DNA of 64,000 bases, from positions 372,001 through 436,000 of the forward strand of contig JAVJSV010000012.1 in the NCBI GenBank assembly GCA_040219235.1, written 5' to 3'. The DNA comes from Rhodospirillaceae bacterium. Lineage in GTDB: Bacteria > Pseudomonadota > Alphaproteobacteria > Rhodospirillales > Rhodospirillaceae. Positions 1-64,000 of this stretch are shown here, piece after piece. Made by a program: the position numbers and the translations under genes. The notes beneath the pieces are model-generated. The model was not told the DNA's origin. It made no database searches and saw only the letters and a list, made by a program, of their open reading frames with translations. Position 1 is the stretch's first letter. The number at the start of each line of letters is the position of its first letter.

Positions 1-228
1 GCTGGTCTCCTGACCTTCGGTCATCAGTTTGATTTGACCGCGCAGTTCTGCTTGATCGCTTGCCAACCGGCTCAAGGCTTCCGTTAACCCGCTCATGTGT
101 ACGGCGGCAGTTGGGCCCGTTTTTTGGCTGTGGATGATCAGAACAAGCAGCAGTATCAATACCCCCAACGCGGCCAGAATGAGGCCAAATTCGGTGCCGC
201 TGAGCCCTAAGTGTGTTAGAAAATTCAT
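1..228 (-). CDS. rmuC: Probable RmuC-type DNA recombination protein, N-terminal part (gene runs off the left edge)
   Basis: The first 76 codons are present and start at ATG 226-228. They encode a short N-terminus, one hydrophobic helix (about residues 14-33, ending IIHSQK) and the beginning of a polar, Glu/Gln-rich stretch that looks like a coiled coil (LTEALSRLASDQAELRGQ). This is the N-terminal architecture of RmuC, a membrane-anchored protein with a coiled coil and a C-terminal nuclease-like domain that limits DNA rearrangements. rmuC commonly sits beside def-fmt in Alphaproteobacteria, which supports the call. The diagnostic C-terminal domain lies outside the window, so another membrane-anchored coiled-coil protein is possible. 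Confidence 0.55.
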   Translation of the reverse strand, partial: MNFLTHLGLSGTEFGLILAALGVLILLLVLIIHSQKTGPTAAVHMSGLTEALSRLASDQAELRGQIKLMTEGQETS

Positions 229-313
229 AGGCTTGCGCCCTGCCTTACCCGTGCCATGATGATCACCCTAACTTACACCGCACTTTGAAACCACGGCTGA
301 GAGGCCATTGTCT

Positions 314-1741
314 ATGAGGCCCATGTTTATGTCGATGCATAGAAGTTCGATTTTGAGTTTTCTTATCGCCATCTTCTTTATCTCGCCAGTTTCGGCAGAA
401 GAACTCAGTGTTCCTCCATCCGCTCGCACAGATCTCGCGGTCACGGTTTATAACGGTGATCTGGCCCTGGTGCGTGATACCCGCAAAGTGGATTTGCCGA
501 AGGGCGATAGCGAGCTTGCCTTTGCGGATGTCAGCACGAGACTTCAACCGAACACGGCGTTGCTCCAATCTGGCAGCGGCGCCTTCACGGTGAAGGAACA
601 GGTGTTCGACTTCGATGTGGTCAATCAATCCGGGTTGCTACAGGCTTCGGTTGGAAAGGAAGTCAGCATTTTCAGCGTGAATCCGGCGACCGGGAAGGAA
701 ACTGAGGTCAGAGCCATCGTTTTATCTGTTGCCAATGGCGTGGTGCTGGATATTGATGGTCGCATCACCACAGAAATTCCAGGACGATTGGTGTTTGATG
801 CGCTACCGCCTGGGGTTCGGGCCGAACCCACGCTTGTGGCGTCTATTGCCACCGAGGCCGCTGCGACAGTTGATGCTGGCTTGAGTTACCTCACCAACGG
901 CCTAACATGGCGCGCAGACTATGTGGCGGAGCTCAGTGTAGACAGTAAAACCATCGATCTCTCGGCCTGGGCAACCATTTCAAATACAACAGGAACAGAT
1001 TTTCCAGAGGCCACGCTTAAGCTTGTGGCGGGCGACATCAATCGTGTTGCTCCCGAACCAAAGATGATGCGAGCCATGGAAATGTCCGCGCGCAGCGGTC
1101 CAGTCGCAGATCAGATGCAGCAAGAAAGCCTGGCCGCGTTTCATCTCTACGCGATTGACCGCCCGGTCTCCCTGGCTGATCGGCAGACCAAGCAGTTGGC
1201 GCTGCTCTCAGCAAATCAAATCGGTGTAGAAACCGAACTTGTCAGCCGTGGGGAAGAGTATGCAACCCGCAATCCAATGAATGGCCAAGTAAGGACATCC
1301 CAAGCAACGCGCTCTTTGGTGTTTGATAATTCAATAGAGGAAGGCGTAGGCACGCCGCTGCCATCGGGCACCGTGCGTGTTTACGGACAGGATTCTACCG
1401 GCGCACTCCAATTGCTTGGCGAAGACAATGTTATGCATACGCCTATCGGACAGGAGGTTCGCTTTGCCCTCGGGCGAGATTTCGACATCACCGTTGCCCG
1501 TGAGCAAAGAGAGTTCCTAAGAGCGTCTGATCGCATCACGATCTCTGCCCATGGCATCACTGTGAGTAATGCAAAAGACACGGCACAGATTGTGCGGGTG
1601 GTTGAGCCGATGCAGGGGGACTGGGAAATCATTGAAGAAAGTATGTCTCATAAAGAATCTCAAGGTGAAGCAGAATGGGTTGTTGAGGTGCCTGCCGGTG
1701 GTGAGGTCGTGATTGACTACCGCGCGCGCGTGAGATTCTAA
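314..1741 (+). CDS. DUF4139 domain-containing secreted protein
   Basis: A 475-residue protein with an N-terminal signal peptide: a basic start, a hydrophobic run ending in FFISPVSA, then EE. The segment VTVYNGDLALVRDTRKV just after it is typical of the start of DUF4139 proteins, and the rest is a predicted beta-rich exported protein without Cys-based catalytic motifs. I chose ATG 314 because GAGAGG lies 10 bases upstream; a TTG at 308 would add two residues. Members of this family are predicted periplasmic or surface proteins of unknown biochemical role. It stands alone between the divergent rmuC-like gene and a small membrane protein gene. Confidence 0.85.
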   Translation: MRPMFMSMHRSSILSFLIAIFFISPVSAEELSVPPSARTDLAVTVYNGDLALVRDTRKVDLPKGDSELAFADVSTRLQPNTALLQSGSGAFTVKEQVFDFDVVNQSGLLQASVGKEVSIFSVNPATGKETEVRAIVLSVANGVVLDIDGRITTEIPGRLVFDALPPGVRAEPTLVASIATEAAATVDAGLSYLTNGLTWRADYVAELSVDSKTIDLSAWATISNTTGTDFPEATLKLVAGDINRVAPEPKMMRAMEMSARSGPVADQMQQESLAAFHLYAIDRPVSLADRQTKQLALLSANQIGVETELVSRGEEYATRNPMNGQVRTSQATRSLVFDNSIEEGVGTPLPSGTVRVYGQDSTGALQLLGEDNVMHTPIGQEVRFALGRDFDITVAREQREFLRASDRITISAHGITVSNAKDTAQIVRVVEPMQGDWEIIEESMSHKESQGEAEWVVEVPAGGEVVIDYRARVRF

Positions 1742-1782
1742 GGTGAGGTGCTATTTAAAGGGCTAGGTGTTATCTAAGGGAA

Positions 1783-2175
1783 ATGACTGAGCCCTTTATT
1801 TTTATTGCCTCCATCCTCCTTGCTGTTGCTGGATTAAGTCAGCTGTATGCGCCGCATCTGTGGCAAGCGTATTACGTGTGGTTGGCCTCCCGAGGTACCG
1901 CTGGTGTGCGGTTGAACGGGCTGATCAGCTTGAGTGTTGGTGGAGTTATTGTCTTTTTCCACAATGTTTGGTCTGGTCCGCCGCTGCTGTTGACCGTGAT
2001 CGGCTGGCTCCTGCTGCTGGAAAGCGCTCTATGTTTGTTTGCGCCGGGTGCTGGCTTAGCAAGTTTGTCAGAGGTTGAAGGCGGCTCACGTGTGTCGATT
2101 CTCAAAGGCACGGGCGTTGTATTAATCGTCATCAGCGGTGTTTTGGGTGTTCATGCCATCACGACCGCAGGTTGA
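1783..2175 (+). CDS. Small integral membrane protein of unknown function
   Basis: A 130-residue, very hydrophobic protein with about four predicted membrane segments (roughly residues 3-22, 43-62, 65-85 and 104-125) and almost no catalytic-looking polar residues. It follows the DUF4139 gene by 41 bases in the same direction and precedes def by 80 bases. No family is recognised. The hydrophobic periodicity and an uninterrupted frame between real genes support it as coding. Its role is unknown. Confidence 0.7.
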   Translation: MTEPFIFIASILLAVAGLSQLYAPHLWQAYYVWLASRGTAGVRLNGLISLSVGGVIVFFHNVWSGPPLLLTVIGWLLLLESALCLFAPGAGLASLSEVEGGSRVSILKGTGVVLIVISGVLGVHAITTAG

Positions 2176-2255
2176 TCTGACACGGCCACAGGTTGACCCG
2201 ACAGAGTGTCAGGACTATGTCACCAGGATAAATGCTGATCTGAGACTGATACGCT

Positions 2256-2780
2256 ATGGCAAAACGCGACATCATCATTGCTCCCGACCCACGGCTGAAG
2301 AAGACGTGTGTCCCGGTCGATACGGTTGACGCTGAGACAGCTCTCTTGATGCGCGATATGCTGGAAACCATGTATGCCGCGCCGGGTGTTGGATTGGCAG
2401 CCCCACAGGTTGGCGTTCACAAGCGCATTATTGTGGTTGATGCGGCCCGGGGCGATGACCCTCCAGCTCCATACCTTATTGCTAATCCAGAGATCATCTG
2501 GTCTTCCGAGCAAACCAAAGTGCACGAGGAAGGGTGTTTGTCTTTGCCGCAATACTACGAAGATGTTGTGCGACCTGATCAGATTCGTCTGCGGTACACG
2601 GATGAAAATAATACGACACAAGAACTTAACGCAGATGGACTACTTTCGGTCGTGATCCAGCATGAAATGGATCATCTCAATGGCGTTTTGTTTGTGGATC
2701 ATATCTCTGGCCTGAAGCGTGGCATGATTTTGCGTAAGCTCAAGAAGACCAAAAAACAAGTGGAAGCGGAGACAGATTAG
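2256..2780 (+). CDS. def: Peptide deformylase
   Basis: Removes the formyl group from the N-terminal Met of nascent proteins in the cytoplasm. All three metal-site motifs are visible: GVGLAAPQVG at residues 44-53, EGCLSLP at 92-98 (Cys94 is a metal ligand) and HEMDH at 136-140 (two His ligands and the catalytic Glu). The length of 174 residues is usual for type I deformylase. The stop is followed three bases later by fmt, so the two genes that handle the formyl cycle are almost certainly one transcript. Confidence 0.98.
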   Translation: MAKRDIIIAPDPRLKKTCVPVDTVDAETALLMRDMLETMYAAPGVGLAAPQVGVHKRIIVVDAARGDDPPAPYLIANPEIIWSSEQTKVHEEGCLSLPQYYEDVVRPDQIRLRYTDENNTTQELNADGLLSVVIQHEMDHLNGVLFVDHISGLKRGMILRKLKKTKKQVEAETD

Positions 2781-2783
2781 GAT

Positions 2784-3707
2784 ATGCGCCTAATCTTTAT
2801 GGGAACACCCGACTTCTCCGTACCGATTTTGGAAGCGTTGGCTGCTGCCCATGAAGTCATCGCTGTTTATGCACAACCGCCCAGCGTTTCTGGTCGGGGT
2901 CAAAAGCAACGCATCAGTCCTGTGCATGCGCGCGCCGACGAACTTGGTATTCCAGTCTTCACGCCAAAAAGTCTTAAGTCAGAAAAGGCTCAAACGGAAT
3001 TTGCGAGTCATAAAGCTGATGCTGCTGTTGTGGCGGCGTATGGTTTGATTTTACCGCAGGCCATTCTCGATGTGCCCCGTTTAGGCTGTCTAAATGTTCA
3101 TGCGTCCTTGTTGCCAAGGTGGCGCGGCGCGGCTCCGATTCAACGCGCGATCATGGCCGGTGATACCGAGAGCGGTGTGACGATCATGCAGATGGAAGCC
3201 GGGCTTGATACAGGGCCGGTGTTGTTGCGTGAGTCTGTGGCTATTACTGACGCGACAACGGCGGGCAGTTTACATGATGCACTGTCAGAGCTGGGCGCAC
3301 AGCTCATCGGTCCAGCTTTAAAGGGCTGTGAAAACAACACTCTTAAAGCGCAGCTTCAGCCCGATGTGGGTGTAACGTACGCCCCTAAAATTGATAAAGC
3401 GGAAGCCGCTATAGCTTTCGATAAGGCTGCAGCGGATGTCGTCAGGCATATTCATGGCTTATCGCCTTTTCCAGGTGGGTTTGTTGAAATCAATGGCCAG
3501 CGGATTAAGATTTTGCTGGCTGAAGCGGTCCCAATACCTGATTCACAGAGCGCAGAATCTGGAACGTTGTTAACTGAAGATTTTTTGATTGCGTGTGCCT
3601 CCGGAGGGATTCGCCCCCTAAGAGTGCAACGCGCGGGTAAAGGGCCAGTGGAGACCGAGGCTTTCCTGCGGGGCTTTAAGTTGCCACTGGGGACCCGGGT
3701 CGGGTAG
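2784..3707 (+). CDS. fmt: Methionyl-tRNA formyltransferase
   Basis: Transfers a formyl group from 10-formyl-tetrahydrofolate to Met-tRNA(fMet) for initiation. The start MRLIFMGTPDFSVPIL is the family N-terminus. The catalytic triad equivalent to E. coli Asn106/His108/Asp144 is present as Asn104, His106 (in NVHASLLP) and Asp142 (in GLDTGPVL). The 307 residues cover both the formyltransferase domain and the C-terminal tRNA-binding domain. It lies three bases after def, the usual pairing. Confidence 0.98.
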   Translation: MRLIFMGTPDFSVPILEALAAAHEVIAVYAQPPSVSGRGQKQRISPVHARADELGIPVFTPKSLKSEKAQTEFASHKADAAVVAAYGLILPQAILDVPRLGCLNVHASLLPRWRGAAPIQRAIMAGDTESGVTIMQMEAGLDTGPVLLRESVAITDATTAGSLHDALSELGAQLIGPALKGCENNTLKAQLQPDVGVTYAPKIDKAEAAIAFDKAAADVVRHIHGLSPFPGGFVEINGQRIKILLAEAVPIPDSQSAESGTLLTEDFLIACASGGIRPLRVQRAGKGPVETEAFLRGFKLPLGTRVG

Positions 3708-3749
3708 ACACTCCCTGAACCTTGAACAAGCCAAACCGGATTCCCACCC

Positions 3750-4310
3750 ATGTTCGGACGTCGCCGCAAAGACATTGCCCGTGGAGACCGCGTTCATCTC
3801 TTTGCGCCCAGCCGCGAAGCAGGTGGGGATTACCTGGCGATGACCCGGTCAAATGTAAAGTATCACCAGCCGTGGGTTTTTCCGGCAACCGACGCGGGTC
3901 GTTATAAAATGTATCTGGAGCGTGTGAACAATGGTCGCACGCATGGCTTTTTTGTCGGGCAAAATGATGACGACAGGTTGATCGGTGTCATTAATATCAA
4001 CGATGTCGTTATGGGCGGTTTTCAATCCGGGTCGCTAGGCTACTACGCAGATCTCGATGTGGCCGGAACGGGACTCATGATGGAAGGCTTAGCTCTTGTG
4101 TTGGATCATGCCTTTACAGCCCTTGGCATGCATCGTCTTGAGGCCAATGTGCAACCCGCCAATGCTGCATCTATTGGCTTGATTCGAAAGCTCGGTTTTA
4201 GAAAAGAGGGCTTCTCGCCAAAGTTTCTGCAAATCGACGGGATTTGGCGCGACCACGAACGCTGGGCGATGCTCAGTGAAGATTGGCTGGCAGCGGCGGG
4301 GCAGTATTAG
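3750..4310 (+). CDS. GNAT family N-acetyltransferase (RimJ/RimL type)
   Basis: A 186-residue acetyltransferase of the GNAT fold. The RimJ/RimL pattern is clear: an acceptor-side N-terminus, GVININDVV in the central strand, and a C-terminal segment HRLEANVQPANAASIGLIRKLGFRKEG, in which the Asn-Ala-Ala-Ser and LGF motifs contact acetyl-CoA in this family. Family members acetylate the alpha-amino group of ribosomal proteins or other amines; the substrate here is unknown. It sits between fmt and truA, with truA starting one base after its stop, so the genes are probably cotranscribed. Confidence 0.9.
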   Translation: MFGRRRKDIARGDRVHLFAPSREAGGDYLAMTRSNVKYHQPWVFPATDAGRYKMYLERVNNGRTHGFFVGQNDDDRLIGVININDVVMGGFQSGSLGYYADLDVAGTGLMMEGLALVLDHAFTALGMHRLEANVQPANAASIGLIRKLGFRKEGFSPKFLQIDGIWRDHERWAMLSEDWLAAAGQY

Positions 4311-4311
4311 A

Positions 4312-5055
4312 GTGCCAAGATTCAAGCTCACCATTGAATACGACGGAACCAATTATTGCGGATGGCAACGGCAGTTGAACGGCTTGTCCGTGCAACAGGT
4401 TCTGGAAGAGGCTGCCTCAGCCTACTGTCAGACAAAAATCATTGTTCACGGCGCAGGCCGCACGGATGCAGGTGTTCATGCCCTGGCGCAAGTTGCGCAT
4501 GTGGATCTTTCCCGCAATGACTCGGGCCGTAAAGTACAAGACGCACTCAATGCTTTAGCGCGACCTCATCCGATTGCTGTGGTCAAGGCAGAAGAGGTGG
4601 CTGATGGTTTTCATGCCCGCTTTGATGCCTGCGAACGGAGATACGTTTATCGCATTCTCACCCGCCGCGCGCCGGCTGCACTCGACAAAGACCGGGTGTG
4701 GTGGTTATCCCGTGACCTTGATGTTGATGCCATGCATAAGGCCGCCCAGCGCCTGGTTGGGGAGCATGATTTTTCGTCTTTCCGCGCAACCGAGTGCCAA
4801 GCCAAAACGCCGGTTAAAACCCTCTATGCGCTAGATGTCAGCCGTCAGGGTGAGACTATTGAAGTGTATGCTAAAGCCCCCTCCTTTCTGCATCACCAAG
4901 TGCGCAACATGGTAGGGACCTTGAGTTTGGTCGGTGAAGGCAAATGGACCGCAGCTGATGTCAGTGCGGCCCTGGCAGCAAAAAACCGTGCAGCAGGTGG
5001 CCCGACTGCTCCTCCGGGCGGCTTGTATCTTACAGAAGTCCGCTACCCTAGCTAG
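4312..5055 (+). CDS. truA: tRNA pseudouridine(38-40) synthase TruA
   Basis: Converts uridines 38-40 in the tRNA anticodon arm to pseudouridine. The start VPRFKLTIEYDGTNYCGWQ is the canonical N-terminus, and the catalytic Asp is Asp52 in GRTDAGVHA. I placed the start at GTG 4312, one base after the acetyltransferase stop and preceded by a purine-rich GGCGGGG. An upstream in-frame GTG at 4276 would add 12 residues not expected in the family. The product is 247 residues, normal length. Its last eight bases overlap the end of the convergent membrane protein gene. Confidence 0.97.
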   Translation: MPRFKLTIEYDGTNYCGWQRQLNGLSVQQVLEEAASAYCQTKIIVHGAGRTDAGVHALAQVAHVDLSRNDSGRKVQDALNALARPHPIAVVKAEEVADGFHARFDACERRYVYRILTRRAPAALDKDRVWWLSRDLDVDAMHKAAQRLVGEHDFSSFRATECQAKTPVKTLYALDVSRQGETIEVYAKAPSFLHHQVRNMVGTLSLVGEGKWTAADVSAALAAKNRAAGGPTAPPGGLYLTEVRYPS

Positions 5056-5620
5056 ACAGCATTCTAAGCGTGACCTGACCAACCAGCAGGGTCAGCAGGA
5101 TGTCGAGCACCACAATGCCGATTCCAGTACCCAGCGTGACCCTTAATCCCTCGCGGGCAATAAAGGCCGCGTACGTCACATAAGCGACAAAGATCATGCT
5201 GTCGAAAAAGCCGGAGATCGCCAGTGGCAGCAACTCAAGTTGCGATAAGATAATGATTGGCATGGCGATAAGGCCAACCGCCAACTGAAACCAGTTGTAG
5301 GCGACCACGTAACGGAAAAACTCTGCGTTACGGTCTAATAGCTTGACCACAGACAGCATGGCAACCGGATAGAGGAGCCAAAGCGTAATGTACTCAAGTC
5401 CTTCAACAAAAAACATGCGCAGTGCAGCCGGGGGTTGCTCGGCTGTCATGTACACGCTGATCTGGTAGATCGCCTGCAATGGGGCAACAAATGCTGCAGC
5501 AATAAACGAGCGCCAGAAGCCTTGCTCTGTCGCATTAAAAAAATCGAAGGCTTTGTCGTCCCAGCGGGCAATACGCCACAGGCCGTAGAGCGCACTGGCA
5601 GCTTCTTTGGTGCTAATCAT
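5048..5620 (-). CDS. Multi-pass membrane protein, Yip1-like, of unknown function
   Basis: A 190-residue protein with a short cytoplasmic N-terminus (MISTKEAASALYGLWRIARWD) and about five hydrophobic segments between residues 35 and 188. The shape resembles Yip1/YIPF-like bacterial membrane proteins, but I cannot name a family with certainty. It lies ten bases downstream of dapE on the same strand and probably shares the dapD-dapE transcript. It converges on truA with an eight-base overlap. Confidence 0.75.
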   Translation of the reverse strand: MISTKEAASALYGLWRIARWDDKAFDFFNATEQGFWRSFIAAAFVAPLQAIYQISVYMTAEQPPAALRMFFVEGLEYITLWLLYPVAMLSVVKLLDRNAEFFRYVVAYNWFQLAVGLIAMPIIILSQLELLPLAISGFFDSMIFVAYVTYAAFIAREGLRVTLGTGIGIVVLDILLTLLVGQVTLRMLSS

Positions 5621-5629
5621 GGAGCGTGA

Positions 5630-6808
5630 TCATGATGAAAAGAAGCTCTGAAGAATACGTTTGTAGATTTCTGTCAGATCGTTCAAGTCGTTCAACGCCA
5701 CCCGCTCATCAGACTTATGCATGGTCAGGCCAACAAGGCCAAACTCGCAGACAGGACATGCAGCGCGAATAAACCGTGCATCAGATGTGCCGCCGCTGGT
5801 CGAGAGTTCAGGTGTTTTTTGTGTTACGGCCTTTACGGCCTCCGCAATCAATGTGCTGAGTGCGCCCGGTGGTGTGACGAAAGACTCGCCGCTGATTTGA
5901 ATGTCCAGGTCATACACTGCGCCGTTGCTTACGGCATCCAAAGTCGTGCGAAGCCATTCGGAGAGGCTTGCGCCGGTATGACTGTCGTTAAACCGAATAT
6001 TGAATGCCAATCGCGCATTTGCCGGGATGACGTTGGTTGCGTCATTGCCAACATCGATCGACGTTAGGGTCAAGGTTGAGGGTTGGAATGTTTCTGTTCC
6101 CTCGTCCAGCGGTTGGGCTGTCAACGCGTTGGCATATCTCAACAGCGCCGTGATGGGGTTGTCTGCCAAATGTGGGTAGGCAGCGTGACCCTGTGTGCCG
6201 AAGGCGGTCAGCTTTCCATTCAGGCTGCCGCGCCGCCCGATCTTGATCATTTCACCGAGATGGGTGGGGTTTGTTGGCTCACCCACCAGGCAGGCATCCA
6301 GAACTTCACCACGCGCCTTTAACCAGTCCAACACCTTCTTGGTACCGTTGATGGCGGGGCCTTCCTCATCACCGGTGACAAGGAAACTGATGGAGCCAGG
6401 CGGCTGGTCGTTTTCATCGAGATAGCGTGTTGTCGCTGCTACGAAGCTGGCAATGGCCCCTTTCATGTCAGCCGCACCGCGCCCGTATAGATGCTCGTTT
6501 ATCACATCCCCTGCAAAAGGGTCTGTGGTCCATCCATTGCCGACGGGCACCACATCTGTATGTCCGGCAAAGCAAAAGTTTGGAGCTGCCGTGCCGAGAC
6601 GTGCATACAAATTATCGACGGGCGCTGTGCCGTTTTCTTCAAAAGGCAAGCGATGACACGTAAAGCCCAATGCTTTAAGCGCTGCTTCGAGCACATCTAA
6701 TGCTCCAGCGTCCTCAGGCGTGACGCTGGCGCAGCGAATCAGCGCTTGGGCCAGGGGCAGTGGCTCTTTAAGGGTGACGCGCTCGAAGTGCGCCGGGACA
6801 TCAGTCAT
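5630..6808 (-). CDS. dapE: Succinyl-diaminopimelate desuccinylase
   Basis: Hydrolyses N-succinyl-LL-diaminopimelate in the lysine and peptidoglycan precursor pathway. It is an M20 metallopeptidase-fold enzyme of 392 residues. The metal and catalytic residues are visible: His83 in [10 protein letters not shown], Asp114 in GAADMKG, and the Glu pair in GDEEG at 147-150. A C-terminal metal His lies in [10 protein letters not shown]. Its ATG shares four bases with the end of dapD (ATGA), so the two are translationally coupled. Confidence 0.97.
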
Positions 6809-7647
6809 TCGCGTAATAACTCATTGATAGAAACTTTGGAGCGCGTTTTCGCATCGACGCGTTTGACGATCACGGCGCAATATAGACTCGGGCCTGGTGA
6901 CCCATCTGGCAGAGGCTTGCCGGGCAGGGCGCCGGGCACAACCACAGAATAAGCTGGCACGCGGCCCATAAATATCTCGCCGGTGTTGCGGTCGATAATT
7001 TTCGTTGACGAGCCAATGAATACGCCCATGGACAGAACGGCCCCTTCTTCCACCACGACTCCTTCAACCACTTCAGAGCGAGCGCCGATAAAGCAATTGT
7101 CTTCAATGATGACCGGGCTGGCTTGTAAGGGTTCAAGGACACCCCCAATTCCAGCGCCACCTGATAAGTGGACATTTTTGCCAATCTGCGCGCAGCTTCC
7201 CACAGTGGCCCAGGTGTCGACCATAGTACCTTCGCCGACATAAGCGCCTAAATTTACAAAACTAGGCATAAGAACCACACCGGGGGCGATGTAAGCCGAA
7301 TGTCGCACAACCGCGCTCGGGACAGCGCGAAAACCGGCTTTAGAGAATTCAGCTTCGGTCCAGTCCTTAAATTTCGAAGGGACTTTATCCCACCACATGC
7401 CATCATCTGGTCCGCCATTTTGCAGCCGCATGGCGTTCAAACTAAAGGAGAGCAGAACTGCCTTTTTGCACCATTCGTTGACGATCCATTTCCCGCCACT
7501 CTTTTCGGCAACCCGCACAGCGCCACTGTCCAGGAGGCTTAGGGTTTCGACGACGGCCTCTCTTTGGTCGCCGGTGGTCGTGGTGGAAATGCTCTCGCGG
7601 GCATCCCAGGCGCTTTCAACGCGGTCTTGTAAGGCTTTGATGTTCAT
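6805..7647 (-). CDS. dapD: 2,3,4,5-tetrahydropyridine-2,6-dicarboxylate N-succinyltransferase
   Basis: Succinylates tetrahydrodipicolinate using succinyl-CoA, two steps before dapE in the same pathway. The central part (about residues 100-240) contains imperfect hexapeptide repeats such as [19 protein letters not shown], which form the left-handed beta-helix of this acyltransferase family. I chose ATG 7647 (MNIKALQ), which has GGGAG upstream; an in-frame ATG at 7665 would add six residues. The product is 280 residues, normal length. A promoter candidate lies at 7711-7738. Confidence 0.96.
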
Positions 7648-7710
7648 AGTTTTTATTGCTCCCATGGGCGGTGGCGCTGATCGCTGAAACGCACGTCACA
7701 AAGTTGGCAG

Positions 7711-7738
7711 ACCATAGCCACAGCCCCGATCAAGTCAA
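7711..7738 (-). promoter_or_regulatory. Candidate sigma-70 promoter for dapD-dapE
   Basis: Read on the minus strand, TTGACT (7738-7733) and TATGGT (7716-7711) are separated by 16 bases. This is close to the TTGACA/TATAAT consensus and lies about 65 bases upstream of the dapD start, in the divergent gap with the diguanylate cyclase gene. No operator is evident. Prediction from sequence only. Confidence 0.5.
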
Positions 7739-7902
7739 CGGCCTCCATCGCGTCTTATTTGAGTCATACGGTGATCATTGCGCGAAATGATTGCGGGGGA
7801 AAACCGTTTCACAAATTGCGCCAGTCTCGGTATAAAAAGATCATATTTTTCAAACTGTTGCACGATTAGAATGATTGGCTCGGTTTGAAACGGGGGGCAG
7901 TG

Positions 7903-9609
7903 ATGGGTAAGACGGTCGATACAGATGCCACAGACCCTGGCGGGGGATATGTTCTGGCGAGTGCTAGTTTTGACCTCTATCAAGAACCACTCTTCCAGCT
8001 TTCCGGGGCTGGTTCTTTGTCAGCCCTTAATCCGCCGGCCGAAGTTTTTCTGGCGGCCATTGATGAGCAGACGAAGGACCTCATTTCTCAAAGCGCAGCG
8101 CCAGCGATCAATGGGCGTCCTCTGGTCGAGCAAATCGAGATTGCTGGAGCGAACGGACCGCAAACGCTTCACCTCACAGTTATGCCTTTAGAGGGGGGGG
8201 GTGCGTCTATTTTGATGCGGGATGCTACTTTAGAAACATCACTGCGTTTGGCCCTAGTTGATTCTCGCCAGCGCTACAAAGATTTCGTCGATATATCTAC
8301 AGATTTTGCCTGGGAAACCAATACAGATCATCGGTTTGCGTTTGTCTCGCCGCGCGGTGGCCTTGGATACGCAGCGTCTGATTTGCTTGAGATTGACCCA
8401 GAAAAACTGGCGATGGAGTTTTCCAGCGGTGGCCACTCTCCATTCTTTACGCACCGGCGGTTGGAAAATAATGAGGTGTGGCTGAAGCGAGCTGATGGTC
8501 GGTCGGCTTGTGTGGTGATTTCCGCAATGCCGTTGGAAACGGCTGATGGCACGTGGCGTGGTGCGCGCGGTGTCTGCCGCGACGTAACAGAATCACGCGA
8601 AAGAGAAGCAACGTTAGCCCGTGTCCGAAATCGCGAGCGGGTGTTGACGCGCATCGTTCGATCATTCCGCGATGAGGTGAATCCTGAGAACATGCTTGCG
8701 TCAGCGGCGGAGACTCTTGCGCGGGGTCTGGGCGCGGAGTGCTGTCAGATTTTTCGCCTAACGTCTCAGGACCCATCTGATGACGGCGGTTATACATTTA
8801 AGAACTTCACAGTGGCCGGAACCTATGGTCACGTCGAAGGGGATTCTCATCGGCCGATATTGGACTCCCTCGCTGCCGGAGCAGGTGCTGCTGAAATAAG
8901 TAAAGAAAACTGGCAAATACTGGCAGCGCCTGCCCGCTATCAAGGGGTTCTAAATGGTGCCGTAATACTCTGGCGACGGGTCGAGCGCGGCCCGTGGAAC
9001 GATGATGACCGCTTGCTGATTGGCGATATTGCCAATCAGATTGGCATTACAATTGAGCAACTGGTTCATCATGAGCGTATCCTCAAGATTTCTCGAACCG
9101 ATGCGATGACGGGCCTTTTGAATCGCGGTGCATTTTTAGAAGCATTGACGCGACAATTACACCGTCTGGGCCGTGCGCCAGATGATGCGGCCTTGATGTA
9201 TGTTGACCTTGATAACTTCAAGGCCGTGAATGACACCAAAGGCCATCAGGCAGGCGATGAAGCTCTAATGAAATTGCGTGATATTCTGGTAACTCAAACG
9301 CGACCAACAGATTTAGTGTGTAGACTTGGGGGGGACGAGTTTGCAGTCTTCCTGAATGGCGCGAACAGAGAGATCGCTGAAAACCGCGCCAGAAAATTTC
9401 TAGAGGTCGCGCAGGAACTTCGGGAGTATTCTGCGTCACCAGATAAACCCCTTGGTATGTCTATTGGGATTGCAGTTCTGGTGCGCAATCACCCTGAACC
9501 CTTAGATGAGTTACTGGCGCGCGCGGACAGTGCCATGTATGACGCTAAAAAATCAGGCAAGGGGCAATTTTCCATTGCAGCGCCTCCGAAAGAAGCGTCA
9601 GCATCATGA
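7903..9609 (+). CDS. PAS/GAF sensor diguanylate cyclase
   Basis: A 568-residue cytoplasmic protein predicted to make cyclic di-GMP. It has an N-terminal region with little recognisable structure (1-115), a PAS-like domain (about 120-230, starting near RYKDFVDISTDFAWETN), a GAF-like domain (about 240-390) and a C-terminal GGDEF domain. The active motif is intact (RLGGDEF near residue 475), and the product-inhibition I-site RxxD is present as RPTD exactly five residues before it. No membrane segment is seen. I chose ATG 7903, preceded by GGGGGG; a TTG at 7885 would add six residues. It shares an ATGA overlap with the DUF2336 gene downstream. Confidence 0.93.
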   Translation: MGKTVDTDATDPGGGYVLASASFDLYQEPLFQLSGAGSLSALNPPAEVFLAAIDEQTKDLISQSAAPAINGRPLVEQIEIAGANGPQTLHLTVMPLEGGGASILMRDATLETSLRLALVDSRQRYKDFVDISTDFAWETNTDHRFAFVSPRGGLGYAASDLLEIDPEKLAMEFSSGGHSPFFTHRRLENNEVWLKRADGRSACVVISAMPLETADGTWRGARGVCRDVTESREREATLARVRNRERVLTRIVRSFRDEVNPENMLASAAETLARGLGAECCQIFRLTSQDPSDDGGYTFKNFTVAGTYGHVEGDSHRPILDSLAAGAGAAEISKENWQILAAPARYQGVLNGAVILWRRVERGPWNDDDRLLIGDIANQIGITIEQLVHHERILKISRTDAMTGLLNRGAFLEALTRQLHRLGRAPDDAALMYVDLDNFKAVNDTKGHQAGDEALMKLRDILVTQTRPTDLVCRLGGDEFAVFLNGANREIAENRARKFLEVAQELREYSASPDKPLGMSIGIAVLVRNHPEPLDELLARADSAMYDAKKSGKGQFSIAAPPKEASAS

Positions 9610-10922
9610 CCATGGCGAAGGACCAACTGGTGCGCTTGCTGGGCAGTCATGACCATGCTCTGAACTATGAGCAAGCAAGAGATCTACTCGATCATCCAGA
9701 CAGTGACGTGCGCTTAGCGCTCGCCAACCGGTCGGACCTTGAACCTGAAATTTTATACTTTCTGGCCCGCGACCCAGATATGATTGTGCGGCGCGCGGTT
9801 ACTGTTAATCCGAATACGCCAGAAAAAGCACACCTGCTCTTGGCCGAGGATTCAGCCAGTGAAGTCCGTAGTGATCTGGCAGATCGTCTCGGTCAGCTTT
9901 TACCCAATCTGACTGAAGATGAAAAAGACAAAGCATGGCGCACAACTCATCAGGCGTTAACGCTGCTGGCTCGCGATCAGTTGCCTTTAGTGCGGAGGAT
10001 GTTGTCCGAAACACTTAAGCTGCTACCTACCGCGCCGCATGACATCATTCTGACTTTAGCCCATGATAAAGATAGTGATGTTGCCGCACCCGTCCTGCAG
10101 TTCTCGCCGGTGCTCACTGATGAGGACCTGTTGTCGGTTATAGCCAGCAGTCCTTTAAGTGCGTCTCTGAGCGCAATTTCTAAACGCTATGGAGTCAGCT
10201 TTGCTGTCTCGGATGCTATCTATCACACTGGAGACACCAGTGCGGTCACGGCTCTGCTTGGCAATGAAAGTGCTCAGATTCGCGAGGAAACTCTGGATGC
10301 GATTGTCTCTGCAGCACCGGGCCATACATCGTGGCATGAACCTCTGGTGCGCCGACGAGATATTGCCCCAGAGACAGCGTTGCATATAGCTGGGTTTGTT
10401 GCGGACTCGCTTATTGAAAGCCTCGCCGCGCGTGATGATTTTCCGAAAGAGACGATCAGCCACCTAAAAGATATTGTGCGCAATAAATTGCGTGACGATC
10501 AAAAGAACGAACGTTTGCTGCCGCCCAACCCAAGCGAGGGCATGGGAGATAATGAGTCTTTAGCTTTGGCCGAGCAGCAAGTGGAAACTCTTGCTGGCCA
10601 AGGTCAACTGACAGCCGAGCAAGTGCTATCTGCTTTAGATGACGAGAATATATCTTTTGCGATTGTCGCAGTTGCGCAACTGGCGGGTATATCTATGCAG
10701 GCTGTCACGGCGGCTGTAAATTCAAACAGTGCCAAAGCGATACAAGCCTTGAGTTGGAAAGCTGGTTTTAGCGCGCAAGATGCGGTGCATCTTCAGATGG
10801 CCTTGGGCCGCGTGCCACCCAATGAGATTATTACCCCGCGGTCCGACGGAAGTTATGATGCCACGACGTCAGAGATGATGTGGCAGGTTGAGCTCTTCAT
10901 GGAAGAGGCGCGCGACGGCTAA
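9606..10922 (+). CDS. DUF2336 domain-containing protein
   Basis: A 438-residue soluble protein rich in paired helices. The N-terminal half (DHPDSDVRLALANRSDLEPEIL and similar) is the HEAT-like DUF2336 pattern common in Alphaproteobacteria, where members are often found next to signalling genes. No catalytic motif is seen. The start codon lies inside the stop of the diguanylate cyclase gene (ATGA), indicating coupled translation and a shared task, perhaps as a regulator or output partner. A second ATG six bases later is an alternative start. Confidence 0.88.
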   Translation: MTMAKDQLVRLLGSHDHALNYEQARDLLDHPDSDVRLALANRSDLEPEILYFLARDPDMIVRRAVTVNPNTPEKAHLLLAEDSASEVRSDLADRLGQLLPNLTEDEKDKAWRTTHQALTLLARDQLPLVRRMLSETLKLLPTAPHDIILTLAHDKDSDVAAPVLQFSPVLTDEDLLSVIASSPLSASLSAISKRYGVSFAVSDAIYHTGDTSAVTALLGNESAQIREETLDAIVSAAPGHTSWHEPLVRRRDIAPETALHIAGFVADSLIESLAARDDFPKETISHLKDIVRNKLRDDQKNERLLPPNPSEGMGDNESLALAEQQVETLAGQGQLTAEQVLSALDDENISFAIVAVAQLAGISMQAVTAAVNSNSAKAIQALSWKAGFSAQDAVHLQMALGRVPPNEIITPRSDGSYDATTSEMMWQVELFMEEARDG

Positions 10923-10927
10923 GTCTA

Positions 10928-11617
10928 TTAACTTACTTCCGTCGCATACCGCAGCCATGCGGTAAGATCTTCCGTCACGTAATGGCAGTGCTCGTCTGGG
11001 CTTATCGATGCAGCATTGCTCTCGTGCTGTACCAAGACAGTCACCATACCCAGCTCGGCAGCAGGCTTTAGATTTTTTACTGAATCCTCAAACATAATAG
11101 CTGTGCTGGGTTCAAAAACATGACTGGTCAAGAACCTCTGATAGGAGTCTGGATCGGGCTTGGGAATAAAATTTCCTGCTTGTATGTCAAAAATAGCTTC
11201 GAAACAGTCTTTAATGCCCAACGCAGTCAGGACGCCAATGGCATGCTGTTTTGATCCATTCGTATGGATCAGTCTGCGTCCGGGTAGGGCGTCGATGATG
11301 TCTTTCAGGTGGGGGTCAGGGTGCAAAACAGAATGGTCTATGTCGTGGACATAATCCATGAAGGCAATGGGGTCGACCTGATGGTGAATCATCAGTCCGC
11401 GCATGGTGGTGCCATACTCATGGTAGTACTGTTTCTGAATTGTAAAGGCGGCGTCCGCATCAATATCAAGCAGTGTTGAAATAAAGGCTTTCATCCGAGC
11501 GTCAATTTGAGGAAACAAATTGGCTGAAGCCGGGTAGAGGGTGTTGTCTAAATCGAACACCCAGGTGTCGATATGCGACAGGTCGAGATGTGACAGGTCA
11601 GATTTTGAAACCATCAT
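10928..11617 (-). CDS. Pyrimidine 5'-nucleotidase (HAD superfamily)
   Basis: A 229-residue HAD phosphatase. Motif I is FDLDNTLYP (nucleophile Asp and the +2 Asp), motif II is the Thr in RLIHTNGS, and motif IV is the Asp pair near MFEDSVKNL. The DNTLYP signature and alpha-helical cap match the SDT1-like pyrimidine 5'-nucleotidases that dephosphorylate UMP or CMP. It lies seven bases after argB on the same strand, which is a common alphaproteobacterial arrangement. The exact substrate is inferred from the family. Confidence 0.88.
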   Translation of the reverse strand: MMVSKSDLSHLDLSHIDTWVFDLDNTLYPASANLFPQIDARMKAFISTLLDIDADAAFTIQKQYYHEYGTTMRGLMIHHQVDPIAFMDYVHDIDHSVLHPDPHLKDIIDALPGRRLIHTNGSKQHAIGVLTALGIKDCFEAIFDIQAGNFIPKPDPDSYQRFLTSHVFEPSTAIMFEDSVKNLKPAAELGMVTVLVQHESNAASISPDEHCHYVTEDLTAWLRYATEVS

Positions 11618-11624
11618 GCAGGGT

Positions 11625-12521
11625 CTAGCGAATTAATGTGCCGACGCCGTGCGGCGTGAACAATTCTAGTAACACCGAGTGGGCCACACGCCCGTCCAAT
11701 ATCACAGCAGCATCGACACCCTGTTCAACAGCCTTCAAGCAGGTTTCAACCTTGGGGATCATTCCACCAGAGATGGTGCCGGCCTGGATAAGTGTGCGTG
11801 CGCGCTCGACTGTGATCTCGGGCATCAACTGCTTGGTGTCACTTAAGACACCCGGAACATCTGTCAGCATCAGCAGGCGGGCCGCGCCGAGCGCGGCTGC
11901 AATCGCGCCAGCCGAGGTGTCGGCGTTGATGTTATAGGTCTCGCCATTGCTGCCGACGCCGATGGGCGCAATCACAGGAATAATATCGGATTCTTCAAAG
12001 GTCTGCAGAATGTGGGGGTTTATCTCGTCCGGTTCTCCAACAAAACCTAGGTCTAAAATCTTCTCGATGTTCGAGCCTGGATCTTTCTTAGACCGACGCA
12101 GCTTACGCGCTTTAATGAGGTTGCCGTCTTTACCAGACAACCCAACGGCAAACCCGCCGGCCCCATTGATGGCCGTCACGATTTGTTTGTTGATAGAACC
12201 GCACAGCACCATTTCTACGATATCGACTGTGGCAGCATCGGTCACCCTTAGCCCATCGACAAAGGTGCTTTGAATCTTAAGCCGCTCCAGCATTTCGCCA
12301 ATTTGCGGTCCGCCGCCATGCACAATCACGGGGTTCAGGCCCACTTGTTTCAGCAGGACAATATCACGAGCGAAGTCTGCAGCGAGCGAATCGTCTCCCA
12401 TGGCATGGCCACCGTATTTGACCACCACTGTTTCTCCGGCGAATTCCCGCATATACGGCAGGGCATCGGCAAGGATTCCGGCTTTTTCTAACCATTCGGC
12501 GTGATTGTCTTGTGTTGACAT
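11625..12521 (-). CDS. argB: Acetylglutamate kinase
   Basis: Phosphorylates N-acetylglutamate in arginine biosynthesis. The 298-residue protein shows the amino-acid-kinase motifs [10 protein letters not shown] near the start and [11 protein letters not shown] in the phosphate-binding loop, and the substrate-binding segment [14 protein letters not shown]. It lies 39 bases after engB and is followed by the HAD nucleotidase, in the same strand as the yidC group. Confidence 0.97.
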
Positions 12522-12560
12522 GAATCCTCTGAGGGCGCTGTTTGATCTATATTATTAGGT

Positions 12561-13232
12561 TTATGAGCTTGCGATGGGCAGAGCCAATTGTGACAGGCTG
12601 GCCCGAAGTTCTGCAAGACCTGTTCCAGTGTGAGAGCTTGTGACCGCAATTTCTGGGAAGGCGGCTGCATGCGTTGCCGCCTCTGCGGTGACAGCCGCAA
12701 CGGTGCGTTCCAAAGCGTCCGGCTTCACTTTATCAGACTTTGTCATCACGATCTGATAGTTGACTGCCGCTTCATCCAAGTCCTTCATGACTTCGCGGTC
12801 ATTGGTTTTGAGGCCATGGCGGCTATCCACCAGCATACACACGCGACGGAGTTGCTGCCGTCCCATCAGGTAAGTTTTAACCAGTCTGGTCCAGGCATCC
12901 ACTTCGCTTTTGGGCGCACGCGCGTAGCCATATCCAGGCAGGTCAGCGAGCAATAGCCGGTCACCAATGCTGAAAAAGTTCAGTTGTTGAGTGCGCCCTG
13001 GTGTGACGGAGATCCGCGCCAATGTCTTGCGACCGGTCAGGCTGTTAACCAGGCTCGATTTTCCAACATTTGAGCGACCGGCAAACGCAATTTCCGGCAA
13101 GTCGCTGTCGGGCACTTGAGTCAAAGCCGCCGCCCCCAGGATGAACGTGCAGTCTCCCGCAAACAGTTTGCGTCCTTCTTCACGAAAGCGCGCTTCATCC
13201 GCCGCAAAGTCCGGGGTTGCGATTTCAGGCAT
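12561..13232 (-). CDS. engB: Ribosome biogenesis GTP-binding protein EngB/YihA/YsxC
   Basis: A TRAFAC GTPase of 223 residues needed for assembly of the large ribosomal subunit. The G1 motif is GRSNVGKSS at 52-60, G3 is DLPGYGYA and G4 is TKSDK. The sequence DLPGYGYARAPK is specific to this family. It lies 18 bases after yidC on the same strand, a usual order in Alphaproteobacteria (rpmH-rnpA-yidC-engB-argB). Confidence 0.96.
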   Translation of the reverse strand: MPEIATPDFAADEARFREEGRKLFAGDCTFILGAAALTQVPDSDLPEIAFAGRSNVGKSSLVNSLTGRKTLARISVTPGRTQQLNFFSIGDRLLLADLPGYGYARAPKSEVDAWTRLVKTYLMGRQQLRRVCMLVDSRHGLKTNDREVMKDLDEAAVNYQIVMTKSDKVKPDALERTVAAVTAEAATHAAAFPEIAVTSSHTGTGLAELRASLSQLALPIASS

Positions 13233-13250
13233 GCAGCCGCTCCAATTGTG

Positions 13251-14972
13251 TCAGGCTTTTACGCCAGCCTGGCGCATGATGATCCACTGCTGAAGAATAC
13301 CCAGCGCATTGCTCCACGCCCAGTAAATCACCAGACCAGCGGGGAACGTCGCCAGCAGGAATGTGAAAATGAACGGCAAAAAGCTCATAATTTTTGCCTG
13401 CATGGGGTCTGTCGGAGCTGGATTTAGCCTCTGTTGTAGATACATCGTAATCCCCATGATGATGGGCCAAGCGCCAATCATCAGGAAAGATGGGAGGTCA
13501 ATCGGGATTAATCCAAACAGGTTGAAGATACTTGTCGGATCAGGAGCCGATAGATCGTTGATCCAACCGTAAAACGGTTCATGACGCATTTCGATGGTGA
13601 CAAACAGTACCTTGTAAAGCGCAAAGAAAATTGGAATTTGAACAAGAATGGGCAAACACCCGGCCGCCGGGTTTGCTTTCTCGCGCTTGTAAAGCTCCAT
13701 CAATTCCTGGTTCATGCGGGTGCGGTCGTCAGCATAGCGCTCTTGCAGTTTTTTCATCTCTGGCTGCAGCTTCTTCAGCTTTGTCATCGCGCGGAACTGT
13801 TTGTCGGCGAGGGGATACAAAAGCAGGCGCAGGCCGATGGTCAGACCGAGAATGGCTAGTCCAAAATTACCAAGAACCCCCTTCAGCCATATCAAGGAGT
13901 AGAAGAACGGTTTGGTCAGGAAGTAGAACCAACCAAAATCAATGGCCAAATCAAACCGATCTATGCCCAAATCTTCCGCATAACCGTCAAGCAGTTGAAC
14001 TTCTTTGGCGCCTGCAAAAAGATAAGTTTTGGTGCTGGCGGTTGTCCCTGGAACTACGACAAGTGCATCTTTCGCCCTGAAGTCGGTTTGGTAACGGTCA
14101 CGCCCGTCCGGAGAACTGTAGCGAAAAGCTGCTTCGATGGCTTGGTCTTGATCATGGGCAAGGGCGGTAAGCCAATATTTGTCGGTGAAGCCGATCCAAC
14201 CCCCATTTGAACTGATTGTTTCCAGAGGGGTTTCTTGCAGGTCGTCGTAGTCGAGTTCTTTCAATGTTTCATCAAAAACACCTAAGGGTCCTTCGTGTAG
14301 AATGAAGAAGCCTTGAATGTCTGGCGTATTGGTGCGAGCGACGAGACCATAGGGAAATAATGAAACGGCCGCCGAAGTTGTATTTTCGACTTCGTCATAG
14401 ACTGTGAACATATAGTTCCGGTCCAGTGTGATCGTCCGGCGAAAGGTTAGGCCAGCGCCGTTGTTCCAGGTCAGAATTAGAGGTCGATCAGTTGTTAACT
14501 CTGGGGTCTCAATGCCTGTCGTCCAATTTGTGTCAGCCCCTGGTAAAGCGAGTGAGCTATCCGCACTGAGCCAGCCAATCTCAGCGTAGTAAGGCGACGG
14601 CGCGCCGGCCGGTGACAACAGTTTAATTTCCGGACTCGTTGGATCGGTGGTTTCACGATACTTCACCAAGGTCAGGTCATCGAAGCGCAGGCCGCTCAGT
14701 GGCACGGATCCATGCAGGCTTTCTGTATTAATGCGGGCCCGCGCAGTGGCTTTAATCGCCGAGTCCCGATCAACGGCTGTGACCATGCCCGGCGCGGAGC
14801 CGAGACCTTGGGCGAGTGGCAGTGCAGCGTCAGATCCTCCAGAGGCGGTGGCCTGAGCCGTCTCGGCCACATTTTCCGGAGGCAGGGGGTCAGTTGAAAA
14901 GAAGTAATCCCAGCCAAACAAGATGGCCATGGAAATCACGATCGCTAGAAACATATTGCGTTGGTCGGTCAT
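13251..14972 (-). CDS. yidC: Membrane protein insertase YidC
   Basis: Inserts membrane proteins alone or with Sec. The 573 residues include an N-terminal anchor (MTDQRNMFLAIVISMAILFG), a large periplasmic beta-domain (about 60-340), and the conserved C-terminal five-helix insertase core starting near FYFLTKPFFYSLIWLKG and including the cytoplasmic loop with KLKKLQPEMKKLQERY. I set the start at ATG 14972, with GGAG upstream and an ATGA overlap with yidD. A longer frame reaching 15083 exists but its Arg-rich extension is the yidD gene read in another frame. Confidence 0.97.
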   Translation of the reverse strand: MTDQRNMFLAIVISMAILFGWDYFFSTDPLPPENVAETAQATASGGSDAALPLAQGLGSAPGMVTAVDRDSAIKATARARINTESLHGSVPLSGLRFDDLTLVKYRETTDPTSPEIKLLSPAGAPSPYYAEIGWLSADSSLALPGADTNWTTGIETPELTTDRPLILTWNNGAGLTFRRTITLDRNYMFTVYDEVENTTSAAVSLFPYGLVARTNTPDIQGFFILHEGPLGVFDETLKELDYDDLQETPLETISSNGGWIGFTDKYWLTALAHDQDQAIEAAFRYSSPDGRDRYQTDFRAKDALVVVPGTTASTKTYLFAGAKEVQLLDGYAEDLGIDRFDLAIDFGWFYFLTKPFFYSLIWLKGVLGNFGLAILGLTIGLRLLLYPLADKQFRAMTKLKKLQPEMKKLQERYADDRTRMNQELMELYKREKANPAAGCLPILVQIPIFFALYKVLFVTIEMRHEPFYGWINDLSAPDPTSIFNLFGLIPIDLPSFLMIGAWPIIMGITMYLQQRLNPAPTDPMQAKIMSFLPFIFTFLLATFPAGLVIYWAWSNALGILQQWIIMRQAGVKA

Positions 14973-15268
14973 GACTCCGCTTTCGCTCTGGTGAGAGAAG
15001 AGGGTTGATCTTGCGGCGCGGCATGCGCGCGCGCGCAGGAGGGAAGTGGGCAAGGGATAGGGTCGTGGCCACCCTCTGCCCACGGATGGCAGCGAGCGAG
15101 ACGTTTTATGCCAAGCCAGGCACCGTGCAAGGCACCGTGCTGCTCAATGGCCTGGCTCATATAATCTGAACAGGTTGGATGATATCGGCATCGTGGCCCG
15201 AGCAGGGGAGAGATGATCGCTTGATAGGCTGCAATAAGTGTTTTCAGGAGCTGTTGTGCCATCGTCAT
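14969..15268 (-). CDS. yidD: Membrane protein insertion efficiency factor YidD
   Basis: A 99-residue protein with the compact Cys-containing YidD core: AYQAIISPLLGPRCRYHPTC at residues 14-33, followed by SDYMSQAIEQHG and a second Cys in RCHPW. YidD is thought to assist YidC-dependent insertion at the inner membrane. The C-terminal tail after residue 76 is low complexity. It overlaps rnpA by four bases upstream and yidC by four bases downstream, so the three genes are translationally chained. Confidence 0.95.
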   Translation of the reverse strand: MTMAQQLLKTLIAAYQAIISPLLGPRCRYHPTCSDYMSQAIEQHGALHGAWLGIKRLARCHPWAEGGHDPIPCPLPSCARAHAAPQDQPSSLTRAKAES

Positions 15269-15624
15269 CTGCGTTTGCTCTTCGAGTCGAGGACTTTGGT
15301 TACAGCATGTCGCAGATCGTTCTCTAGGACGTCAAAAGGCATCGTTGCCGTATCTCGTCGCCCAATAATGACATAGTCAGTCCCTGGTTTTCCTAGCTCA
15401 GGAAGCACAGTCGCTGCGGCTGCCCGCAAGCGCCGTTTGGTTTTGTTGCGCTCAACCGCACCACCAACCTTACGGCTGGCTGTGAAACCAACGCGCATAT
15501 CGGCACCAGCGTCGGGATGAGGACAGGCTTGCAAAACGAAACCTGTCGCAACCCGCTTTTTTCGGGCGGCAGCGACTCGTAGAAAATCTTCCCGGCGCTT
15601 CAGGCGGCCCAGGGGATGTCCCAT
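15265..15624 (-). CDS. rnpA: Ribonuclease P protein component
   Basis: The 119-residue protein cofactor of RNase P, which trims the 5' leader of tRNA precursors. The start GRLKRREDFLRV and the RNR-type motif ERNKTKRRLRAA are diagnostic. It is separated from rpmH by 29 bases and overlaps yidD by four. The high Arg/Lys content fits RNA binding. Confidence 0.96.
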   Translation of the reverse strand: MGHPLGRLKRREDFLRVAAARKKRVATGFVLQACPHPDAGADMRVGFTASRKVGGAVERNKTKRRLRAAAATVLPELGKPGTDYVIIGRRDTATMPFDVLENDLRHAVTKVLDSKSKRR

Positions 15625-15653
15625 GGTCCGGTTCCTCCGCTAGGACTCAGGGA

Positions 15654-15788
15654 TCAGGCAGAAAGGCGCTTACGGCCTTTGGCACGGCGGCTCGCAAGGA
15701 CCTTACGGCCACCTTTGGTAGCCATGCGAGCGCGGAACCCGTGGCGACGCTTGCGTACCAGTCTGCTCGGTTGAAACGTCTGTTTCAC
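15654..15788 (-). CDS. rpmH: 50S ribosomal protein L34
   Basis: A 44-residue basic protein that reads [18 protein letters not shown] at the start and ends in [10 protein letters not shown], the L34 sequence pattern. The start codon is GTG (15788-15786) with GGAG about nine bases upstream. It is the first gene of the rpmH-rnpA-yidD-yidC-engB-argB run on the minus strand and has a strong promoter at 15866-15894. Confidence 0.97.
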
Positions 15789-15865
15789 GAGGGTGTCTCC
15801 GCTTTAGAACTAAAAAAAGATAACAACCATCCGAAAATGGCAGGTTTCGGCCAAAGCCGGAGGGG

Positions 15866-15894
15866 TGTATAGCCGTGGTGCGGCGGGGTGTCAA
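15866..15894 (-). promoter_or_regulatory. Near-consensus sigma-70 promoter for rpmH
   Basis: On the minus strand TTGACA (15894-15889) and TATACA (15871-15866) are separated by exactly 17 bases, matching the ideal -35 sequence and five of six -10 bases. Transcription would begin near 15859, leaving an untranslated leader of about 70 bases before the GTG of rpmH. The rest of the gap 15789-16103 holds no recognisable gene; a small inverted repeat AAACC/GGTTT occurs near 15932-15946. Confidence 0.8.
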
Positions 15895-16103
15895 TGAGTC
15901 CTTGGTCATCCAGAAGGATACAGAACTGATAAAAACCTTATTGGTTTCAGCTGGTTCTGTCCTTCTGCTCACGTAAACCTGAATGGTCAGGCTGAGCCAT
16001 GAGTGCTATGCGAGTAGCAACATAGTCAGTTTTTGCCTGATTCGCCTGCATTTCTGGCACTTTGTGCCCAAGAAGCTAGATAAAATAAGGTCACAGAGAC
16101 ATT

Positions 16104-16871
16104 ATGACAGACGCCTCTCCCGCCGGGGACCAGCCTTCAGAGTCTAAGCCAGTTCGGAATCCAATCATTAAGCGCTTGGTCGTTTTGGCGGTTTTTTCGG
16201 GATTGATCGCGGTTGTGTTGTCTACGGGTGTGCAAGACATGCTGTCTTTGGAGGGGCTGCGTCAGAATCGAGAAACGCTTCTTCAATTTGTCGCAGAGAA
16301 TTATCTGGGGGCTGTCGCTGTCTTTATCGCTGTTTATATCCTGGCCGTGACGTTTTCCATTCCTGGCGCTGTCTGGCTTTCCATTTCTGGTGGGTTCGTT
16401 TTTTCTGCCGGTCCAGCGACTGTTTACATTGTGCTTGCGGCAACGATCGGTGCAACTCTGGTTTTTCTCCTGGCGCGCTATGTTATCGGCGATACGCTGC
16501 GCAGTAAGGCTGGGGGAGCCATTGAGCGCATGAGGTCTGGATTTCAAGAAGACGCGTTTAGTTACATGCTGGTGCTTCGTCTGGTGCCGCTGTTTCCGTT
16601 TTTCATTGTGAACTTAGTGCCTGCTTTTTTAAGTGTGCCGGTGCGGGTGTATGTGGCCGGCACGGCTCTTGGTATTATTCCCGGCGCCTTTGTGTATGCG
16701 CTGGTTGGGGATGGATTGGGTGCGGTTTTTGATGCTGGCGGCGATGTTGATCCCGGTGCTGTTTTGCTCCGTCCTGAGGTTGTTGGCTCCTTGCTTGGGT
16801 TGGCTGTCCTGGCTCTTATCCCAGTGATCTACAAGCGCGTCCGGAGTAAAACGCCGGAGGAAGGCCAATGA
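16104..16871 (+). CDS. TVP38/TMEM64 family membrane protein
   Basis: A 255-residue integral membrane protein. After a short polar N-terminus there is a membrane helix (VLAVFSGLIAVVLS) and then the SNARE-associated/DedA-like core of about residues 70-220. The core includes FSIPGAVWLSISGGFVF, a glycine-rich re-entrant segment, and LRLVPLFPFFIVNLVPAF, a typical motif of the family. Relatives are inner-membrane proteins proposed to move or scramble lipids. Its stop overlaps the flavoprotein start by four bases (ATGA), a pairing often seen between TVP38 proteins and mercuric-reductase-like flavoproteins. Confidence 0.92.
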   Translation: MTDASPAGDQPSESKPVRNPIIKRLVVLAVFSGLIAVVLSTGVQDMLSLEGLRQNRETLLQFVAENYLGAVAVFIAVYILAVTFSIPGAVWLSISGGFVFSAGPATVYIVLAATIGATLVFLLARYVIGDTLRSKAGGAIERMRSGFQEDAFSYMLVLRLVPLFPFFIVNLVPAFLSVPVRVYVAGTALGIIPGAFVYALVGDGLGAVFDAGGDVDPGAVLLRPEVVGSLLGLAVLALIPVIYKRVRSKTPEEGQ

Positions 16872-18295
16872 CGAACCCCCTGAAGCCTGACTTGTGCATA
16901 ATCGGCGCGGGATCCGGAGGTTTGTCTGTTGCGGCTGGCGCCGTGCAGATGGGGGCCTCAGTGGTATTGATTGAAAAGGGTAAGATGGGCGGTGACTGCC
17001 TCAATTATGGCTGCGTGCCCTCCAAGGCCTTACTGGCCGCGGGCCATGCTGCTCAGGCGCATCGGTCATCCGGCCCCTTCGGGATTGCTGAACACGCGCC
17101 TGAGATCAACTATGAAGCTGTCCATACCCATGTGCATGATGTGATTGGGGGGATTGCGCCCCACGACTCGGTGGAGCGTTTTGAGGGTTTAGGCGTCAAT
17201 GTCATTCAAGGTGTGGCAAAGTTCACATCACCAAAAGAAGTTGAGGTGAATGGCCAGGTCGTTCGTGCGCGCCGGTTTGTGGTGGCAACTGGGTCATCGG
17301 CTTTTGTGCCCCCAATCGATGGCCTGGATACAACACCCTATCTCACCAACGAGACTATTTTTGATCTTACGACGGCACCTGAGCATCTCATCATCATAGG
17401 TGGTGGCCCTATCGGGTGTGAAATGGCGCAGGCGCATCGTCTGCTTGGCTGCAAAGTCACGGTAATTGAAGCGACCAAAATCCTACCTAAAGACGATCCG
17501 GACCTGGCGGATGTCGTGCGAGCCACGCTGCGTGGAGAAAAGATAGACCTCGTTGAAGGCGCAACGGTAACACGCACTGCCAAATCAGACGACGGTGTAT
17601 CTGTCACCTTTGAGCGCAACGGAAAACCTGAAACGGTCTCTGGCTCTCACCTGCTGATTGCGGTGGGTCGAAAGGCCGCCATAGATAGTTTAAATCTCGA
17701 GGCGGCAGGCGTTGAGACAACCAAGTCCGGCATTGACGTCGATGATGGCCTGCGTACATCCAACCGCAAGATCTATGCCATCGGAGATTGCACCGGCGGG
17801 CTGCAGTTTACACATGTCGCGGGCTATCATGCCGGTATTGTGATTCGCAGTGCATTGTTCCGGTTGCCTGCTAAAGCAGATCATGCGGCCGTGCCATGGG
17901 TGACCTATACCGATCCTGAACTGGCGCAGGTCGGTTTGACCGAAGCGCAGGCGCGTGAAGAGCATGGTGATGGTATTCGTGTTCTCACATGGCCCTACCA
18001 GGAAAATGATCGCGCCCGGGCAGAACTTAAAACCAACGGGCTGATCAAAGCTGTGATTGCAAAGAATGGGCGCATCCTGGGCTGTGGCATTGCTGGAGCC
18101 CAAGCGGGAGATCTGATTCAGGTGTGGGTGCTGGCTTTGTCACAAGGCATGAAAATTGGCGCAATGGCGGGGATGATTGCCCCTTATCCAACGCTTGGTG
18201 AACTCTCCAAGCGGGTGGCTGGTGCGTATTATACACCGTCGCTGTACAGCACAAAAACACGCTGGGTGGTCAAGTTTTTGTCATTGTTTGGATGA
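16868..18295 (+). CDS. Mercuric-reductase-like / dihydrolipoamide-dehydrogenase-like flavoprotein
   Basis: A 475-residue pyridine nucleotide-disulfide oxidoreductase. The FAD motif is IIGAGSGGLS (11-20), the redox-active pair is Cys44 and Cys49 in GGDCLNYGCVPSK, the NAD(P) motif is IIGGGPIGCEMA, and the second FAD motif is YAIGDCTGG. The C-terminal dimer domain has APYPTLGE near residue 440, where true lipoamide dehydrogenases have HPT with a catalytic His; here the His is Tyr. It therefore probably does not use lipoamide. No mercury-binding N-terminal domain or C-terminal Cys pair is seen. It is coupled to the TVP38 gene. Confidence 0.9.
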   Translation: MTNPLKPDLCIIGAGSGGLSVAAGAVQMGASVVLIEKGKMGGDCLNYGCVPSKALLAAGHAAQAHRSSGPFGIAEHAPEINYEAVHTHVHDVIGGIAPHDSVERFEGLGVNVIQGVAKFTSPKEVEVNGQVVRARRFVVATGSSAFVPPIDGLDTTPYLTNETIFDLTTAPEHLIIIGGGPIGCEMAQAHRLLGCKVTVIEATKILPKDDPDLADVVRATLRGEKIDLVEGATVTRTAKSDDGVSVTFERNGKPETVSGSHLLIAVGRKAAIDSLNLEAAGVETTKSGIDVDDGLRTSNRKIYAIGDCTGGLQFTHVAGYHAGIVIRSALFRLPAKADHAAVPWVTYTDPELAQVGLTEAQAREEHGDGIRVLTWPYQENDRARAELKTNGLIKAVIAKNGRILGCGIAGAQAGDLIQVWVLALSQGMKIGAMAGMIAPYPTLGELSKRVAGAYYTPSLYSTKTRWVVKFLSLFG

Positions 18296-18298
18296 GCG

Positions 18299-19702
18299 AT
18301 GGCTGCCTCTCAGCATCACGCCACACCTCAACTGCCAGAACGGACGACGGGTTTGTTTTTTGGACTGTCAGCCAGACTTCTCTGGTTGACCATCGCCTTT
18401 GTGATGCTCTGTGAAGTTTTTATTTTTGCACCGTCGATTGCACGATTCCGTGTCCAATATCTCGAGACCAAGTTGGACGCAGCCCATCTCACCTTAACAG
18501 CTCTTGAGGCGGCAGAGATGGTTGATCCTGAACTGCAACGCCGCTTGCTCAACCAAGCCGGTGTTCTGGGTATGACGGTTATTCGCCCTGGCATGCCTGC
18601 CCGTACGCTCGGGCCAGATATGCCTGCTCGAATTCCGTTGTTGTTTGATATTCGCGACGCCTCATTTGTCACACTGATCACAGATGCGATGAGTTGTCTC
18701 ATTCAGTCCAAAGATATGGTCATCGGCGCTACCGGTTGGTCGCCGTCAGATCCGTCTGTCTTGGTGGAAGTCATCTTGCCTGAGAAGCCGTTGCGGCAGG
18801 CATTGATCAACTACGGCGTTAGAATTTTTTTACTCAGCCTTCTCATATCAATGGTAACGGCTGCTTTGGTGTTTCTCAGTATTCAGTGGCTGGCTGTGCG
18901 ACCAATAAAACGCCTTACTGCAAACATGGTTGCGTTCCAAAAGGCACCGCAAGACCTAACAAAAATTATGCGACCTGGGGACCGTACGGATGAAGTGGGG
19001 ATTGCTGAGCGTGCCCTTACGGAGATGCAAGGCCAGCTTCGCACGGCACTAGCGCAACAAGAGCGGTTGGCAGATGTCGGGACGGCCGTGACCAAGGTAT
19101 CTCATGATCTAAAAAACATTTTGGCGACAGCTATGTTGGAATCAGATCGCCTTGAAAAATCGCAAGATCCGGAAGTGAGACGCATTACGTCTGGATTGGT
19201 GAAAGCCATTGATCGCGCCATTCGCCTGTGCACCAAAACACTCAGGTTTGCCAAAGAAGGTCCGCCCCGTGTTGATCGCTCAGAGATCCATTTGCAGCCT
19301 TATCTCGCCGAAATTAAATCAGCACTTGAGCCTGTTTTGGACGGTTGCGATGTCATTTTTACCTCCAATGACATCAATACAATCAACGCAGACCCCGATT
19401 TACTGCGGCGTGCCGTCGAAAATCTAGTTCGAAATGCGGCAGAGTCAGGGGCAACTCAAATCTCAGTTGATGTTAAGACCTCTGCTGGCGATGTGGTGTT
19501 CACGGTTTCTGACAACGGTCCTGGTTTGCCAGCCAAGGCGTGCGAAAATTTATTTGTGCCATTTTCGGGCTCCGCTAAGTCTGGTGGCTCAGGGTTGGGC
19601 TTGCCCATTTCCCGTGAAGCGATTCGCGCACAAGGAGGGGATTTGGTGTTACGCGAATCGTCGTCTGACGGTGCTGTCTTTGAGATTCGCCTTCCGGCAT
19701 AA
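18299..19702 (+). CDS. Membrane sensor histidine kinase
   Basis: A 467-residue protein with two membrane segments (about 25-45 and 175-200) bracketing a periplasmic sensor region, a HAMP-like linker (WLAVRPIKRLTANM), a phosphoacceptor region with VSHDLKNILA (His near residue 268) and a C-terminal ATPase domain with NLVRNAAESG, DNGPGLP and GSGLGLPISREA. It starts three bases after the flavoprotein stop, so it probably belongs to the same transcript. No response regulator gene is adjacent. The H-box has DLKN rather than the common ELRTP. Confidence 0.93.
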   Translation: MAASQHHATPQLPERTTGLFFGLSARLLWLTIAFVMLCEVFIFAPSIARFRVQYLETKLDAAHLTLTALEAAEMVDPELQRRLLNQAGVLGMTVIRPGMPARTLGPDMPARIPLLFDIRDASFVTLITDAMSCLIQSKDMVIGATGWSPSDPSVLVEVILPEKPLRQALINYGVRIFLLSLLISMVTAALVFLSIQWLAVRPIKRLTANMVAFQKAPQDLTKIMRPGDRTDEVGIAERALTEMQGQLRTALAQQERLADVGTAVTKVSHDLKNILATAMLESDRLEKSQDPEVRRITSGLVKAIDRAIRLCTKTLRFAKEGPPRVDRSEIHLQPYLAEIKSALEPVLDGCDVIFTSNDINTINADPDLLRRAVENLVRNAAESGATQISVDVKTSAGDVVFTVSDNGPGLPAKACENLFVPFSGSAKSGGSGLGLPISREAIRAQGGDLVLRESSSDGAVFEIRLPA

Positions 19703-19730
19703 GGGTCGGCATAAGGCTCGGCATAAGGGC
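19695..19730 (+). repeat. Three tandem 12-bp repeats across the histidine kinase stop codon
   Basis: CGGCATAAGGGT, CGGCATAAGGCT and CGGCATAAGGGC follow one another without spacing. The real stop TAA (19700-19702) lies in the first copy. As 12 is a multiple of three, each copy supplies another in-frame TAA. This looks like local replication slippage. Confidence 0.9.
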
Positions 19731-19840
19731 CAGTCATTATTGCGATGGCTCATGATTATGCAGGCCCTACCACGCAAACCGTGAATAGGGTAAACCCCGC
19801 TGCCAGAGATAAGCGCTAGCGCAAACCCGGAGTGTGATCC

Positions 19841-20671
19841 ATGAGTACAACCTCTCCAGCACTACAAAAACGCACCACAGTGCGTGAATTGTCCGCCCGC
19901 AAAGGCGAAGAGCCGATCGTTTGTATAACGGCTTACTCAGCGCCGATGGCAGTATTAATGGACGCCCATGTTGATGTGCTTCTGGTTGGCGATTCAATTG
20001 GTATGGTTTTGTATGGCTTGCCGTCCACGTTGCAAGTCACGCTTGATATGATGGCCAATCACGGGGCAGCGGTCGTGCGCGGCTCGCGCTCTTCAGCGGT
20101 GATCGTTGATCTTCCTTTCGGTTCTTATCAAAGCTCACCGGAAGCTGCGTTTGATGCAGCGGCATATATCATGGCTGAAACTGGCTGTGCTGGCGTTAAG
20201 TTGGAGGGTGGGTTGGTGATGGCGGAGACCATCTCCTTTTTGGTTGATCGCGGTATCCCGGTTATGGGGCATGTGGGAATGACACCGCAGTCCGTAAATG
20301 TGTTTGGTGGTTATAAGGCTCAAGGTCGCACAGATGAAGCTGCAGCTGCTGTCATGGCCGATGCAAAAGCTGTGGCAGAAGCTGGGGCCTTTGCCATGGT
20401 GATCGAAAGTACGGTCGAGCCCGTGGCCCGCGCTATCACAGAGGCTGTCGCCATACCGACCATTGGTATTGGGGCGTCGCCAGCCTGTGATGGGCAGATT
20501 ATCGTTGCAGAAGATGTGCTTGGTATCTTTCAGGATTTCACTCCCAAGTTCGTCAAGCGCTATGCGGATATCGGATCTGAGATATCCCAAGCCGTTGGTC
20601 GTTATGCTGACGATGTGCGCAGCCGCAAATTTCCGGCTGCCGAGCATTGCTACGGTGTTAAGAAGAAGTAA
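19841..20671 (+). CDS. panB: 3-methyl-2-oxobutanoate hydroxymethyltransferase
   Basis: First committed step to pantoate: adds a hydroxymethyl group from methylene-tetrahydrofolate to ketoisovalerate. The 276-residue TIM-barrel enzyme shows [28 protein letters not shown] and [11 protein letters not shown], all family motifs around the metal and substrate site. GGAG lies nine bases before the ATG. panC follows after seven bases. A perfect 10-bp palindrome GCGCTAGCGC lies just upstream (about 19813-19822) but has no assigned role. Confidence 0.97.
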
Positions 20672-20678
20672 CGCGATT

Positions 20679-21536
20679 ATGTCTGATTCTGAAACGTCGC
20701 TGACCATTGTTCGTGATGTCGATAGCTTGCGCCGCCGCGTAAAAGCCTGGCGCGCGGCCCAGCATTCAGTCGCGTTGGTGCCGACTATGGGGGCCTTGCA
20801 TGCGGGCCATTTGGCCCTTGTTGAGCGTGCGAAAGCGCTCGCCGACGAGGTGGTCGTGTCTATCTTTGTCAATCCAACGCAATTTGGACCAGATGAAGAC
20901 CTGGCGGCCTATCCGCGCCGCGAGGCTGAAGATTGGGGTTTATTAAACGCTGCTGGGGTAAGTCTTTTGTACATGCCCGATACGGTCGTCATGTATCCCG
21001 AGCATTTTCAAACCGAAGTCCGCGTTGTTAACGTCAGCCAGGGACTTTGCGGTGACCATCGGCCCGGTCATTTTGATGGCGTTGCCACGGTTGTCGCCAA
21101 GCTATTGCTACAGGCTCTGCCTGACTATGCCGTGTTTGGGGAAAAAGATTTTCAGCAACTTGCTGTCATACGGCGGGTGGTGACGGATTTGGATATTCCT
21201 GTTGATATCGTTGGGTTGCCGACGATCCGCGCAGAAGATGGTCTCGCACTGTCATCGCGCAACGCCTATCTGACTGAGGCTGAGCGTGCTCAAGCCCCAG
21301 CTTTGCATCGTGAATTAACGGCTGCGGCGACTGATATCGCTGCAGGGGCGGATGTTCAAGCCAGGTGCGTTGCTGCGGTTACAGCTTTGCTCGATGCTGG
21401 CTTTTCATCGGTTGATTATATTGAAGCTCGTGAAGCAGAGACACTCGCGCCGCTCTTAAGCGTTGGCCCCGCAGGGCGCGTATTAGGCGCAGCATACCTG
21501 GGAAAAGCACGTCTGATCGACAACGTGCCTATCTAA
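20679..21536 (+). CDS. panC: Pantothenate synthetase
   Basis: Joins pantoate and beta-alanine using ATP. The 285-residue protein has the nucleotide-binding PTMGALHAGHLALVERA with the HxGH motif, FVNPTQFGPDEDLAAYPR, FGEKDFQQL and the flexible loop LALSSRN. I start at ATG 20679, seven bases after panB. The frame extends further upstream but that part is panB read out of frame. Confidence 0.97.
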   Translation: MSDSETSLTIVRDVDSLRRRVKAWRAAQHSVALVPTMGALHAGHLALVERAKALADEVVVSIFVNPTQFGPDEDLAAYPRREAEDWGLLNAAGVSLLYMPDTVVMYPEHFQTEVRVVNVSQGLCGDHRPGHFDGVATVVAKLLLQALPDYAVFGEKDFQQLAVIRRVVTDLDIPVDIVGLPTIRAEDGLALSSRNAYLTEAERAQAPALHRELTAAATDIAAGADVQARCVAAVTALLDAGFSSVDYIEAREAETLAPLLSVGPAGRVLGAAYLGKARLIDNVPI

Positions 21537-21584
21537 GTTGATACGGTTGTTCTGCCGTAAAGCTCTAAAAAAAGAGGTGGGTGC

Positions 21585-22679
21585 TCAGCGGACGTAAATG
21601 TGGACTTCCGAAGACTGCGCCGCTGGGCTTGCCATAGCAGACAGCATCACCCGGTCAGACGGCAGTCCCATACCAGCTAAGGATCCCATGACCTTTTCCG
21701 CATTGCTGCGTGCGGACCCGGAAGACAGGCTTTGGGTGCCGGATCCTGGGCTGACGGCCACCAAATCAAACACCGCATCGGGGCGACGTTCGAGCGCGCG
21801 ACTGACGGCTTGGTACAGAGCCGGCTCGTAAGCTACGTCTTGGCGGTCAAAGCGAATCACAACCAGTGGCCGCCGCTGCGAAAAATCACCCGGCGTGGCC
21901 GACGCCATTTGCATGCCAGAAGACGATGCGCGTTGCGAGCCGTACAATTGACCCGAGTTGATGTCTCCGGCCAGTGCCATAAGGTTTTCACGCTCAGTGG
22001 CGACAAACTTCTGCTGACGACCAATGTCGGTCTTCAGTTCTGTTAATAAACGCTCGATGGTGACGGTGGTTTGGTTGACCTCATCCTCCAGGCCGCGCAG
22101 GCGGCGATGATCATCATCGACCGCTCCCGTCAGGCTGTAGGCGGCGCGGACACTATCTAACAAGTAAGACGACATGGCGGAGTCTGCCGCTACCTGGGCC
22201 GCAAGCTGGTTCATGCTGGCGATGTCGCCTTCAATACGATTCAACTGCTCTTGCGAGGAACGCCACTGGCTCATCAATTGCGGGTTGCCCGGTGTCGTAC
22301 CCACTTGCAGGCGGCTTTTTATGTTGCCGACCATGCCGTGGTAGGTTGAAGCGTTGCCAACGGTTTGTGACCGAATCGCTTCAAGCTGATTGTTGCGCAC
22401 CGAGAGAGTGCTGCGCAATTGGTTCAGCTCTGAATTAAACTGACTGACCTTCTGATTAACAAAAGTGCCAGTGTCCATCGTGGACATGCCGAATTGCCCA
22501 ACCTGGCCGCTTGAGGCAACAGGTGCTGGGCGAAATTCGCCAGAGCTCGCGACTGGTGCAGCGTTTGGTGGCTCTTCCCCAAAGGGAAATAAGGCATCAG
22601 TGGCGAAAGAACACCCGCCCAAGTTCAACAGCGCGCTCATTGAAATAATATGACGTGCGGACAGCCCCATTACATTCAT
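21585..22679 (-). CDS. Predicted lipoprotein with coiled coil and OmpA-like C-terminal domain
   Basis: A 364-residue protein with a signal peptide ending in a lipobox-like LNLGGC (Cys near residue 23), so probably lipid-anchored. The Ala/Pro/Ser-rich segment after it is followed by a long Gln-rich coiled-coil region (about 75-225) and a C-terminal domain (about 275-364) beginning VVIRFDRQDVAYEPAL. That domain has the OmpA-like shape of peptidoglycan-associated domains, including an SSGSARSNAEKV helix. It may tether the envelope to peptidoglycan. The start could also be the fourth-codon ATG. The OmpA assignment is from pattern, not from alignment. Confidence 0.75.
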   Translation of the reverse strand: MNVMGLSARHIISMSALLNLGGCSFATDALFPFGEEPPNAAPVASSGEFRPAPVASSGQVGQFGMSTMDTGTFVNQKVSQFNSELNQLRSTLSVRNNQLEAIRSQTVGNASTYHGMVGNIKSRLQVGTTPGNPQLMSQWRSSQEQLNRIEGDIASMNQLAAQVAADSAMSSYLLDSVRAAYSLTGAVDDDHRRLRGLEDEVNQTTVTIERLLTELKTDIGRQQKFVATERENLMALAGDINSGQLYGSQRASSSGMQMASATPGDFSQRRPLVVIRFDRQDVAYEPALYQAVSRALERRPDAVFDLVAVSPGSGTQSLSSGSARSNAEKVMGSLAGMGLPSDRVMLSAMASPAAQSSEVHIYVR

Positions 22680-23001
22680 CCTTTGTCTGTCCCCTGTCTC
22701 ACTGTAACTAGACCAGACTATTTGCCGTATTGGTCGATTATTGCAACAGCGAAAAGAGCGCTCGCCGATTTTAAGCGATTGCCCTCAACGCATTGAGGCA
22801 GAACCAGAATTCGGTTTTTCCCCTGCCAGATAGGAGTGTACGCAAAGTGCGGCAAGGGAACAAGCCGGATTTGGTTGCCTTTTCAAACTGGTTAATTTCT
22901 CAAAAAAGTCGTGTCTAGGCGCTAGATATGGAAATTATCCGCAATTTCCCTGGACAGAGCGGGGTCGGTTGAGTAGGACATCCGCTCCCGTCAGCGATGG
23001 G
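22680..23001. other. Intergenic region upstream of tRNA-Arg
   Basis: 322 bases without a supportable gene. It contains an inverted repeat GGAAATT/AATTTCC with a six-base loop at 22930-22949, not followed by a T-run on either strand. The region should hold the tRNA promoter and the promoter of the divergent lipoprotein gene, but no convincing -35/-10 pair stands out. Confidence 0.5.
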
Positions 23002-23078
23002 GCGCCCGTAGCTCAACTGGATAGAGCACCTGACTACGGATCAGGAGGTTAGGAGTTCGAATCTTCTCGGGCGCGCCA
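23002..23078 (+). tRNA. tRNA-Arg (anticodon ACG)
   Basis: A full cloverleaf of 77 bases including an encoded CCA. The acceptor stem is GCGCCCG pairing with CGGGCGC, the D arm is at 23011-23027, the anticodon stem is CCTGA/TCAGG with loop CTACGGA (ACG at 23036-23038), and the T arm contains TTCGAAT. A34 is expected to be converted to inosine so that CGU, CGC and CGA are read. The gene is the integration site of the element to its right and stays intact at this end. Confidence 0.97.
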
Positions 23079-23080
23079 AT
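23031..23080 (+). repeat. attL: left 50-bp copy of the element attachment repeat
   Basis: The repeat begins in the 5' strand of the tRNA anticodon stem and runs through the gene's 3' end to two bases past CCA. It is identical over 50 bases to 33088-33137. Tyrosine recombinases often cross over at the anticodon loop, which lies at the start of this repeat. Confidence 0.95.
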
Positions 23081-23144
23081 TCGCTTAAAATTATCAAATG
23101 GTTACGTAATTGCCCCCATTCGACATCGATGCGGGTTTTTCTTT

Positions 23145-23162
23145 GGGTACCAAATGGGTACC
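23145..23162 (+). repeat. Left-end pair of GGGTACC motifs, 11-bp period
   Basis: GGGTACCAAATGGGTACC is two GGGTACC units whose starts (23145, 23156) are 11 bases apart, 64 bases inside attL. The same 18 bases recur at 32940-32957 in the same orientation. The spacing of about one helical turn suggests binding sites for integrase arm domains or the excision factor. The gap 23081-23337 otherwise holds no supportable gene. Confidence 0.75.
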
Positions 23163-23337
23163 ACGAACCGTATGCGACCGTCTACGCCGGTCTTCCAAAA
23201 CGGGAATCGGACCAAGTCGAGCTTGGACACCCCCCCACACGCTCTCACCGTCTGCATCTGGCGGCTCGAGATAAAAACTGCCCGTCAGTTTGATTACATA
23301 CATACCAGTGCGCTGGGCCCTAAAGACTCAACTGAGA

Positions 23338-24603
23338 TTATTTAAACGCTTCATCTATTACTGGGCTACAGGCTGTCCATATATCTACAATGAGGTCTAT
23401 ACACTTGTTGGAACGAGTAACGTTGACCTTGTCGTATGGGGCTAGTGCACCAATTTGGACTTGGTAGTTACTCTCTCGTTTCTCGGTAAGCGCTCCAAAA
23501 GCCGCATCTAACCACCACGGTTGATACTTTACGGGTATCTTCTTTTTATCGGCCTTAAGATTTACTTTGATCGCCGTTCTCAAGTCGAATTGGATCGCAG
23601 CATCAATTGTAGGTGGTGATCTTTGAGATTTATAATGCCGTTGCTGGCCATTGAACCAAGGCTGAATATTTTCGTCCCAGGTACTCATGCTTTCCATATT
23701 TGCGACGACACGTGCTAGCAGGTGTTCGAATCCATCTTTATTCAGGCTACACAAATTCCTTCGAATATTGGGAGCTACGCTATTTGGAATAGTGAACATC
23801 ACGGATAATGTGTCCGCGTGTAATCCTAGTGTTAGATGCGGGGATTTGGTGAATGCCTTCCTGGACGCGGGTGAATTAAAACTCAAATAATCCCAAACAC
23901 GTTGTTCGTTTGTACCTGTAATTGCTGTTCTGCCGGGTGCATTGGAATCGACGTTAAGGTTTTGTGTTAAAGCTTTGCTGGCGCGAAGCTCGGCCATTAT
24001 CAGTTTTAATAATCTTTTGCCTTCGCCATAGGAGTATTGCTGATCGGCACTAAACGGTATGCCTGTAAACTCGGTAAGTGTCGATTGCTTCAATTGCCCG
24101 CCCTCACTCATTTTTACCTCGGCTACTTCAAAATACGAGGCGACCTGGCTAGCCCAATAACTTTTCTGCGAACTTGCTTTGAGCCACGCGTATATCTGTT
24201 TCCACGACAGAATTTTATCTAGTTCAATTGTGTTCTTGGGGTCAGTGAAGCCTGTTATGCCCACCAGAAATATTTGAGTAAATCCGCAGCGTGCCGCTGT
24301 CGCCCGATGCCTCTGGAGTTGGGATCGAGAGAAATCTGACTCAACCTTGCTCTCGATTAAAATGCACCAATCGTCTTCTGAATATATCCATCCATCCGGT
24401 AATCCGCGCTTTTCGTTTTCACTAGGCTCGAGTTGGCCAGGAACTGATTGCTCTGTGATTTGCAATGATCGTTTAGGCGCAACTTTTCCTGTTACGAGTT
24501 GAACAAAGCGAATGAGAAGTGCTTTGTCTTCTTTAAGCGCGGTGAGTAGCGCGTGACTTAGGCGGTTCTCAGGCTGTTGGTACTGATCAAAAATATTTCT
24601 CAT
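23338..24603 (-). CDS. PD-(D/E)XK nuclease-superfamily protein
   Basis: A 421-residue protein. The N-terminal 100 residues carry a PD-(D/E)XK-like site: Asp70 in GLPDGWIY, then Glu84 and Lys86 in LIESKV, followed by SQLQRH, which matches the helix after the core in many such nucleases. The N-terminus IFDQYQQPENRLSHALL is a recognisable lead-in of a family of nuclease-like proteins found with defence genes. The C-terminal 300 residues have no motif I can name. It lies 179 bases downstream of the restriction-modification gene on the same strand, so it may act with it. Its function is untested; the nuclease call rests on the motif. Confidence 0.72.
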   Translation of the reverse strand: MRNIFDQYQQPENRLSHALLTALKEDKALLIRFVQLVTGKVAPKRSLQITEQSVPGQLEPSENEKRGLPDGWIYSEDDWCILIESKVESDFSRSQLQRHRATAARCGFTQIFLVGITGFTDPKNTIELDKILSWKQIYAWLKASSQKSYWASQVASYFEVAEVKMSEGGQLKQSTLTEFTGIPFSADQQYSYGEGKRLLKLIMAELRASKALTQNLNVDSNAPGRTAITGTNEQRVWDYLSFNSPASRKAFTKSPHLTLGLHADTLSVMFTIPNSVAPNIRRNLCSLNKDGFEHLLARVVANMESMSTWDENIQPWFNGQQRHYKSQRSPPTIDAAIQFDLRTAIKVNLKADKKKIPVKYQPWWLDAAFGALTEKRESNYQVQIGALAPYDKVNVTRSNKCIDLIVDIWTACSPVIDEAFK

Positions 24604-24782
24604 CAGTATGTGTTTCTCGTTTCTTGTCCCATTTTATCTATTTTGAATTTCCCTGACGCCTAGCGCGTTAGTGCAGTTCTCTCGCTATAAGTTCGTGAGC
24701 TGTTTTGCGAAAATCTTTCAAGGCATGCCCAAATTGTTGGGCCCGCTTAGATGAACTATTAATGGCGGCTGAATACCCATGT

Positions 24783-27700
24783 TTATCCGATGATCTCTCG
24801 CTCTTCTTCTGAAAGGTTGTAAAGCTCGAAAATAACTTCGTTAAGGTCACATTCAGCTTTCTCGATTTCGACATCCAAAGCTGTGAGATCTTTCGTAAGA
24901 CTCTGTAACTGTTTTGAAGCGTCGATGTTATCGGTCATTGGCGTGGCCAAGAGCTTGCCTATCAGAGTCATGGCCTTGAATTTCTCCGTTACCGAGATCG
25001 TCTGAGCGAGGTGCTGCCAGTAGGTCAGGATATGCTGACCGTCGTTGTCATTGACGAACACCTTGTCTATGACAGCCACGCCGCCGATGGTAAACGACAA
25101 CTCGCCATCCATGAAACCGGCTGCGAGCTGAGCTGCCGGGGTCAGCCGGGCGTCGATGGCCTCAAGCTGCTCTTCGATTTTTAGGGTGCGCTGCTCCTTT
25201 GCCCATTTGGTCTTATCGCGTGCGGACAGGTCGCCAGGCGCTTTGGCCTTCCAGTGATCCGTGGAGCCAATCTGCGGGAACAGCCAGTCCTCATTGTGCT
25301 TCTTCACCGGACAGGTAGAGAAGCGCTTTTCCAAGGCCTTCAGCTTGTCACGGCGCTTGGTATGAAGCTCTTGCAGTGCCTTAGCCCGACCACCTACGTC
25401 CTTTTTCTGTTCCTTTGTTGCCTTCGGCACTGGTAGCGGCGCGATGAACTGTTTGTTGGCGGACCTGTAATCGTTCTGGAATGGCTTAGATGTTCGCCGC
25501 CAGACAAAGTTAGTGACAGGGCAATTCATAATGGCGGCAAGGAAATAGAGGTCTCCCTTTTCGGAGGGCATGATGCCGCCAACATCGACATTATCCAGAC
25601 AGAAACTGCCGTCACGGTCGATAGATACAAAAAGCTTGTGGATCAAGCGCGGGGCCATCAATTTGACCCCGTCCTGTTTGTCGATATTTTTGGGATAGAC
25701 CCAGCCCCACCATCCATCTTTGTTCATTTTTCCACCTTCGCGTCCACGCAACGTATCCTCGTAGCTCTGCAAATAATTCCAAGCATCAGGATATGTTGAC
25801 CTCAGTTCCTGTTCAGATATTACAGAAACCTGATCGTTACTGACTTTATATGGGAAGAGAATATAAGTGTCGGTATGGGGCGTGGCGTAGCGCTTGACTT
25901 CCGGACCAGAAACTAGCGGACGCATGATTGTGTCTTCAACTGTCATTTCGTATGGGTCACCGGATTTTGGACTGTGTAGATACGTATTCGGTCCAAGCTT
26001 TTGCAGGTGGTATATGTAGTCGGCGCTAGTCTGCACGCCGACGAAGATCGCCTTTGTGACTTTCTTATCACCGAGCTTCAAACAATCTTTCTGGAGTCTC
26101 CGAATAACCGCCCTCTCTTTGCCGGGAACAAAATCCCATGGCTCAGATTGCGGCAGTTCCTTGTAATTCATAGACCAGTTTGGGTCTTCCCAGTCCGGAG
26201 CATCAGAGACGGCACCATCATGGGCAAATACAAAGTGCAGGTCCTTCTTCTGCGTCTTGGAGTAAAATTGTAAAGCAGTGTAGGTAATAGCTTCGTCAAA
26301 GACCTGATAGCTTCCGAAGTCTATCCACCTGTCAAGATATGTGCCGTTGTACAGAAACTGTCGGAGGCCCTCGCCGTATTCGTTGTATCGCCAAAGACTT
26401 GGTGCGATGAAACCTAACTGACCTTTCTCATTAAGCAGGTGGATGGCTTTCTCGATAAATGGCAGAAACAGGTCGAAGTTGCCTTTCTGAGTACTTTGGT
26501 AAACGGCGCTACCGTCTGCGTTCTTCCCGTTACGCAAAAAGTCGGCAACTTCGGCATATTTTTTTCGAAAGTTCTGGAGCTTCACATATGGTGGATTGCC
26601 AACAATGCAATCAAATCCCGCGCCGTCCGGGTTGCTTTGATCAAACACCTTTGGAAATGCAGCTTCCCAGTCGAAGACGTTAATTTCATCCTGTTTATCG
26701 GCATCCAGTATTGATAGCTGTTTGAAATTGCCAAACTCCGGCCCAACCAGACTGTTGCCGTCGCGAATGTTTTCATCCAGATCACACAGGGCTTGGTTGG
26801 GTTTGGCGGTATGTAACCAGAGCGCCAGTTTCGTGATTTCGATGGATGATGGGTTGATGTCCACGCCGTAGATATTGCGGGACAGGATTTCACGGATTTC
26901 CAGTTCGGTGTTCACCTCAAACAGACTTTCGCCCTGCCGGGTGATCCGCGCATATTCCTGAGAAACTTTGAGGCGCTCTTTCAACAGGTATTCCAGCACA
27001 TGGATCAGGAATGCGCCTGAACCACAGGCAGGATCGCAGACCTTGAAATTGTTTAAGCGCTCTTTGTAGTTTTTTACTGCTTCGACATGATCGGTGAATT
27101 TCTGGCTCCTACCAGACGGCGGCATTTCCTTTTGTTTCCGGACATACTCATCGTCGCCTTCAATCTCGATGCTCCAACCGAGTTCATCACGGATTTCCTG
27201 TAGTCTGGTACCGATAGCTTCTTCAACAATGTGTTGAACGACCCATTCTGGTGTGTAGTAAACACCATCACGTTTGCGCTTGGTTTCCTTAGTCAGCGAG
27301 ACGTGACCGTCTGCTTCGGCCTCCAACGCCTCTAGTTCGGTGATAGACTGCTCAAAAATACGGCCAAGTGTGTAGAGCGTAATGGCGTTTTCACCGCTCC
27401 CAGAGGTTCCGAAATTGTAAACTGCGGACAGATAAAGCAGCGTTCTAGGGTGCTTCTTAATCGTTGGTCCGTCTTCGCCTTGGAGCTTCTCACAAAAGAC
27501 ATGGTTGGGGATAAACAGATCATCCAATTCCGGATCGGACTCAAATAATCCACCGTTGAATCTGTTGATGCGCTGGCCAAGAAATTTCTCGCCCTTGTCC
27601 ATTGCATGAAAAAGCTCTTTCAGTTTGTTCCATACATCTTGCGCGTTGGGGTCGTAATAGCTGGCCTTGCTGAAATCTTTTAGGAAGTCGCGCAAAGCAT

Positions 27701-28640
27701 TCGGAGGAAAGCTCAGCGCTTCGCCCATGTCTTCGCAGAACAATACGAATATGCAGCGGTCGATGAGTTTTTGCGCCAGCCGGACGAGTGTTCCACGTGT
27801 CCCAGTCTTGAGGAAGTCCTGATTGTGAGTGACAAGTTCATTGTAGATTCGAAGTCGGTATTCTTTGTATTCCTTGTAGAAATCGTTCTCGATCTCCTTT
27901 TCCAAAATCCATTGTTGGTGCAGGAGTTTCACAAGCTCGCCATCGCCGCCAGTGGTCAGGAGTGCTTCGGCATGAAAGAGCTTCGTGAACAGAAAGCGCT
28001 GAAATGATGCATCGTCCGTCTTGGCCAGCAAAGAGACTGTATCGTCCATTGTAGTCGTCGTAATAATGAAGCGTTGATACTGGGCTGGCATCCGGTTCCG
28101 CCAGTACAGACGAAACTCGTTCATGTCAGTGACGATGCCCCATGTCGGCTGGATCGCTTCATTTCCATACAGCTCTTTGCCAGCCTCGCGCAGATAGTCA
28201 GCGCACTGCTTTACAGGAGACCGTGTATTGCCCTTACGGTTCTGTTTGGCGTCGAGGTTGGAGCGTATGTCCTTAAACTCACAGAGCACCTGTGGAGTTG
28301 GTGGAACGTCTTCACGCTCGAACCAACCCAGAGCAAGATCAGCCTCGCCAGTGCCGCCTGATTGCCCCGCACCGGCCACCTTATATTTTGGAAAACGGGA
28401 GAAGCCATCAGCGGCCTTGGTCTCTCCGTTTGCGTAATATCCCCATAACTGTTTGAAGAACGCATCCATGAAGGAACCTTCTTCCTGTGTCTCGGTTAGC
28501 TTTTTGGATCGTTCTTGCCAGTTATCAAGCGTTTCTATCAACGCCTGCTCAGCCTCTGATCCTTGAAATTGTGCATACTCTTCGGCGAACGCGGCGCGTA
28601 GGTATGCGTCAGAAAACAGAGGTTGATAAGTTTTTGTCAT
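24783..28640 (-). CDS. Single-chain restriction-modification enzyme (type IIG / Eco57I-like)
   Basis: A 1285-residue protein that appears to combine cleavage and adenine methylation. The N-terminal domain has a PD-(D/E)XK-like site (Asp101 in GEADLALGW, then Glu121 and Lys123 in CEFKDI). A helical connector leads to an N6-adenine methyltransferase domain with motif I VCDPACGSGAFL near residue 533 and motif IV NPPY near residue 681. A C-terminal region with WRRTSKPF and a Pro-rich PLPVP segment resembles target recognition parts. AAGGAA lies about nine bases before the ATG. The PglX methyltransferase of BREX is a distant alternative, but no other BREX genes are present and the N-terminal nuclease site argues for type IIG. 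Confidence 0.88.
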   Translation of the reverse strand: MTKTYQPLFSDAYLRAAFAEEYAQFQGSEAEQALIETLDNWQERSKKLTETQEEGSFMDAFFKQLWGYYANGETKAADGFSRFPKYKVAGAGQSGGTGEADLALGWFEREDVPPTPQVLCEFKDIRSNLDAKQNRKGNTRSPVKQCADYLREAGKELYGNEAIQPTWGIVTDMNEFRLYWRNRMPAQYQRFIITTTTMDDTVSLLAKTDDASFQRFLFTKLFHAEALLTTGGDGELVKLLHQQWILEKEIENDFYKEYKEYRLRIYNELVTHNQDFLKTGTRGTLVRLAQKLIDRCIFVLFCEDMGEALSFPPNALRDFLKDFSKASYYDPNAQDVWNKLKELFHAMDKGEKFLGQRINRFNGGLFESDPELDDLFIPNHVFCEKLQGEDGPTIKKHPRTLLYLSAVYNFGTSGSGENAITLYTLGRIFEQSITELEALEAEADGHVSLTKETKRKRDGVYYTPEWVVQHIVEEAIGTRLQEIRDELGWSIEIEGDDEYVRKQKEMPPSGRSQKFTDHVEAVKNYKERLNNFKVCDPACGSGAFLIHVLEYLLKERLKVSQEYARITRQGESLFEVNTELEIREILSRNIYGVDINPSSIEITKLALWLHTAKPNQALCDLDENIRDGNSLVGPEFGNFKQLSILDADKQDEINVFDWEAAFPKVFDQSNPDGAGFDCIVGNPPYVKLQNFRKKYAEVADFLRNGKNADGSAVYQSTQKGNFDLFLPFIEKAIHLLNEKGQLGFIAPSLWRYNEYGEGLRQFLYNGTYLDRWIDFGSYQVFDEAITYTALQFYSKTQKKDLHFVFAHDGAVSDAPDWEDPNWSMNYKELPQSEPWDFVPGKERAVIRRLQKDCLKLGDKKVTKAIFVGVQTSADYIYHLQKLGPNTYLHSPKSGDPYEMTVEDTIMRPLVSGPEVKRYATPHTDTYILFPYKVSNDQVSVISEQELRSTYPDAWNYLQSYEDTLRGREGGKMNKDGWWGWVYPKNIDKQDGVKLMAPRLIHKLFVSIDRDGSFCLDNVDVGGIMPSEKGDLYFLAAIMNCPVTNFVWRRTSKPFQNDYRSANKQFIAPLPVPKATKEQKKDVGGRAKALQELHTKRRDKLKALEKRFSTCPVKKHNEDWLFPQIGSTDHWKAKAPGDLSARDKTKWAKEQRTLKIEEQLEAIDARLTPAAQLAAGFMDGELSFTIGGVAVIDKVFVNDNDGQHILTYWQHLAQTISVTEKFKAMTLIGKLLATPMTDNIDASKQLQSLTKDLTALDVEIEKAECDLNEVIFELYNLSEEEREIIG

Positions 28641-28706
28641 TCAATGGATTCCTTAATGACCTTTTCAAACGCAAAAATCTCAATCGAGGCAAACACAGCT
28701 TTGCCA

Positions 28707-28740
28707 GATCATCAATTGTGTGAGCTGGTGATCATCAATT
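28707..28740. repeat. Direct repeat GATCATCAATT upstream of the restriction-modification gene
   Basis: Two identical 11-bp copies at 28707-28717 and 28730-28740, with starts 23 bases apart (about two helical turns), lie 67-100 bases upstream of the restriction-modification start. They may be an operator. No controller protein is obvious, but the small gene at 28929 reads away from this region. The gap 28641-28928 contains no other supportable gene. Confidence 0.5.
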
Positions 28741-28928
28741 AGAGCAATGTGTGTGCAAAGGTCTTTTTGCTATTCGTTGGCTCATAGCTAACTCGTTGAT
28801 GGTCCCGATCAGCTATCTTTACGTTGGTCTCGCCTTGTCCTCACCCTACTGCCTACACGAGAAGCTTGTAAATATCTGCAATCGGAGTTTGAGTAATCAA
28901 TTAGCGCAGCTATCAGAGGGAGTCTGAC

Positions 28929-29267
28929 ATGTTCGACATCTTTAAGCCGCCGAGGCATCACATTAAAAAGCGTGTACCAAAAGCCAAGATTGAGACGCTC
29001 ACAGAAATTGAACACTTTGTCGATGATGAGCTTTTTGAACTCAGTCATCAAAAACGAGAATATGGAATCGCGTTTATTTTATCTGTCTACGTGTGCCAGA
29101 TGACAGACAGGCATATATTTTCAGTCTCGCTTGGAGATTACGAATTCATTCAACGCTCGGGCATGGTTTGTGCACAAAAGCTGTCCGGAATTGATTTCGA
29201 TTGTGTTGAGAGCGTTCTGCAAGATCTCATAGCTCACGATTGGGAGATAGATTTAGAAGAGGAGTGA
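28929..29267 (+). CDS. Hypothetical protein of the element (112 residues)
   Basis: A small acidic protein starting MFDIFKPPRHHIKKRVPK and ending in EIDLEEE, with no signal peptide or membrane segment. GAGGGAG lies eight bases before the ATG, a good ribosome binding site, which supports real expression. It is the only element gene on the plus strand and is transcribed divergently from the restriction-modification enzyme. No family is recognised. Roles such as regulator or inhibitor are only guesses from position. Confidence 0.65.
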   Translation: MFDIFKPPRHHIKKRVPKAKIETLTEIEHFVDDELFELSHQKREYGIAFILSVYVCQMTDRHIFSVSLGDYEFIQRSGMVCAQKLSGIDFDCVESVLQDLIAHDWEIDLEEE

Positions 29268-29311
29268 TCAACCTTCTACATACGGGCGGGAACACACGGA
29301 ACGGCAGGAAA

Positions 29312-29656
29312 TTAAATAAAATCCAATGGATTGCGCGGTTCTTTGTTTGGGCCGCGCACATTTGGGCGAGTGGGAACATCACCGGGATCAATGTCGCGGT
29401 GCCCAAAACTTAAATCATCGTGCTGGATGCGTCTCGGCAATGCGCTTCTTTTGACAACCCAAAGCTCAAACGAATTGCGTTCAATGAAACTCAAGTCGTC
29501 AAACGATGTGTCACTTTCTTTACGAGCTCTGTCGCGTGCTTGATAGAGCCTTCTTCTGACTCGCCGAAGTGTTTTAGCATCAGGAACATCAATTATAATT
29601 CCATGTGCTTTAGTCAATGCGATGCAAAGGGCGCTTATATAATCTTCTGGTTTCAC
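29312..29656 (-). CDS. Hypothetical protein of the element (114 residues)
   Basis: A basic protein with an Arg-rich helix (KTLRRVRRRLYQARDRARKE, residues about 28-47) and a C-terminal disordered-looking tail rich in Arg, Asp and Pro. Its start shares four bases with the end of the upstream gene, so translation is coupled. No family is recognised. The basic helix would suit nucleic-acid or partner binding, which is only an inference. Confidence 0.6.
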   Translation of the reverse strand: MKPEDYISALCIALTKAHGIIIDVPDAKTLRRVRRRLYQARDRARKESDTSFDDLSFIERNSFELWVVKRSALPRRIQHDDLSFGHRDIDPGDVPTRPNVRGPNKEPRNPLDFI

Positions 29657-30051
29657 TTATCGAATTCACTGACAGCAGTTAGTAAGAAAGATTTGGGGAG
29701 ACGAAGATTAGAGCCGATAGCTAAGTGGCCAACCTTTTTCTGTTTCATCAACTGCTTGAGTGCGCTTACCTTCAAGCCAGAGTGCTCCGCAAAAAATTTA
29801 ATTGAGAATGTATTTTCACGAAGTGAACTCAACCACCGGGTTATGTTTTTGTTTATTAGGTCTGCACATATTTCTGCAGCGATCTCGTCTGGCCAACTTG
29901 GCGGTGCCTTTACTAGTACAACCTTACCTTTGGCATTCACCTTCAAGCTGCCACATTGCAAAATGATTGCGACTAACGTTTCAAATTGATCCCACTCTTC
30001 AACTGGCTTTCCCCCGTGAGAGGGTTTCAATTTTACTACTACCTGATCCAT
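29653..30051 (-). CDS. Hypothetical protein of the element (132 residues)
   Basis: I place the start at ATG 30051 (MDQVVVKLKPSHGGKP), which has GGAG seven bases upstream; the frame is open to 30138 but would overlap the ATPase gene further. The C-terminal half (FFAEHSGLKVSALKQLMKQ) looks like a helix-turn-helix or KorB-like helical segment, hence possibly DNA-binding. It overlaps the ATPase end by 53 bases and the next gene by four. It may be an accessory replication or regulatory protein. Confidence 0.62.
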   Translation of the reverse strand: MDQVVVKLKPSHGGKPVEEWDQFETLVAIILQCGSLKVNAKGKVVLVKAPPSWPDEIAAEICADLINKNITRWLSSLRENTFSIKFFAEHSGLKVSALKQLMKQKKVGHLAIGSNLRLPKSFLLTAVSEFDK

Positions 30052-31162
30052 TATCAGTCTCCGTTTTGCCGACTTCGATTTTTGTATTTGTGTCATTTGT
30101 ATCGGTATCGGCCCCAAGGGGTGGGGCCGAACTGACACCGGTTGCTGGTATCGTGATACTGCCGTGACACCCCGGTGACACCGACACTGCTTTTTCGGAT
30201 ACGGCGGTATACGTAGCCCCTTGGCCCGAGCCGTATTGTTTGATTTGTTTTGCTTGTTTTAACTGTCGAACTGAACGGTCAAAGGTTGCCTTAGATTGGC
30301 CCGTGTCCTTTTCAAACGCCTCGCGCCATTGACCGTTTGTCGCTCCTGATTCCCCAAACGAATCTTGCAGAATCTCAAGCGCACGGGCACACGCCCTGTT
30401 ACCCCCGCCTTTTTTGGTTAGAGCCAGGGGGCCGGTTGCGCGTTGTATGACAAGGGATGATTTGCCTGCGCCCAACTCCACGCGTTTTAGCTCTAAGGGC
30501 ATGTCTTCAAATGGCTCTGCGTCTTTCATTTTGTCGCAGGAAAGAGCAACGATATTAAAATTCTCCGTACCACCTGAGCAGGAGATCATTGCATCTGCAG
30601 CCCCTCTAAGTGCGCTGCTGCCGCGTTCAGTCCCTGTATTTTTCGTGGTGTGGTGGATTGCTAAGACGGTCGCGCCAGTTGCCCCTCGCAGTATATCCAT
30701 TGAAGAGACGGCAAGCCCCATGTCTTTGGCAGAGTTTTCGTCCCCGCCAACAAAACATCGCGCAACAGTATCGATTATGATCAGGCCAGTATTTTGATGA
30801 TTTTTAGCTATAAGGGCGCGAGCTGCTTCCACCTGTTTAGGGTCTAGAAGATTAACCGGTTCAGGAATGTAATGGATGTTTAAAGGTTGGTTTATCCCAT
30901 AATGCTGTTTGAACGCCCGTGAGCGATACTTCATGCCAAACGCGCCCTCTGCCGCAATGAACAATACGGGGGCACTTGAAGTTACTCTTCCTATCCAAGG
31001 TGAGTTGCTGGCGACTGCCAATGCCATGCTAAGCGCTACGAATGTTTTGCCTGAGCCGGGAGGCCCGTAAAGCACAACAAGTGATCTTTGCGGCAGGATA
31101 CCGTCGATATACCATTCTGGATCTGGAAGCGCATCGAGCTGAGCTTCAGATAAGACTTTCAC
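29999..31162 (-). CDS. RepA-like AAA family ATPase (helicase-type)
   Basis: A 387-residue P-loop ATPase. Walker A is GPPGSGKT at 33-40 and Walker B is LIIIDT with Asp131; TTKNTG and SALRGAADA in the core are typical of the AAA_25/RepA-like DNA helicases used by plasmids and satellites. The C-terminal third is less conserved, with a possible helical DNA-binding part (about 255-310) and a Ser/Thr/Asp-rich tail. It lies directly after the AlpA-like gene with a four-base overlap. It probably drives replication of the excised element, although no origin is recognised. Confidence 0.82.
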   Translation of the reverse strand: MKVLSEAQLDALPDPEWYIDGILPQRSLVVLYGPPGSGKTFVALSMALAVASNSPWIGRVTSSAPVLFIAAEGAFGMKYRSRAFKQHYGINQPLNIHYIPEPVNLLDPKQVEAARALIAKNHQNTGLIIIDTVARCFVGGDENSAKDMGLAVSSMDILRGATGATVLAIHHTTKNTGTERGSSALRGAADAMISCSGGTENFNIVALSCDKMKDAEPFEDMPLELKRVELGAGKSSLVIQRATGPLALTKKGGGNRACARALEILQDSFGESGATNGQWREAFEKDTGQSKATFDRSVRQLKQAKQIKQYGSGQGATYTAVSEKAVSVSPGCHGSITIPATGVSSAPPLGADTDTNDTNTKIEVGKTETDNGSGSSKIETLSRGKAS

Positions 31163-31383
31163 TGTTCAGATGTCGACTTTCGCTTTCGCTCGTCGATCCA
31201 CCTTTTTAAGTCGGACTGAGCATAGCGGACACATCTTGCGGAATAGCGGTAGTACTCTGGACCACCGCCTTGGTAGCGCCATTTCTCCAGCGTGCGCGGC
31301 GTTACTTTCAAGAATTCTGCAGCTTCTTTTTGGGTCATCAACTGTTCGTCATCTACGACTATTTGCGCTGATTGGGCCGTCAT
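31159..31383 (-). CDS. AlpA/MerR-type helix-turn-helix protein, possible excisionase
   Basis: A 74-residue protein with a winged helix-turn-helix core: TQKEAAEFLKVTPRTLEKWR, then YYRYSARCVRYAQSDLKRWI. This is the AlpA/excisionase-like pattern of proteins that bend DNA for excision or regulate integrase. I chose ATG 31383, with AGGTG upstream; an earlier ATG at 31431 lacks a ribosome binding site. It is the first gene of the left-going replication module. Confidence 0.82.
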   Translation of the reverse strand: MTAQSAQIVVDDEQLMTQKEAAEFLKVTPRTLEKWRYQGGGPEYYRYSARCVRYAQSDLKRWIDERKRKSTSEQ

Positions 31384-31391
31384 TTCGATAC

Positions 31392-31443
31392 ACCTGTATG
31401 GAATCCGATCAATTGCGATGGTGTACCACAAGCAACTACAGGT
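31392..31443. promoter_or_regulatory. Inverted half-sites ACCTGTA / TACAGGT before the AlpA-like gene
   Basis: ACCTGTA at 31392-31398 and its reverse complement TACAGGT at 31437-31443 flank the region just upstream of the AlpA-like start. The second half-site lies within a small hairpin GCAAC-TACAG-GTTGC (31432-31446). They could be an autoregulatory operator. Another inverted pair, CTCATGCC/GGCATGAG at 31557-31564 and 31596-31603, lies between this region and the integrase. Confidence 0.35.
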
Positions 31444-31657
31444 TGCAAGTAAAAAACGACGAGAAATGCAATAAAATCAACCAGTTAGATCCATTTGCGC
31501 CCCAGTTGTGAGGCAGCTATTACTGCATCTGCTACTACTGCGAGAAAGGGTGTTGCCTCATGCCTGATGGTATTCGAGGGTAAAGGGCAATATGCGGCAT
31601 GAGATACATACGATGACCATTGGTTAGCGTATGCACGAGTCTGGAAGGTTTAGGTGA

Positions 31658-32854
31658 TTAGCAGGATTTGGCGAGCTGGATCACTTGAGCGGTATTGCCG
31701 CTTAGGGCGGCCTCTAGACCATTTGCAATAGTATCTGCGGCGAGTTGTGCGGGGCCTTTAGCTAAGTGAGCATATCTTTGGGTCGTTTGGGTTTGAGTAT
31801 GTCCCAATAATGTCCCAATGACGTGAAGCGATAGATTAGCGCCAGCAGCAAAGCTGGCATAGGTGTGGCGCAGGTCGTGTAGACGAACGCCTTGAATGTC
31901 TGCGCGTTTGCAAACGGCTAACCAAGGAAGACGAAGATTGATCAGATGATTCCGCCCGTGTCGGCCAGGAATTACAAAATTGGAAACCCGTCGCTCATAA
32001 ATTGCCTGCAATAGCCGTAACGCTGGCGCTCCTAGCGGAACCGTTTTAGCGCCTGTCTTTGAGTCGGGTAGCCGCAAACACGCGGATTCAAAATCAACCC
32101 ATTCCCATTGCAGGGTTAGGATTTCAGATTTCCTGCACCCCGTTAGAAGCAAAAGTCGTATTGCATCAACCGAGCTTTGTTCATCAATCGTGTGAATTTG
32201 TGTTTCGGATAGCGCAGTTCCGAGGCGACTGAGCTCTTCCGACGTCAGATATCGCTGCCTTTTCGCTTCTTTGAATTTGCGTACGCCGTAACAGGGATTT
32301 GTCCGGAGCGGTTTGATTCCCCACTCTTCGGCGAGGTTAAACATCTTTGAAAGCAAGGCTAGAACCCGATTTGCAACGTAGGGCTTATCGCTGATGCTTT
32401 GGTGGATTCGCCGTATGTCAGTATTTTCAACCGACACCACGGCAGAGCGGCCTAGTTTTGGCTTTACGTACTTGTCGATCATTTTGCTGTCATTGTAGAC
32501 GCTTGCGGGCTTTTTGTGCGGCCTTGCATGGTCTTCCAAGTACAAATCACACAGTTCTGAAACTGTTTCGGCTTTTCTGGTATCAGCTTTATCTGCAGCC
32601 GGGTCGCCGCCTTCTGCAACGTAGGCTGCCGCTTTTCGAGCTAAGTGCCGGGCTTCATCCGCCGTTAAATCGCCATGGGTGCCTATGGTTAGCTTTCGCT
32701 GACGGCCAGAGAGTGTCCTGTATTTGTAGATGTACGCTTTACGGCCCGTAGGGCGCACCCTGACGCCAAAGCCGCGGATTTCGTTATCCCAGAGCATATA
32801 TTCAGCCGAGGCGACCTCAGCTTGGTTTACACGCCCTGTGGTGATCTTTGTCAC
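31658..32854 (-). CDS. int: P4-type tyrosine integrase
   Basis: A 398-residue site-specific recombinase. The N-terminal DUF4102-like arm-binding domain covers about residues 1-90 (EIRGFGVRVRPTGRKAYIY), the core-binding domain about 100-190, and the catalytic domain about 200-380. The catalytic residues are visible as Arg in TGCRKSEIL (near 239), HDLRHT (near 325), GHTQTQTTQRYAHL with His near 353 and Tyr near 363. It integrates the element at the tRNA-Arg. It lies at the right end, 234 bases from attR, and reads away from it. Confidence 0.95.
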   Translation of the reverse strand: MTKITTGRVNQAEVASAEYMLWDNEIRGFGVRVRPTGRKAYIYKYRTLSGRQRKLTIGTHGDLTADEARHLARKAAAYVAEGGDPAADKADTRKAETVSELCDLYLEDHARPHKKPASVYNDSKMIDKYVKPKLGRSAVVSVENTDIRRIHQSISDKPYVANRVLALLSKMFNLAEEWGIKPLRTNPCYGVRKFKEAKRQRYLTSEELSRLGTALSETQIHTIDEQSSVDAIRLLLLTGCRKSEILTLQWEWVDFESACLRLPDSKTGAKTVPLGAPALRLLQAIYERRVSNFVIPGRHGRNHLINLRLPWLAVCKRADIQGVRLHDLRHTYASFAAGANLSLHVIGTLLGHTQTQTTQRYAHLAKGPAQLAADTIANGLEAALSGNTAQVIQLAKSC

Positions 32855-32928
32855 TCTTGCCTGTTGCCTCTGGTATGTATGCCTTCGTTTTCCGGGCGCG
32901 TGACGGCCATTTTGTGTTTCGGGTGTTC

Positions 32929-32957
32929 GGGTACCAATTGGGTACCAAATGGGTACC
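32929..32957 (+). repeat. Right-end array of three GGGTACC motifs, 11-bp period
   Basis: Units start at 32929, 32940 and 32951, exactly 11 bases apart, with spacers AATT and AAAT. The last two units are identical to the left-end pair at 23145-23162, and the following bases CCACGACCG also resemble the left end (ACGAACCG). They lie 130 bases inside attR and 75 bases upstream of the integrase start. They are likely arm-type or excision-factor sites and may also regulate the integrase. Confidence 0.75.
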
Positions 32958-33087
32958 CACGACCGTTGAAATCGCGCGTATACAAATGTGGTTAAACGCG
33001 TGCAGCTAGTCCAGCAAATACTTGATTTAATTGGGTTTTTTGGGGTTTGACGTATGTTGTCGAAAATGGTCGTATACGCCTTTGGTG

Positions 33088-33137
33088 TGACTACGGATCA
33101 GGAGGTTAGGAGTTCGAATCTTCTCGGGCGCGCCAAT
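33088..33137 (+). repeat. attR: right 50-bp copy of the attachment repeat
   Basis: Identical to 23031-23080. It includes the 3' part of the anticodon arm, T arm and CCA but not the 5' part of a tRNA, so it is not a functional tRNA gene. It marks the right boundary of the element. Confidence 0.95.
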
Positions 33138-33229
33138 CTGCTCTTGTTAAAGTTTTTCGGGTTTCTCCAGTTCTTTCGACTTTTAAGTATGCTGGCCTAA
33201 TACGGTCTGCTGCCGGTATTGTGCTGTCC

Positions 33230-34432
33230 ATGAATTTGCACCCCGATTCACTTTCGGATTCTTCTGGTCAGCCGCGCCTTTTGATTCTGGTGACTGAGTA
33301 TTCCTACTTTTTATCCCACAAGTTGCCTCTGGCCTCTGCCGCGTCTGAGGCTGGGTTCGACGTTATTGTAGCGGCCCGCTGCGAAGAAGGTGCGACGCTT
33401 ACTCCTCCCGCGGGTCATACGTTTACCGTGGTTGCAGTGCCCTGGCGTCGGACCGGATCGATTGTAACGGCGGTTCTGAGGGTGATTCCCGATGTTCTTC
33501 GCATCCGCAGTGTTTTCGCTGATGTCCGGCCTGATGTGGCGCACTGTATCTCGCTCAAACCGGCCATCATCGGTGCCTTGGCAGCGTATCAGCAGCCTGT
33601 TCAGATGCTTCATTCCATCAACGGTTTTGGTTTTGTCTTTTATGCCAAGTCACTCTTGGCGCGTGCGATTCAAGCCTGCTGCGGCCTCATACTAAGCCGG
33701 TCCGTCGCATCCAGAACCGGACGAATTATCTTGCAAAACCAGGACGACTTAAGGCTTGTGGCTGAAGACTTTGGGGTTTCTGACAGTAAGCTCAGCCTTA
33801 TCCGAGGGTCTGGTATTGATCCTCTGGAGTATGAGAGCACGCCAGAGCCTGTCGGGCCTTCCATCACCTTTCTGATGCTGTCGCGATTGCTCTATATGAA
33901 GGGCATCGCGGTGGCGATTGATGCGTTTAAAATCTTGAAGGAGAGAGGTGTAAACGCAGCGCTGGTTATTTGTGGGGCACCTGACCCAAGCAACCCGTCA
34001 TCCATACCGCAGGAGGTGCTGGATGCGTGGTTTCAAATTCCGGGTGTGACATTTCGCGGCCAGGTCGAAGACGTAAGGCTTGCGCTCCGTGACGCCCATG
34101 CTGTGGTCCACCCAGCGCTCGGTGGTGAGGGGCTGCCCAAAGCCTTGTTGGAAGCAGCGGCCATGGCGCGGCCGATGATTGCCTCTGATATTGGGGGCAA
34201 TCGCGAAATCGTTTTGCATGAACAGACTGGTTTGCTGGTGCCGCCAGGTGACGCCGAAGCATTGGCTGATGCTATGGAACGAATGAGCATTGAGTCAGAA
34301 AACCGCCGATTTTGGGGCAATGCTGCCCGCGAGAAGGTGTCGGCGGAATTCTCTGTTGAGGTTGTGCGCCAGGCACATATTGAACTTTATGCAGGCTGCC
34401 GTGCGCAGTTAGGGTGCTCGTTAGCCAAATAA
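33230..34432 (+). CDS. Glycosyltransferase family 4 protein
   Basis: A 400-residue GT-B fold glycosyltransferase. The N-terminal acceptor domain starts at LLILVTEYSYFLSHKLPLA; the C-terminal domain has FLMLSRLLYMKGI, HPALGGEGLPKALLEAAAMA with the EGLPKALLE nucleotide-sugar motif, and DIGGNREIV. This is the GT4 pattern with retaining chemistry. It is the first gene of the polysaccharide locus, 92 bases beyond attR. I prefer ATG 33230; a GTG at 33221 would add three residues. Confidence 0.93.
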   Translation: MNLHPDSLSDSSGQPRLLILVTEYSYFLSHKLPLASAASEAGFDVIVAARCEEGATLTPPAGHTFTVVAVPWRRTGSIVTAVLRVIPDVLRIRSVFADVRPDVAHCISLKPAIIGALAAYQQPVQMLHSINGFGFVFYAKSLLARAIQACCGLILSRSVASRTGRIILQNQDDLRLVAEDFGVSDSKLSLIRGSGIDPLEYESTPEPVGPSITFLMLSRLLYMKGIAVAIDAFKILKERGVNAALVICGAPDPSNPSSIPQEVLDAWFQIPGVTFRGQVEDVRLALRDAHAVVHPALGGEGLPKALLEAAAMARPMIASDIGGNREIVLHEQTGLLVPPGDAEALADAMERMSIESENRRFWGNAAREKVSAEFSVEVVRQAHIELYAGCRAQLGCSLAK

Positions 34433-34631
34433 ACGCCTGGTCACACCCGCACTTGGGCTCAATCCACACCTTATTAAGCCCTGCCACAGCCTAAAAATTG
34501 CCTTATAACAATGACTTCCTTAAAACCGTCTGGTTTGGGGATCGTCAGTGGCGATACCTTGAAACGTAAATCACGATAGACTGCTTCAGGACTATGTCTG
34601 TTTCCCTTCTGCCCCATTACAGGTTTAACGC

Positions 34632-37600
34632 ATGACCGCCGGTAAACTCACCAGCGATGCCGGCACGTCACGGCCTGACAATAATATTCATTCGCGTCCT
34701 TCAGGGCCGGCGTTTCGGACGTATCTGTCAGAGGCATCGTTTTGGTCTCCCCAATATATTGAGCAATCTGCTTGGCTTGATCATGCGCCGTTTGCATTTT
34801 GGCTTATGGAGACCTTAAAGCCCGCGAGTTTGGTCGAGCTTGGAACCCATGGCGGCTATTCTTATTTTGCGTTTTGCCAAGCTGTACAGACGCTCGCACT
34901 TGATACACGGTGTTACGCCGTAGACCACTGGGAAGGAGATGTGCACGCGGGTCATTACGATGAAGACATTTTTAAACGAGTGTCGTCACACAATGATATG
35001 CATTATGCGACATTCTCCCGTTTGGTGCGCGCAACTTTTGACGAAGCCTTAGATCATTTTGAAGATGGTTCAATTGACCTTCTGCATATCGATGGTCGCC
35101 ACTTCTATGAAGATGTAGTGCATGATTTTGAAAGCTGGCGCCCAAAGCTGTCAGATCGCGCTGTTGTATTATTCCACGACACGAATGTTCGCGAGGGCGG
35201 CTTTGGTGTCTTCCGTCTGTGGGCAGAAATTAAAGATCAATTTCCGTCGTTTGAATTTCTCCATGGTCATGGATTAGGTGTGCTTGGTTACGGCTCAAAG
35301 TTGCTAGATGATATCTCTGCCTTTCTAGAGACGTCGCATGATCTCGATTGCGTGCGTGACATTCGACAAGCCTATGCGCGTTTAGGGTCTACCTATAAGG
35401 CGACGTTTGACGCGCGCCGCGAAAAATCTCATTTGGAAGCACGCCTGGCCGCACAAGAAGACGAATCCAAACGCCAACAAGCTGAAATACAGGCGCAAGC
35501 CTTACGCGCAAGTGAAGTGGAGCGCGGACTCGTCGAGAAACTTACGGGCATGGAGTCTAAGCTTGAGGCAGAGACGGTGTGGCGTGTTGCTCTTGAAGTG
35601 GAGTTGGAGGGACGCGAACGCACCATAAAAGCACTTAAGTCTTCAACCAGCTGGCGTGTAACAGCTCCAATACGCTCTTTCAAACGCTTGCCACAGATCA
35701 TCTTGGCCAGAGTTGGCTATTCAACAGCCAATGCCATTCGCGTTGTTTACCAAAAAACACCACTGCTTCAGAGCAGCAAGCGGCGTATTGCTGATTTGGT
35801 GTTTAGAGTCACTAAACCATTGTTGGGCCGAACGTCTATTTACCAAGATTGGGAGTTGTCTCGCACCGCTACGAAAAAGCCATCTGCCCGTCGCAAGCAA
35901 TACCTGCCTGAAAAAATCACGCCATGGGAAGTCGCGCGGCCAATTGAAAAAGACTACAGCGTTGCCGTGCCCTTTGGCTACGATCCCATCCCTGCGCCGC
36001 CACGTTTGGCGATTATTGTTCACATGTTTTATGAAAATATGACGCCAGAATTTCAGCGCTATTTTAAAAACATACCATTTCCCTTTGATGTTTTTGTTTC
36101 GACGAACACACCCGAAAAGAAGTCGATAATAGAGCAATTTTTTCAAGGTTGGGATCGGGGTAAACTTGAGATCCGCGTTACGGAGAATCGGGGGCGCGAC
36201 ATAGCGCCTAAACTTGTCGGATTTAAGGATGTTTACGACAAGTATGATTACGTTCTGCACTTGCATTCCAAGTGGTCTGATCATGCAGGCGTTCTGGCCA
36301 ATTGGCGCGGCTACATTCTTGAAAACATACTCGGCTCCAAGGAAATTATTTACAGCGTTTTTGAAGCGTTTGGTCGCGATGCTGACCTCGGTATTGTGGC
36401 GTCCCAACATTTCGAGCCGGTGCGTCATTGGATTAACTGGGGGGGTGATTTCAAGATCGCCCGGGCGCTCGCTGAACGTATGGGGATTTCACTGTCAGAC
36501 AAAACGGTACTTGATTTCCCATCTGGCTCTATGTTCTGGGCGCGTTCTGCAGCTCTGAAGCCGTTGCTCGAACTCGAATTAAAATTTGAAGATTTCCCGG
36601 AAGAGCGCAATCAAATTGATAAGACCCTCGCTCATGCGATAGAGCGCTTATACTTTCATGTGTGCGAGAAAGCCGGGTTTAGCTGGATGAAAATATCTCA
36701 TCGACCTTTGATGGAGAACACGCCGGCGATTGTTTCTATTGATCACCATGAATCGTTGAAGTTGTTCATGTATGAGCACGGTCTTACCTTGACGGGATCG
36801 AATCTCCCAGCGCCTCGCGTCTCTCACCCTGCTGCTGTTCCTGCGCCTGCAAAGGGCCTTGTTTCTCGGTTGCAAAAAAATGCACTTGGGTGTGATTTGC
36901 CGATCAATACTGACTTACATGTTTATGTTGGGGTCGTGACTTACAACAACTCCAAGGATCAGATTGATCGCATCACGACCAGTGCTCAAAAGGCCCTTAA
37001 GAAAGCGGGTTTTGCCACGGCTGGTCGTGTCATACTCATCGACAATGGATCGCCGTCTGAAGTTGCCACACCGGATAACCCCGCCGTTGTGGCGATTCCC
37101 AGTCAGGGTAACATCGGTTTTGGTGCGGCTCATAATCAGTTGATGGAAAAAGCGTTCAAACAGGGCGCTGATATCTATATTGCCGCGAACCCCGATGGGG
37201 CGTTCCACCCGGATGCGATCAGCGCGCTTGTCCAAATGATAGAGAATTTCGATGGCCGTGCGTTGGTTGAGGCCGTTCAATTTCCTTTGGAACATCCCAA
37301 AACCTATGACCCCTATACATTTGAAACAAGCTGGGTTTCTGGGGCCTGCTTGGCAATTCCCAGGGTGGCGTACGAAGAACTCGGTGGCTTCGATGAAGTG
37401 TTTTTTATGTATTGCGAAGACGTTGACTATTCATGGCGGGCTCGTGCGAATGGATTTGCTCTTAAAGTTTGTCCACGCGCTTTGTTTCTTCATGAAGTTA
37501 GCAATCGCCAACAGGACAATGCGACGTTGCGTATGATCTACACCTCAGGCGTCAGCCTGGCACGCAAATGGGGTCATGAAGACTTTGAGTCCTGGTTAAC

Positions 37601-37721
37601 AGGAAAGCTTACCGGTAGAGGTTTCCCTCTCCCAGAAGAACAACCTGTGCCAGTACCAAAAGAATGGCAAAGAGTTTCAAATTTCGAGCATCAGTTCAGT
37701 TTCTCTGAGGTACGTTGGTAA
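34632..37721 (+). CDS. Three-domain glycan enzyme: methyltransferase, RgpF-like and GT2 glycosyltransferase
   Basis: A 1029-residue fusion. Residues about 40-210 form a class I methyltransferase-like domain (LVELGTHGGYSYF and DLLHIDGRHFYEDVVHDFESW). A coiled coil follows (about 255-335), then SSTSWRVTAPIR, common before glycosyltransferase modules. Residues about 455-700 match rhamnan synthesis protein F (LAIIVHMFYENM, ENRGRDIAPKL, LHLHSKWSDH, FPSGSMFWAR). The C-terminal part (about 765-1000) is a family 2 glycosyltransferase with VGVVTYNNSKD, IDNGS and FMYCEDVDYSWRARANG. It probably builds and caps or modifies a rhamnose-rich glycan. Substrates are inferred from families. Confidence 0.9.
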   Translation: MTAGKLTSDAGTSRPDNNIHSRPSGPAFRTYLSEASFWSPQYIEQSAWLDHAPFAFWLMETLKPASLVELGTHGGYSYFAFCQAVQTLALDTRCYAVDHWEGDVHAGHYDEDIFKRVSSHNDMHYATFSRLVRATFDEALDHFEDGSIDLLHIDGRHFYEDVVHDFESWRPKLSDRAVVLFHDTNVREGGFGVFRLWAEIKDQFPSFEFLHGHGLGVLGYGSKLLDDISAFLETSHDLDCVRDIRQAYARLGSTYKATFDARREKSHLEARLAAQEDESKRQQAEIQAQALRASEVERGLVEKLTGMESKLEAETVWRVALEVELEGRERTIKALKSSTSWRVTAPIRSFKRLPQIILARVGYSTANAIRVVYQKTPLLQSSKRRIADLVFRVTKPLLGRTSIYQDWELSRTATKKPSARRKQYLPEKITPWEVARPIEKDYSVAVPFGYDPIPAPPRLAIIVHMFYENMTPEFQRYFKNIPFPFDVFVSTNTPEKKSIIEQFFQGWDRGKLEIRVTENRGRDIAPKLVGFKDVYDKYDYVLHLHSKWSDHAGVLANWRGYILENILGSKEIIYSVFEAFGRDADLGIVASQHFEPVRHWINWGGDFKIARALAERMGISLSDKTVLDFPSGSMFWARSAALKPLLELELKFEDFPEERNQIDKTLAHAIERLYFHVCEKAGFSWMKISHRPLMENTPAIVSIDHHESLKLFMYEHGLTLTGSNLPAPRVSHPAAVPAPAKGLVSRLQKNALGCDLPINTDLHVYVGVVTYNNSKDQIDRITTSAQKALKKAGFATAGRVILIDNGSPSEVATPDNPAVVAIPSQGNIGFGAAHNQLMEKAFKQGADIYIAANPDGAFHPDAISALVQMIENFDGRALVEAVQFPLEHPKTYDPYTFETSWVSGACLAIPRVAYEELGGFDEVFFMYCEDVDYSWRARANGFALKVCPRALFLHEVSNRQQDNATLRMIYTSGVSLARKWGHEDFESWLTGKLTGRGFPLPEEQPVPVPKEWQRVSNFEHQFSFSEVRW

Positions 37722-37724
37722 GCT

Positions 37725-38594
37725 ATGTCAGAGCAAATGGATGTCATTGTCAGGTTTCATGATGCGCGGCGTTTGTCTGAATTAAAACGTTGCGTGTTCT
37801 CTCTGACTCATCAGAGTTATCAGCCACTATGTGTCATTCTCGCAGTTCAGCGTTTTTCAGACTCAGAGATTAAGAGTCTACGCACAGCGTTAGATGAATT
37901 AAGTGATGGCTATGATCTTGAGATTAAGATTGTGAATTGGGAGAAGCCAGAACCAGTTGATGCCCGTTCGGCCCTGTTAAATCTTGGGATCGCCAATGCT
38001 GAGGGGCGCTACCTTGCGTTTCTCGATTATGATGACGTTATGTATCCAGAGGCTTATGAAACACTGATATCCCGTTTAAAGACAACGGACGCAGCAATCG
38101 TATTCGCATCGGTGCGCGTTATGCTGTTGGATGTTTATGAGGATTTCTTTTATGCCGCTGAGCAGGTGACGCCAGGTTATCGCGGGTCGGGTCTGATTGA
38201 CCTACTCCGCAACAATTTTTGCCCGTTGCACAGCTACGCTATTGATCGTCATAAAATACTGAATGCTGAACTCTCGTTCGATACTGTTCGAACGATGCAA
38301 GAAGACTATGATCTTCTTTTGCGGATATGTGCCAAGTATGCGTCAGATTTTGGGCTCATCGGCACTCAAATTGGTGACTACAATTACAAATCAGATGGCA
38401 GTAATACGGTGCCAACCGGGGGGGCTCTGTCTGGCGAAGTGTTGGCTCAACTCGAAGCTGTCAAAACAGCGATGGAAGTGCGGCGACGGACTACAGCAGT
38501 CTCTCTGGACGTCCAGAATTCCCTCGGACTTTCTGAAGCCATAGAGGGGGCCACGATTCGTGATGTTATTGATCGTGTTGCTAGGGGCGGATGA
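37725..38594 (+). CDS. Glycosyltransferase family 2 protein
   Basis: A 289-residue protein with a GT-A fold pattern: MDVIVRFHDARRLSELKRCV at the start, NLGIANAEGRYLAFLDYDDVMYPEAY with the DxD-like DYDD motif, and a C-terminal acceptor part with EDYDLLLRICAKYA. It follows the large fusion gene by three bases and probably shares its transcript. It is expected to add one sugar of the repeat; donor and linkage are unknown. Confidence 0.9.
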   Translation: MSEQMDVIVRFHDARRLSELKRCVFSLTHQSYQPLCVILAVQRFSDSEIKSLRTALDELSDGYDLEIKIVNWEKPEPVDARSALLNLGIANAEGRYLAFLDYDDVMYPEAYETLISRLKTTDAAIVFASVRVMLLDVYEDFFYAAEQVTPGYRGSGLIDLLRNNFCPLHSYAIDRHKILNAELSFDTVRTMQEDYDLLLRICAKYASDFGLIGTQIGDYNYKSDGSNTVPTGGALSGEVLAQLEAVKTAMEVRRRTTAVSLDVQNSLGLSEAIEGATIRDVIDRVARGG

Positions 38595-38675
38595 GGTGAG
38601 GTGCGCGAGAAATCACATTTATAGAAGCGATTTAAGTGTTGTGAGCGCGCAATCCAAGATGTGTTGCTGGTCATT

Positions 38676-39527
38676 ATGACAGCTAAAGCTCAGCCAGGGC
38701 TGCACCACAATTCTGTTCAGGACATCATTATCCCTGTTGCTGTCATTTTTAGGCACTACCTCATTTTCCGCCAGTTTCTCCAGCGCGCAATAGCGCGCCG
38801 CTATCGCCTTAGCGCTTTTGGTTTGCTGTGGACAGTGTTGGTGCCTTTGTTCACGCTGGCGATTTATACCCTGGTCTTCGGGGTCGTCTTGCAAAGCCGC
38901 TGGGCTGGCGATGCGGGGAGCAGTGATACCAGTTCATTCGGACTCTACCTTTTTTCTGGCCTAATTGTCTTTTGGCTGATGGCAGATGTGGTTGGGGCAG
39001 CGCCATCGGCTATTGTTGAATATACAAACCTCGTCAAGAAGGCCGTGTTTCCGCTTGAAGTTTTGCCACTGATCGCTGTGGGAAGTGCTGTCTTTCATGC
39101 TTTAATCAGTACGGCAGTCTTGCTGGCAGCGATTTTGGTTTTTAAAGGGGAGATCCCTGGAACCGCATTCTACGTGCCTTTAATTCTTTTTCCCTTTGTG
39201 CTGCTGCTCATGGGCTTTGGTTGGTTGTTGTCAGCTATTGGTGTTTTCTTCCGCGATATACAGCACATCGTCGGGTTGTTGATGACGGGTGTTTTGTTTC
39301 TTTCCCCGATTTTCTACTCTATTGAACGTCTTGGCCCGGCCTTAAAATTGGTCATTCTGCTCAATCCGGTGACGTTTATTGTAACGCAGATGCGCGCTGT
39401 TCTGTTGGATGGGGCAAGTCCTAATTGGCTTGGACTTGCGTTATATTTCGGCGTCGCTTGGCTTATTGCTTCGACCGGACTGGCGTTTTTCCGTTACGCC
39501 CGCAAGAGTTTCGCTGATGTCCTCTAA
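38676..39527 (+). CDS. ABC-2 type polysaccharide exporter permease (Wzm-like)
   Basis: A 283-residue inner-membrane protein with six predicted helices. The start of the membrane domain (RRYRLSAFGLLWTVLVPLFTLAIYTLVFG) and the amphipathic segment before it match Wzm/TagG-type permeases that move lipid-linked polysaccharide to the periplasm. I chose ATG 38676; a GTG at 38661 would add five residues. It overlaps the Wzt-like gene by 11 bases. Confidence 0.93.
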   Translation: MTAKAQPGLHHNSVQDIIIPVAVIFRHYLIFRQFLQRAIARRYRLSAFGLLWTVLVPLFTLAIYTLVFGVVLQSRWAGDAGSSDTSSFGLYLFSGLIVFWLMADVVGAAPSAIVEYTNLVKKAVFPLEVLPLIAVGSAVFHALISTAVLLAAILVFKGEIPGTAFYVPLILFPFVLLLMGFGWLLSAIGVFFRDIQHIVGLLMTGVLFLSPIFYSIERLGPALKLVILLNPVTFIVTQMRAVLLDGASPNWLGLALYFGVAWLIASTGLAFFRYARKSFADVL

Positions 39528-40914
39528 CACGCATCCTGCTTCATCCCAGGTATCGAATTATGTGGTGACAGCGCGCGGTCTCTCCAAATCTTACACCCTT
39601 TATCAAAGATCATCGGAGCGGCTTTTACATCTGCTCTTGCCGTGGCGGACATACCCGGCTTTTGAAGCCCTAAAAGATGTTTCTTTCCATGTTAGGCGGG
39701 GCGAGACCGTTGGTATCATTGGTGAAAATGGGGCCGGCAAATCCACATTACTTCAAATCGTGACGGGCACCATTTTACCTACTACCGGCGAAGTGCAGAT
39801 TTCCGGTCGGGTCGCGGCTTTGTTGGAGTTGGGCGCCGGTTTTGAACCAGACTTTACTGGGCGCGAGAATATCTATTTGAACGGAACGATTCTGGGGCTG
39901 ACTCGCCGTCAACTTGACGAACGCATGGATGACATCATTGCCTTCTCAGAGCTTGAAGAATTTATTGATCGCCCTGTTAAAACCTATTCCAGCGGTATGT
40001 TCATGCGCTTGGCTTTCTCTGTGGCCGCCCATGTGGATGCCGATGTGCTCATCATCGACGAGGCCCTGTCTGTCGGCGACGCCCGCTTTACGCAAAAGTG
40101 CATGCGTTTTTTGAATGACTTCAAACAACGTGGCTCCATTCTATTTGTCAGTCATGATCTGGGCGCTGTGGCGGGGTTGTGTGATCGTGCGATTTGGTTA
40201 GAGCACGGTAAAATCCAAGCGGAAGGTGATGCCGGTCGCATTTGCGAACAATACGTTGAATCTCTTTTCAGAAACACGCCACCAGAAATCACGGAAGGCG
40301 GTTCAGAACGGCACGTACCTGTGCAGCTAGGCTCCAAGGTAAGTGGTGCTCAGGCGAACTATACCTTAAGTGGGAATTCGGTAGAGATAGGAGGTGGGGA
40401 GTCGCCGCCGTTCTCGAAGCCAGGAATCACAACTTGTTCGCCCTTTAGTAAAACTGCGAACAGTTTCGGTAGTGGTGGTGCCAGCGTCATTGATGCCGGG
40501 TTATGGGATGTCCAAACGGGGGGGCGCTTAACGCAGGTCACTGATGGGCAACAGGTTGAGCTTCGCATTGTTGTCGTTGCTGATGAGGACGTTAAGCGAC
40601 CCATTTTTGGTTTTTATATTAAAGACCGGCTGGGTCAGAATCTGCTGGGTGAGAACACCGTGACGGATCGTGTGGCAGTGCCCTCCATACCTGCGGGTGA
40701 GTCTATGGCCGCGTGTTTTTACATGCGGTGGCCAGCTTTGATGACGGGAACCTATGCGTTAACGGTAGCGATCGCGGATGGGGTGATGGACGATCATATA
40801 CAGCGCCATTGGATGCATGATGCTGTGATGTTCGAGGTCATTTCGAGCGCGGCACGCCATGGTTTGGTCGGGCTAGATATTTCAAAGGTTACGGTAGATC
40901 GCTGTTTTCAGTAG
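39517..40914 (+). CDS. ABC-type polysaccharide exporter ATPase with C-terminal glycan-binding-type domain (Wzt-like)
   Basis: A 465-residue protein. The ABC domain (about 1-245) has Walker A GENGAGKST near residue 70, the signature YSSGMFMRLAFSVA and Walker B VLIIDEALSVGD. A Ser/Gly-rich linker (about 255-320) leads to a beta-sandwich domain (about 330-465, starting ASVIDAGLWDVQTGG) like the C-terminal domain of Wzt that recognises the finished O-antigen end. This suggests export coupled to chain-length or terminal-cap recognition. The start ATG lies inside the end of the permease gene. Confidence 0.93.
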   Translation: MSSNTHPASSQVSNYVVTARGLSKSYTLYQRSSERLLHLLLPWRTYPAFEALKDVSFHVRRGETVGIIGENGAGKSTLLQIVTGTILPTTGEVQISGRVAALLELGAGFEPDFTGRENIYLNGTILGLTRRQLDERMDDIIAFSELEEFIDRPVKTYSSGMFMRLAFSVAAHVDADVLIIDEALSVGDARFTQKCMRFLNDFKQRGSILFVSHDLGAVAGLCDRAIWLEHGKIQAEGDAGRICEQYVESLFRNTPPEITEGGSERHVPVQLGSKVSGAQANYTLSGNSVEIGGGESPPFSKPGITTCSPFSKTANSFGSGGASVIDAGLWDVQTGGRLTQVTDGQQVELRIVVVADEDVKRPIFGFYIKDRLGQNLLGENTVTDRVAVPSIPAGESMAACFYMRWPALMTGTYALTVAIADGVMDDHIQRHWMHDAVMFEVISSAARHGLVGLDISKVTVDRCFQ

Positions 40915-40925
40915 TCAATACAGCA

Positions 40926-41930
40926 TCAATCTTTCGCGTTTTGTCTCAAGCGTATTTTTCGGTTAAAAAAATCACGAGGCCGCCAACTCAGCCATCGGCT
41001 GAGGCTCAACGACGAGAGTCTACGATTTTTCTGTATTGCGCTTCGTTTCATCCAGGCTTGTTTGCTGTTGCGGAGTCCTTCCCAGATGCCTTTCATGCGC
41101 GCTGATTTCGGATTTTTTAGGATGCCAATAATCTGAATAAGAAAAAAACCGGGAAGCGATATGATAAAAAACAGAGCGGGCATATTTTTCAGCAACATCC
41201 ACCATTGATTCCGCGCCATCAGATAGGCCGCGAAATCAGATTTACCCTCAAAGCTTGCACCGCCGACATGCTCAACAACGGCTTTGGTGTTTATCGCGCA
41301 ATTAAATCCTGCGAGGCGCAATCGAAAGGACATATCGACATCCTCATAGAAGCAAAAAAATGTTTCATCAAATTCACCGACATCGCGGAGAATCTGAGCC
41401 CGATATAACGCCGCGGCCGCGCAAACCCCAAAGCAATAGGCAGGTTTGTCATTAAGAAGGTTTGGCTGCTGTGTCTGTCCCCGCCAAGCTTGCCCGGTAA
41501 TCAGAAGATTGTCACCCAGGCCGTCGATATAATTTCGGTCCTCGGCTTTCAATTGCAGTGAGCCAAGTGCCGCAATACTTGGGTTTTTATCGCCCATTGC
41601 CACCAATTCTGCCAACCACTCTGGTTCGGCAAAGGCGTCTGGGTTAAGGGCGGCCAGATATTCACAATTAGTGTTATTCAGCGCTATGTTCATGGCCTTT
41701 GCAAAGCCTAAGTTCTCGTCCATTTCCATATAAGTGATCGGGAACCCGGCATTCTCAACTATTGCTGTTGGCTTCACATCCGAGTCGTTATCAATAAGAA
41801 CGACGCAAAAATCCTTATATGTCTGGGATTTCAGGCTACTGAGGCACTGTGGCAGAGTGCCAGATGAGTTGTAGGTCACAATGGCAATGCAAACGCGTGG
41901 CTGCTTATCGGCACTCTTTTGTGTATTCAT
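40926..41930 (-). CDS. Glycosyltransferase family 2 protein
   Basis: A 334-residue inverting glycosyltransferase of the rhamnosyltransferase-like type. Motifs are IAIVTYNSSGTLPQCL, LIDNDSD, NLGFAKAMNIAL, LNPDAFAEPEWL and the acceptor-side FFCFYEDVDMSFRLRLAGF. A C-terminal membrane-associated helix follows (LFFIISLPGFFLIQIIGIL). I start at ATG 41930, where the typical N-terminus begins; the frame remains open upstream. It is transcribed against the neighbouring genes and diverges from the GT2 gene at 41976. Confidence 0.91.
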   Translation of the reverse strand: MNTQKSADKQPRVCIAIVTYNSSGTLPQCLSSLKSQTYKDFCVVLIDNDSDVKPTAIVENAGFPITYMEMDENLGFAKAMNIALNNTNCEYLAALNPDAFAEPEWLAELVAMGDKNPSIAALGSLQLKAEDRNYIDGLGDNLLITGQAWRGQTQQPNLLNDKPAYCFGVCAAAALYRAQILRDVGEFDETFFCFYEDVDMSFRLRLAGFNCAINTKAVVEHVGGASFEGKSDFAAYLMARNQWWMLLKNMPALFFIISLPGFFLIQIIGILKNPKSARMKGIWEGLRNSKQAWMKRSAIQKNRRLSSLSLSRWLSWRPRDFFNRKIRLRQNAKD

Positions 41931-41975
41931 AACCTTAAGTGTTGCTTGGGCATGGTTAGTTACCCGGAAACTCGA

Positions 41976-42941
41976 ATGACCGACGTTGATATTGTGATCG
42001 TAAACTATAAATCTGCTGCCCACACCGTAAATTGTGTCGAGGCGGCAAGCCGTGTGGCGCGTCAAGACGATGTGGCGATAGGTATTTTCGTTGTCGATAA
42101 CGGCGGCGATGCGATTGATTTACAGGCTGCCTTAAAGACACGCGACGAACTGCATTTCATTAGAAATACCACAAATGATGGATTTGCGGCGGCCTGCAAT
42201 GCTGGTGCCCAGCTCGGTGCTGCGCCGTATATTTTATTCCTGAATCCTGACGCCCTTTTGCATGAAGGGGCTCTTAAGGGCTTTACCGCTTTTCTGAGTC
42301 AACCGGAAAACGCGGCCACGGGAATCGTGGGCCCAGAGATCAGAGATTCTCAAGGAGACCTCGTGCCGTCATGCTCGGACGCACCAACACTGATAAACCT
42401 TATTTTACGGTCTACCGGTATTCACGTTTTGCATTCAGGTCTTGGCGGCGATCCGTATTTGCCGCTCTCTCGTCATCAAAATAGTGGACCCGCCGACCAA
42501 GTCATGGGGGCTGCGTTGATGATTCGACGCCCTCTTTTCCAGACTCTTTCTGGGTTTGATGAATCTTTTTTTGTTTACTATGAAGATGTCGATCTGTGCG
42601 CCCGGGCTAGGGCTGCAGGCTCTACGTGCTATTATCTCAAATCATCAACGGTGACCCATATTGGGCGCGCTTCGAGCTCCCAAGACTCTGGATTCTCATT
42701 GGCCTTACACATTCGCAGCAGAGTGACTTATGCGCGTCGACATTTCGGCATAGTGGCCAGTGTCTTTCTGGCGTTGGTTTGCAGTGTTGTTGAATTGCCC
42801 GCGCGGCTGGCACAGGCGCTTTTGGGACGTGGGTCCATGCCGGTCTCTGGTGTTGTGCGTGCGTATGTTTTGTTGACGCAAAACATTGTAAATGGCCGTG
42901 GTCTTCCCGTTCCCCGCGCCAGTTTAAAGAAACAGTGTTGA
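41976..42941 (+). CDS. Glycosyltransferase family 2 protein
   Basis: A 321-residue GT2 enzyme: MTDVDIVIVNYKSAAHTVNC, NDGFAAACNAGAQLG, FLNPDALLHEGAL and FFVYYEDVDLCARARAAG, with a C-terminal hydrophobic segment near residue 255 (SVFLALVCSVVELPARL). GGAA lies six bases before the ATG. It is a paralogue in layout of the convergent GT2 at 40926-41930. The two starts are 45 bases apart, so their control regions overlap. Confidence 0.91.
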   Translation: MTDVDIVIVNYKSAAHTVNCVEAASRVARQDDVAIGIFVVDNGGDAIDLQAALKTRDELHFIRNTTNDGFAAACNAGAQLGAAPYILFLNPDALLHEGALKGFTAFLSQPENAATGIVGPEIRDSQGDLVPSCSDAPTLINLILRSTGIHVLHSGLGGDPYLPLSRHQNSGPADQVMGAALMIRRPLFQTLSGFDESFFVYYEDVDLCARARAAGSTCYYLKSSTVTHIGRASSSQDSGFSLALHIRSRVTYARRHFGIVASVFLALVCSVVELPARLAQALLGRGSMPVSGVVRAYVLLTQNIVNGRGLPVPRASLKKQC

Positions 42942-42951
42942 TCGTAAACAT

Positions 42952-44025
42952 ATGGCAATCTCAGTCCTCGCATTGACCAGATATAGCGGAATCGGTGCGA
43001 GCAGTCGGGTCAGATTTCTGCAGTACATTCCCTATCTGAAGCGTGACGGATTCAATGTTGATGTCCAATCTCTGTTTTCTGATGCATATCTAACCAGACT
43101 GTATTCTGGTCAAGGACGTTCACCTTTCGCTTTGCTTGGGTTTATGGCCGTGCGTTTGAAGAGAATGATGAGTGAATCCGATTATGATCTCATTTGGTTG
43201 CAGCGTGAACTCATGCCGTTCATTCCGTTCGCCATTGAGTATAAGCTTTTGAAGCATCGGCCTTTGATTATCGACTTTGATGATGCGCATCACCTTTACT
43301 ACAAGAATATATCATCGACAGCGCTCCGACGTATGTTTTCAAACAAAACAGATGATCTCATAAGGTGTGCTGATGCAGTCGTCGTCGGAAACGAGACGCT
43401 GGCCGACTACGCGGCACGCACAGGGGCTAAGAACATCTCATTTGTTCCCAGTGCTGTGGACGTAAAGAAATATCAAACATTGATTCAGTCCCATAGCGGC
43501 TCGGGTAGGTTAACACTGGGGTGGATTGGGACTCCCGTTACGGCAGCCCAGTCTCTGCCGTTGATTCGGGAACCGCTGCGCAAATTCTTATCTGAATCTG
43601 GCGCGTCGTGCCTATTAATGGGCGCCGATCCAAATGTTGACTATGGTTTTCCCGCGCAGCACCTCAGTTGGAGCGAAACGGGCGAGGTTCAGTTTATGTC
43701 ACAGATTGATGCCGGTCTTTGCCCGATGGAAGATACCGAGTGGAACAGGGGCAAAAGCGGTTATAAAATCATTCAGTATATGGCTGCAGGAAAACCATCT
43801 CTAGTGTCGCCCATCGGTATTGCAGCAGAAATTGTGAACCACAAAAAAACAGGGCTGCACTGTAAAACAAAACAGGATTGGCTGGCCGCGTTCAATGAAC
43901 TTCGAGACCTAGGGTTAAGGTCAGATCTTGGCACCCGGGCCCGCGCTGAGGCTTTGAGTAAGTATGATGTGTCCATTTCTGCGAAGAAAATCGCAGAGAT
44001 TTTTACATCTGTGATGCGCAAATAA
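42952..44025 (+). CDS. Glycosyltransferase family 4 protein
   Basis: A 357-residue protein beginning ISVLALTRYSGIGASSRVRF, an acceptor-domain start typical of a subgroup of GT4 enzymes, with LIIDFDDAHHLYY in the middle and the C-terminal donor region GYKIIQYMAAGKPSLVSP. The EX7E-like motif is atypical. It starts ten bases after the GT2 gene and is followed one base later by the O-antigen-polymerase-like gene. Confidence 0.86.
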   Translation: MAISVLALTRYSGIGASSRVRFLQYIPYLKRDGFNVDVQSLFSDAYLTRLYSGQGRSPFALLGFMAVRLKRMMSESDYDLIWLQRELMPFIPFAIEYKLLKHRPLIIDFDDAHHLYYKNISSTALRRMFSNKTDDLIRCADAVVVGNETLADYAARTGAKNISFVPSAVDVKKYQTLIQSHSGSGRLTLGWIGTPVTAAQSLPLIREPLRKFLSESGASCLLMGADPNVDYGFPAQHLSWSETGEVQFMSQIDAGLCPMEDTEWNRGKSGYKIIQYMAAGKPSLVSPIGIAAEIVNHKKTGLHCKTKQDWLAAFNELRDLGLRSDLGTRARAEALSKYDVSISAKKIAEIFTSVMRK

Positions 44026-44026
44026 T

Positions 44027-45232
44027 ATGCAGCCTTGGATGTCATATGGCCTTGCGCTGTTTTTTGTGCCGCTTGCCGCTTGGAGCAGAGATGCTACCGT
44101 CGTTATTCTCACTCTTACAGTTGTCGCCATTACGCACTCACAATGGTCAAGCCGGGCCGTCTTATGGAGGTCGGTGTTTTCATTATCTGCTGCGAAGTTT
44201 TTGAGCTTGATGATGCTCTTTGCTGGACTCTCTCTCGTTTGGAGTCCGCAATTCTCGCCTCTTCCGTGGGCGCAAGCCAGCTTAACGATCTTCCTTTGTA
44301 TGATGCTGTGTGCAGGCATGCAGCGCTTTCAGGTTGAAGGCATTTGGAAAGCGATTAAGCCAACAGTTATGGCGGGCGGCGCCCTCTTGGCCGTACTGTT
44401 GGCCGAGCGCCTCACTGGTGGCTTCTTTGTTGGTTTGCACCGTACCGAGCAAACAGCAGAGCAATTATTCAACGTTATGAATGGTGGTTTGGTCTTGATG
44501 GCGTGCATGTCAATACCAGCCATGTGTCTGCTGCGGTTAAAAACCAGCAGTTGGACTTGGCCTGTTATACTTTTTTGTCTGTGCTTTGCTCTTGGCTTGA
44601 GCTACCGCATGGATGCTGTGCCTGTGGCTATGCTGGCTGCCCTGCTGTCCTTTTTGCTTGTCCAAAAGTGGGGTGTGCGCATGGCTGTCGCAATTATGGT
44701 TTTGATAGGAATCGTATCTGTCGGCTGGGCTTTGTTGGCAGCGATATGGGCTACGCCAACCCTTCAGGTTTGGTTTACGGATAACATCCATCCCAACTGG
44801 GGGCACCGCATAGCGATTTGGGGTCGTGCAAGTGAGTTCATTCATCAAAGCATTCTGTTTGGCCATGGTTTTGATGCGGCGCGTACGTTAGGCCAAACCG
44901 CAGGGTTAATTCCTGATCCTGCAGGAAGAACATCATTTTTGCACCCCCACAATGGTATGATTCATTTGTGGTTGGAGTTGGGTGGCGTCGGAGTTGCCGT
45001 TTTTATTGCTGCTTTGATTGCGTCAGTGCGGTCAGTTCTTTCTAAGCGCAGCAACCGTTGTATTGCCGCCTTAGTTACGGGCACGTTCAGCGCAACCGCG
45101 ACCATCTGGCTCCTCAGTTTCGGGGTTTGGCAACCCTGGTGGATTGCCGTGCTGGGGCTGACGACGGCTGCTGTTATGGGTGTCGTTAAACTAGCGGCGG
45201 CGGATACCCCACGACAGTCAGTTAACCTATGA
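44027..45232 (+). CDS. O-antigen ligase / polymerase-like membrane protein
   Basis: A 401-residue protein with about ten membrane segments and a large periplasmic loop containing [11 protein letters not shown] and [21 protein letters not shown] followed by a hydrophobic helix is the hallmark of the Wzy/WaaL (O-antigen ligase) superfamily. It may join O-antigen to lipid A core, or polymerise repeat units. The ABC exporter in the same locus favours the ligase role. Its last six bases overlap rmlA. Confidence 0.85.
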
Positions 45233-46102
45233 AGGCGAGTCGTTAGCCAGATCAACGAGGTACTGACCATAACCGCTTTTCTTAAGTGGATCGCTGAGTG
45301 CAATTAACTGGTCTTTACTAATCCAACCGTTTGTGAACGCTATCTCTTCCGGTACGCAAATACGTTGTCCTTGCTGCTTCTCAACGGTTTGTACAAATGC
45401 GCTCGCTTCAACAAGGCTATCGCAGGTCCCGGTATCAAACCACGCAAAGCCGCGACCGAGGCGCTCAACTGTTAACGCGCTGTGCTCCAGGTAAACCCGA
45501 TTAACATCAGTAATTTCGAGCTCACCTCGTGGGCTCGGTTTTAGGGTTTTTGCAATATCGATCACTGCATTATCATAGAAGTACAGACCCGTTACAGCCC
45601 ATTTTGATTTCGGCGTCTCTGGCTTTTCTTCTATGGACGTGGCTTTGAAATCTTTATCAAAGGCGACTACACCGTAGCGTTGAGGGTCACGTACCTGATA
45701 TCCAAAAACCGTTGCTCCTTGAGTGATGGCGGATGCGCGGCGGAGTTTCTCCGTCAGTCCATGACCATAAAAAATGTTGTCCCCAAGTGCTAAGGCGCAG
45801 GTGTCTTGGCCAACAAAGTCTTTCCCGATGATAAAGGCTTGCGCCAATCCATCTGGGCTAGGCTGTTGTGCATACTGGATGTTGATGCCCCAAGCGCTTC
45901 CGTCAGAGAGCAGGTGTTGAAAACCATCGGCATCTTGAGGTGTTGTGATGATAAGAATATCTTTGATCCCGGCAAGCATCAGCGTACTCATTGGGTAGTA
46001 AATCATCGGCTTGTCGTAGACGGGCAGCATTTGCTTGGATACAGAATGTGTAATGGGGTGAAGCCGTGTGCCAGACCCTCCCGCCAATATTATTCCCTTC
46101 AT
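45227..46102 (-). CDS. rmlA: Glucose-1-phosphate thymidylyltransferase
   Basis: First enzyme of dTDP-L-rhamnose synthesis. The 291-residue protein starts [19 protein letters not shown] and has [25 protein letters not shown] and [10 protein letters not shown], all diagnostic for RmlA. I start at ATG 46102; the frame extends upstream but that part belongs to the rmlD end and spacer. It is last of the four rml genes (rmlC-rmlB-rmlD-rmlA in transcription order). Confidence 0.97.
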
Positions 46103-46125
46103 CGTATATCCTTTGCGATTTCGGC

Positions 46126-47013
46126 TTAACCCACCAAAGTTTTGCTGAGCATGTCCGCGAGGGCTTGGTCCCAAGGGCGAAGGGTTACACCATAGGTTTC
46201 TGAAAGTTTAGAGCAATTTAAAATAGAGTTGGCTGGCCGCCGTGCTGGCACTGGATATTCAGATGTTGCAATGCCGTTTACCGTTGGTTTTTTGCCCGTT
46301 ATCGGTGCTGCCAACTCAATAATTCTGTTGGCAAATTCATGCCAAGTGGTTTGGCCTGCGTTCGCACTATGGAATGTACCGAATCCGTGAGTGGGAACAT
46401 TTTCATTCGTCAACTGCGCAACGATCTCAAAAATTCCAGTTGCTAAGTCATTAGCAAATGTTGGCGAGCCATGCTGATCATTCACAACGCGCAAGGTGTC
46501 TTCGGACTCCGATAGCCGCAGCATCGTTTTCACAAAGTTCTTTCCATGAACTCCATAGAGCCAAGCCGTCCTGAGAATGATGTGGTGGTTGCATATCTCA
46601 CGTATGGCGTCTTCTCCTGCTAGTTTGCTCGTGCCGTAGACGCCAAGAGGAGAGGTTGAGTCCGTCTCGCTGTAAGGTGTGCGCTTTGCACCATCAAACA
46701 CATAGTCAGTAGAGACATGGATTAGCGGCACGCCAAGTTGCACGCAGGCCGAGGCTAAATTAAGCGGACCGTTCCTGTTGACAGAAAAAGCTGTCTCAGC
46801 GTCGTTTTCTGCTTTGTCCACGGCGGTGTAAGCGGCGGCATTGATGACAACATCTGGCTTAGCAGACAAAACAATTCGGTTAACGGCCTCTTTATTAGTG
46901 ACGTCCAAAGAAGCTCTGTCATACCCTAGCACAAAAATATTTGGGTCATTCGTGTGTTGGGTAAGCGCGTGCCCGAGTTGACCAGAAGCGCCGGTGATGA
47001 GGATCTTTTTCAT
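46126..47013 (-). CDS. rmlD: dTDP-4-dehydrorhamnose reductase
   Basis: Reduces the 4-keto group to give dTDP-L-rhamnose. The 295-residue short-chain dehydrogenase has the NADPH motif [10 protein letters not shown] near the N-terminus, [20 protein letters not shown] and the catalytic YGTSKLAGE. It lies 23 bases before rmlA and 11 after rmlB on the same strand. Confidence 0.97.
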
Positions 47014-47024
47014 CTCGGAACCAC

Positions 47025-48089
47025 TTATGTTTCGGGCTTATCTGACAGACCCAGTCGTTCACCGGCATATTTTCCACTCCGAATATCCTGCCACCAGTTC
47101 TGGTTCTCTAGGTACCATTGGACGGTTTTTCTCAGGCCGCTCTCAAAGGTCTCAGATGGGTACCAGCCCAGTTCGGTGTTAATTTTCGTGATATCCATCG
47201 CGTAGCGCGCGTCATGCCCGGGGCGATCTGTGACGAATGTAATCAAATCTGCAGTAGGCGCATCCGGTGAAAGGTATTCATCAAGTAAAGCGCAGATCGT
47301 GCGGACAACATCAATATTGGTGTGCTCTGCTTCACCCCCAATATTGTAAACCTCACCCACCCGGCCTTTTGTCACAACGGTCCATAAGGCGCGCACATGA
47401 TCTTCGACATGGAGCCAGTCGCGCACATTTTCGCCGGTGCCATATACCGGCAGGGGTTTGCGCTCCAGTCCGTTTAAAATCACCAACGGAATCAATTTTT
47501 CAGGAAACTGATGCGGACCATAATTGTTAGAGCAATTGGTGGTGACGACTGGCAGACCATAGGTGTGATGCCAAGCACGCACCAGATGATCTGATGACGC
47601 TTTAGACGCGGAATAGGGAGAGTTTGGTGCATAAGGTGTTGTTTCCATAAACAATCCCTCTTGCCCAAGGCTGCCATATACCTCGTCCGTTGAAATGTGG
47701 TGGAAGCGGAACGTATCTTGCTTTTCTGAAGGTAAACCCAACCAATAACTCTTCGCAGCCTCAAGCATGGCATACGTGCCAATGATGTTGGTTTCCATGA
47801 AAGCGGCGGGACCGTCGATTGACCGGTCGACATGACTTTCGGCAGCCAGATGCATCACCACATCGGGTTTTTCAGTTTGTATAAGATCAGTGACAAAAGC
47901 CTGGTCGCACACATTGCCTTGAACAAATGTGTATTCGGGCCGCTTTGAAACTGAGTCCAGAGACGAGAGATTGCTGGCGTAGGTGAGCGCATCTACATTC
48001 ACAACCTCTGCGTTGACTTCCTCTATGAGAAACCGAACCACCGCTGAGCCTATAAACCCCGCGCCCCCTGTAACGATCACTTTTTTCAT
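47025..48089 (-). CDS. rmlB: dTDP-glucose 4,6-dehydratase
   Basis: Makes dTDP-4-keto-6-deoxyglucose. The 354-residue extended SDR has [35 protein letters not shown] and the catalytic pattern [28 protein letters not shown] is characteristic of RmlB. It overlaps the end of rmlC by four bases. Confidence 0.97.
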
Positions 48090-48664
48090 AAGGGGGTATC
48101 TTCTATAGAAAAATAATTCTGTAATTCAGAAAGCGTCGGGTGAGTCTTGTCCTTGTCAGATATAATCGCATCCATTCCTAATGTGGGCCAGTCAATACCT
48201 AGATCGGCATCATCCCAAGCAAGGCCCTTATCGCATTCACGCGCATAATAATTTGAGACTTTGTAAAGAACCTCGGTATTCGGTTCCAAGGTCATTAGGC
48301 CATGTGCGAAACCAATCGGAACAAACAACTGATTCCATGAACTGGCAGAAACGATAGTTGAAACATGTTTCCCAAAAGTTGCAGACCCTTGGCGAATATC
48401 CACTGCGACTTCAAAAATAGCTCCGTTTGTGACACGCACGAGTTTGTGCTGTGCGAAAGGCGGAACTTGGAAGTGCAGTCCTCTAAGCGTTCCTTTGTCT
48501 ACAGAAAGAGAGTGATTGTCTTGCACGAAGGTGGTTTCTATCCCGATGCCTTCTAGAGCTTTCGTTGAGTATGTCTCAGAGAAGAACCCTCTATGGTCCT
48601 CATGCTTGACGGCTTTGATCAGTTTGACGTCTGGGATTTCTAATTGTTCAACTACAAAGTTCAT
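48086..48664 (-). CDS. rmlC: dTDP-4-dehydrorhamnose 3,5-epimerase
   Basis: Epimerises carbons 3 and 5 of the 4-keto sugar. The 192-residue cupin has [31 protein letters not shown] (with catalytic His in GLHF) and [13 protein letters not shown]. It starts the rml run on the minus strand and is 35 bases from the membrane protein gene upstream. Confidence 0.97.
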
Positions 48665-48699
48665 TTAACTGGTCTCTGGGGCTCTTTGATGTTTGGAAT

Positions 48700-50328
48700 T
48701 TACAACAGGTAAAGGGTGAGCCCCGGCTTTGCAATCTGCGCGCGCGCATTCTCTTTTAAGAATTTCACATACGCGGCAGCCCAGTTCTCAAAACGCGAGA
48801 TTTCTGTGCCGTTAATGGCCCAATCCATTACGATCACCACTGGCGGCCTATCGGCACGTGTCTTTGCAATCACATTTGAAATCCATTGAGGATCATTGAT
48901 CGGCGTCGAATCGTCCACGTAAAAATTCGAGAATAGCATCCGCCGCGCTGTCATGAAGGCGAACCCAGGGCAGTACGGAACACAGACAATGGCTTCGCCT
49001 GGTTCTGAGTTCTCAAGGATCGTATCTCTCAGAAATTCGAACTGCTGCTTTTCAAAGGCTGTAACCGATGTGTTAATACCATTTTCGGCAATAAATGACT
49101 CGGTTCGACCGGCTTTAACCGCGATTGAGCCCGTGCCTTGGGTTTGGATTCCCATCCAAACGTAAAGTCCGAGATGAAGCGCAATTGCACTGCTAACGAG
49201 TGTTGTGACTAATCTGGCGCGCTTAATGGTGTTGAGCTGCCAGATTAAGGCGGCTGCGAGCACCATGTAGCCTGGCATAAAATTCGCCACATGCGAGAGA
49301 TCTGGTCGGTAAAAGAAGTAATGTGGGAAAGCAGCACCAGCTGCAAAAAGCGCGATCAGAATTTTTACCAGCGGTTGCACATTCACATTACCTCTCTGCT
49401 GATAAAGGGTCGTGCCAATGAGCCCAAGGCAAAGCAATATAAACAGCAGCGGGGCATAAATGAGTATCGCGAGCGATGAATATCCAGTCTCTGAAGAAAA
49501 AAGGGCTGAGAGAGGGGGGCGCTGCAGGGTGGTTGCGCCGACGCTAGAGAGCTCTTGCGTGTAACCTGGCAGAAGTGATTGCAATCCCGTAAATGCGTAG
49601 TCCGCCATCATGGCTGGATAGCTAACATAAGGCGTAACCACAGAGCCCAATAAACCGCTGTTCCAGGCCATAAGCAGAACGGGAACCTGAACGGCAGCAA
49701 ACCCAACGACAGCTGCCGAAAGCAGCCGCCAAAAAGCGGTGAAGCCCCCGCCGCGTAAGGCAGATAAACCGAGAAGCAGAATCAAGGGTGCTGTCCAGAT
49801 GTACCCAAAATCTGGACGAATTAAAAAAGAGACCGACAGAACGGCTCCAGCGATTGCTGCATCTGTTGTGGTGTTGCCTGGCATCCGTGTAACGAAGCGC
49901 ATCTGGGCTGCGGCATTCATAAGTATACAAAGGCTGTAAAATGCGGTGGCTGGGAAAGCGGGCACAATCAGCGTGACGGTTGTCATGGCCAGTGCTAATT
50001 CGCGACGACCGGTCATGTTAAGAACAGTGTAAAATAGAAGAACGTTTGTGATCGCGATGGTCGTGAAGAAGAGGATTTTGACACTGAGGTAGCTCGGCCC
50101 GAAAAGATCGAACAGAATTTCGCCCAGCTTAAACCAGATCAACCCATAGCTGAGTGTTAAGTCTTCAGCAGGTGTGCCGAGATAGAGTTCGTAAGCGATT
50201 TGAGCGTAGTTGCCATCGTCGGCGGGTGAGAATCCCACATTCAGATAAAGTGCGTAATAAGCTGCAGAAACGACCGTAATGGCCGCATAACACATCCTGT
50301 TTGGTCGTGTTGATAAGGAGTTGCTCAT
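48700..50328 (-). CDS. Multi-pass membrane protein, possibly a GT-C type glycosyltransferase
   Basis: A 542-residue protein with about ten hydrophobic segments and a C-terminal soluble part (about 400-542). After the first membrane helix there is NVGFSPADDGNYAQIAYELYLG, an Asp-Asp in the first external loop, where GT-C enzymes keep their catalytic acid. The position in a polysaccharide locus fits a polyprenyl-phosphate-sugar-dependent transferase. I start at ATG 50328, with GGAAAG just upstream; the frame extends to 50448 without other support. The function is inferred. Confidence 0.72.
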   Translation of the reverse strand: MSNSLSTRPNRMCYAAITVVSAAYYALYLNVGFSPADDGNYAQIAYELYLGTPAEDLTLSYGLIWFKLGEILFDLFGPSYLSVKILFFTTIAITNVLLFYTVLNMTGRRELALAMTTVTLIVPAFPATAFYSLCILMNAAAQMRFVTRMPGNTTTDAAIAGAVLSVSFLIRPDFGYIWTAPLILLLGLSALRGGGFTAFWRLLSAAVVGFAAVQVPVLLMAWNSGLLGSVVTPYVSYPAMMADYAFTGLQSLLPGYTQELSSVGATTLQRPPLSALFSSETGYSSLAILIYAPLLFILLCLGLIGTTLYQQRGNVNVQPLVKILIALFAAGAAFPHYFFYRPDLSHVANFMPGYMVLAAALIWQLNTIKRARLVTTLVSSAIALHLGLYVWMGIQTQGTGSIAVKAGRTESFIAENGINTSVTAFEKQQFEFLRDTILENSEPGEAIVCVPYCPGFAFMTARRMLFSNFYVDDSTPINDPQWISNVIAKTRADRPPVVIVMDWAINGTEISRFENWAAAYVKFLKENARAQIAKPGLTLYLL

Positions 50329-50471
50329 GTCTTTCCAGGAATTGGTTTGGAACCACGGCGTGTATACAGCAGTTTTCCTGTGCAGCGAAGTCGACCGCGT
50401 AAACGTTCCTCTTGTACGATACTTCTGATCAGGGGATTCCGTGACCACCGCCCAGTCTGTATAAGAGCCAT

Positions 50472-52343
50472 ATGCATATTGTAATACTAGATCTGAACTA
50501 CATACCGCCTGGGGGAACTGGCCGTGCGGGCTCGCATGAGATCGCCAAGCGTTGGGTGTTAAGTGGGCACACGGTAACGGTAGTAACGTCTACGGCAGTG
50601 TTTTCAGGTTCGTCGTATGAAAGCAGGCCAGAAATTGAGGGATTGAAGGTTGTCGCGATCCCTTGTCATGTTGATTGTCGGGCCGGACTTTTCCTGCGGG
50701 TTATTTTTGGCAGTTTTTTTTGGGCGTCTATGTTCCGGCACGCACTTGGCGCTGACCAAGTTGATGCTGTTTTCACTGCCACTACAGCGCCGTCTGCAGG
50801 GTTGACGACTGTCGGGTTTGCGGTCAGTCGTCTTAAAGCGGCGCCGCTGGTGAGCGAGATCCCAGACCTCAGGTATGTGCGTGGCGATCAGGCACGTCAC
50901 CCATTGTGGCTAAAACGCCTTTGGCGATCTGCCCTCGACAAGTTTTCTATTTATGCGGCTGATCACATTATTGTGCCCTCTCCAGACGTGGAGTCTGCTG
51001 TTGTGGCGACGGGGTATAACGCTCAAAACCTCTCCGTGATCTCTGAGGGGTGTGATGTCGATCTGTTTCGTGTTCCCGCCGATCATGGAGCAGCTCTTCT
51101 CAAGACATATCCCCACTTGGATAACGCGCCTCTGGTGGTGTTAGAGGGGCCGCTTCACAGTGATCAACCTGCCGCAGTCTTGATTAAGCTTGCGGCCTCA
51201 ATGCTGAATATTGATTCGGCTATTCGTTTTGTTGTCTGTGGCGACGGACCAGCAAAATCTGATGTTCGGGCGATAGCCGCCCATGCTGGGGTTCTGGAAA
51301 ACAATCTCTGGATATTGCCCGCACTGCCAAGGACACAGGTGCCCCAGTTATATGCTGCGGCAACAGCAATCGTATCCCTGAGGCCGCGTGAATACGAAAA
51401 CTCTATGGCTCCACCGACCTGTGTTTTCGATTCCCTCGCGGCGGGTAAGCCTATTGTGATGAATCATGGGGGATGGCATGCGTCTCTCATACAAAGCCGC
51501 GGTGCGGGCATCATAATTAACACCCAAGACCCAGGTCTTGCGGCCCAAGAACTTCTCGACTTTGTAAGAGATCGAGACGCACTTCGCCGCTTTGGTGAAC
51601 AGGCAAATGCCTTGGCTGAAAGTAAGTTTAACCGCGACAAACTGACGGGAGAGTTGCGCAGCGTTTTGGAGTTTATTCATCACGCCCGTCCTGCCGTAGA
51701 GCGCCGCCGTCAACGCAGTCTCGGGGTCAAGCGGGGTGTGGATCTGATCGTTTCACTGCTAGCGCTCGTGATTCTCTCTCCTGTTATTTTCGTCGTGTGC
51801 GTCGCTATTTTCGCCACCGTGGGTCGGCCTGTTTTCTTTCGCCAAGTGCGCCCCGGTTTGAATGGAAAGCCGTTTAAGTTGCTTAAATTCCGGACCATGA
51901 CTGATGAGGCCGATGAGGCAGGGAACCTGTTACCTGACGGAGAAAGACTGACCAAGTTAGGACGTTTTTTACGGCGCACGTCTCTCGATGAAGTGCCCGA
52001 GTTGATTGATGTTCTGTTGGGCGATATGAGCCTTGTTGGCCCCCGGCCTCTGCTTATGGAGTACTTACCGTATTATTCACTTGAGCAAGCCCAGCGTCAC
52101 ACCGTACCGCCGGGTATTACTGGTTGGGCTCAGATAAACGGGCGCAACGCCTTGACCTGGGAAGAAAAGTTCGAGCTCGACATATGGTATGTTCAGAACC
52201 GATCGCTGTGGTTGGATTTCAAAATACTCTTGCGCACAGCTTGGGTTGTGATTACCGGCAAGGGGGTATCTCATCCAGGGGTAGAGAGTATGCCCCGCTT
52301 TGATGAAATCATGGCCAGGCGACAAGGTGCAGAAGACATATAA
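50472..52343 (+). CDS. Fusion of GT4 glycosyltransferase and monotopic phosphoglycosyltransferase
   Basis: A 623-residue protein. Residues 1 to about 390 form a GT4 enzyme (start MHIVILDLNYIPPGGTGRAG, donor motif EYENSMAPPTCVFDSLAAGKP). Residues about 416-610 form a PglC/WcaJ-type bacterial sugar transferase: the membrane re-entrant helix VDLIVSLLALVILSPVIF, FRQVRPGLNGKPFKLLKFRTM, the catalytic SLDEVPELIDVLLGDMSLVGPRP and PPGITGWAQINGR. The second half should load a sugar phosphate on undecaprenyl phosphate, and the first half should add the second sugar. The two steps are usually separate proteins. It would start the chain for this locus. Confidence 0.93.
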   Translation: MHIVILDLNYIPPGGTGRAGSHEIAKRWVLSGHTVTVVTSTAVFSGSSYESRPEIEGLKVVAIPCHVDCRAGLFLRVIFGSFFWASMFRHALGADQVDAVFTATTAPSAGLTTVGFAVSRLKAAPLVSEIPDLRYVRGDQARHPLWLKRLWRSALDKFSIYAADHIIVPSPDVESAVVATGYNAQNLSVISEGCDVDLFRVPADHGAALLKTYPHLDNAPLVVLEGPLHSDQPAAVLIKLAASMLNIDSAIRFVVCGDGPAKSDVRAIAAHAGVLENNLWILPALPRTQVPQLYAAATAIVSLRPREYENSMAPPTCVFDSLAAGKPIVMNHGGWHASLIQSRGAGIIINTQDPGLAAQELLDFVRDRDALRRFGEQANALAESKFNRDKLTGELRSVLEFIHHARPAVERRRQRSLGVKRGVDLIVSLLALVILSPVIFVVCVAIFATVGRPVFFRQVRPGLNGKPFKLLKFRTMTDEADEAGNLLPDGERLTKLGRFLRRTSLDEVPELIDVLLGDMSLVGPRPLLMEYLPYYSLEQAQRHTVPPGITGWAQINGRNALTWEEKFELDIWYVQNRSLWLDFKILLRTAWVVITGKGVSHPGVESMPRFDEIMARRQGAEDI

Positions 52344-52445
52344 TATGTTTGAACAGAAAAACACGACCCTCTGATTGAATAGAACTCTTACATCCTAAGT
52401 GCTATCGTCCCACTTCACTTTCTAAACGTTTATAAAATACAGCGT

Positions 52446-54248
52446 ATGAAAATGAAAAATTCTGACCGTCAGCCTCCCGTAGTTTCATCCTTAAAATGTC
52501 TTAAGTCTTTACTATCGCGATGGGTTCTTGTGATTGCCCAGCGCGATGATGGCGCAGCGGGCTTGGTCACCGTGCTTGCTTTGCTGATGGTGGTCGGGGC
52601 CTTTGTCTCGGTACAATTGGCCAATCAGTCCGAGCGCACAGTGCGTCAAACCAAAGCTACCAATGTGTCTCTTACGACCATTCGAGACGCGCTAAACGTC
52701 TATGCTATCCAAGATGTAGATCAATATTTGCCCTGTCCTGCCGATGGTTCGGTCACGGGCGCAACGCGGGGAACCGCTGCTGCGAATGCCAGCGGTGTCT
52801 GCACCATCAATTCTGGCATCGTCCCATTTCGCACGCTTGGACTATCCGAACAGGCGGTGACAGATGAATTTGGGACAACGGTCACTTACATTGTTGATGA
52901 TACAGATATTAACGTGTGTAACGGTGCGATTGGTCGGACTGGGAATCTCGACATTACTGTTGCCTCAATGTCTTCGACAAATGCGTTGTTTGCGCTCGTC
53001 AGCCACGGACAAAATCGCCGCGGGGGTTATACGCCAGCAGGCACTCAGTTGGCCATTCCGGCCACGGCCAATGAACGCCAGAACTGTCCCAATGGTGCGG
53101 CGTGTACCGATCCAGACACCAATGATGTCGAGCGCGGCCCCTTTGTCGAGGCCAACAACGGCGACACCCATTTCGATGATCAGGTGCTGCTGGCTGTCAG
53201 CTCAGAATTTGATGATATTTGTGCTGAAATAGATGGTGCCGTTCCAAAATCTAATAATGTCTCAGCTGCGGGAGGACAGATTCAGGTCACTGGCACGGAT
53301 GGTAATGAATTTGCGCTTGTAGACAACCCCGAAGACTGGACCACCATTGATCTTGGTAGTGGCAACAATAATTTTGGCGTTAAGGAAGGAACAACAACAG
53401 ACGTCGTGTTTTTGACTTCTAGTGGCAGCAGAATTTTCACAGTTAAAGGTCTTTTTGGTGGGCGCGGCAACGATATCTTGTATGCCGCAAATCAAGCTGA
53501 AACCTTTGGTTTTGGTGGTGCCGGGAACGATTACATTGTTATCGGCTCTCATACTTCTGATCAGGTTTTTTATCATGGCGGCAGTGGTGATGATGTAATC
53601 GTTGTAAACTCAGCAACGAATATCGTTGGAAACCGATTCAATAACACGACCCAATTAGAAGTTATTGTTTATCGTGCATTGCTTGCTAATGATCGTTATG
53701 AGGCAGCGCCTGCCGGGAATGCTCCACCGACGCCCACTCCCATTGCTGCAGGGGCGCTAGATGCTCTCTCTCCAGTAGACTCTGATGGCAGAAACGCGCT
53801 TCCAGCATATAATTCAGATACATTATTCCCGGGTACTGAGCCGGGCAGTGACATTTCACCCTTTAACCCAACGCCGAGCGGAGTTAACGGGGGGTCTGGT
53901 AGCGATACACTCGTTCTGCGCAATCCGGGCACATTTAACTTTGCGACAACCATCCCGGACAACGCCATTCGCGGCATTGAGCGCCTTGATCTCCGTTGCA
54001 ACGGCATTCAAACGATTACCCTGGATGAAGACGCTGTTCTGTCCATGTCTGATACCAATACGGTCGAAGTGTTTCTGCCCAACGATGAAGTGGATATTGT
54101 GAACCTCACCGGCTTTACGCCGGGCGGGGCGCCGGCTGCTGCGGGCACGCATACCGCAGGGGCGGCAACGGTTATTATCACGCAAACAACAGATACAGAG
54201 CCTCCGCTGCCGCCCGCTGGCCAGCCGACCATCTGCAGTGTGATTTAA
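52446..54248 (+). CDS. Membrane-anchored protein with RTX-type Gly/Asp repeats
   Basis: A 600-residue protein. A hydrophobic N-terminal helix (about 39-60, LVTVLALLMVVGAFVSV) resembles a prepilin-like anchor, but the Glu at +5 of classical prepilins is absent. Residues about 60-260 match a secreted alphaproteobacterial segment with LPCPADGSV, VPFRTLGL and DEFGTTVTYIVD. Residues about 336-392 hold three nonapeptide-like repeats (GGRGNDILY, GGAGNDYIV, GGSGDDVIV) and a fourth GGSGSDTLV near 481, typical of calcium-binding beta-rolls. There are several Cys. It ends the locus and overlaps the convergent MmgE/PrpD gene by four bases. Confidence 0.85.
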   Translation: MKMKNSDRQPPVVSSLKCLKSLLSRWVLVIAQRDDGAAGLVTVLALLMVVGAFVSVQLANQSERTVRQTKATNVSLTTIRDALNVYAIQDVDQYLPCPADGSVTGATRGTAAANASGVCTINSGIVPFRTLGLSEQAVTDEFGTTVTYIVDDTDINVCNGAIGRTGNLDITVASMSSTNALFALVSHGQNRRGGYTPAGTQLAIPATANERQNCPNGAACTDPDTNDVERGPFVEANNGDTHFDDQVLLAVSSEFDDICAEIDGAVPKSNNVSAAGGQIQVTGTDGNEFALVDNPEDWTTIDLGSGNNNFGVKEGTTTDVVFLTSSGSRIFTVKGLFGGRGNDILYAANQAETFGFGGAGNDYIVIGSHTSDQVFYHGGSGDDVIVVNSATNIVGNRFNNTTQLEVIVYRALLANDRYEAAPAGNAPPTPTPIAAGALDALSPVDSDGRNALPAYNSDTLFPGTEPGSDISPFNPTPSGVNGGSGSDTLVLRNPGTFNFATTIPDNAIRGIERLDLRCNGIQTITLDEDAVLSMSDTNTVEVFLPNDEVDIVNLTGFTPGGAPAAAGTHTAGAATVIITQTTDTEPPLPPAGQPTICSVI

Positions 54249-55666
54249 GTCCCGCTCTTTTTGGCCAGGTTGTGTCTTAGCGGATGAAGAAGTGTGTTGA
54301 GGTCCGTCAAGTCGCGCAGGCTGGTCAAGGCACCGTAGACCGAATCCTGTTCGTCAGTGGTCAACAACCCGGCTGTGCAGCCCTCATATTTCTGGTGGTA
54401 CTGTGCATCGGTAAACGGGGCAGCTTTGCTGCCCAGCGGCATGGCCAGACTTTTTGTTAGATGCGTCCCATTGTGCAGATAAACCTCCACCTGGGTTGGA
54501 AACGCGCCCTCAGATTTATCAACCGGGTCTAGAGTAATGATTGGGTAAAGCGCTTGAATTTCGGAGCGCAGAACCGCCGCAGGTGTAAAATCGTTGAGCG
54601 TACAATTGCCGGTGCTCAAGGCTACAGACAAACCGTATTGCATCGAAAATTTCGCCTGCATCGGGTCTTGAGGGTTATGATGCATCAAATTATTGAGGTG
54701 CGTTTTTGGCGCATGCACAACAATTTCTTTGACGTCATCTGCTGTAAATCCGTGCTCGTCTTTCAGCATCAGTAAGATGTCCATAGCGCGGTGGGCGCTG
54801 GCGCAGTTGGGGAACCGTTTCACTTTCAAACCATGTTCGGTAATCATCAGCGGTTCACCGATGTGCGTGGTTTCAAATCGCAGATTCTGGCCATGTTCCG
54901 GTGACGTGATGGCGTCTCTTAAAGCTTCATAATCAGGCCCCACCATAAGGCGGTTCATGCCGGTCACGCCGTCCAGCGTATCGCGCCCTGCCGTGATGCC
55001 CTGTCGGGCCATACTGGCGGCAACAACGCCTGACTTTGCCGCCAGGCCAGCGTGGATTGGTTTTGCCATGGTGCCAAATTGCGACATAAACCCAGCAGCC
55101 ATGCTTGTGGATAGCGACAGCGCATAGCCCGCCTGTGTCGCATTAAGTTTCAACAGCCGGGCACAGGCCGCCGCAGCTCCCACGGCTCCCACAGTTGCCG
55201 TGGCGTGCCAGCCTCTGTTTCTGTGGACGGGATTAACCCCCTGGCCAACCCGCCCCATGATTTGCAGCCCACAGATGTAGGCATCAATGCACTTTTGACC
55301 TGTCGCACCCTCTTGTTCTGCGAGGGCTAGGATGGCTGGCACCAGCACAGCCGTGGCGTGGGCCTTCGCGGGATCAAAGTTGTCATCTAAATCTTGCGCG
55401 TGTGCAGCAGTTCCATTGACCAAAGCGGCCCAGGGTGCGCTGAGGGTTTTGGTTTGTCCGATGACGGTGCAGGGGCCATCTCCCCATGTCGAAACCGTGG
55501 CAAAAACCTTGAGTGTAACTTCATCAACAGCCCCAAGAATAGTAACGCCCATAATATCGATGTACTGGCGCACGGCTGAATGAATGGCGTCCTCGGGCCA
55601 TGCATCCGGAGTGTCGGCGAGCCAACGGCCAAAGCTTTCAATGGGGGTGTGGGATTTTTCAGCCAT
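54245..55666 (-). CDS. MmgE/PrpD family protein
   Basis: A 473-residue protein of the 2-methylcitrate dehydratase-like family. Motifs include RQYIDIMGVTILGA near the start, LVNGTAAHAQDLDD, HATATVGAVGAAAACARLL, and FPNCASAHRAMDILL. Related enzymes dehydrate methylcitrate or isomerise and dehydrate small organic acids; the substrate here is not apparent. It ends inside the RTX-repeat gene and is separated by 34 bases from the 247-residue unknown upstream, which is on the same strand. Confidence 0.92.
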   Translation of the reverse strand: MAEKSHTPIESFGRWLADTPDAWPEDAIHSAVRQYIDIMGVTILGAVDEVTLKVFATVSTWGDGPCTVIGQTKTLSAPWAALVNGTAAHAQDLDDNFDPAKAHATAVLVPAILALAEQEGATGQKCIDAYICGLQIMGRVGQGVNPVHRNRGWHATATVGAVGAAAACARLLKLNATQAGYALSLSTSMAAGFMSQFGTMAKPIHAGLAAKSGVVAASMARQGITAGRDTLDGVTGMNRLMVGPDYEALRDAITSPEHGQNLRFETTHIGEPLMITEHGLKVKRFPNCASAHRAMDILLMLKDEHGFTADDVKEIVVHAPKTHLNNLMHHNPQDPMQAKFSMQYGLSVALSTGNCTLNDFTPAAVLRSEIQALYPIITLDPVDKSEGAFPTQVEVYLHNGTHLTKSLAMPLGSKAAPFTDAQYHQKYEGCTAGLLTTDEQDSVYGALTSLRDLTDLNTLLHPLRHNLAKKSGT

Positions 55667-55700
55667 ATCGGATGAGTCTCAAACTGTGTACATGCGAGGT

Positions 55701-56444
55701 CTAAAAGAAGCTCTGCCGCTTTTCATACTCGATCAACTCATAATAGGTCTGCATATATCCCGTGCATTGAGCTTTCAACATCACATAATCGCCGTCAGTC
55801 GTGACCCACGTGTGATACGGCGGGTGAATATCTGTGCCCATGTAATTGTCATCTTTGTTAGTGCCATAACTGAAGTGATGGGCTTTGAAGGTTCCGGCTT
55901 CAACCGTCACGTCTTCTTCGCCGAAGTAATTCATCACCAAGCCACGTTTTTGCATCAAAAAGGGGCCATCCGCGCCCCGATGATGAACGGAACACATGAG
56001 ATGCATGGGTGAAGTATAGCTGCCAGGTCCTTGTTCCAAAGGATATATGTTCGTGTGCATGGCATCGGCCTGAATGGGATGAGTGCCAAATATGCTGGGC
56101 CGCATGTCGAGTGTTATTTTTTGTGAGATGCGGCCCTCTTTAATCGTAAACCCTTCACATTCCGCAGTCTCTTCGGTGAAACGAAACCAGGATGATCCGA
56201 CAAACGCCTCGTCTACGGTGATTTGCACAAATCCGTATGTGGGATTCCAGTCTTTATCTAGTGTGGTCACTGAGTCACGAAGCACGCTTGGCGAGCCTTC
56301 GTCAATGGAACAGTGGGCGCGCAAAGTCCGCGATCCGTCCACATGTGTTGTATAGATAAAGCTTTCTCCACCGCGCTCCTTATCAAGAAGCTCCTTTTTC
56401 TTAGATGTATACCGAATGCGCCCACGAATCGTAAAATGTTCCAA
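55701..56444 (-). CDS. Conserved-looking protein of unknown function (247 residues)
   Basis: No signal peptide or membrane segment. It is rich in beta-strand-like sequence, with several aromatic segments (FVQITVDEAFVGSSWFRF, KAHHFSYGTN) and a C-terminal TYYELIEYEKRQSFF. It shares a strand with the MmgE/PrpD gene, 34 bases upstream of it, so the two may act together. No family is recognised. The 243-base divergent gap at 56445-56687 to the acyl-CoA synthetase probably contains both promoters. Confidence 0.72.
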   Translation of the reverse strand: MEHFTIRGRIRYTSKKKELLDKERGGESFIYTTHVDGSRTLRAHCSIDEGSPSVLRDSVTTLDKDWNPTYGFVQITVDEAFVGSSWFRFTEETAECEGFTIKEGRISQKITLDMRPSIFGTHPIQADAMHTNIYPLEQGPGSYTSPMHLMCSVHHRGADGPFLMQKRGLVMNYFGEEDVTVEAGTFKAHHFSYGTNKDDNYMGTDIHPPYHTWVTTDGDYVMLKAQCTGYMQTYYELIEYEKRQSFF

Positions 56445-56687
56445 TGTGCTTGTCCTTGTTGCAGTGCGGTGTCTAGGTGATAACTTAAGACACGGCTGTC
56501 TGTTTCGCTATTAAACCTTAGTGATGGCACGTTTGGTCGCAACGTTAGTCGCGCCATATCCAAAACAACAGCCGTGATAGAAATAATTGATAGCAAAACC
56601 TGTAGCCCCAGGGTCATGCTAAGGCAATAATTGAACAACATCGCAAGGTCAGGCATCAAGCTCTGTCCACTCTACTACAAGGCTTAT

Positions 56688-58325
56688 ATGATTATGACGC
56701 ATTCTAATATTTACGACACGAACCTGCCGCAAACCTCAGCCAATCATGAGCCTCTGAGTCCTATTAGTTTTTTGCGCCGGGCGGCAGAGGTGTATCCGGA
56801 CCGTCTGGCCGTTGTTCATGGGGAGCAACGTTTCAAATATCGCGAGTTGTATGCCCGGTGCCGCCAATTGGCCTCAGCGCTGGTCGCCCGTGGCATTACT
56901 GCTGGCGATACAGTTGCAATTCTGGCCCCGAACATCCCAGCTCATTTGGAGGCGCACTACGGTGTTCCAATGACGGGGGCTGTGCTGAATGCCATCAACA
57001 CGCGTCTTGATGCCGCCGCAATCGCTTTTATTTTGGAGCACGGTGAAGCCAAGGTGCTCATGGTTGATCCTGAACTCTCAGACGTCGCGCGCACGGCGCT
57101 GGCAGAGTGCGAGCATGAGATTTTCGTGATCGATATTGATGATGCGTTGGCACCTAAAGCTGACCCTATTGGTGAGATTACATACGAGAGTTTTTTAAAA
57201 ACAGGAGATCCGTCTTACACACCGCCATCGATCGCTGATGAATGGCAGGCAATCGCGCTGGGATACACATCTGGTACGACAGGAAACCCCAAAGGTGTTG
57301 TAACTCACCATCGCGGCGCATACATGAACGCCATTGGAAATATGATGGCGTGGGGTATGACACCACAGCCCGTGTATCTGTGGACCCTACCAATGTTCCA
57401 TTGCAACGGCTGGTGTTTTCCCTGGACGATTACAGCGATGTCCGGCACCCATGTGTGTTTACGCAAGGTCGATACCCTAGAAATTTTTCGTCTCATCAAA
57501 GACGAAGCAGTTACGCACTTCTGTGGTGCACCTACTGTCTTGAATATGATGGTGAATGCTCCCGAGGAACAACGGGCCAGCCTGCCGTCCGGCGTCAAGG
57601 CGATGACGGCTGGCGCTGCGCCACCCGCTGCCGTGATTGCCACTATGGAAGGTATGGGCATTTCGATCACCCATACTTACGGTCTTACGGAAGTTTATGG
57701 TCCCTGCGTGGTGTGTGCCTGGCATGACGAATGGAACGATTTGCCTGCGGATGAACAGGCCGCTCTGAAGGCCCGCCAAGGTGTGCGTTACTCGGTGGTC
57801 GAAGGTTTGGATGTAATGGACCCTGAGACGATGACACCCGTTGCCGCTGATGGCGAAACCATTGGCGAGATTATGTTCCGCGGTAATGTCGTTATGAAAG
57901 GCTATCTGAAAAACCCGAAGGCAACACAGGAATCTTTAGTGGGTGGTTGGTTCCACTCTGGGGATTTGGCGGTTAAGCACCCCGATGGGTATGTGGAGAT
58001 TCGTGATCGCTCAAAAGACATCATCATCTCTGGTGGAGAAAATATTTCTACCATTGAGGTGGAAGGCGTTTTGTATAAACACCCGGCCGTGTTGGAAGCG
58101 GCTGTTGTTGCGCGTCCGGATGATCATTGGGGGGAAACACCCTGTGCGTTTGTGACGCTGAAAACAGGGAAGACCGCCACGGAAGATGATATTATTGCGT
58201 TTTGCCGTGATAACATTGCCAAATTCAAAGTGCCAAAAACGGTTGTTTTTGACGAATTGCCGAAAACCTCAACCGGTAAAATTCAAAAATTTGTTCTTCG
58301 CGAGCGTGCGCGAAATTTAACTTAG
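56688..58325 (+). CDS. Acyl-CoA synthetase (AMP-forming, medium-chain / DmdB-like)
   Basis: A 545-residue ANL-family ligase. The P-loop-like motif is GYTSGTTGNPKGVV, the central motif is THTYGLTEVYG, and the hinge/A8 region is IRDRSKDIIISGGENIS with the catalytic Lys in STGKIQKF near the C-terminus. The N-terminal NLPQTSANHEPLSPISFLRRAAEVYP resembles synthetases of the methylmercaptopropionate and medium-chain types. I start at ATG 56688 after AAGG; ATG 56694 is an alternative. The acid activated is unknown. Confidence 0.93.
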   Translation: MIMTHSNIYDTNLPQTSANHEPLSPISFLRRAAEVYPDRLAVVHGEQRFKYRELYARCRQLASALVARGITAGDTVAILAPNIPAHLEAHYGVPMTGAVLNAINTRLDAAAIAFILEHGEAKVLMVDPELSDVARTALAECEHEIFVIDIDDALAPKADPIGEITYESFLKTGDPSYTPPSIADEWQAIALGYTSGTTGNPKGVVTHHRGAYMNAIGNMMAWGMTPQPVYLWTLPMFHCNGWCFPWTITAMSGTHVCLRKVDTLEIFRLIKDEAVTHFCGAPTVLNMMVNAPEEQRASLPSGVKAMTAGAAPPAAVIATMEGMGISITHTYGLTEVYGPCVVCAWHDEWNDLPADEQAALKARQGVRYSVVEGLDVMDPETMTPVAADGETIGEIMFRGNVVMKGYLKNPKATQESLVGGWFHSGDLAVKHPDGYVEIRDRSKDIIISGGENISTIEVEGVLYKHPAVLEAAVVARPDDHWGETPCAFVTLKTGKTATEDDIIAFCRDNIAKFKVPKTVVFDELPKTSTGKIQKFVLRERARNLT

Positions 58326-58333
58326 GCGCTGAC

Positions 58334-59002
58334 TTATCTCGACTCTGGCTTCACTCTGTCCGCAATCTCTGCCGTTTGGTCCAAGAGTGTGCGCGTCGGG
58401 TTGCGTGAGCAACTCTGTTTGAGGGCGCGGACAATTTTGCGTTTGTTTGAGTGTGCGACCACAAGCCGTGGATGATATCTCGCACTTACATTGCCTTGCA
58501 CAAAGGCAAAGGCCCAAAATTCGGCAGCCTCGGCCAAGGACTTTGCGTCGCCTTTGCTTTTCTGCCCGCTAGAATAGGCTGCGCAGGAGTAACGCGTTGG
58601 ATCTAAGCCAATGGCTGTTGATATAGGCAACGGTCTTGGCATGTCGCGCGTTCTTACGGCGGCCGCATGAATTGAGAAGGATGTGTTTTCGTCGCAGTAG
58701 GCTTTGATACGAGAAATCACCTCGCGCTCAGCGCTTTCTATGTCGTCTGAGAATTCAAGAATTTCGTCTGCTTCATAAGCACCAGTCAGAAAACTAATCA
58801 GCCAGAATCGTGCCAATTGTGCGCGCTCAGCATCAGTGCGACCGCCTTTATCGGCGTCACCTTCAATGAAGGTCGTACAAGCGTAACGGGCATCTTCGAT
58901 TTTTTGATCACTGATGGCGCTGGCCGTGTCAGCCCAAAAAGCCTGAAGGCCGAATATGGCACTCCACATGGTGATCAATTTCAGGACAGATAATCTATAC
59001 AT
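58334..59002 (-). CDS. Secreted protein with an internal duplication of unknown function
   Basis: A 222-residue protein with a signal peptide (MYRLSVLKLITMWSAIFG, cleavage after TASA). The mature part has two similar helical units of about 80-90 residues. Each has a Cys near the start (ARYACTTF and TRYSCAAYS), a central aromatic pair (RFWLISFLTG and EFWAFAFVQG), a Cys-containing end (KAYCDENTSF and KQSCSRNPTR). The pattern resembles HdeA-like periplasmic proteins with a disulfide-stabilised fold, but identity is low and this is only a suggestion. The start could be TTG 59047; no good ribosome binding site decides. Confidence 0.68.
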   Translation of the reverse strand: MYRLSVLKLITMWSAIFGLQAFWADTASAISDQKIEDARYACTTFIEGDADKGGRTDAERAQLARFWLISFLTGAYEADEILEFSDDIESAEREVISRIKAYCDENTSFSIHAAAVRTRDMPRPLPISTAIGLDPTRYSCAAYSSGQKSKGDAKSLAEAAEFWAFAFVQGNVSARYHPRLVVAHSNKRKIVRALKQSCSRNPTRTLLDQTAEIADRVKPESR

Positions 59003-59115
59003 AAACACAGTGTTGTTTTTCTGAGCGTTGGGCACAATAGGCTTCAAGCAAATGTGAGCGAAAGGTCGTATAATGCTTCAAATGCCTGGACCCGGTGCAA
59101 AAGGAGCAAAAACGC

Positions 59116-59865
59116 ATGAGGGTGACCCTTTTCAAGTTTAAGCCGGTCATGGGACTTCCTGATCCGAGCCCCTTCTGTTTCAAGCTTGAGACCTATCTCC
59201 GTATGGCAGGTATTGATTACACAGTGGCCGACGACAAACGCAAGAAAGCACCAACCGGGAAGCGCCCCTTTATTATCGATGAAGATGGCAAAGTGATGGC
59301 GGATAGCGGCCTCATTATCGACTCTTTGGAAGCGAAAAACGGTTATCCAATTGATGGCAAGCTGACATTGTCCGAGCGGGCTGAAAACCTCGCCTTTCAG
59401 AGATTAATGGACGAGCATTTGTACTGGACCCTTGTTTACGGTCGCTGGATTGACCCTGCGGGTGTTCGGGAATGGACGCCATTTATGAAAGACGTGTTGG
59501 GCGTGCCAGGGTTCGTGTTGAAGCTTCTTAAGCCAGTGGCACAACGTATTGTCGGGAATCAACTGAAGGGGCATGGTATGGGGCGTCACTCCCCGAAGGT
59601 AATCTTTGAGATGGGCATCTCCGATATCCGCGCGTTGGCCCATTGGTTAGGTCAGAAGGAGTGGGGATTCGGCGGTCAACCAACGACCTTCGACGCCAGT
59701 TTATCCGCCTATGTGGGCGAGATCATCGCGCAACCTTGGAATAATCCTCTAACGATAGAAACACGAAAACATCGTAATCTGGTTGCCCATTTTGAGCGCA
59801 TGATGACAAGGTATTATCCAGAATTGACAGTGAGTGACACTTGCGTTTCAGGAGATCAGGCATGA
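59116..59865 (+). CDS. Glutathione S-transferase-like protein (FAXC/metaxin type)
   Basis: A 249-residue protein with an N-terminal thioredoxin-like domain (RVTLFKFKPVMGLPDPSPFC, then PTGKRPFIIDEDGKVMADSG) and a C-terminal helical domain. The SPFC and KRPFI segments resemble metaxin/FAXC-type GST proteins rather than classical enzymes. It starts 10 bases after AAGGAG. The stop overlaps the start of the sulfurtransferase by four bases, which suggests a joint role in thiol or sulfur metabolism. Confidence 0.83.
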   Translation: MRVTLFKFKPVMGLPDPSPFCFKLETYLRMAGIDYTVADDKRKKAPTGKRPFIIDEDGKVMADSGLIIDSLEAKNGYPIDGKLTLSERAENLAFQRLMDEHLYWTLVYGRWIDPAGVREWTPFMKDVLGVPGFVLKLLKPVAQRIVGNQLKGHGMGRHSPKVIFEMGISDIRALAHWLGQKEWGFGGQPTTFDASLSAYVGEIIAQPWNNPLTIETRKHRNLVAHFERMMTRYYPELTVSDTCVSGDQA

Positions 59866-60761
59866 CCGATAAAGGATATAAAACCCCCCAGTTGCTCATT
59901 GAAACGGCTGACTTGGACAGTATCCTTGGGTCTGAAAACCTCAGACTCATTGATTGTAATGTTGTCATGGGGCCAAAGCCCGGCGGAGGGTACGACATCC
60001 GGTCTGGGAAAGAGGACTATGAAAAGGCCCATATACCAGGTGCGGTGTTTCTGGATTTTCTCTCCGAGTTGTCTGGCGCGCATCCCACACTTCGTTTCAT
60101 GATGCCGACTGCGGAGGAATTTGCAGAGGTTGTTGGAGCGGCAGGTATAGGGGATGAGCACCGAGTGGTTTTGTATTCGCGCGGCGCAAATTTTTGGGCG
60201 ACGCGATTGTTTTTGATGTTTCGCGCGTTTGGTTTTGACCACTGTCAGGTTTTGAACGGTGCGTGGGATAAATGGGTGGCAGAGGGTCGCCCCACAACGA
60301 CGGATAGGCCGAATTATTCACCAGCAAAGTTTACACCTCATCCTCGCCCTGGACAGATCATTGGTAAAGAGGATGTCTTGGCCGCTGTACAGCGTAAAGA
60401 CACATGCTTGATCAACGCTTTGTCCCCAGATGTCTTTTCAGGAGAAACGTTCAGCGCAGCCTATGGCCGTCCCGGACATATTGAGGGCAGCGTCAATCTC
60501 TATGCTTATGACTTGATCGATAAATCTGACAACACCTTTGTTGATGCCGAAACTATGCGCAAAAAATTCGACGCGATTGGCGCGTTCGAAAAGGATAAAA
60601 TCATCACCTACTGCGGTGGCGGCATTTCGGCGACAACTGATTCTTTTGCCTTGCTCTTGCTCGGACGCGACGATGTGGCTCTCTATGATGGGTCTATGAC
60701 CGAGTGGGGCCCGGATAAGAGTCTGCCCATGAGCACGGGCGCAAAAAACGGTGTGAATTAA
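59862..60761 (+). CDS. sseA: Sulfurtransferase, 3-mercaptopyruvate/thiosulfate type (SseA-like)
   Basis: A 299-residue protein with two rhodanese domains. The C-terminal active-site Cys lies near residue 251 in TYCGGGISATTDSF; the N-terminal domain lacks a Cys at the equivalent loop (YSRGANFWATRLF), the usual inactive partner. CGGGIS resembles the CGSGVT loop of mercaptopyruvate sulfurtransferases. The start ATG is coupled to the GST-like gene (ATGA). The last four bases overlap the convergent ligase gene. Confidence 0.9.
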   Translation: MTDKGYKTPQLLIETADLDSILGSENLRLIDCNVVMGPKPGGGYDIRSGKEDYEKAHIPGAVFLDFLSELSGAHPTLRFMMPTAEEFAEVVGAAGIGDEHRVVLYSRGANFWATRLFLMFRAFGFDHCQVLNGAWDKWVAEGRPTTTDRPNYSPAKFTPHPRPGQIIGKEDVLAAVQRKDTCLINALSPDVFSGETFSAAYGRPGHIEGSVNLYAYDLIDKSDNTFVDAETMRKKFDAIGAFEKDKIITYCGGGISATTDSFALLLLGRDDVALYDGSMTEWGPDKSLPMSTGAKNGVN

Positions 60762-62278
60762 ATTATCTTATCCCATTCTGTTTTGTACATTTCACGTAGA
60801 ACATTTTTTTGTACTTTTCCCATGGCATTACGCGGCAGGGCATCTGCTCGAATGACAGCCTTAGGCAATTTGTAGTTCGCCAGATGTGCCTTCAGGTCTA
60901 ACCTTAGCTGGTCCCCGTTGAACGTTTTGTTGCTGGCGACGACAATGGCCAAACCTGCTTCTCCAAAATCAGGGTGGGGCATGCCTATAACGGCACTCTC
61001 TTCTACACCTTCTAAGGCATCCAGAGCCCGCTCAATTTCTTTTGGAAAAACATTAAAGCCGCCTGAGATAAACATGTCTTTTGCGCGTCCCACCAGAACG
61101 AGTTGCCCATCGGGACCAATCAGTCCGATATCGCCGGTTCGGAAAAAGCCATCATTGGTGAAATCGTCTGCCGTTTTTTCAGGCTTGTTCCAGTAGCCAG
61201 AAAACAAACTAGGTCCTTGAATTTGAACGTCGCCGACCTCGCCATCGCTGACCGCTTTGTCATGTTCGTTGCACACGCGTAGCAAGACAGCCTTTAGAGG
61301 CTTGCCAACCGTTCCGGCCGTGCGCGGCGTTTCCAGTGTTGCACTGGTGATAATGCCAGCTTCTGTCATGCCATAACGCTCGACAATCGTATGTCCGGTT
61401 CTGGCGGTAAACGCGTTGAATGTTTCTTCTTGCAGAGGAGCCGAGCCGGAAATGAACAGGCGGATCGAAGCGCAAGCCTCCTCGGTAAGCTCTAATTCTT
61501 TCAACAGTCGTGTGTAGTACGTTGGAACGCCCATAAAGATGGTTGATTTCTCTAGTGCTTTCACAACTTCTTTGGGCTCAAATTTCGGATGAAAACGCAG
61601 AGAAGCACCACTCAGCAGGACGGTATTTGTCGCAACAAAAAGGCCGTGCGTGTGAAAGATTGGAAGTGCATGCAGCACCACGTCGTCGGGTTTGAGGTGC
61701 CAGACAGCTTTTAATGAAAGCGCATTTGCCGCTAGTGCCCCATGACTCAGCATCGCCCCTTTGGGCTGGCCGGTTGTGCCCGATGAATAGAGAAGGGCTG
61801 CCAAGTCGGCTTCGTTACACTCAACGGTATTAAAATCGAAGGCATGTACCTTCATACGCTCCGCCGCGCTGCCGTTTCCATTTGCATCTAATGTCAGGCA
61901 GTGTGTGTCTTTGCGGTGTTCTAGAAGACCAGAAATTTCTGTCAGCCGCGCGGGGTCGCAAACGATCAGTTCTGGTGTGGCGTCGTTCAGGAAATAACTC
62001 AGCTCTTTGCCAGAGTAAGCTGTGTTCAGCGGCAGATAGACGACGCCCGCACGCAGGCATCCAAGGTACAACATTAAAGCTGCAGTAGACTTTGCCACTT
62101 GTACGGCAACGCGATCTCTTTTGGATAAGCCCAGTGCGGTAAGGGCGTTTGCAAACTGCGCGGAAGCTTGCTCAACGTTGCGATATGAGATGGTTGTTCC
62201 ATCCGCATACGTAATAAACGGATGGTTTAAGTCAGTCGCAAAATGTTTACGAAAAACAGAGTAGAGGTTGGCTGACAT
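60758..62278 (-). CDS. matB: Malonyl-CoA synthetase-like AMP-forming ligase
   Basis: A 506-residue ANL-family enzyme: YSSGTTGQPKGAMLSHGAL, IVERYGMTEAGI, RAKDMFISGGFNVFPKEIE and a C-terminal Lys in NAMGKVQKNV. The compact N-terminus with RAGVVYLPLNTAYSGKELSYF and the overall layout are those of MatB-like malonyl-CoA synthetases. The substrate call is by resemblance; it could also use other short dicarboxylic or fatty acids. It converges on the sulfurtransferase with a four-base overlap. Confidence 0.87.
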   Translation of the reverse strand: MSANLYSVFRKHFATDLNHPFITYADGTTISYRNVEQASAQFANALTALGLSKRDRVAVQVAKSTAALMLYLGCLRAGVVYLPLNTAYSGKELSYFLNDATPELIVCDPARLTEISGLLEHRKDTHCLTLDANGNGSAAERMKVHAFDFNTVECNEADLAALLYSSGTTGQPKGAMLSHGALAANALSLKAVWHLKPDDVVLHALPIFHTHGLFVATNTVLLSGASLRFHPKFEPKEVVKALEKSTIFMGVPTYYTRLLKELELTEEACASIRLFISGSAPLQEETFNAFTARTGHTIVERYGMTEAGIITSATLETPRTAGTVGKPLKAVLLRVCNEHDKAVSDGEVGDVQIQGPSLFSGYWNKPEKTADDFTNDGFFRTGDIGLIGPDGQLVLVGRAKDMFISGGFNVFPKEIERALDALEGVEESAVIGMPHPDFGEAGLAIVVASNKTFNGDQLRLDLKAHLANYKLPKAVIRADALPRNAMGKVQKNVLREMYKTEWDKII

Positions 62279-62361
62279 ACTAAAGGCGTGCGCTCCTTAA
62301 AGAGGTACACCTGTTTTCACCAAACCAGACTCAGAGCGCAAGTCCAGATTAACGGGTCACA

Positions 62362-62577
62362 TTAAACAGTTATGTTGAGTTCCTGGCCCCGGTCTTCGCG
62401 CTTTGCGGCTTCGTCAATCTCTTGCTGCCGTATGGCGTCTTCTTGAATTGCCCGTGCCCGGCTGCCTTCATTTGGGTCTTGGCCACGCGCAGCGTCCGTC
62501 GCATCCGGCTGTTTGACCGCTTGTGTTTGCTGTAATGCGGGCTGAATAATGGTGCTGGCGGCAGTAATCTCGGACAT
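62362..62577 (-). CDS. Small protein of unknown function (71 residues)
   Basis: A very polar protein rich in Gln, Ala, Asp, Arg and Glu (MSEITAASTIIQPALQQ, and later ARAIQEDAIRQQEIDEAAK), probably helical or disordered, with no signal peptide. GGAGGAA lies five bases before the ATG, a strong ribosome binding site that supports real translation. No family is recognised. It lies 84 bases downstream of no other gene and between the ligase and the flavoprotein, all on the same strand. Confidence 0.65.
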   Translation of the reverse strand: MSEITAASTIIQPALQQTQAVKQPDATDAARGQDPNEGSRARAIQEDAIRQQEIDEAAKREDRGQELNITV

Positions 62578-62676
62578 CTGAGTTCCTCCATATACTTATA
62601 TTCATAAACATAAGCACTTAGGTTGGAATCTCAATGCACAACGCTGTAACCGATAAAGCTCATACAAAACAGTAGG

Positions 62677-63885
62677 TTAGAGCTCTTTTATGGGCGTTTC
62701 AGGATCTGAAAGCCGAGTCGTGTCGGGCGAAATGTTGGCGGCGATGGCTTTCTTGCTCTGCAAAAAGTCTTTGGCTCGGTTTATTGCGTTAATGGCGACC
62801 AGCCGACCCTCTCTTAAATAACAGATAGAAAACGACCTTGAATTAGGATCTCCTCGAATAATCACATCATCTCCAGGATCGTTAATGCCCGCCATTTGCA
62901 GTTTGACATCATACTGATCGGACCAGAACCAGGGAATTTCGGCGTAGGGTGTTTGATAACCCAGAATTGTGTTCGCAGCCGTCTTTCCCTGACTCAGCGC
63001 GTTTTGAACGGATTCCAAACGCAATCTCCGGTTCAGAAGTGCATTCGGGTGGTTGCTACAGTCTCCGATGGCATAAACATGCTCTGATGAAGTGCGGGTT
63101 AAATCATCGACGAAAATGCCATTGTCTACTTTAAGGTGGGCGCTCTCAGCGAGTTCCGTGTTCGGAATGATCCCAATGCCAACAACCACCAAATCAGCTT
63201 TCACCTCTGTGCCATCGAGACATTTCAGGTGATGTACATGCCTGTCGCCCGAGAACTCTGACACTGTGACTGCGGTGCGTATATCAACCCCTTCCTCGCG
63301 GTGCAGTTTTTCGTAGAACGCAGAAGCTTCTGGTGCGGCGACCCGGCTTAAAACCCGTTGATCGGATTCCAATACGGTGACGCTACAACCCAGTTTTGCA
63401 GCAACGGCGGCCACTTCCAGCCCAATGTACCCGCCGCCAACAATAGCGAGCTTCAGTCCGGATTTCATTTGATCGCGAAATCCCAGTACGTCGTTTATGG
63501 TCCGCAGGTAGTGAATTCTCTGAAGACTTGCGCCTGGAACACTGAGGCGACGGACCCGCCCGCCAGTCGCTAAAATAATATCTGTGGATTCTAATAATTC
63601 ACCATTGCCGAGTGTCACCCCAAGTCCGGGTTCAATCGCGGTTACGGTTTCATTCAGCTTTAGGGTGATATCCCGCTCAGCATAAAAATCAGAGGTCCGC
63701 AGGTATAAGCGCTCAAGTTCAAGAGTCCCGGCGAGAAACTGCTTCGACAGCGCGGGGCGTTCATAGGGAATGTAAGGTTCATCGCCGACGATTGTGACAG
63801 GGCCGATAAAACCGCCTTGACGCAATGATATGGCGGCTTGGCCACCCGCTTCGCCTGCGCCAACAACTACCACAGACTGGGTCAT
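62677..63885 (-). CDS. Ferredoxin/rubredoxin reductase-type FAD oxidoreductase
   Basis: A 402-residue NAD(P)H-dependent flavoprotein. The FAD motif is VVVGAGEAGGQAA near the N-terminus, YIPYERPALSK follows, the NAD(H) motif is LAIVGGGYIGLEVA, and the second FAD motif is YAIGDCSNH. The C-terminal domain (PWFWSDQYDVKLQMAG) is typical of BphA4/putidaredoxin-reductase-type enzymes that pass electrons to a ferredoxin for an oxygenase or P450. No partner oxygenase or ferredoxin gene is in the window, so the electron acceptor is unknown. Confidence 0.93.
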   Translation of the reverse strand: MTQSVVVVGAGEAGGQAAISLRQGGFIGPVTIVGDEPYIPYERPALSKQFLAGTLELERLYLRTSDFYAERDITLKLNETVTAIEPGLGVTLGNGELLESTDIILATGGRVRRLSVPGASLQRIHYLRTINDVLGFRDQMKSGLKLAIVGGGYIGLEVAAVAAKLGCSVTVLESDQRVLSRVAAPEASAFYEKLHREEGVDIRTAVTVSEFSGDRHVHHLKCLDGTEVKADLVVVGIGIIPNTELAESAHLKVDNGIFVDDLTRTSSEHVYAIGDCSNHPNALLNRRLRLESVQNALSQGKTAANTILGYQTPYAEIPWFWSDQYDVKLQMAGINDPGDDVIIRGDPNSRSFSICYLREGRLVAINAINRAKDFLQSKKAIAANISPDTTRLSDPETPIKEL

Positions 63886-63944
63886 CTGAGTCCCACTTTC
63901 ATATCATTCTTGTTGGCTGCTGTGCTTAAGAGGTTGTGTAATAG

Positions 63945-64000
63945 TTAGTCTTTGATTGATCCGCCGGCAACGAGATGATCGATCTCATCCTGAGATAAGC
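63945..64000 (-). CDS. C-terminal end of a gene running off the right edge, possibly a CaiB/BaiF CoA-transferase
   Basis: Only the last 17 residues (LSQDEIDHLVAGGSIKD) and the stop TAA (63947-63945) are in the window. LSxxEIxxLxAxG near the extreme C-terminus is seen in CaiB/BaiF-type CoA-transferases, and the nearby CoA ligases fit that, but so short a piece cannot settle the family. Confidence 0.4.
   Translation of the reverse strand, partial: LSQDEIDHLVAGGSIKD

Follow-up and report, generated by a model that had tools for sequence, protein, structure and literature searches.

Introduction

ORF6 of the Klebsiella pneumoniae O7 cluster is a biochemically tested protein that unites terminator, ruler, and polymerase in one chain (PMC11231755). 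It has an N-terminal methyltransferase (MT) terminator, a central coil, and two C-terminal glycosyltransferase (GT) modules; the protein described here has the same layout, with a putative terminator and a putative coil, and both are encoded in clusters with wzm, wzt, and rml genes, the chain on which O7 ORF6 acts being rhamnose-containing (PMC11231755). From its MT, O7 ORF6 continues into an AmiN-like kinase and a CBM ahead of the coil, neither of which would fit into the short gap in our protein, and it makes a methyl-phosphate; its first polymerase module is of the GT2 type, whereas ours is of the RgpF type (PMC11231755). The two MTs are further set apart, by description, by their fold neighbours, which are of the MeT1/COMT type here and CgnL for O7 according to PMC11231755. 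K. pneumoniae O12 WbbB is likewise a single chain in which termination and ruler functions accompany two polymerase modules, but its terminator is a beta-Kdo transferase and not an MT (PMC11231755).

As presented in excerpts of PMC3482155, WbdD of Escherichia coli O8/O9a shares with our system a coil (putative here), a partner Wzt whose C-terminal domain reads the cap there, and a methyl-based cap, which we infer for the present case. The O8 WbdD is an MT only and performs direct O-methylation; in contrast to our protein, WbdD has no GT modules and recruits WbdA (excerpts of PMC3482155). According to excerpts of PMC9883506, MeT1 of M. hassiacum methylates the 1-OH of methylmannose oligosaccharides; unlike the MT reported here, it is a standalone enzyme whose site of action is the 1-OH end of a polysaccharide from mycobacteria.

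In the open-licence literature, we found no report of this MT type as a terminator, nor the MT/RgpF/GT2 fusion architecture; in the excerpt consulted, the Klebsiella paper PMC5320592 mentions a rhamnan synthesis gene, not this fusion. The initial annotation had spoken of three normally separate activities, a point that is not supported, since O7 ORF6 is a published case of a single chain carrying an MT, a coil, and a polymerase (PMC11231755). In other words, the MT-coil-polymerase format is known, and our protein looks like a new form of it, set apart from O7 ORF6 by its MT type, its RgpF module, and the absence of a kinase. If our reading is true, the terminator/ruler strategy extends to an MT type without a reported terminator role in the literature searched.

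The Polysaccharide Locus and the 1029-Residue Protein

The window, that is, the whole stretch of 64,000 nucleotides that was analysed, contains an uninterrupted frame from ATG to stop (34632..37721, + strand) encoding 1029 residues. Its surroundings form an ABC-transporter polysaccharide locus that encodes Wzm, a Wzt carrying a Wzt_C domain, rmlABCD, and an initiating sugar transferase. A GT4 glycosyltransferase (33221..34432, +) is located upstream, at the same position as in the genus members. Downstream on the + strand, the Pfam search identified a GT2 glycosyltransferase (37725..38594), the ABC-2 permease Wzm (38661..39527; ABC2_membrane, 6.3e-22), the ATPase Wzt (39409..40914; ABC_tran, 3.8e-22; C-terminal Wzt_C, 8e-34), further GT2 (41919..42941) and GT4 (42952..44025) glycosyltransferases, and a Wzy_C/O-antigen ligase family protein (44027..45232; 1.7e-11). 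The true start of Wzt is probably downstream of the listed ATG (39409), and its best PDB sequence matches, 8dku and 7k2t, are both named "ABC transporter". The rmlABCD genes for dTDP-L-rhamnose supply (45227..48664) lie on the - strand in the order rmlA (45227-46174), rmlD (46126-47013), rmlB (47025-48089), and rmlC (48086-48664), their names being assigned from their Pfam families; L-rhamnose would be among the sugars added to the chain. The protein at 50472..52343 (+), which combines GT4 with Bac_transf (an initiating phosphoglycosyltransferase), is the sole PF02397 match in this genome. The ORFs at 48700-50448 and 52446-54248 gave no Pfam match at 1e-5, and an unrecognised enzyme may be present among these two neighbours.

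From the N- to the C-terminus, the Pfam search and the structure model place an MT, a predicted helix, an RgpF-type module, and a GT2 module. As a matter of anatomy read from sequence and model, the terminating-enzyme-type domain and the polymerase modules lie at opposite ends of the helix. The fusion of MT, RgpF-like, and GT2 domains in one protein, as originally annotated, is confirmed by the Pfam domain search and by the conservation of the GT2 motifs; nor is it a common annotated family, since no NCBIfam model scored above its cut-off with the 1029-residue protein. In RefSeq, proteins of this kind go under the name "rhamnan synthesis F family protein". Homologues with 62-69% identity were found in all six other genus genomes searched, in five as a single ORF and in the remaining one (G005) broken by a contig end; because these genomes also encode it, the long chain is not an assembly artefact. 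A PDB sequence search with the whole protein returned no match, and the full-length structure model is weak (mean pLDDT 48) and was left out of the fold claims.

The RgpF-type module (residues 440-745; 35949..36866, +) was delimited by Pfam and motif alignment. The Pfam RgpF match (PF05045; residues 458-682) is strong (E 9.5e-56; 189.9 bits against a cut-off of 25) but takes in just the C-terminal half of the model (profile positions 271-502 of 503). In the homologue alignment, NRGRD is invariant and HLHSK is conserved save for one S/T column. The GT2 module (residues 753-1015; 36888..37676, +) was assigned from Pfam, NCBIfam, and motif alignment. Three GT2/GT21-type Pfam matches at about 879-960 all fall below the cut-off (best 26.7 bits against 27), and the DNG, NPDG, and YCEDVD motifs of the module are invariant in all 11 aligned homologues. 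A PDB sequence search with this module gave no match.

The Methyltransferase Domain

The MT domain (residues 48-215; 34773..35276, +) is supported by a match to Pfam Methyltransf_24 (PF13578; residues 68-184; E 7e-27; score 94.8 bits, cut-off 26.3), by invariant residues, by an AlphaFold model, and by fold matches. Its motifs are VELGTHGG at 68, D98, HIDGRH at 152-157, and HD at 182-183; both homologue alignments (13 and 11 rows) show no variation at the SAM-motif residues or at D154/H157/D183. It is the most conserved region among six genus proteins (mean pairwise identity 88%), and among 11 homologues it shows 77% pairwise identity with 0.0 gap columns.

The AlphaFold model of residues 25-345 has a mean pLDDT of 92.3, and a fold search with it assigns the predicted MT fold to the SAM-dependent O-methyltransferase type. 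Judged from this model, the domain resembles metal-dependent O-methyltransferases, with D154/H157/D183 as putative metal residues. Its fold neighbours include MeT1, a polysaccharide 1-O-methyltransferase (Z 17.4, rmsd 2.8, 180 aligned), and SpnH, a rhamnosyl 4'-O-methyltransferase (Z 16.3, rmsd 3.0, 181 aligned). MeT1 (6g7d, 6g80) ranks first both when the MT profile is searched against PDB sequences (E 4e-4) and in Foldseek. WbdD is absent from the eight PDB sequences matched by the MT profile (A3) at E <= 1, and neither WbdD nor TylF is seen among the fold matches listed for the MT model.

It should also be mentioned that standalone relatives of this MT occur on viral contigs, without the coil. 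Judging from these, an MT of this type can also serve another function.

Proposed Mechanism

We think it likely that the protein polymerises an ABC-exported, rhamnose-containing surface polysaccharide and controls its length within one and the same chain, and that in this protein the MT O-methylates the chain end at the far end of the helix and the methyl group both stops growth and tags the chain for Wzt_C. Put simply, the protein probably makes surface sugar chains of a defined length and finishes them ahead of export. Elongation of the lipid-linked chain at the membrane would fall to the RgpF and GT2 modules and continue until the chain reaches the distal end of the roughly 100-residue helix, which would measure about 15 nm if straight. 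There, the MT would directly O-methylate a sugar hydroxyl of the non-reducing end, no phosphate being involved. Once in place, the methyl would halt growth and serve as the tag recognised by Wzt_C, followed by export through Wzm/Wzt. The agreement of the layout with that of the tested O7 ORF6 and its class supports this capping model (PMC11231755).

Direct O-methylation fits best because the gap between the MT (48-215) and the helix (238-337) is only 22 residues and because a search for kinase families in the 1029-residue protein and the cluster genes scanned found none. A methyl-phosphate cap, which would need a kinase, was rejected on these grounds: the chain has no room for one, and nothing matched. 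If the model is true, plain O-methyl caps are predicted on rhamnose polymers of Rhodospirillaceae-type bacteria.

Association with Wzt_C and the Site of Methylation

The MT might instead decorate internal sugars of the repeat unit (e.g., as O-methyl-rhamnose), with the helix as a mere tether and the length set otherwise. We regard this as unlikely, even though it is the strongest of the alternatives. An O-methyltransferase fold, with neighbours such as SpnH and MeT1, cannot separate internal from terminal sugars, and the coil-less viral relatives suggest that the MT can act alone. Against internal decoration stand the match of the layout to tested terminators, the length-variable spacer that is kept between the MT and the GT modules, and the genomic company of the gene.

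Of 44 genomes in which the MT was matched at E <= 1e-15, 36 reach E <= 1e-80 (the own genome among them) and form the strong set in which the last point was evaluated. Eight genomes with weaker or broken matches were excluded (G082, G393, G486, G490, G567, G705, G714, and G783), and the incomplete copy in G054 (L070) was left out of the genome counts. Wzt_C lies within 20 kb of the MT on the same contig in 27 of the 36, and the two are on separate contigs in six more; no Wzt_C match was obtained in G095, G690, or G828, in the last of which the MT gene runs off the contig. Outside the family, Wzt_C is within 5 kb in 9 of 12 strong-set genomes. None of the eight excluded genomes has Wzt_C within 20 kb, with G490 and G567 having one elsewhere. 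Few genomes have a Wzt_C (42 of 385 in the class sample), and its co-presence with the MT gives, uncorrected for kinship, p 8e-7 in the class sample (7e-6 without the own genome) and p 7e-7 in the family. The initial annotation had proposed that the MT might cap chain ends for recognition by Wzt_C; this stands as the best explanation of the invariant residues, the fold, and the proximity of Wzt_C, with the action of the MT on the chain end and the reading of the methyl group by Wzt_C as its presumed steps.

The recognition step is not universal among relatives, because those in G486, G567, and G490 adjoin short transporter ATPases without Wzt_C, as do those of the E. coli capsule loci.

The Helix as a Putative Ruler

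Between the MT and the RgpF module, the structure model predicts a single helix of about 100 residues (238-337; 35343..35642, +), a putative coiled-coil ruler; most residues of the model as a whole have pLDDT > 90. The annotated coiled coil corresponds to this predicted helix; its heptad periodicity, on the other hand, is not above that of shuffled sequences (265 of 500 shuffles reach it). The same holds for L034, L125, and L126 (412, 293, and 385 of 500), and the periodicity is above shuffles in a Klebsiella relative and two E. coli relatives. Tandem repeats were sought in the window helix and none were found. Among 11 homologues, the helix evolves fast and is rich in indels (39% pairwise identity, 31.5 gap columns); with such low identity and so many gap columns compared with the MT, it behaves as a spacer.

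Hence a second alternative, in which the MT caps the chain, the helix merely links or oligomerises, and the length depends on how polymerase and MT compete kinetically. The missing heptad signal in the window helix is in its favour, as is the GLG-to-SxSWR spacing, which varies between 97 and 225 residues among fusion members with both motifs found. However, the length of the O antigen in the O9a and O12 systems is reportedly determined by that of the coil (PMC11231755), and related E. coli alleles differ in sequence by clean in-frame coil losses. We therefore consider capping without a ruler improbable, more so than internal decoration, and favour the reading in which the helix would set the chain length.

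The helix is followed by a basic segment beginning with STSWRVTAPIR (residues 338-412; 35643..35867, +). Its net charge of +11 over 75 residues and its best helical moment of 0.58 (moderate) are suggestive of a membrane-proximal part, for which it is a candidate.

Variation of the Glycosyltransferase Modules

The MT is N-terminal throughout the strong set, and the C-terminal part is variable: RgpF+GT2, RgpF+RgpF+GT2, GT2+GT2, GT2+GT4, GT2+GT2+GT4, GT4+RgpF, and one GT2 were observed, and in some relatives no GT module was found C-terminal of the MT. Such variation is expected of a cap-and-ruler cassette serving different polymers. Counterparts without the MT also exist, as GT2-only matches and as a 453-residue RgpF protein in L063, and these could suggest an opportunistic fusion whose passenger MT gives nothing specific to this polysaccharide, but the recurrence of the MT with different GT modules, its rank as the most conserved region, and its invariant SAM and putative metal residues make this very hard to believe.

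Relatives in E. coli Capsule Loci

The same MT family, with a far longer coil, was also found in E. coli group-3-like capsule loci. Ten of 139 matched plasmid records (H5, H7, H8, H12, H15, H18, H21, H22, H23, and H27) and three of 59 matched E. coli genomes (H35, H36, and H52) were examined among the matches listed. The region concerned carries no annotation in H22 or H27; for L173 (H22), the ORF served for the measurement, and L175 (H27) has no SxSWR motif. The plasmid copy H15 shows 52.7% identity over residues 37-314, with the MT-coil order of the window protein and an SxSWR motif closing the coil. The E. coli capsule relatives differ from our protein in their longer coil (the GLG and SxSWR motifs lie 486-582 residues apart), in the lack of any GT module found, and in a transporter ATPase without Wzt_C. 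As excerpts of PMC13171606 and PMC10433991 indicate, E. coli group 3 capsule clusters carry "putative methyltransferase" genes; by position and content, we infer that the H15-type gene is the one meant in these excerpts.

More tentatively, and with somewhat less than even confidence, we suggest that the MT and helix make up a portable "cap-and-ruler" cassette, fused to various unrelated polymerases across the Pseudomonadota and also at work in E. coli group 3 capsules, where the longer coil might set chain length although the ATPase lacks a cap-reading domain. If this is true, O-polysaccharide rulers are linked to E. coli group 3 capsules, and the control of capsule polymer length could become directly testable with existing natural E. 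coli alleles, whose coil losses might serve as ready-made ruler variants. As far as can be told from the alleles compared, these losses comprise one 32-residue tandem unit and a 96-residue block.

Domain organization of the fusion protein

The open reading frame at 34632-37721 (+ strand) encodes 1029 residues, in which Pfam places Methyltransf_24 at residues 68-184, the C-terminal half of the RgpF profile at residues 458-682 and sub-threshold GT2-type matches near residues 879-960; no NCBIfam model scored over its cut-off for this protein. In an alignment of 11 homologues, residues E69, G71, G75, S77, D98, D154, H157, H182 and D183 of the methyltransferase domain (MT) are invariant, and they stay so when the comparison widens to 13 MT domains; NRGRD and HLHSK (S/T in one column) are retained in the RgpF region, NPDG and YCEDVD in the GT2 region. 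The Pfam matches and these motifs confirm the proposal of the initial annotation that MT, RgpF and GT2 share one chain. Its statement that the three activities are normally separate has to be withdrawn, since ORF6 of Klebsiella pneumoniae O7, in the passages of PMC11231755 that describe it, already unites a coil and two GT2 modules with a methyltransferase-kinase at its N terminus.

Polysaccharide locus

Beside the fusion gene lie a GT4 gene (33221-34432) and a GT2 gene (37725-38594), and Pfam identifies around it, in this order, Wzm, Wzt with its C-terminal domain Wzt_C, GT2, GT4 and a Wzy_C/ligase-type protein. Beyond the ligase-type gene, rmlA, rmlD, rmlB and rmlC occupy the opposite strand and are followed by a GT4-Bac_transf protein, the sole PF02397 match in the genome; the nearby ORFs 48700-50448 and 52446-54248 had no match in the Pfam scan. 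Because the dTDP-L-rhamnose genes adjoin the locus, its polymer is likely to contain rhamnose, and the RgpF module would, by its family name, be a rhamnosyltransferase.

A GT2 gene at 40926-42065 (- strand) lies antiparallel within the operon and shares sequence with the start of the gene after it, and members of the genus have opposite-strand GT2-like ORFs in the matching place. Immediately upstream of the locus are a tRNA-Arg gene (23002-23078), a large Eco57I/MmeI/PglX-like DNA methylase ORF (24783-28640), an AAA_25 ORF (29999-31162) and a tyrosine integrase (31658-32854). The region 23002-33000 is possibly an integrated island adjoining the locus.

Distribution and association with Wzt_C

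The gene is present in all six other genomes of the genus that were searched (identity 62-69%; contig ends interrupt the copy in genome G005), and the surrounding operon is kept in the five with enough flanking sequence. At E <= 1e-15 the MT profile matched 24/73 family, 10/385 class and 15/398 phylum genomes, samples that share a few genomes, so that 44 distinct genomes match overall. Of the 24 family genomes, 15 have RgpF-GT2 as the C-terminal part (split over contigs in two, cut by a contig end in two), most of these assignments being made by similarity to the window modules and not by Pfam. The other family genomes have RgpF-RgpF-GT2 (1), GT4-RgpF (3), GT2-GT2 (2) or GT2-GT4 (2); no GT module was detected in the C-terminal part of the remaining one. 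The 12 strong matches (E <= 1e-80) outside the family comprise GT2-GT2 (5), GT2-GT2-GT4 (2), GT4-RgpF (1), a single GT2 (1), two with no GT found and one truncated at the edge of its contig. Throughout the strong set the MT is N-terminal.

In a relative of 1329 residues (L062:7124-11113) the RgpF module is doubled in tandem, with the coil before it and GT2 after it, which looks like the gain of one linkage-forming module. Two genomes of the same phylum, G567 and G490, have the MT at the C terminus of a 607-residue protein (L131:9592-11412 and L132:9719-11542), preceded by a GT2 domain in the one scanned; short ABC transporter genes that lack Wzt_C lie close to both genes.

Wzt_C was matched in 35 of the 44 genomes with any MT match and lies within 20 kb of the MT on one contig in 27 of them. 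In the strong set it lies within 20 kb in 27/36 and on a separate contig in 6/36; there was no Wzt_C match in G095 and G690, nor in G828, whose gene runs off its contig. In the class sample, where 42/385 genomes have Wzt_C, it occurs in 7/8 strong-MT genomes versus 35/377 others (Fisher p 8e-7, or 7e-6 without the window's own genome, ignoring relatedness). In the family, over the cut-off, the figures are 23/24 MT genomes versus 18/49 others (p 7e-7, likewise ignoring relatedness).

The helix between MT and RgpF

Structure prediction for residues 25-345 from 18 alignment rows (window, related loci and viral-contig relatives; mean pLDDT 92.3) gives a Rossmann-type methyltransferase followed by a single helix at residues 238-337; the full-length model was poor. 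Among the 11 RgpF-GT2 homologues, mean pairwise identity is 77% for MT, 39% for the helix, 66% for RgpF and 63% for GT2, and the helix averages 31.5 gap columns, compared with 0.0-4.3 for the other regions. The flanking motifs GLG and SxSWR lie 97 to 225 residues apart in those fusion members where both were found, the set to which length measurement applies; SxSWR is absent from all four GT4-RgpF members.

Heptad periodicity was scored in 14 coils, each against 500 shuffles, by counting the shuffles that reached the coil's score. It was lacking in the window protein (265/500) and in the proteins of L034 (412), L125 (293) and L126 (385), clear in the Klebsiella relative (0) and two E. coli relatives (1 and 0), weak in L054, L062, L064, L116 and L121 (24 to 49), and weaker still in L127 (89) and L069 (110). 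It should be mentioned that a control stretch of the window's RgpF gave 15/500, and the weak positives therefore mean little. The coiled coil originally described at this position is well supported as a helical spacer and, in the window member, stays putative as an oligomeric coiled coil.

Methyltransferase fold and probable chain termination

The best solved Foldseek match of the MT model is MeT1 of Mycobacterium hassiacum. The 50 rows listed by VIA-align, in majority O-methyltransferases, have Z of 16.0-18.2 and include MeT1 (Z 17.4, rmsd 2.8, 180 aligned) and the rhamnosyl 4'-O-methyltransferase SpnH (Z 16.3, rmsd 3.0, 181 aligned). According to PMC9883506, MeT1 acts on mannose oligosaccharides, which it methylates at the 1-OH, and its assays contained MgCl2; D154, H157 and D183 of the window protein may bind metal or act in catalysis.

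In anatomy the window protein resembles O7 ORF6 and the E. coli O8 protein WbdD. The relevant passages report that ORF6 adds phosphate and methyl-phosphate to terminal rhamnose in vitro (PMC11231755), and that WbdD, without a kinase, methylates sugar hydroxyls directly (PMC3482155). A methyl-phosphate terminator of the O7 or O9a type is ruled out because the window protein has no kinase. The two MTs are also set apart by their descriptions, the O7 domain having CgnL as nearest fold in that account (PMC11231755), whereas the window MT has neighbours of the MeT1/COMT type. That the MT caps chain ends, as first suggested, is still the best reading of a putative cap: the domain would probably terminate the chain by direct methylation. 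The helix may then act as a ruler, the less certain half of the proposal.

Relatives in enterobacteria, Azospirillum and viruses

Two IncX5 plasmids, one from Pantoea dispersa (L164:1258-5124) and one from Klebsiella michiganensis (L169:12004-15870), encode 1289-residue MT-coil-RgpF proteins beside wzt, together with two GT2 genes. The Klebsiella copy adjoins rml genes, wzm and wzt with Wzt_C. In the Pantoea copy, the one scanned, a HAD hydrolase match follows RgpF; it may be part of a ribofuranosyltransferase like the one reported in O4/O7.

When the Pantoea gene served as query, 59/5426 E. coli genomes matched (50 chromosomal, 9 plasmid), in the MT part only. In the annotated copies opened (chromosomal H35, H36 and H52; plasmid H15, H18, H21 and H23), the MT gene comes after genes for an ABC permease, an ATP-binding protein and a KpsE-like or sugar/polysaccharide transporter. 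These appear to be the genes of published passages on E. coli capsule clusters, which propose no terminator role. Long-coil MT genes occur in group-3-like capsule loci (L165:13902-16349, L171:2502-5237, L174:2502-5141 and L167:13861-16587). In seven proteins measured, GLG and SxSWR are 486-582 residues apart, with a proline-free coil and then a short C-terminal part; Methyltransf_24 is the sole Pfam match in the two scanned, and the L165 transporter ATPase, the one scanned, lacks Wzt_C. Tandem Repeats Finder marked a 96-bp repeat in L171 and L165. Of the related alleles on plasmids, L174 is missing 32 residues at this repeat, and L165 is without a separate 96-residue block that L171 has, both being clean in-frame losses inside the coil.

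The long form is also present in Azospirillum sp. TSA2s, with 50.6% identity across 95% of the query, and adjoins ABC permease, ATP-binding and rfb genes there. MT relatives also occur in nineteen viral contigs of IMG/VR (L145-L163), in most as standalone proteins of about 180-280 residues without a coil; cultured-phage records gave just 4 and 49 matches, which are distant (about 30-34% identity among the matches listed). In L145 the MT adjoins a phage glycosyltransferase and a weak tail-protein match.
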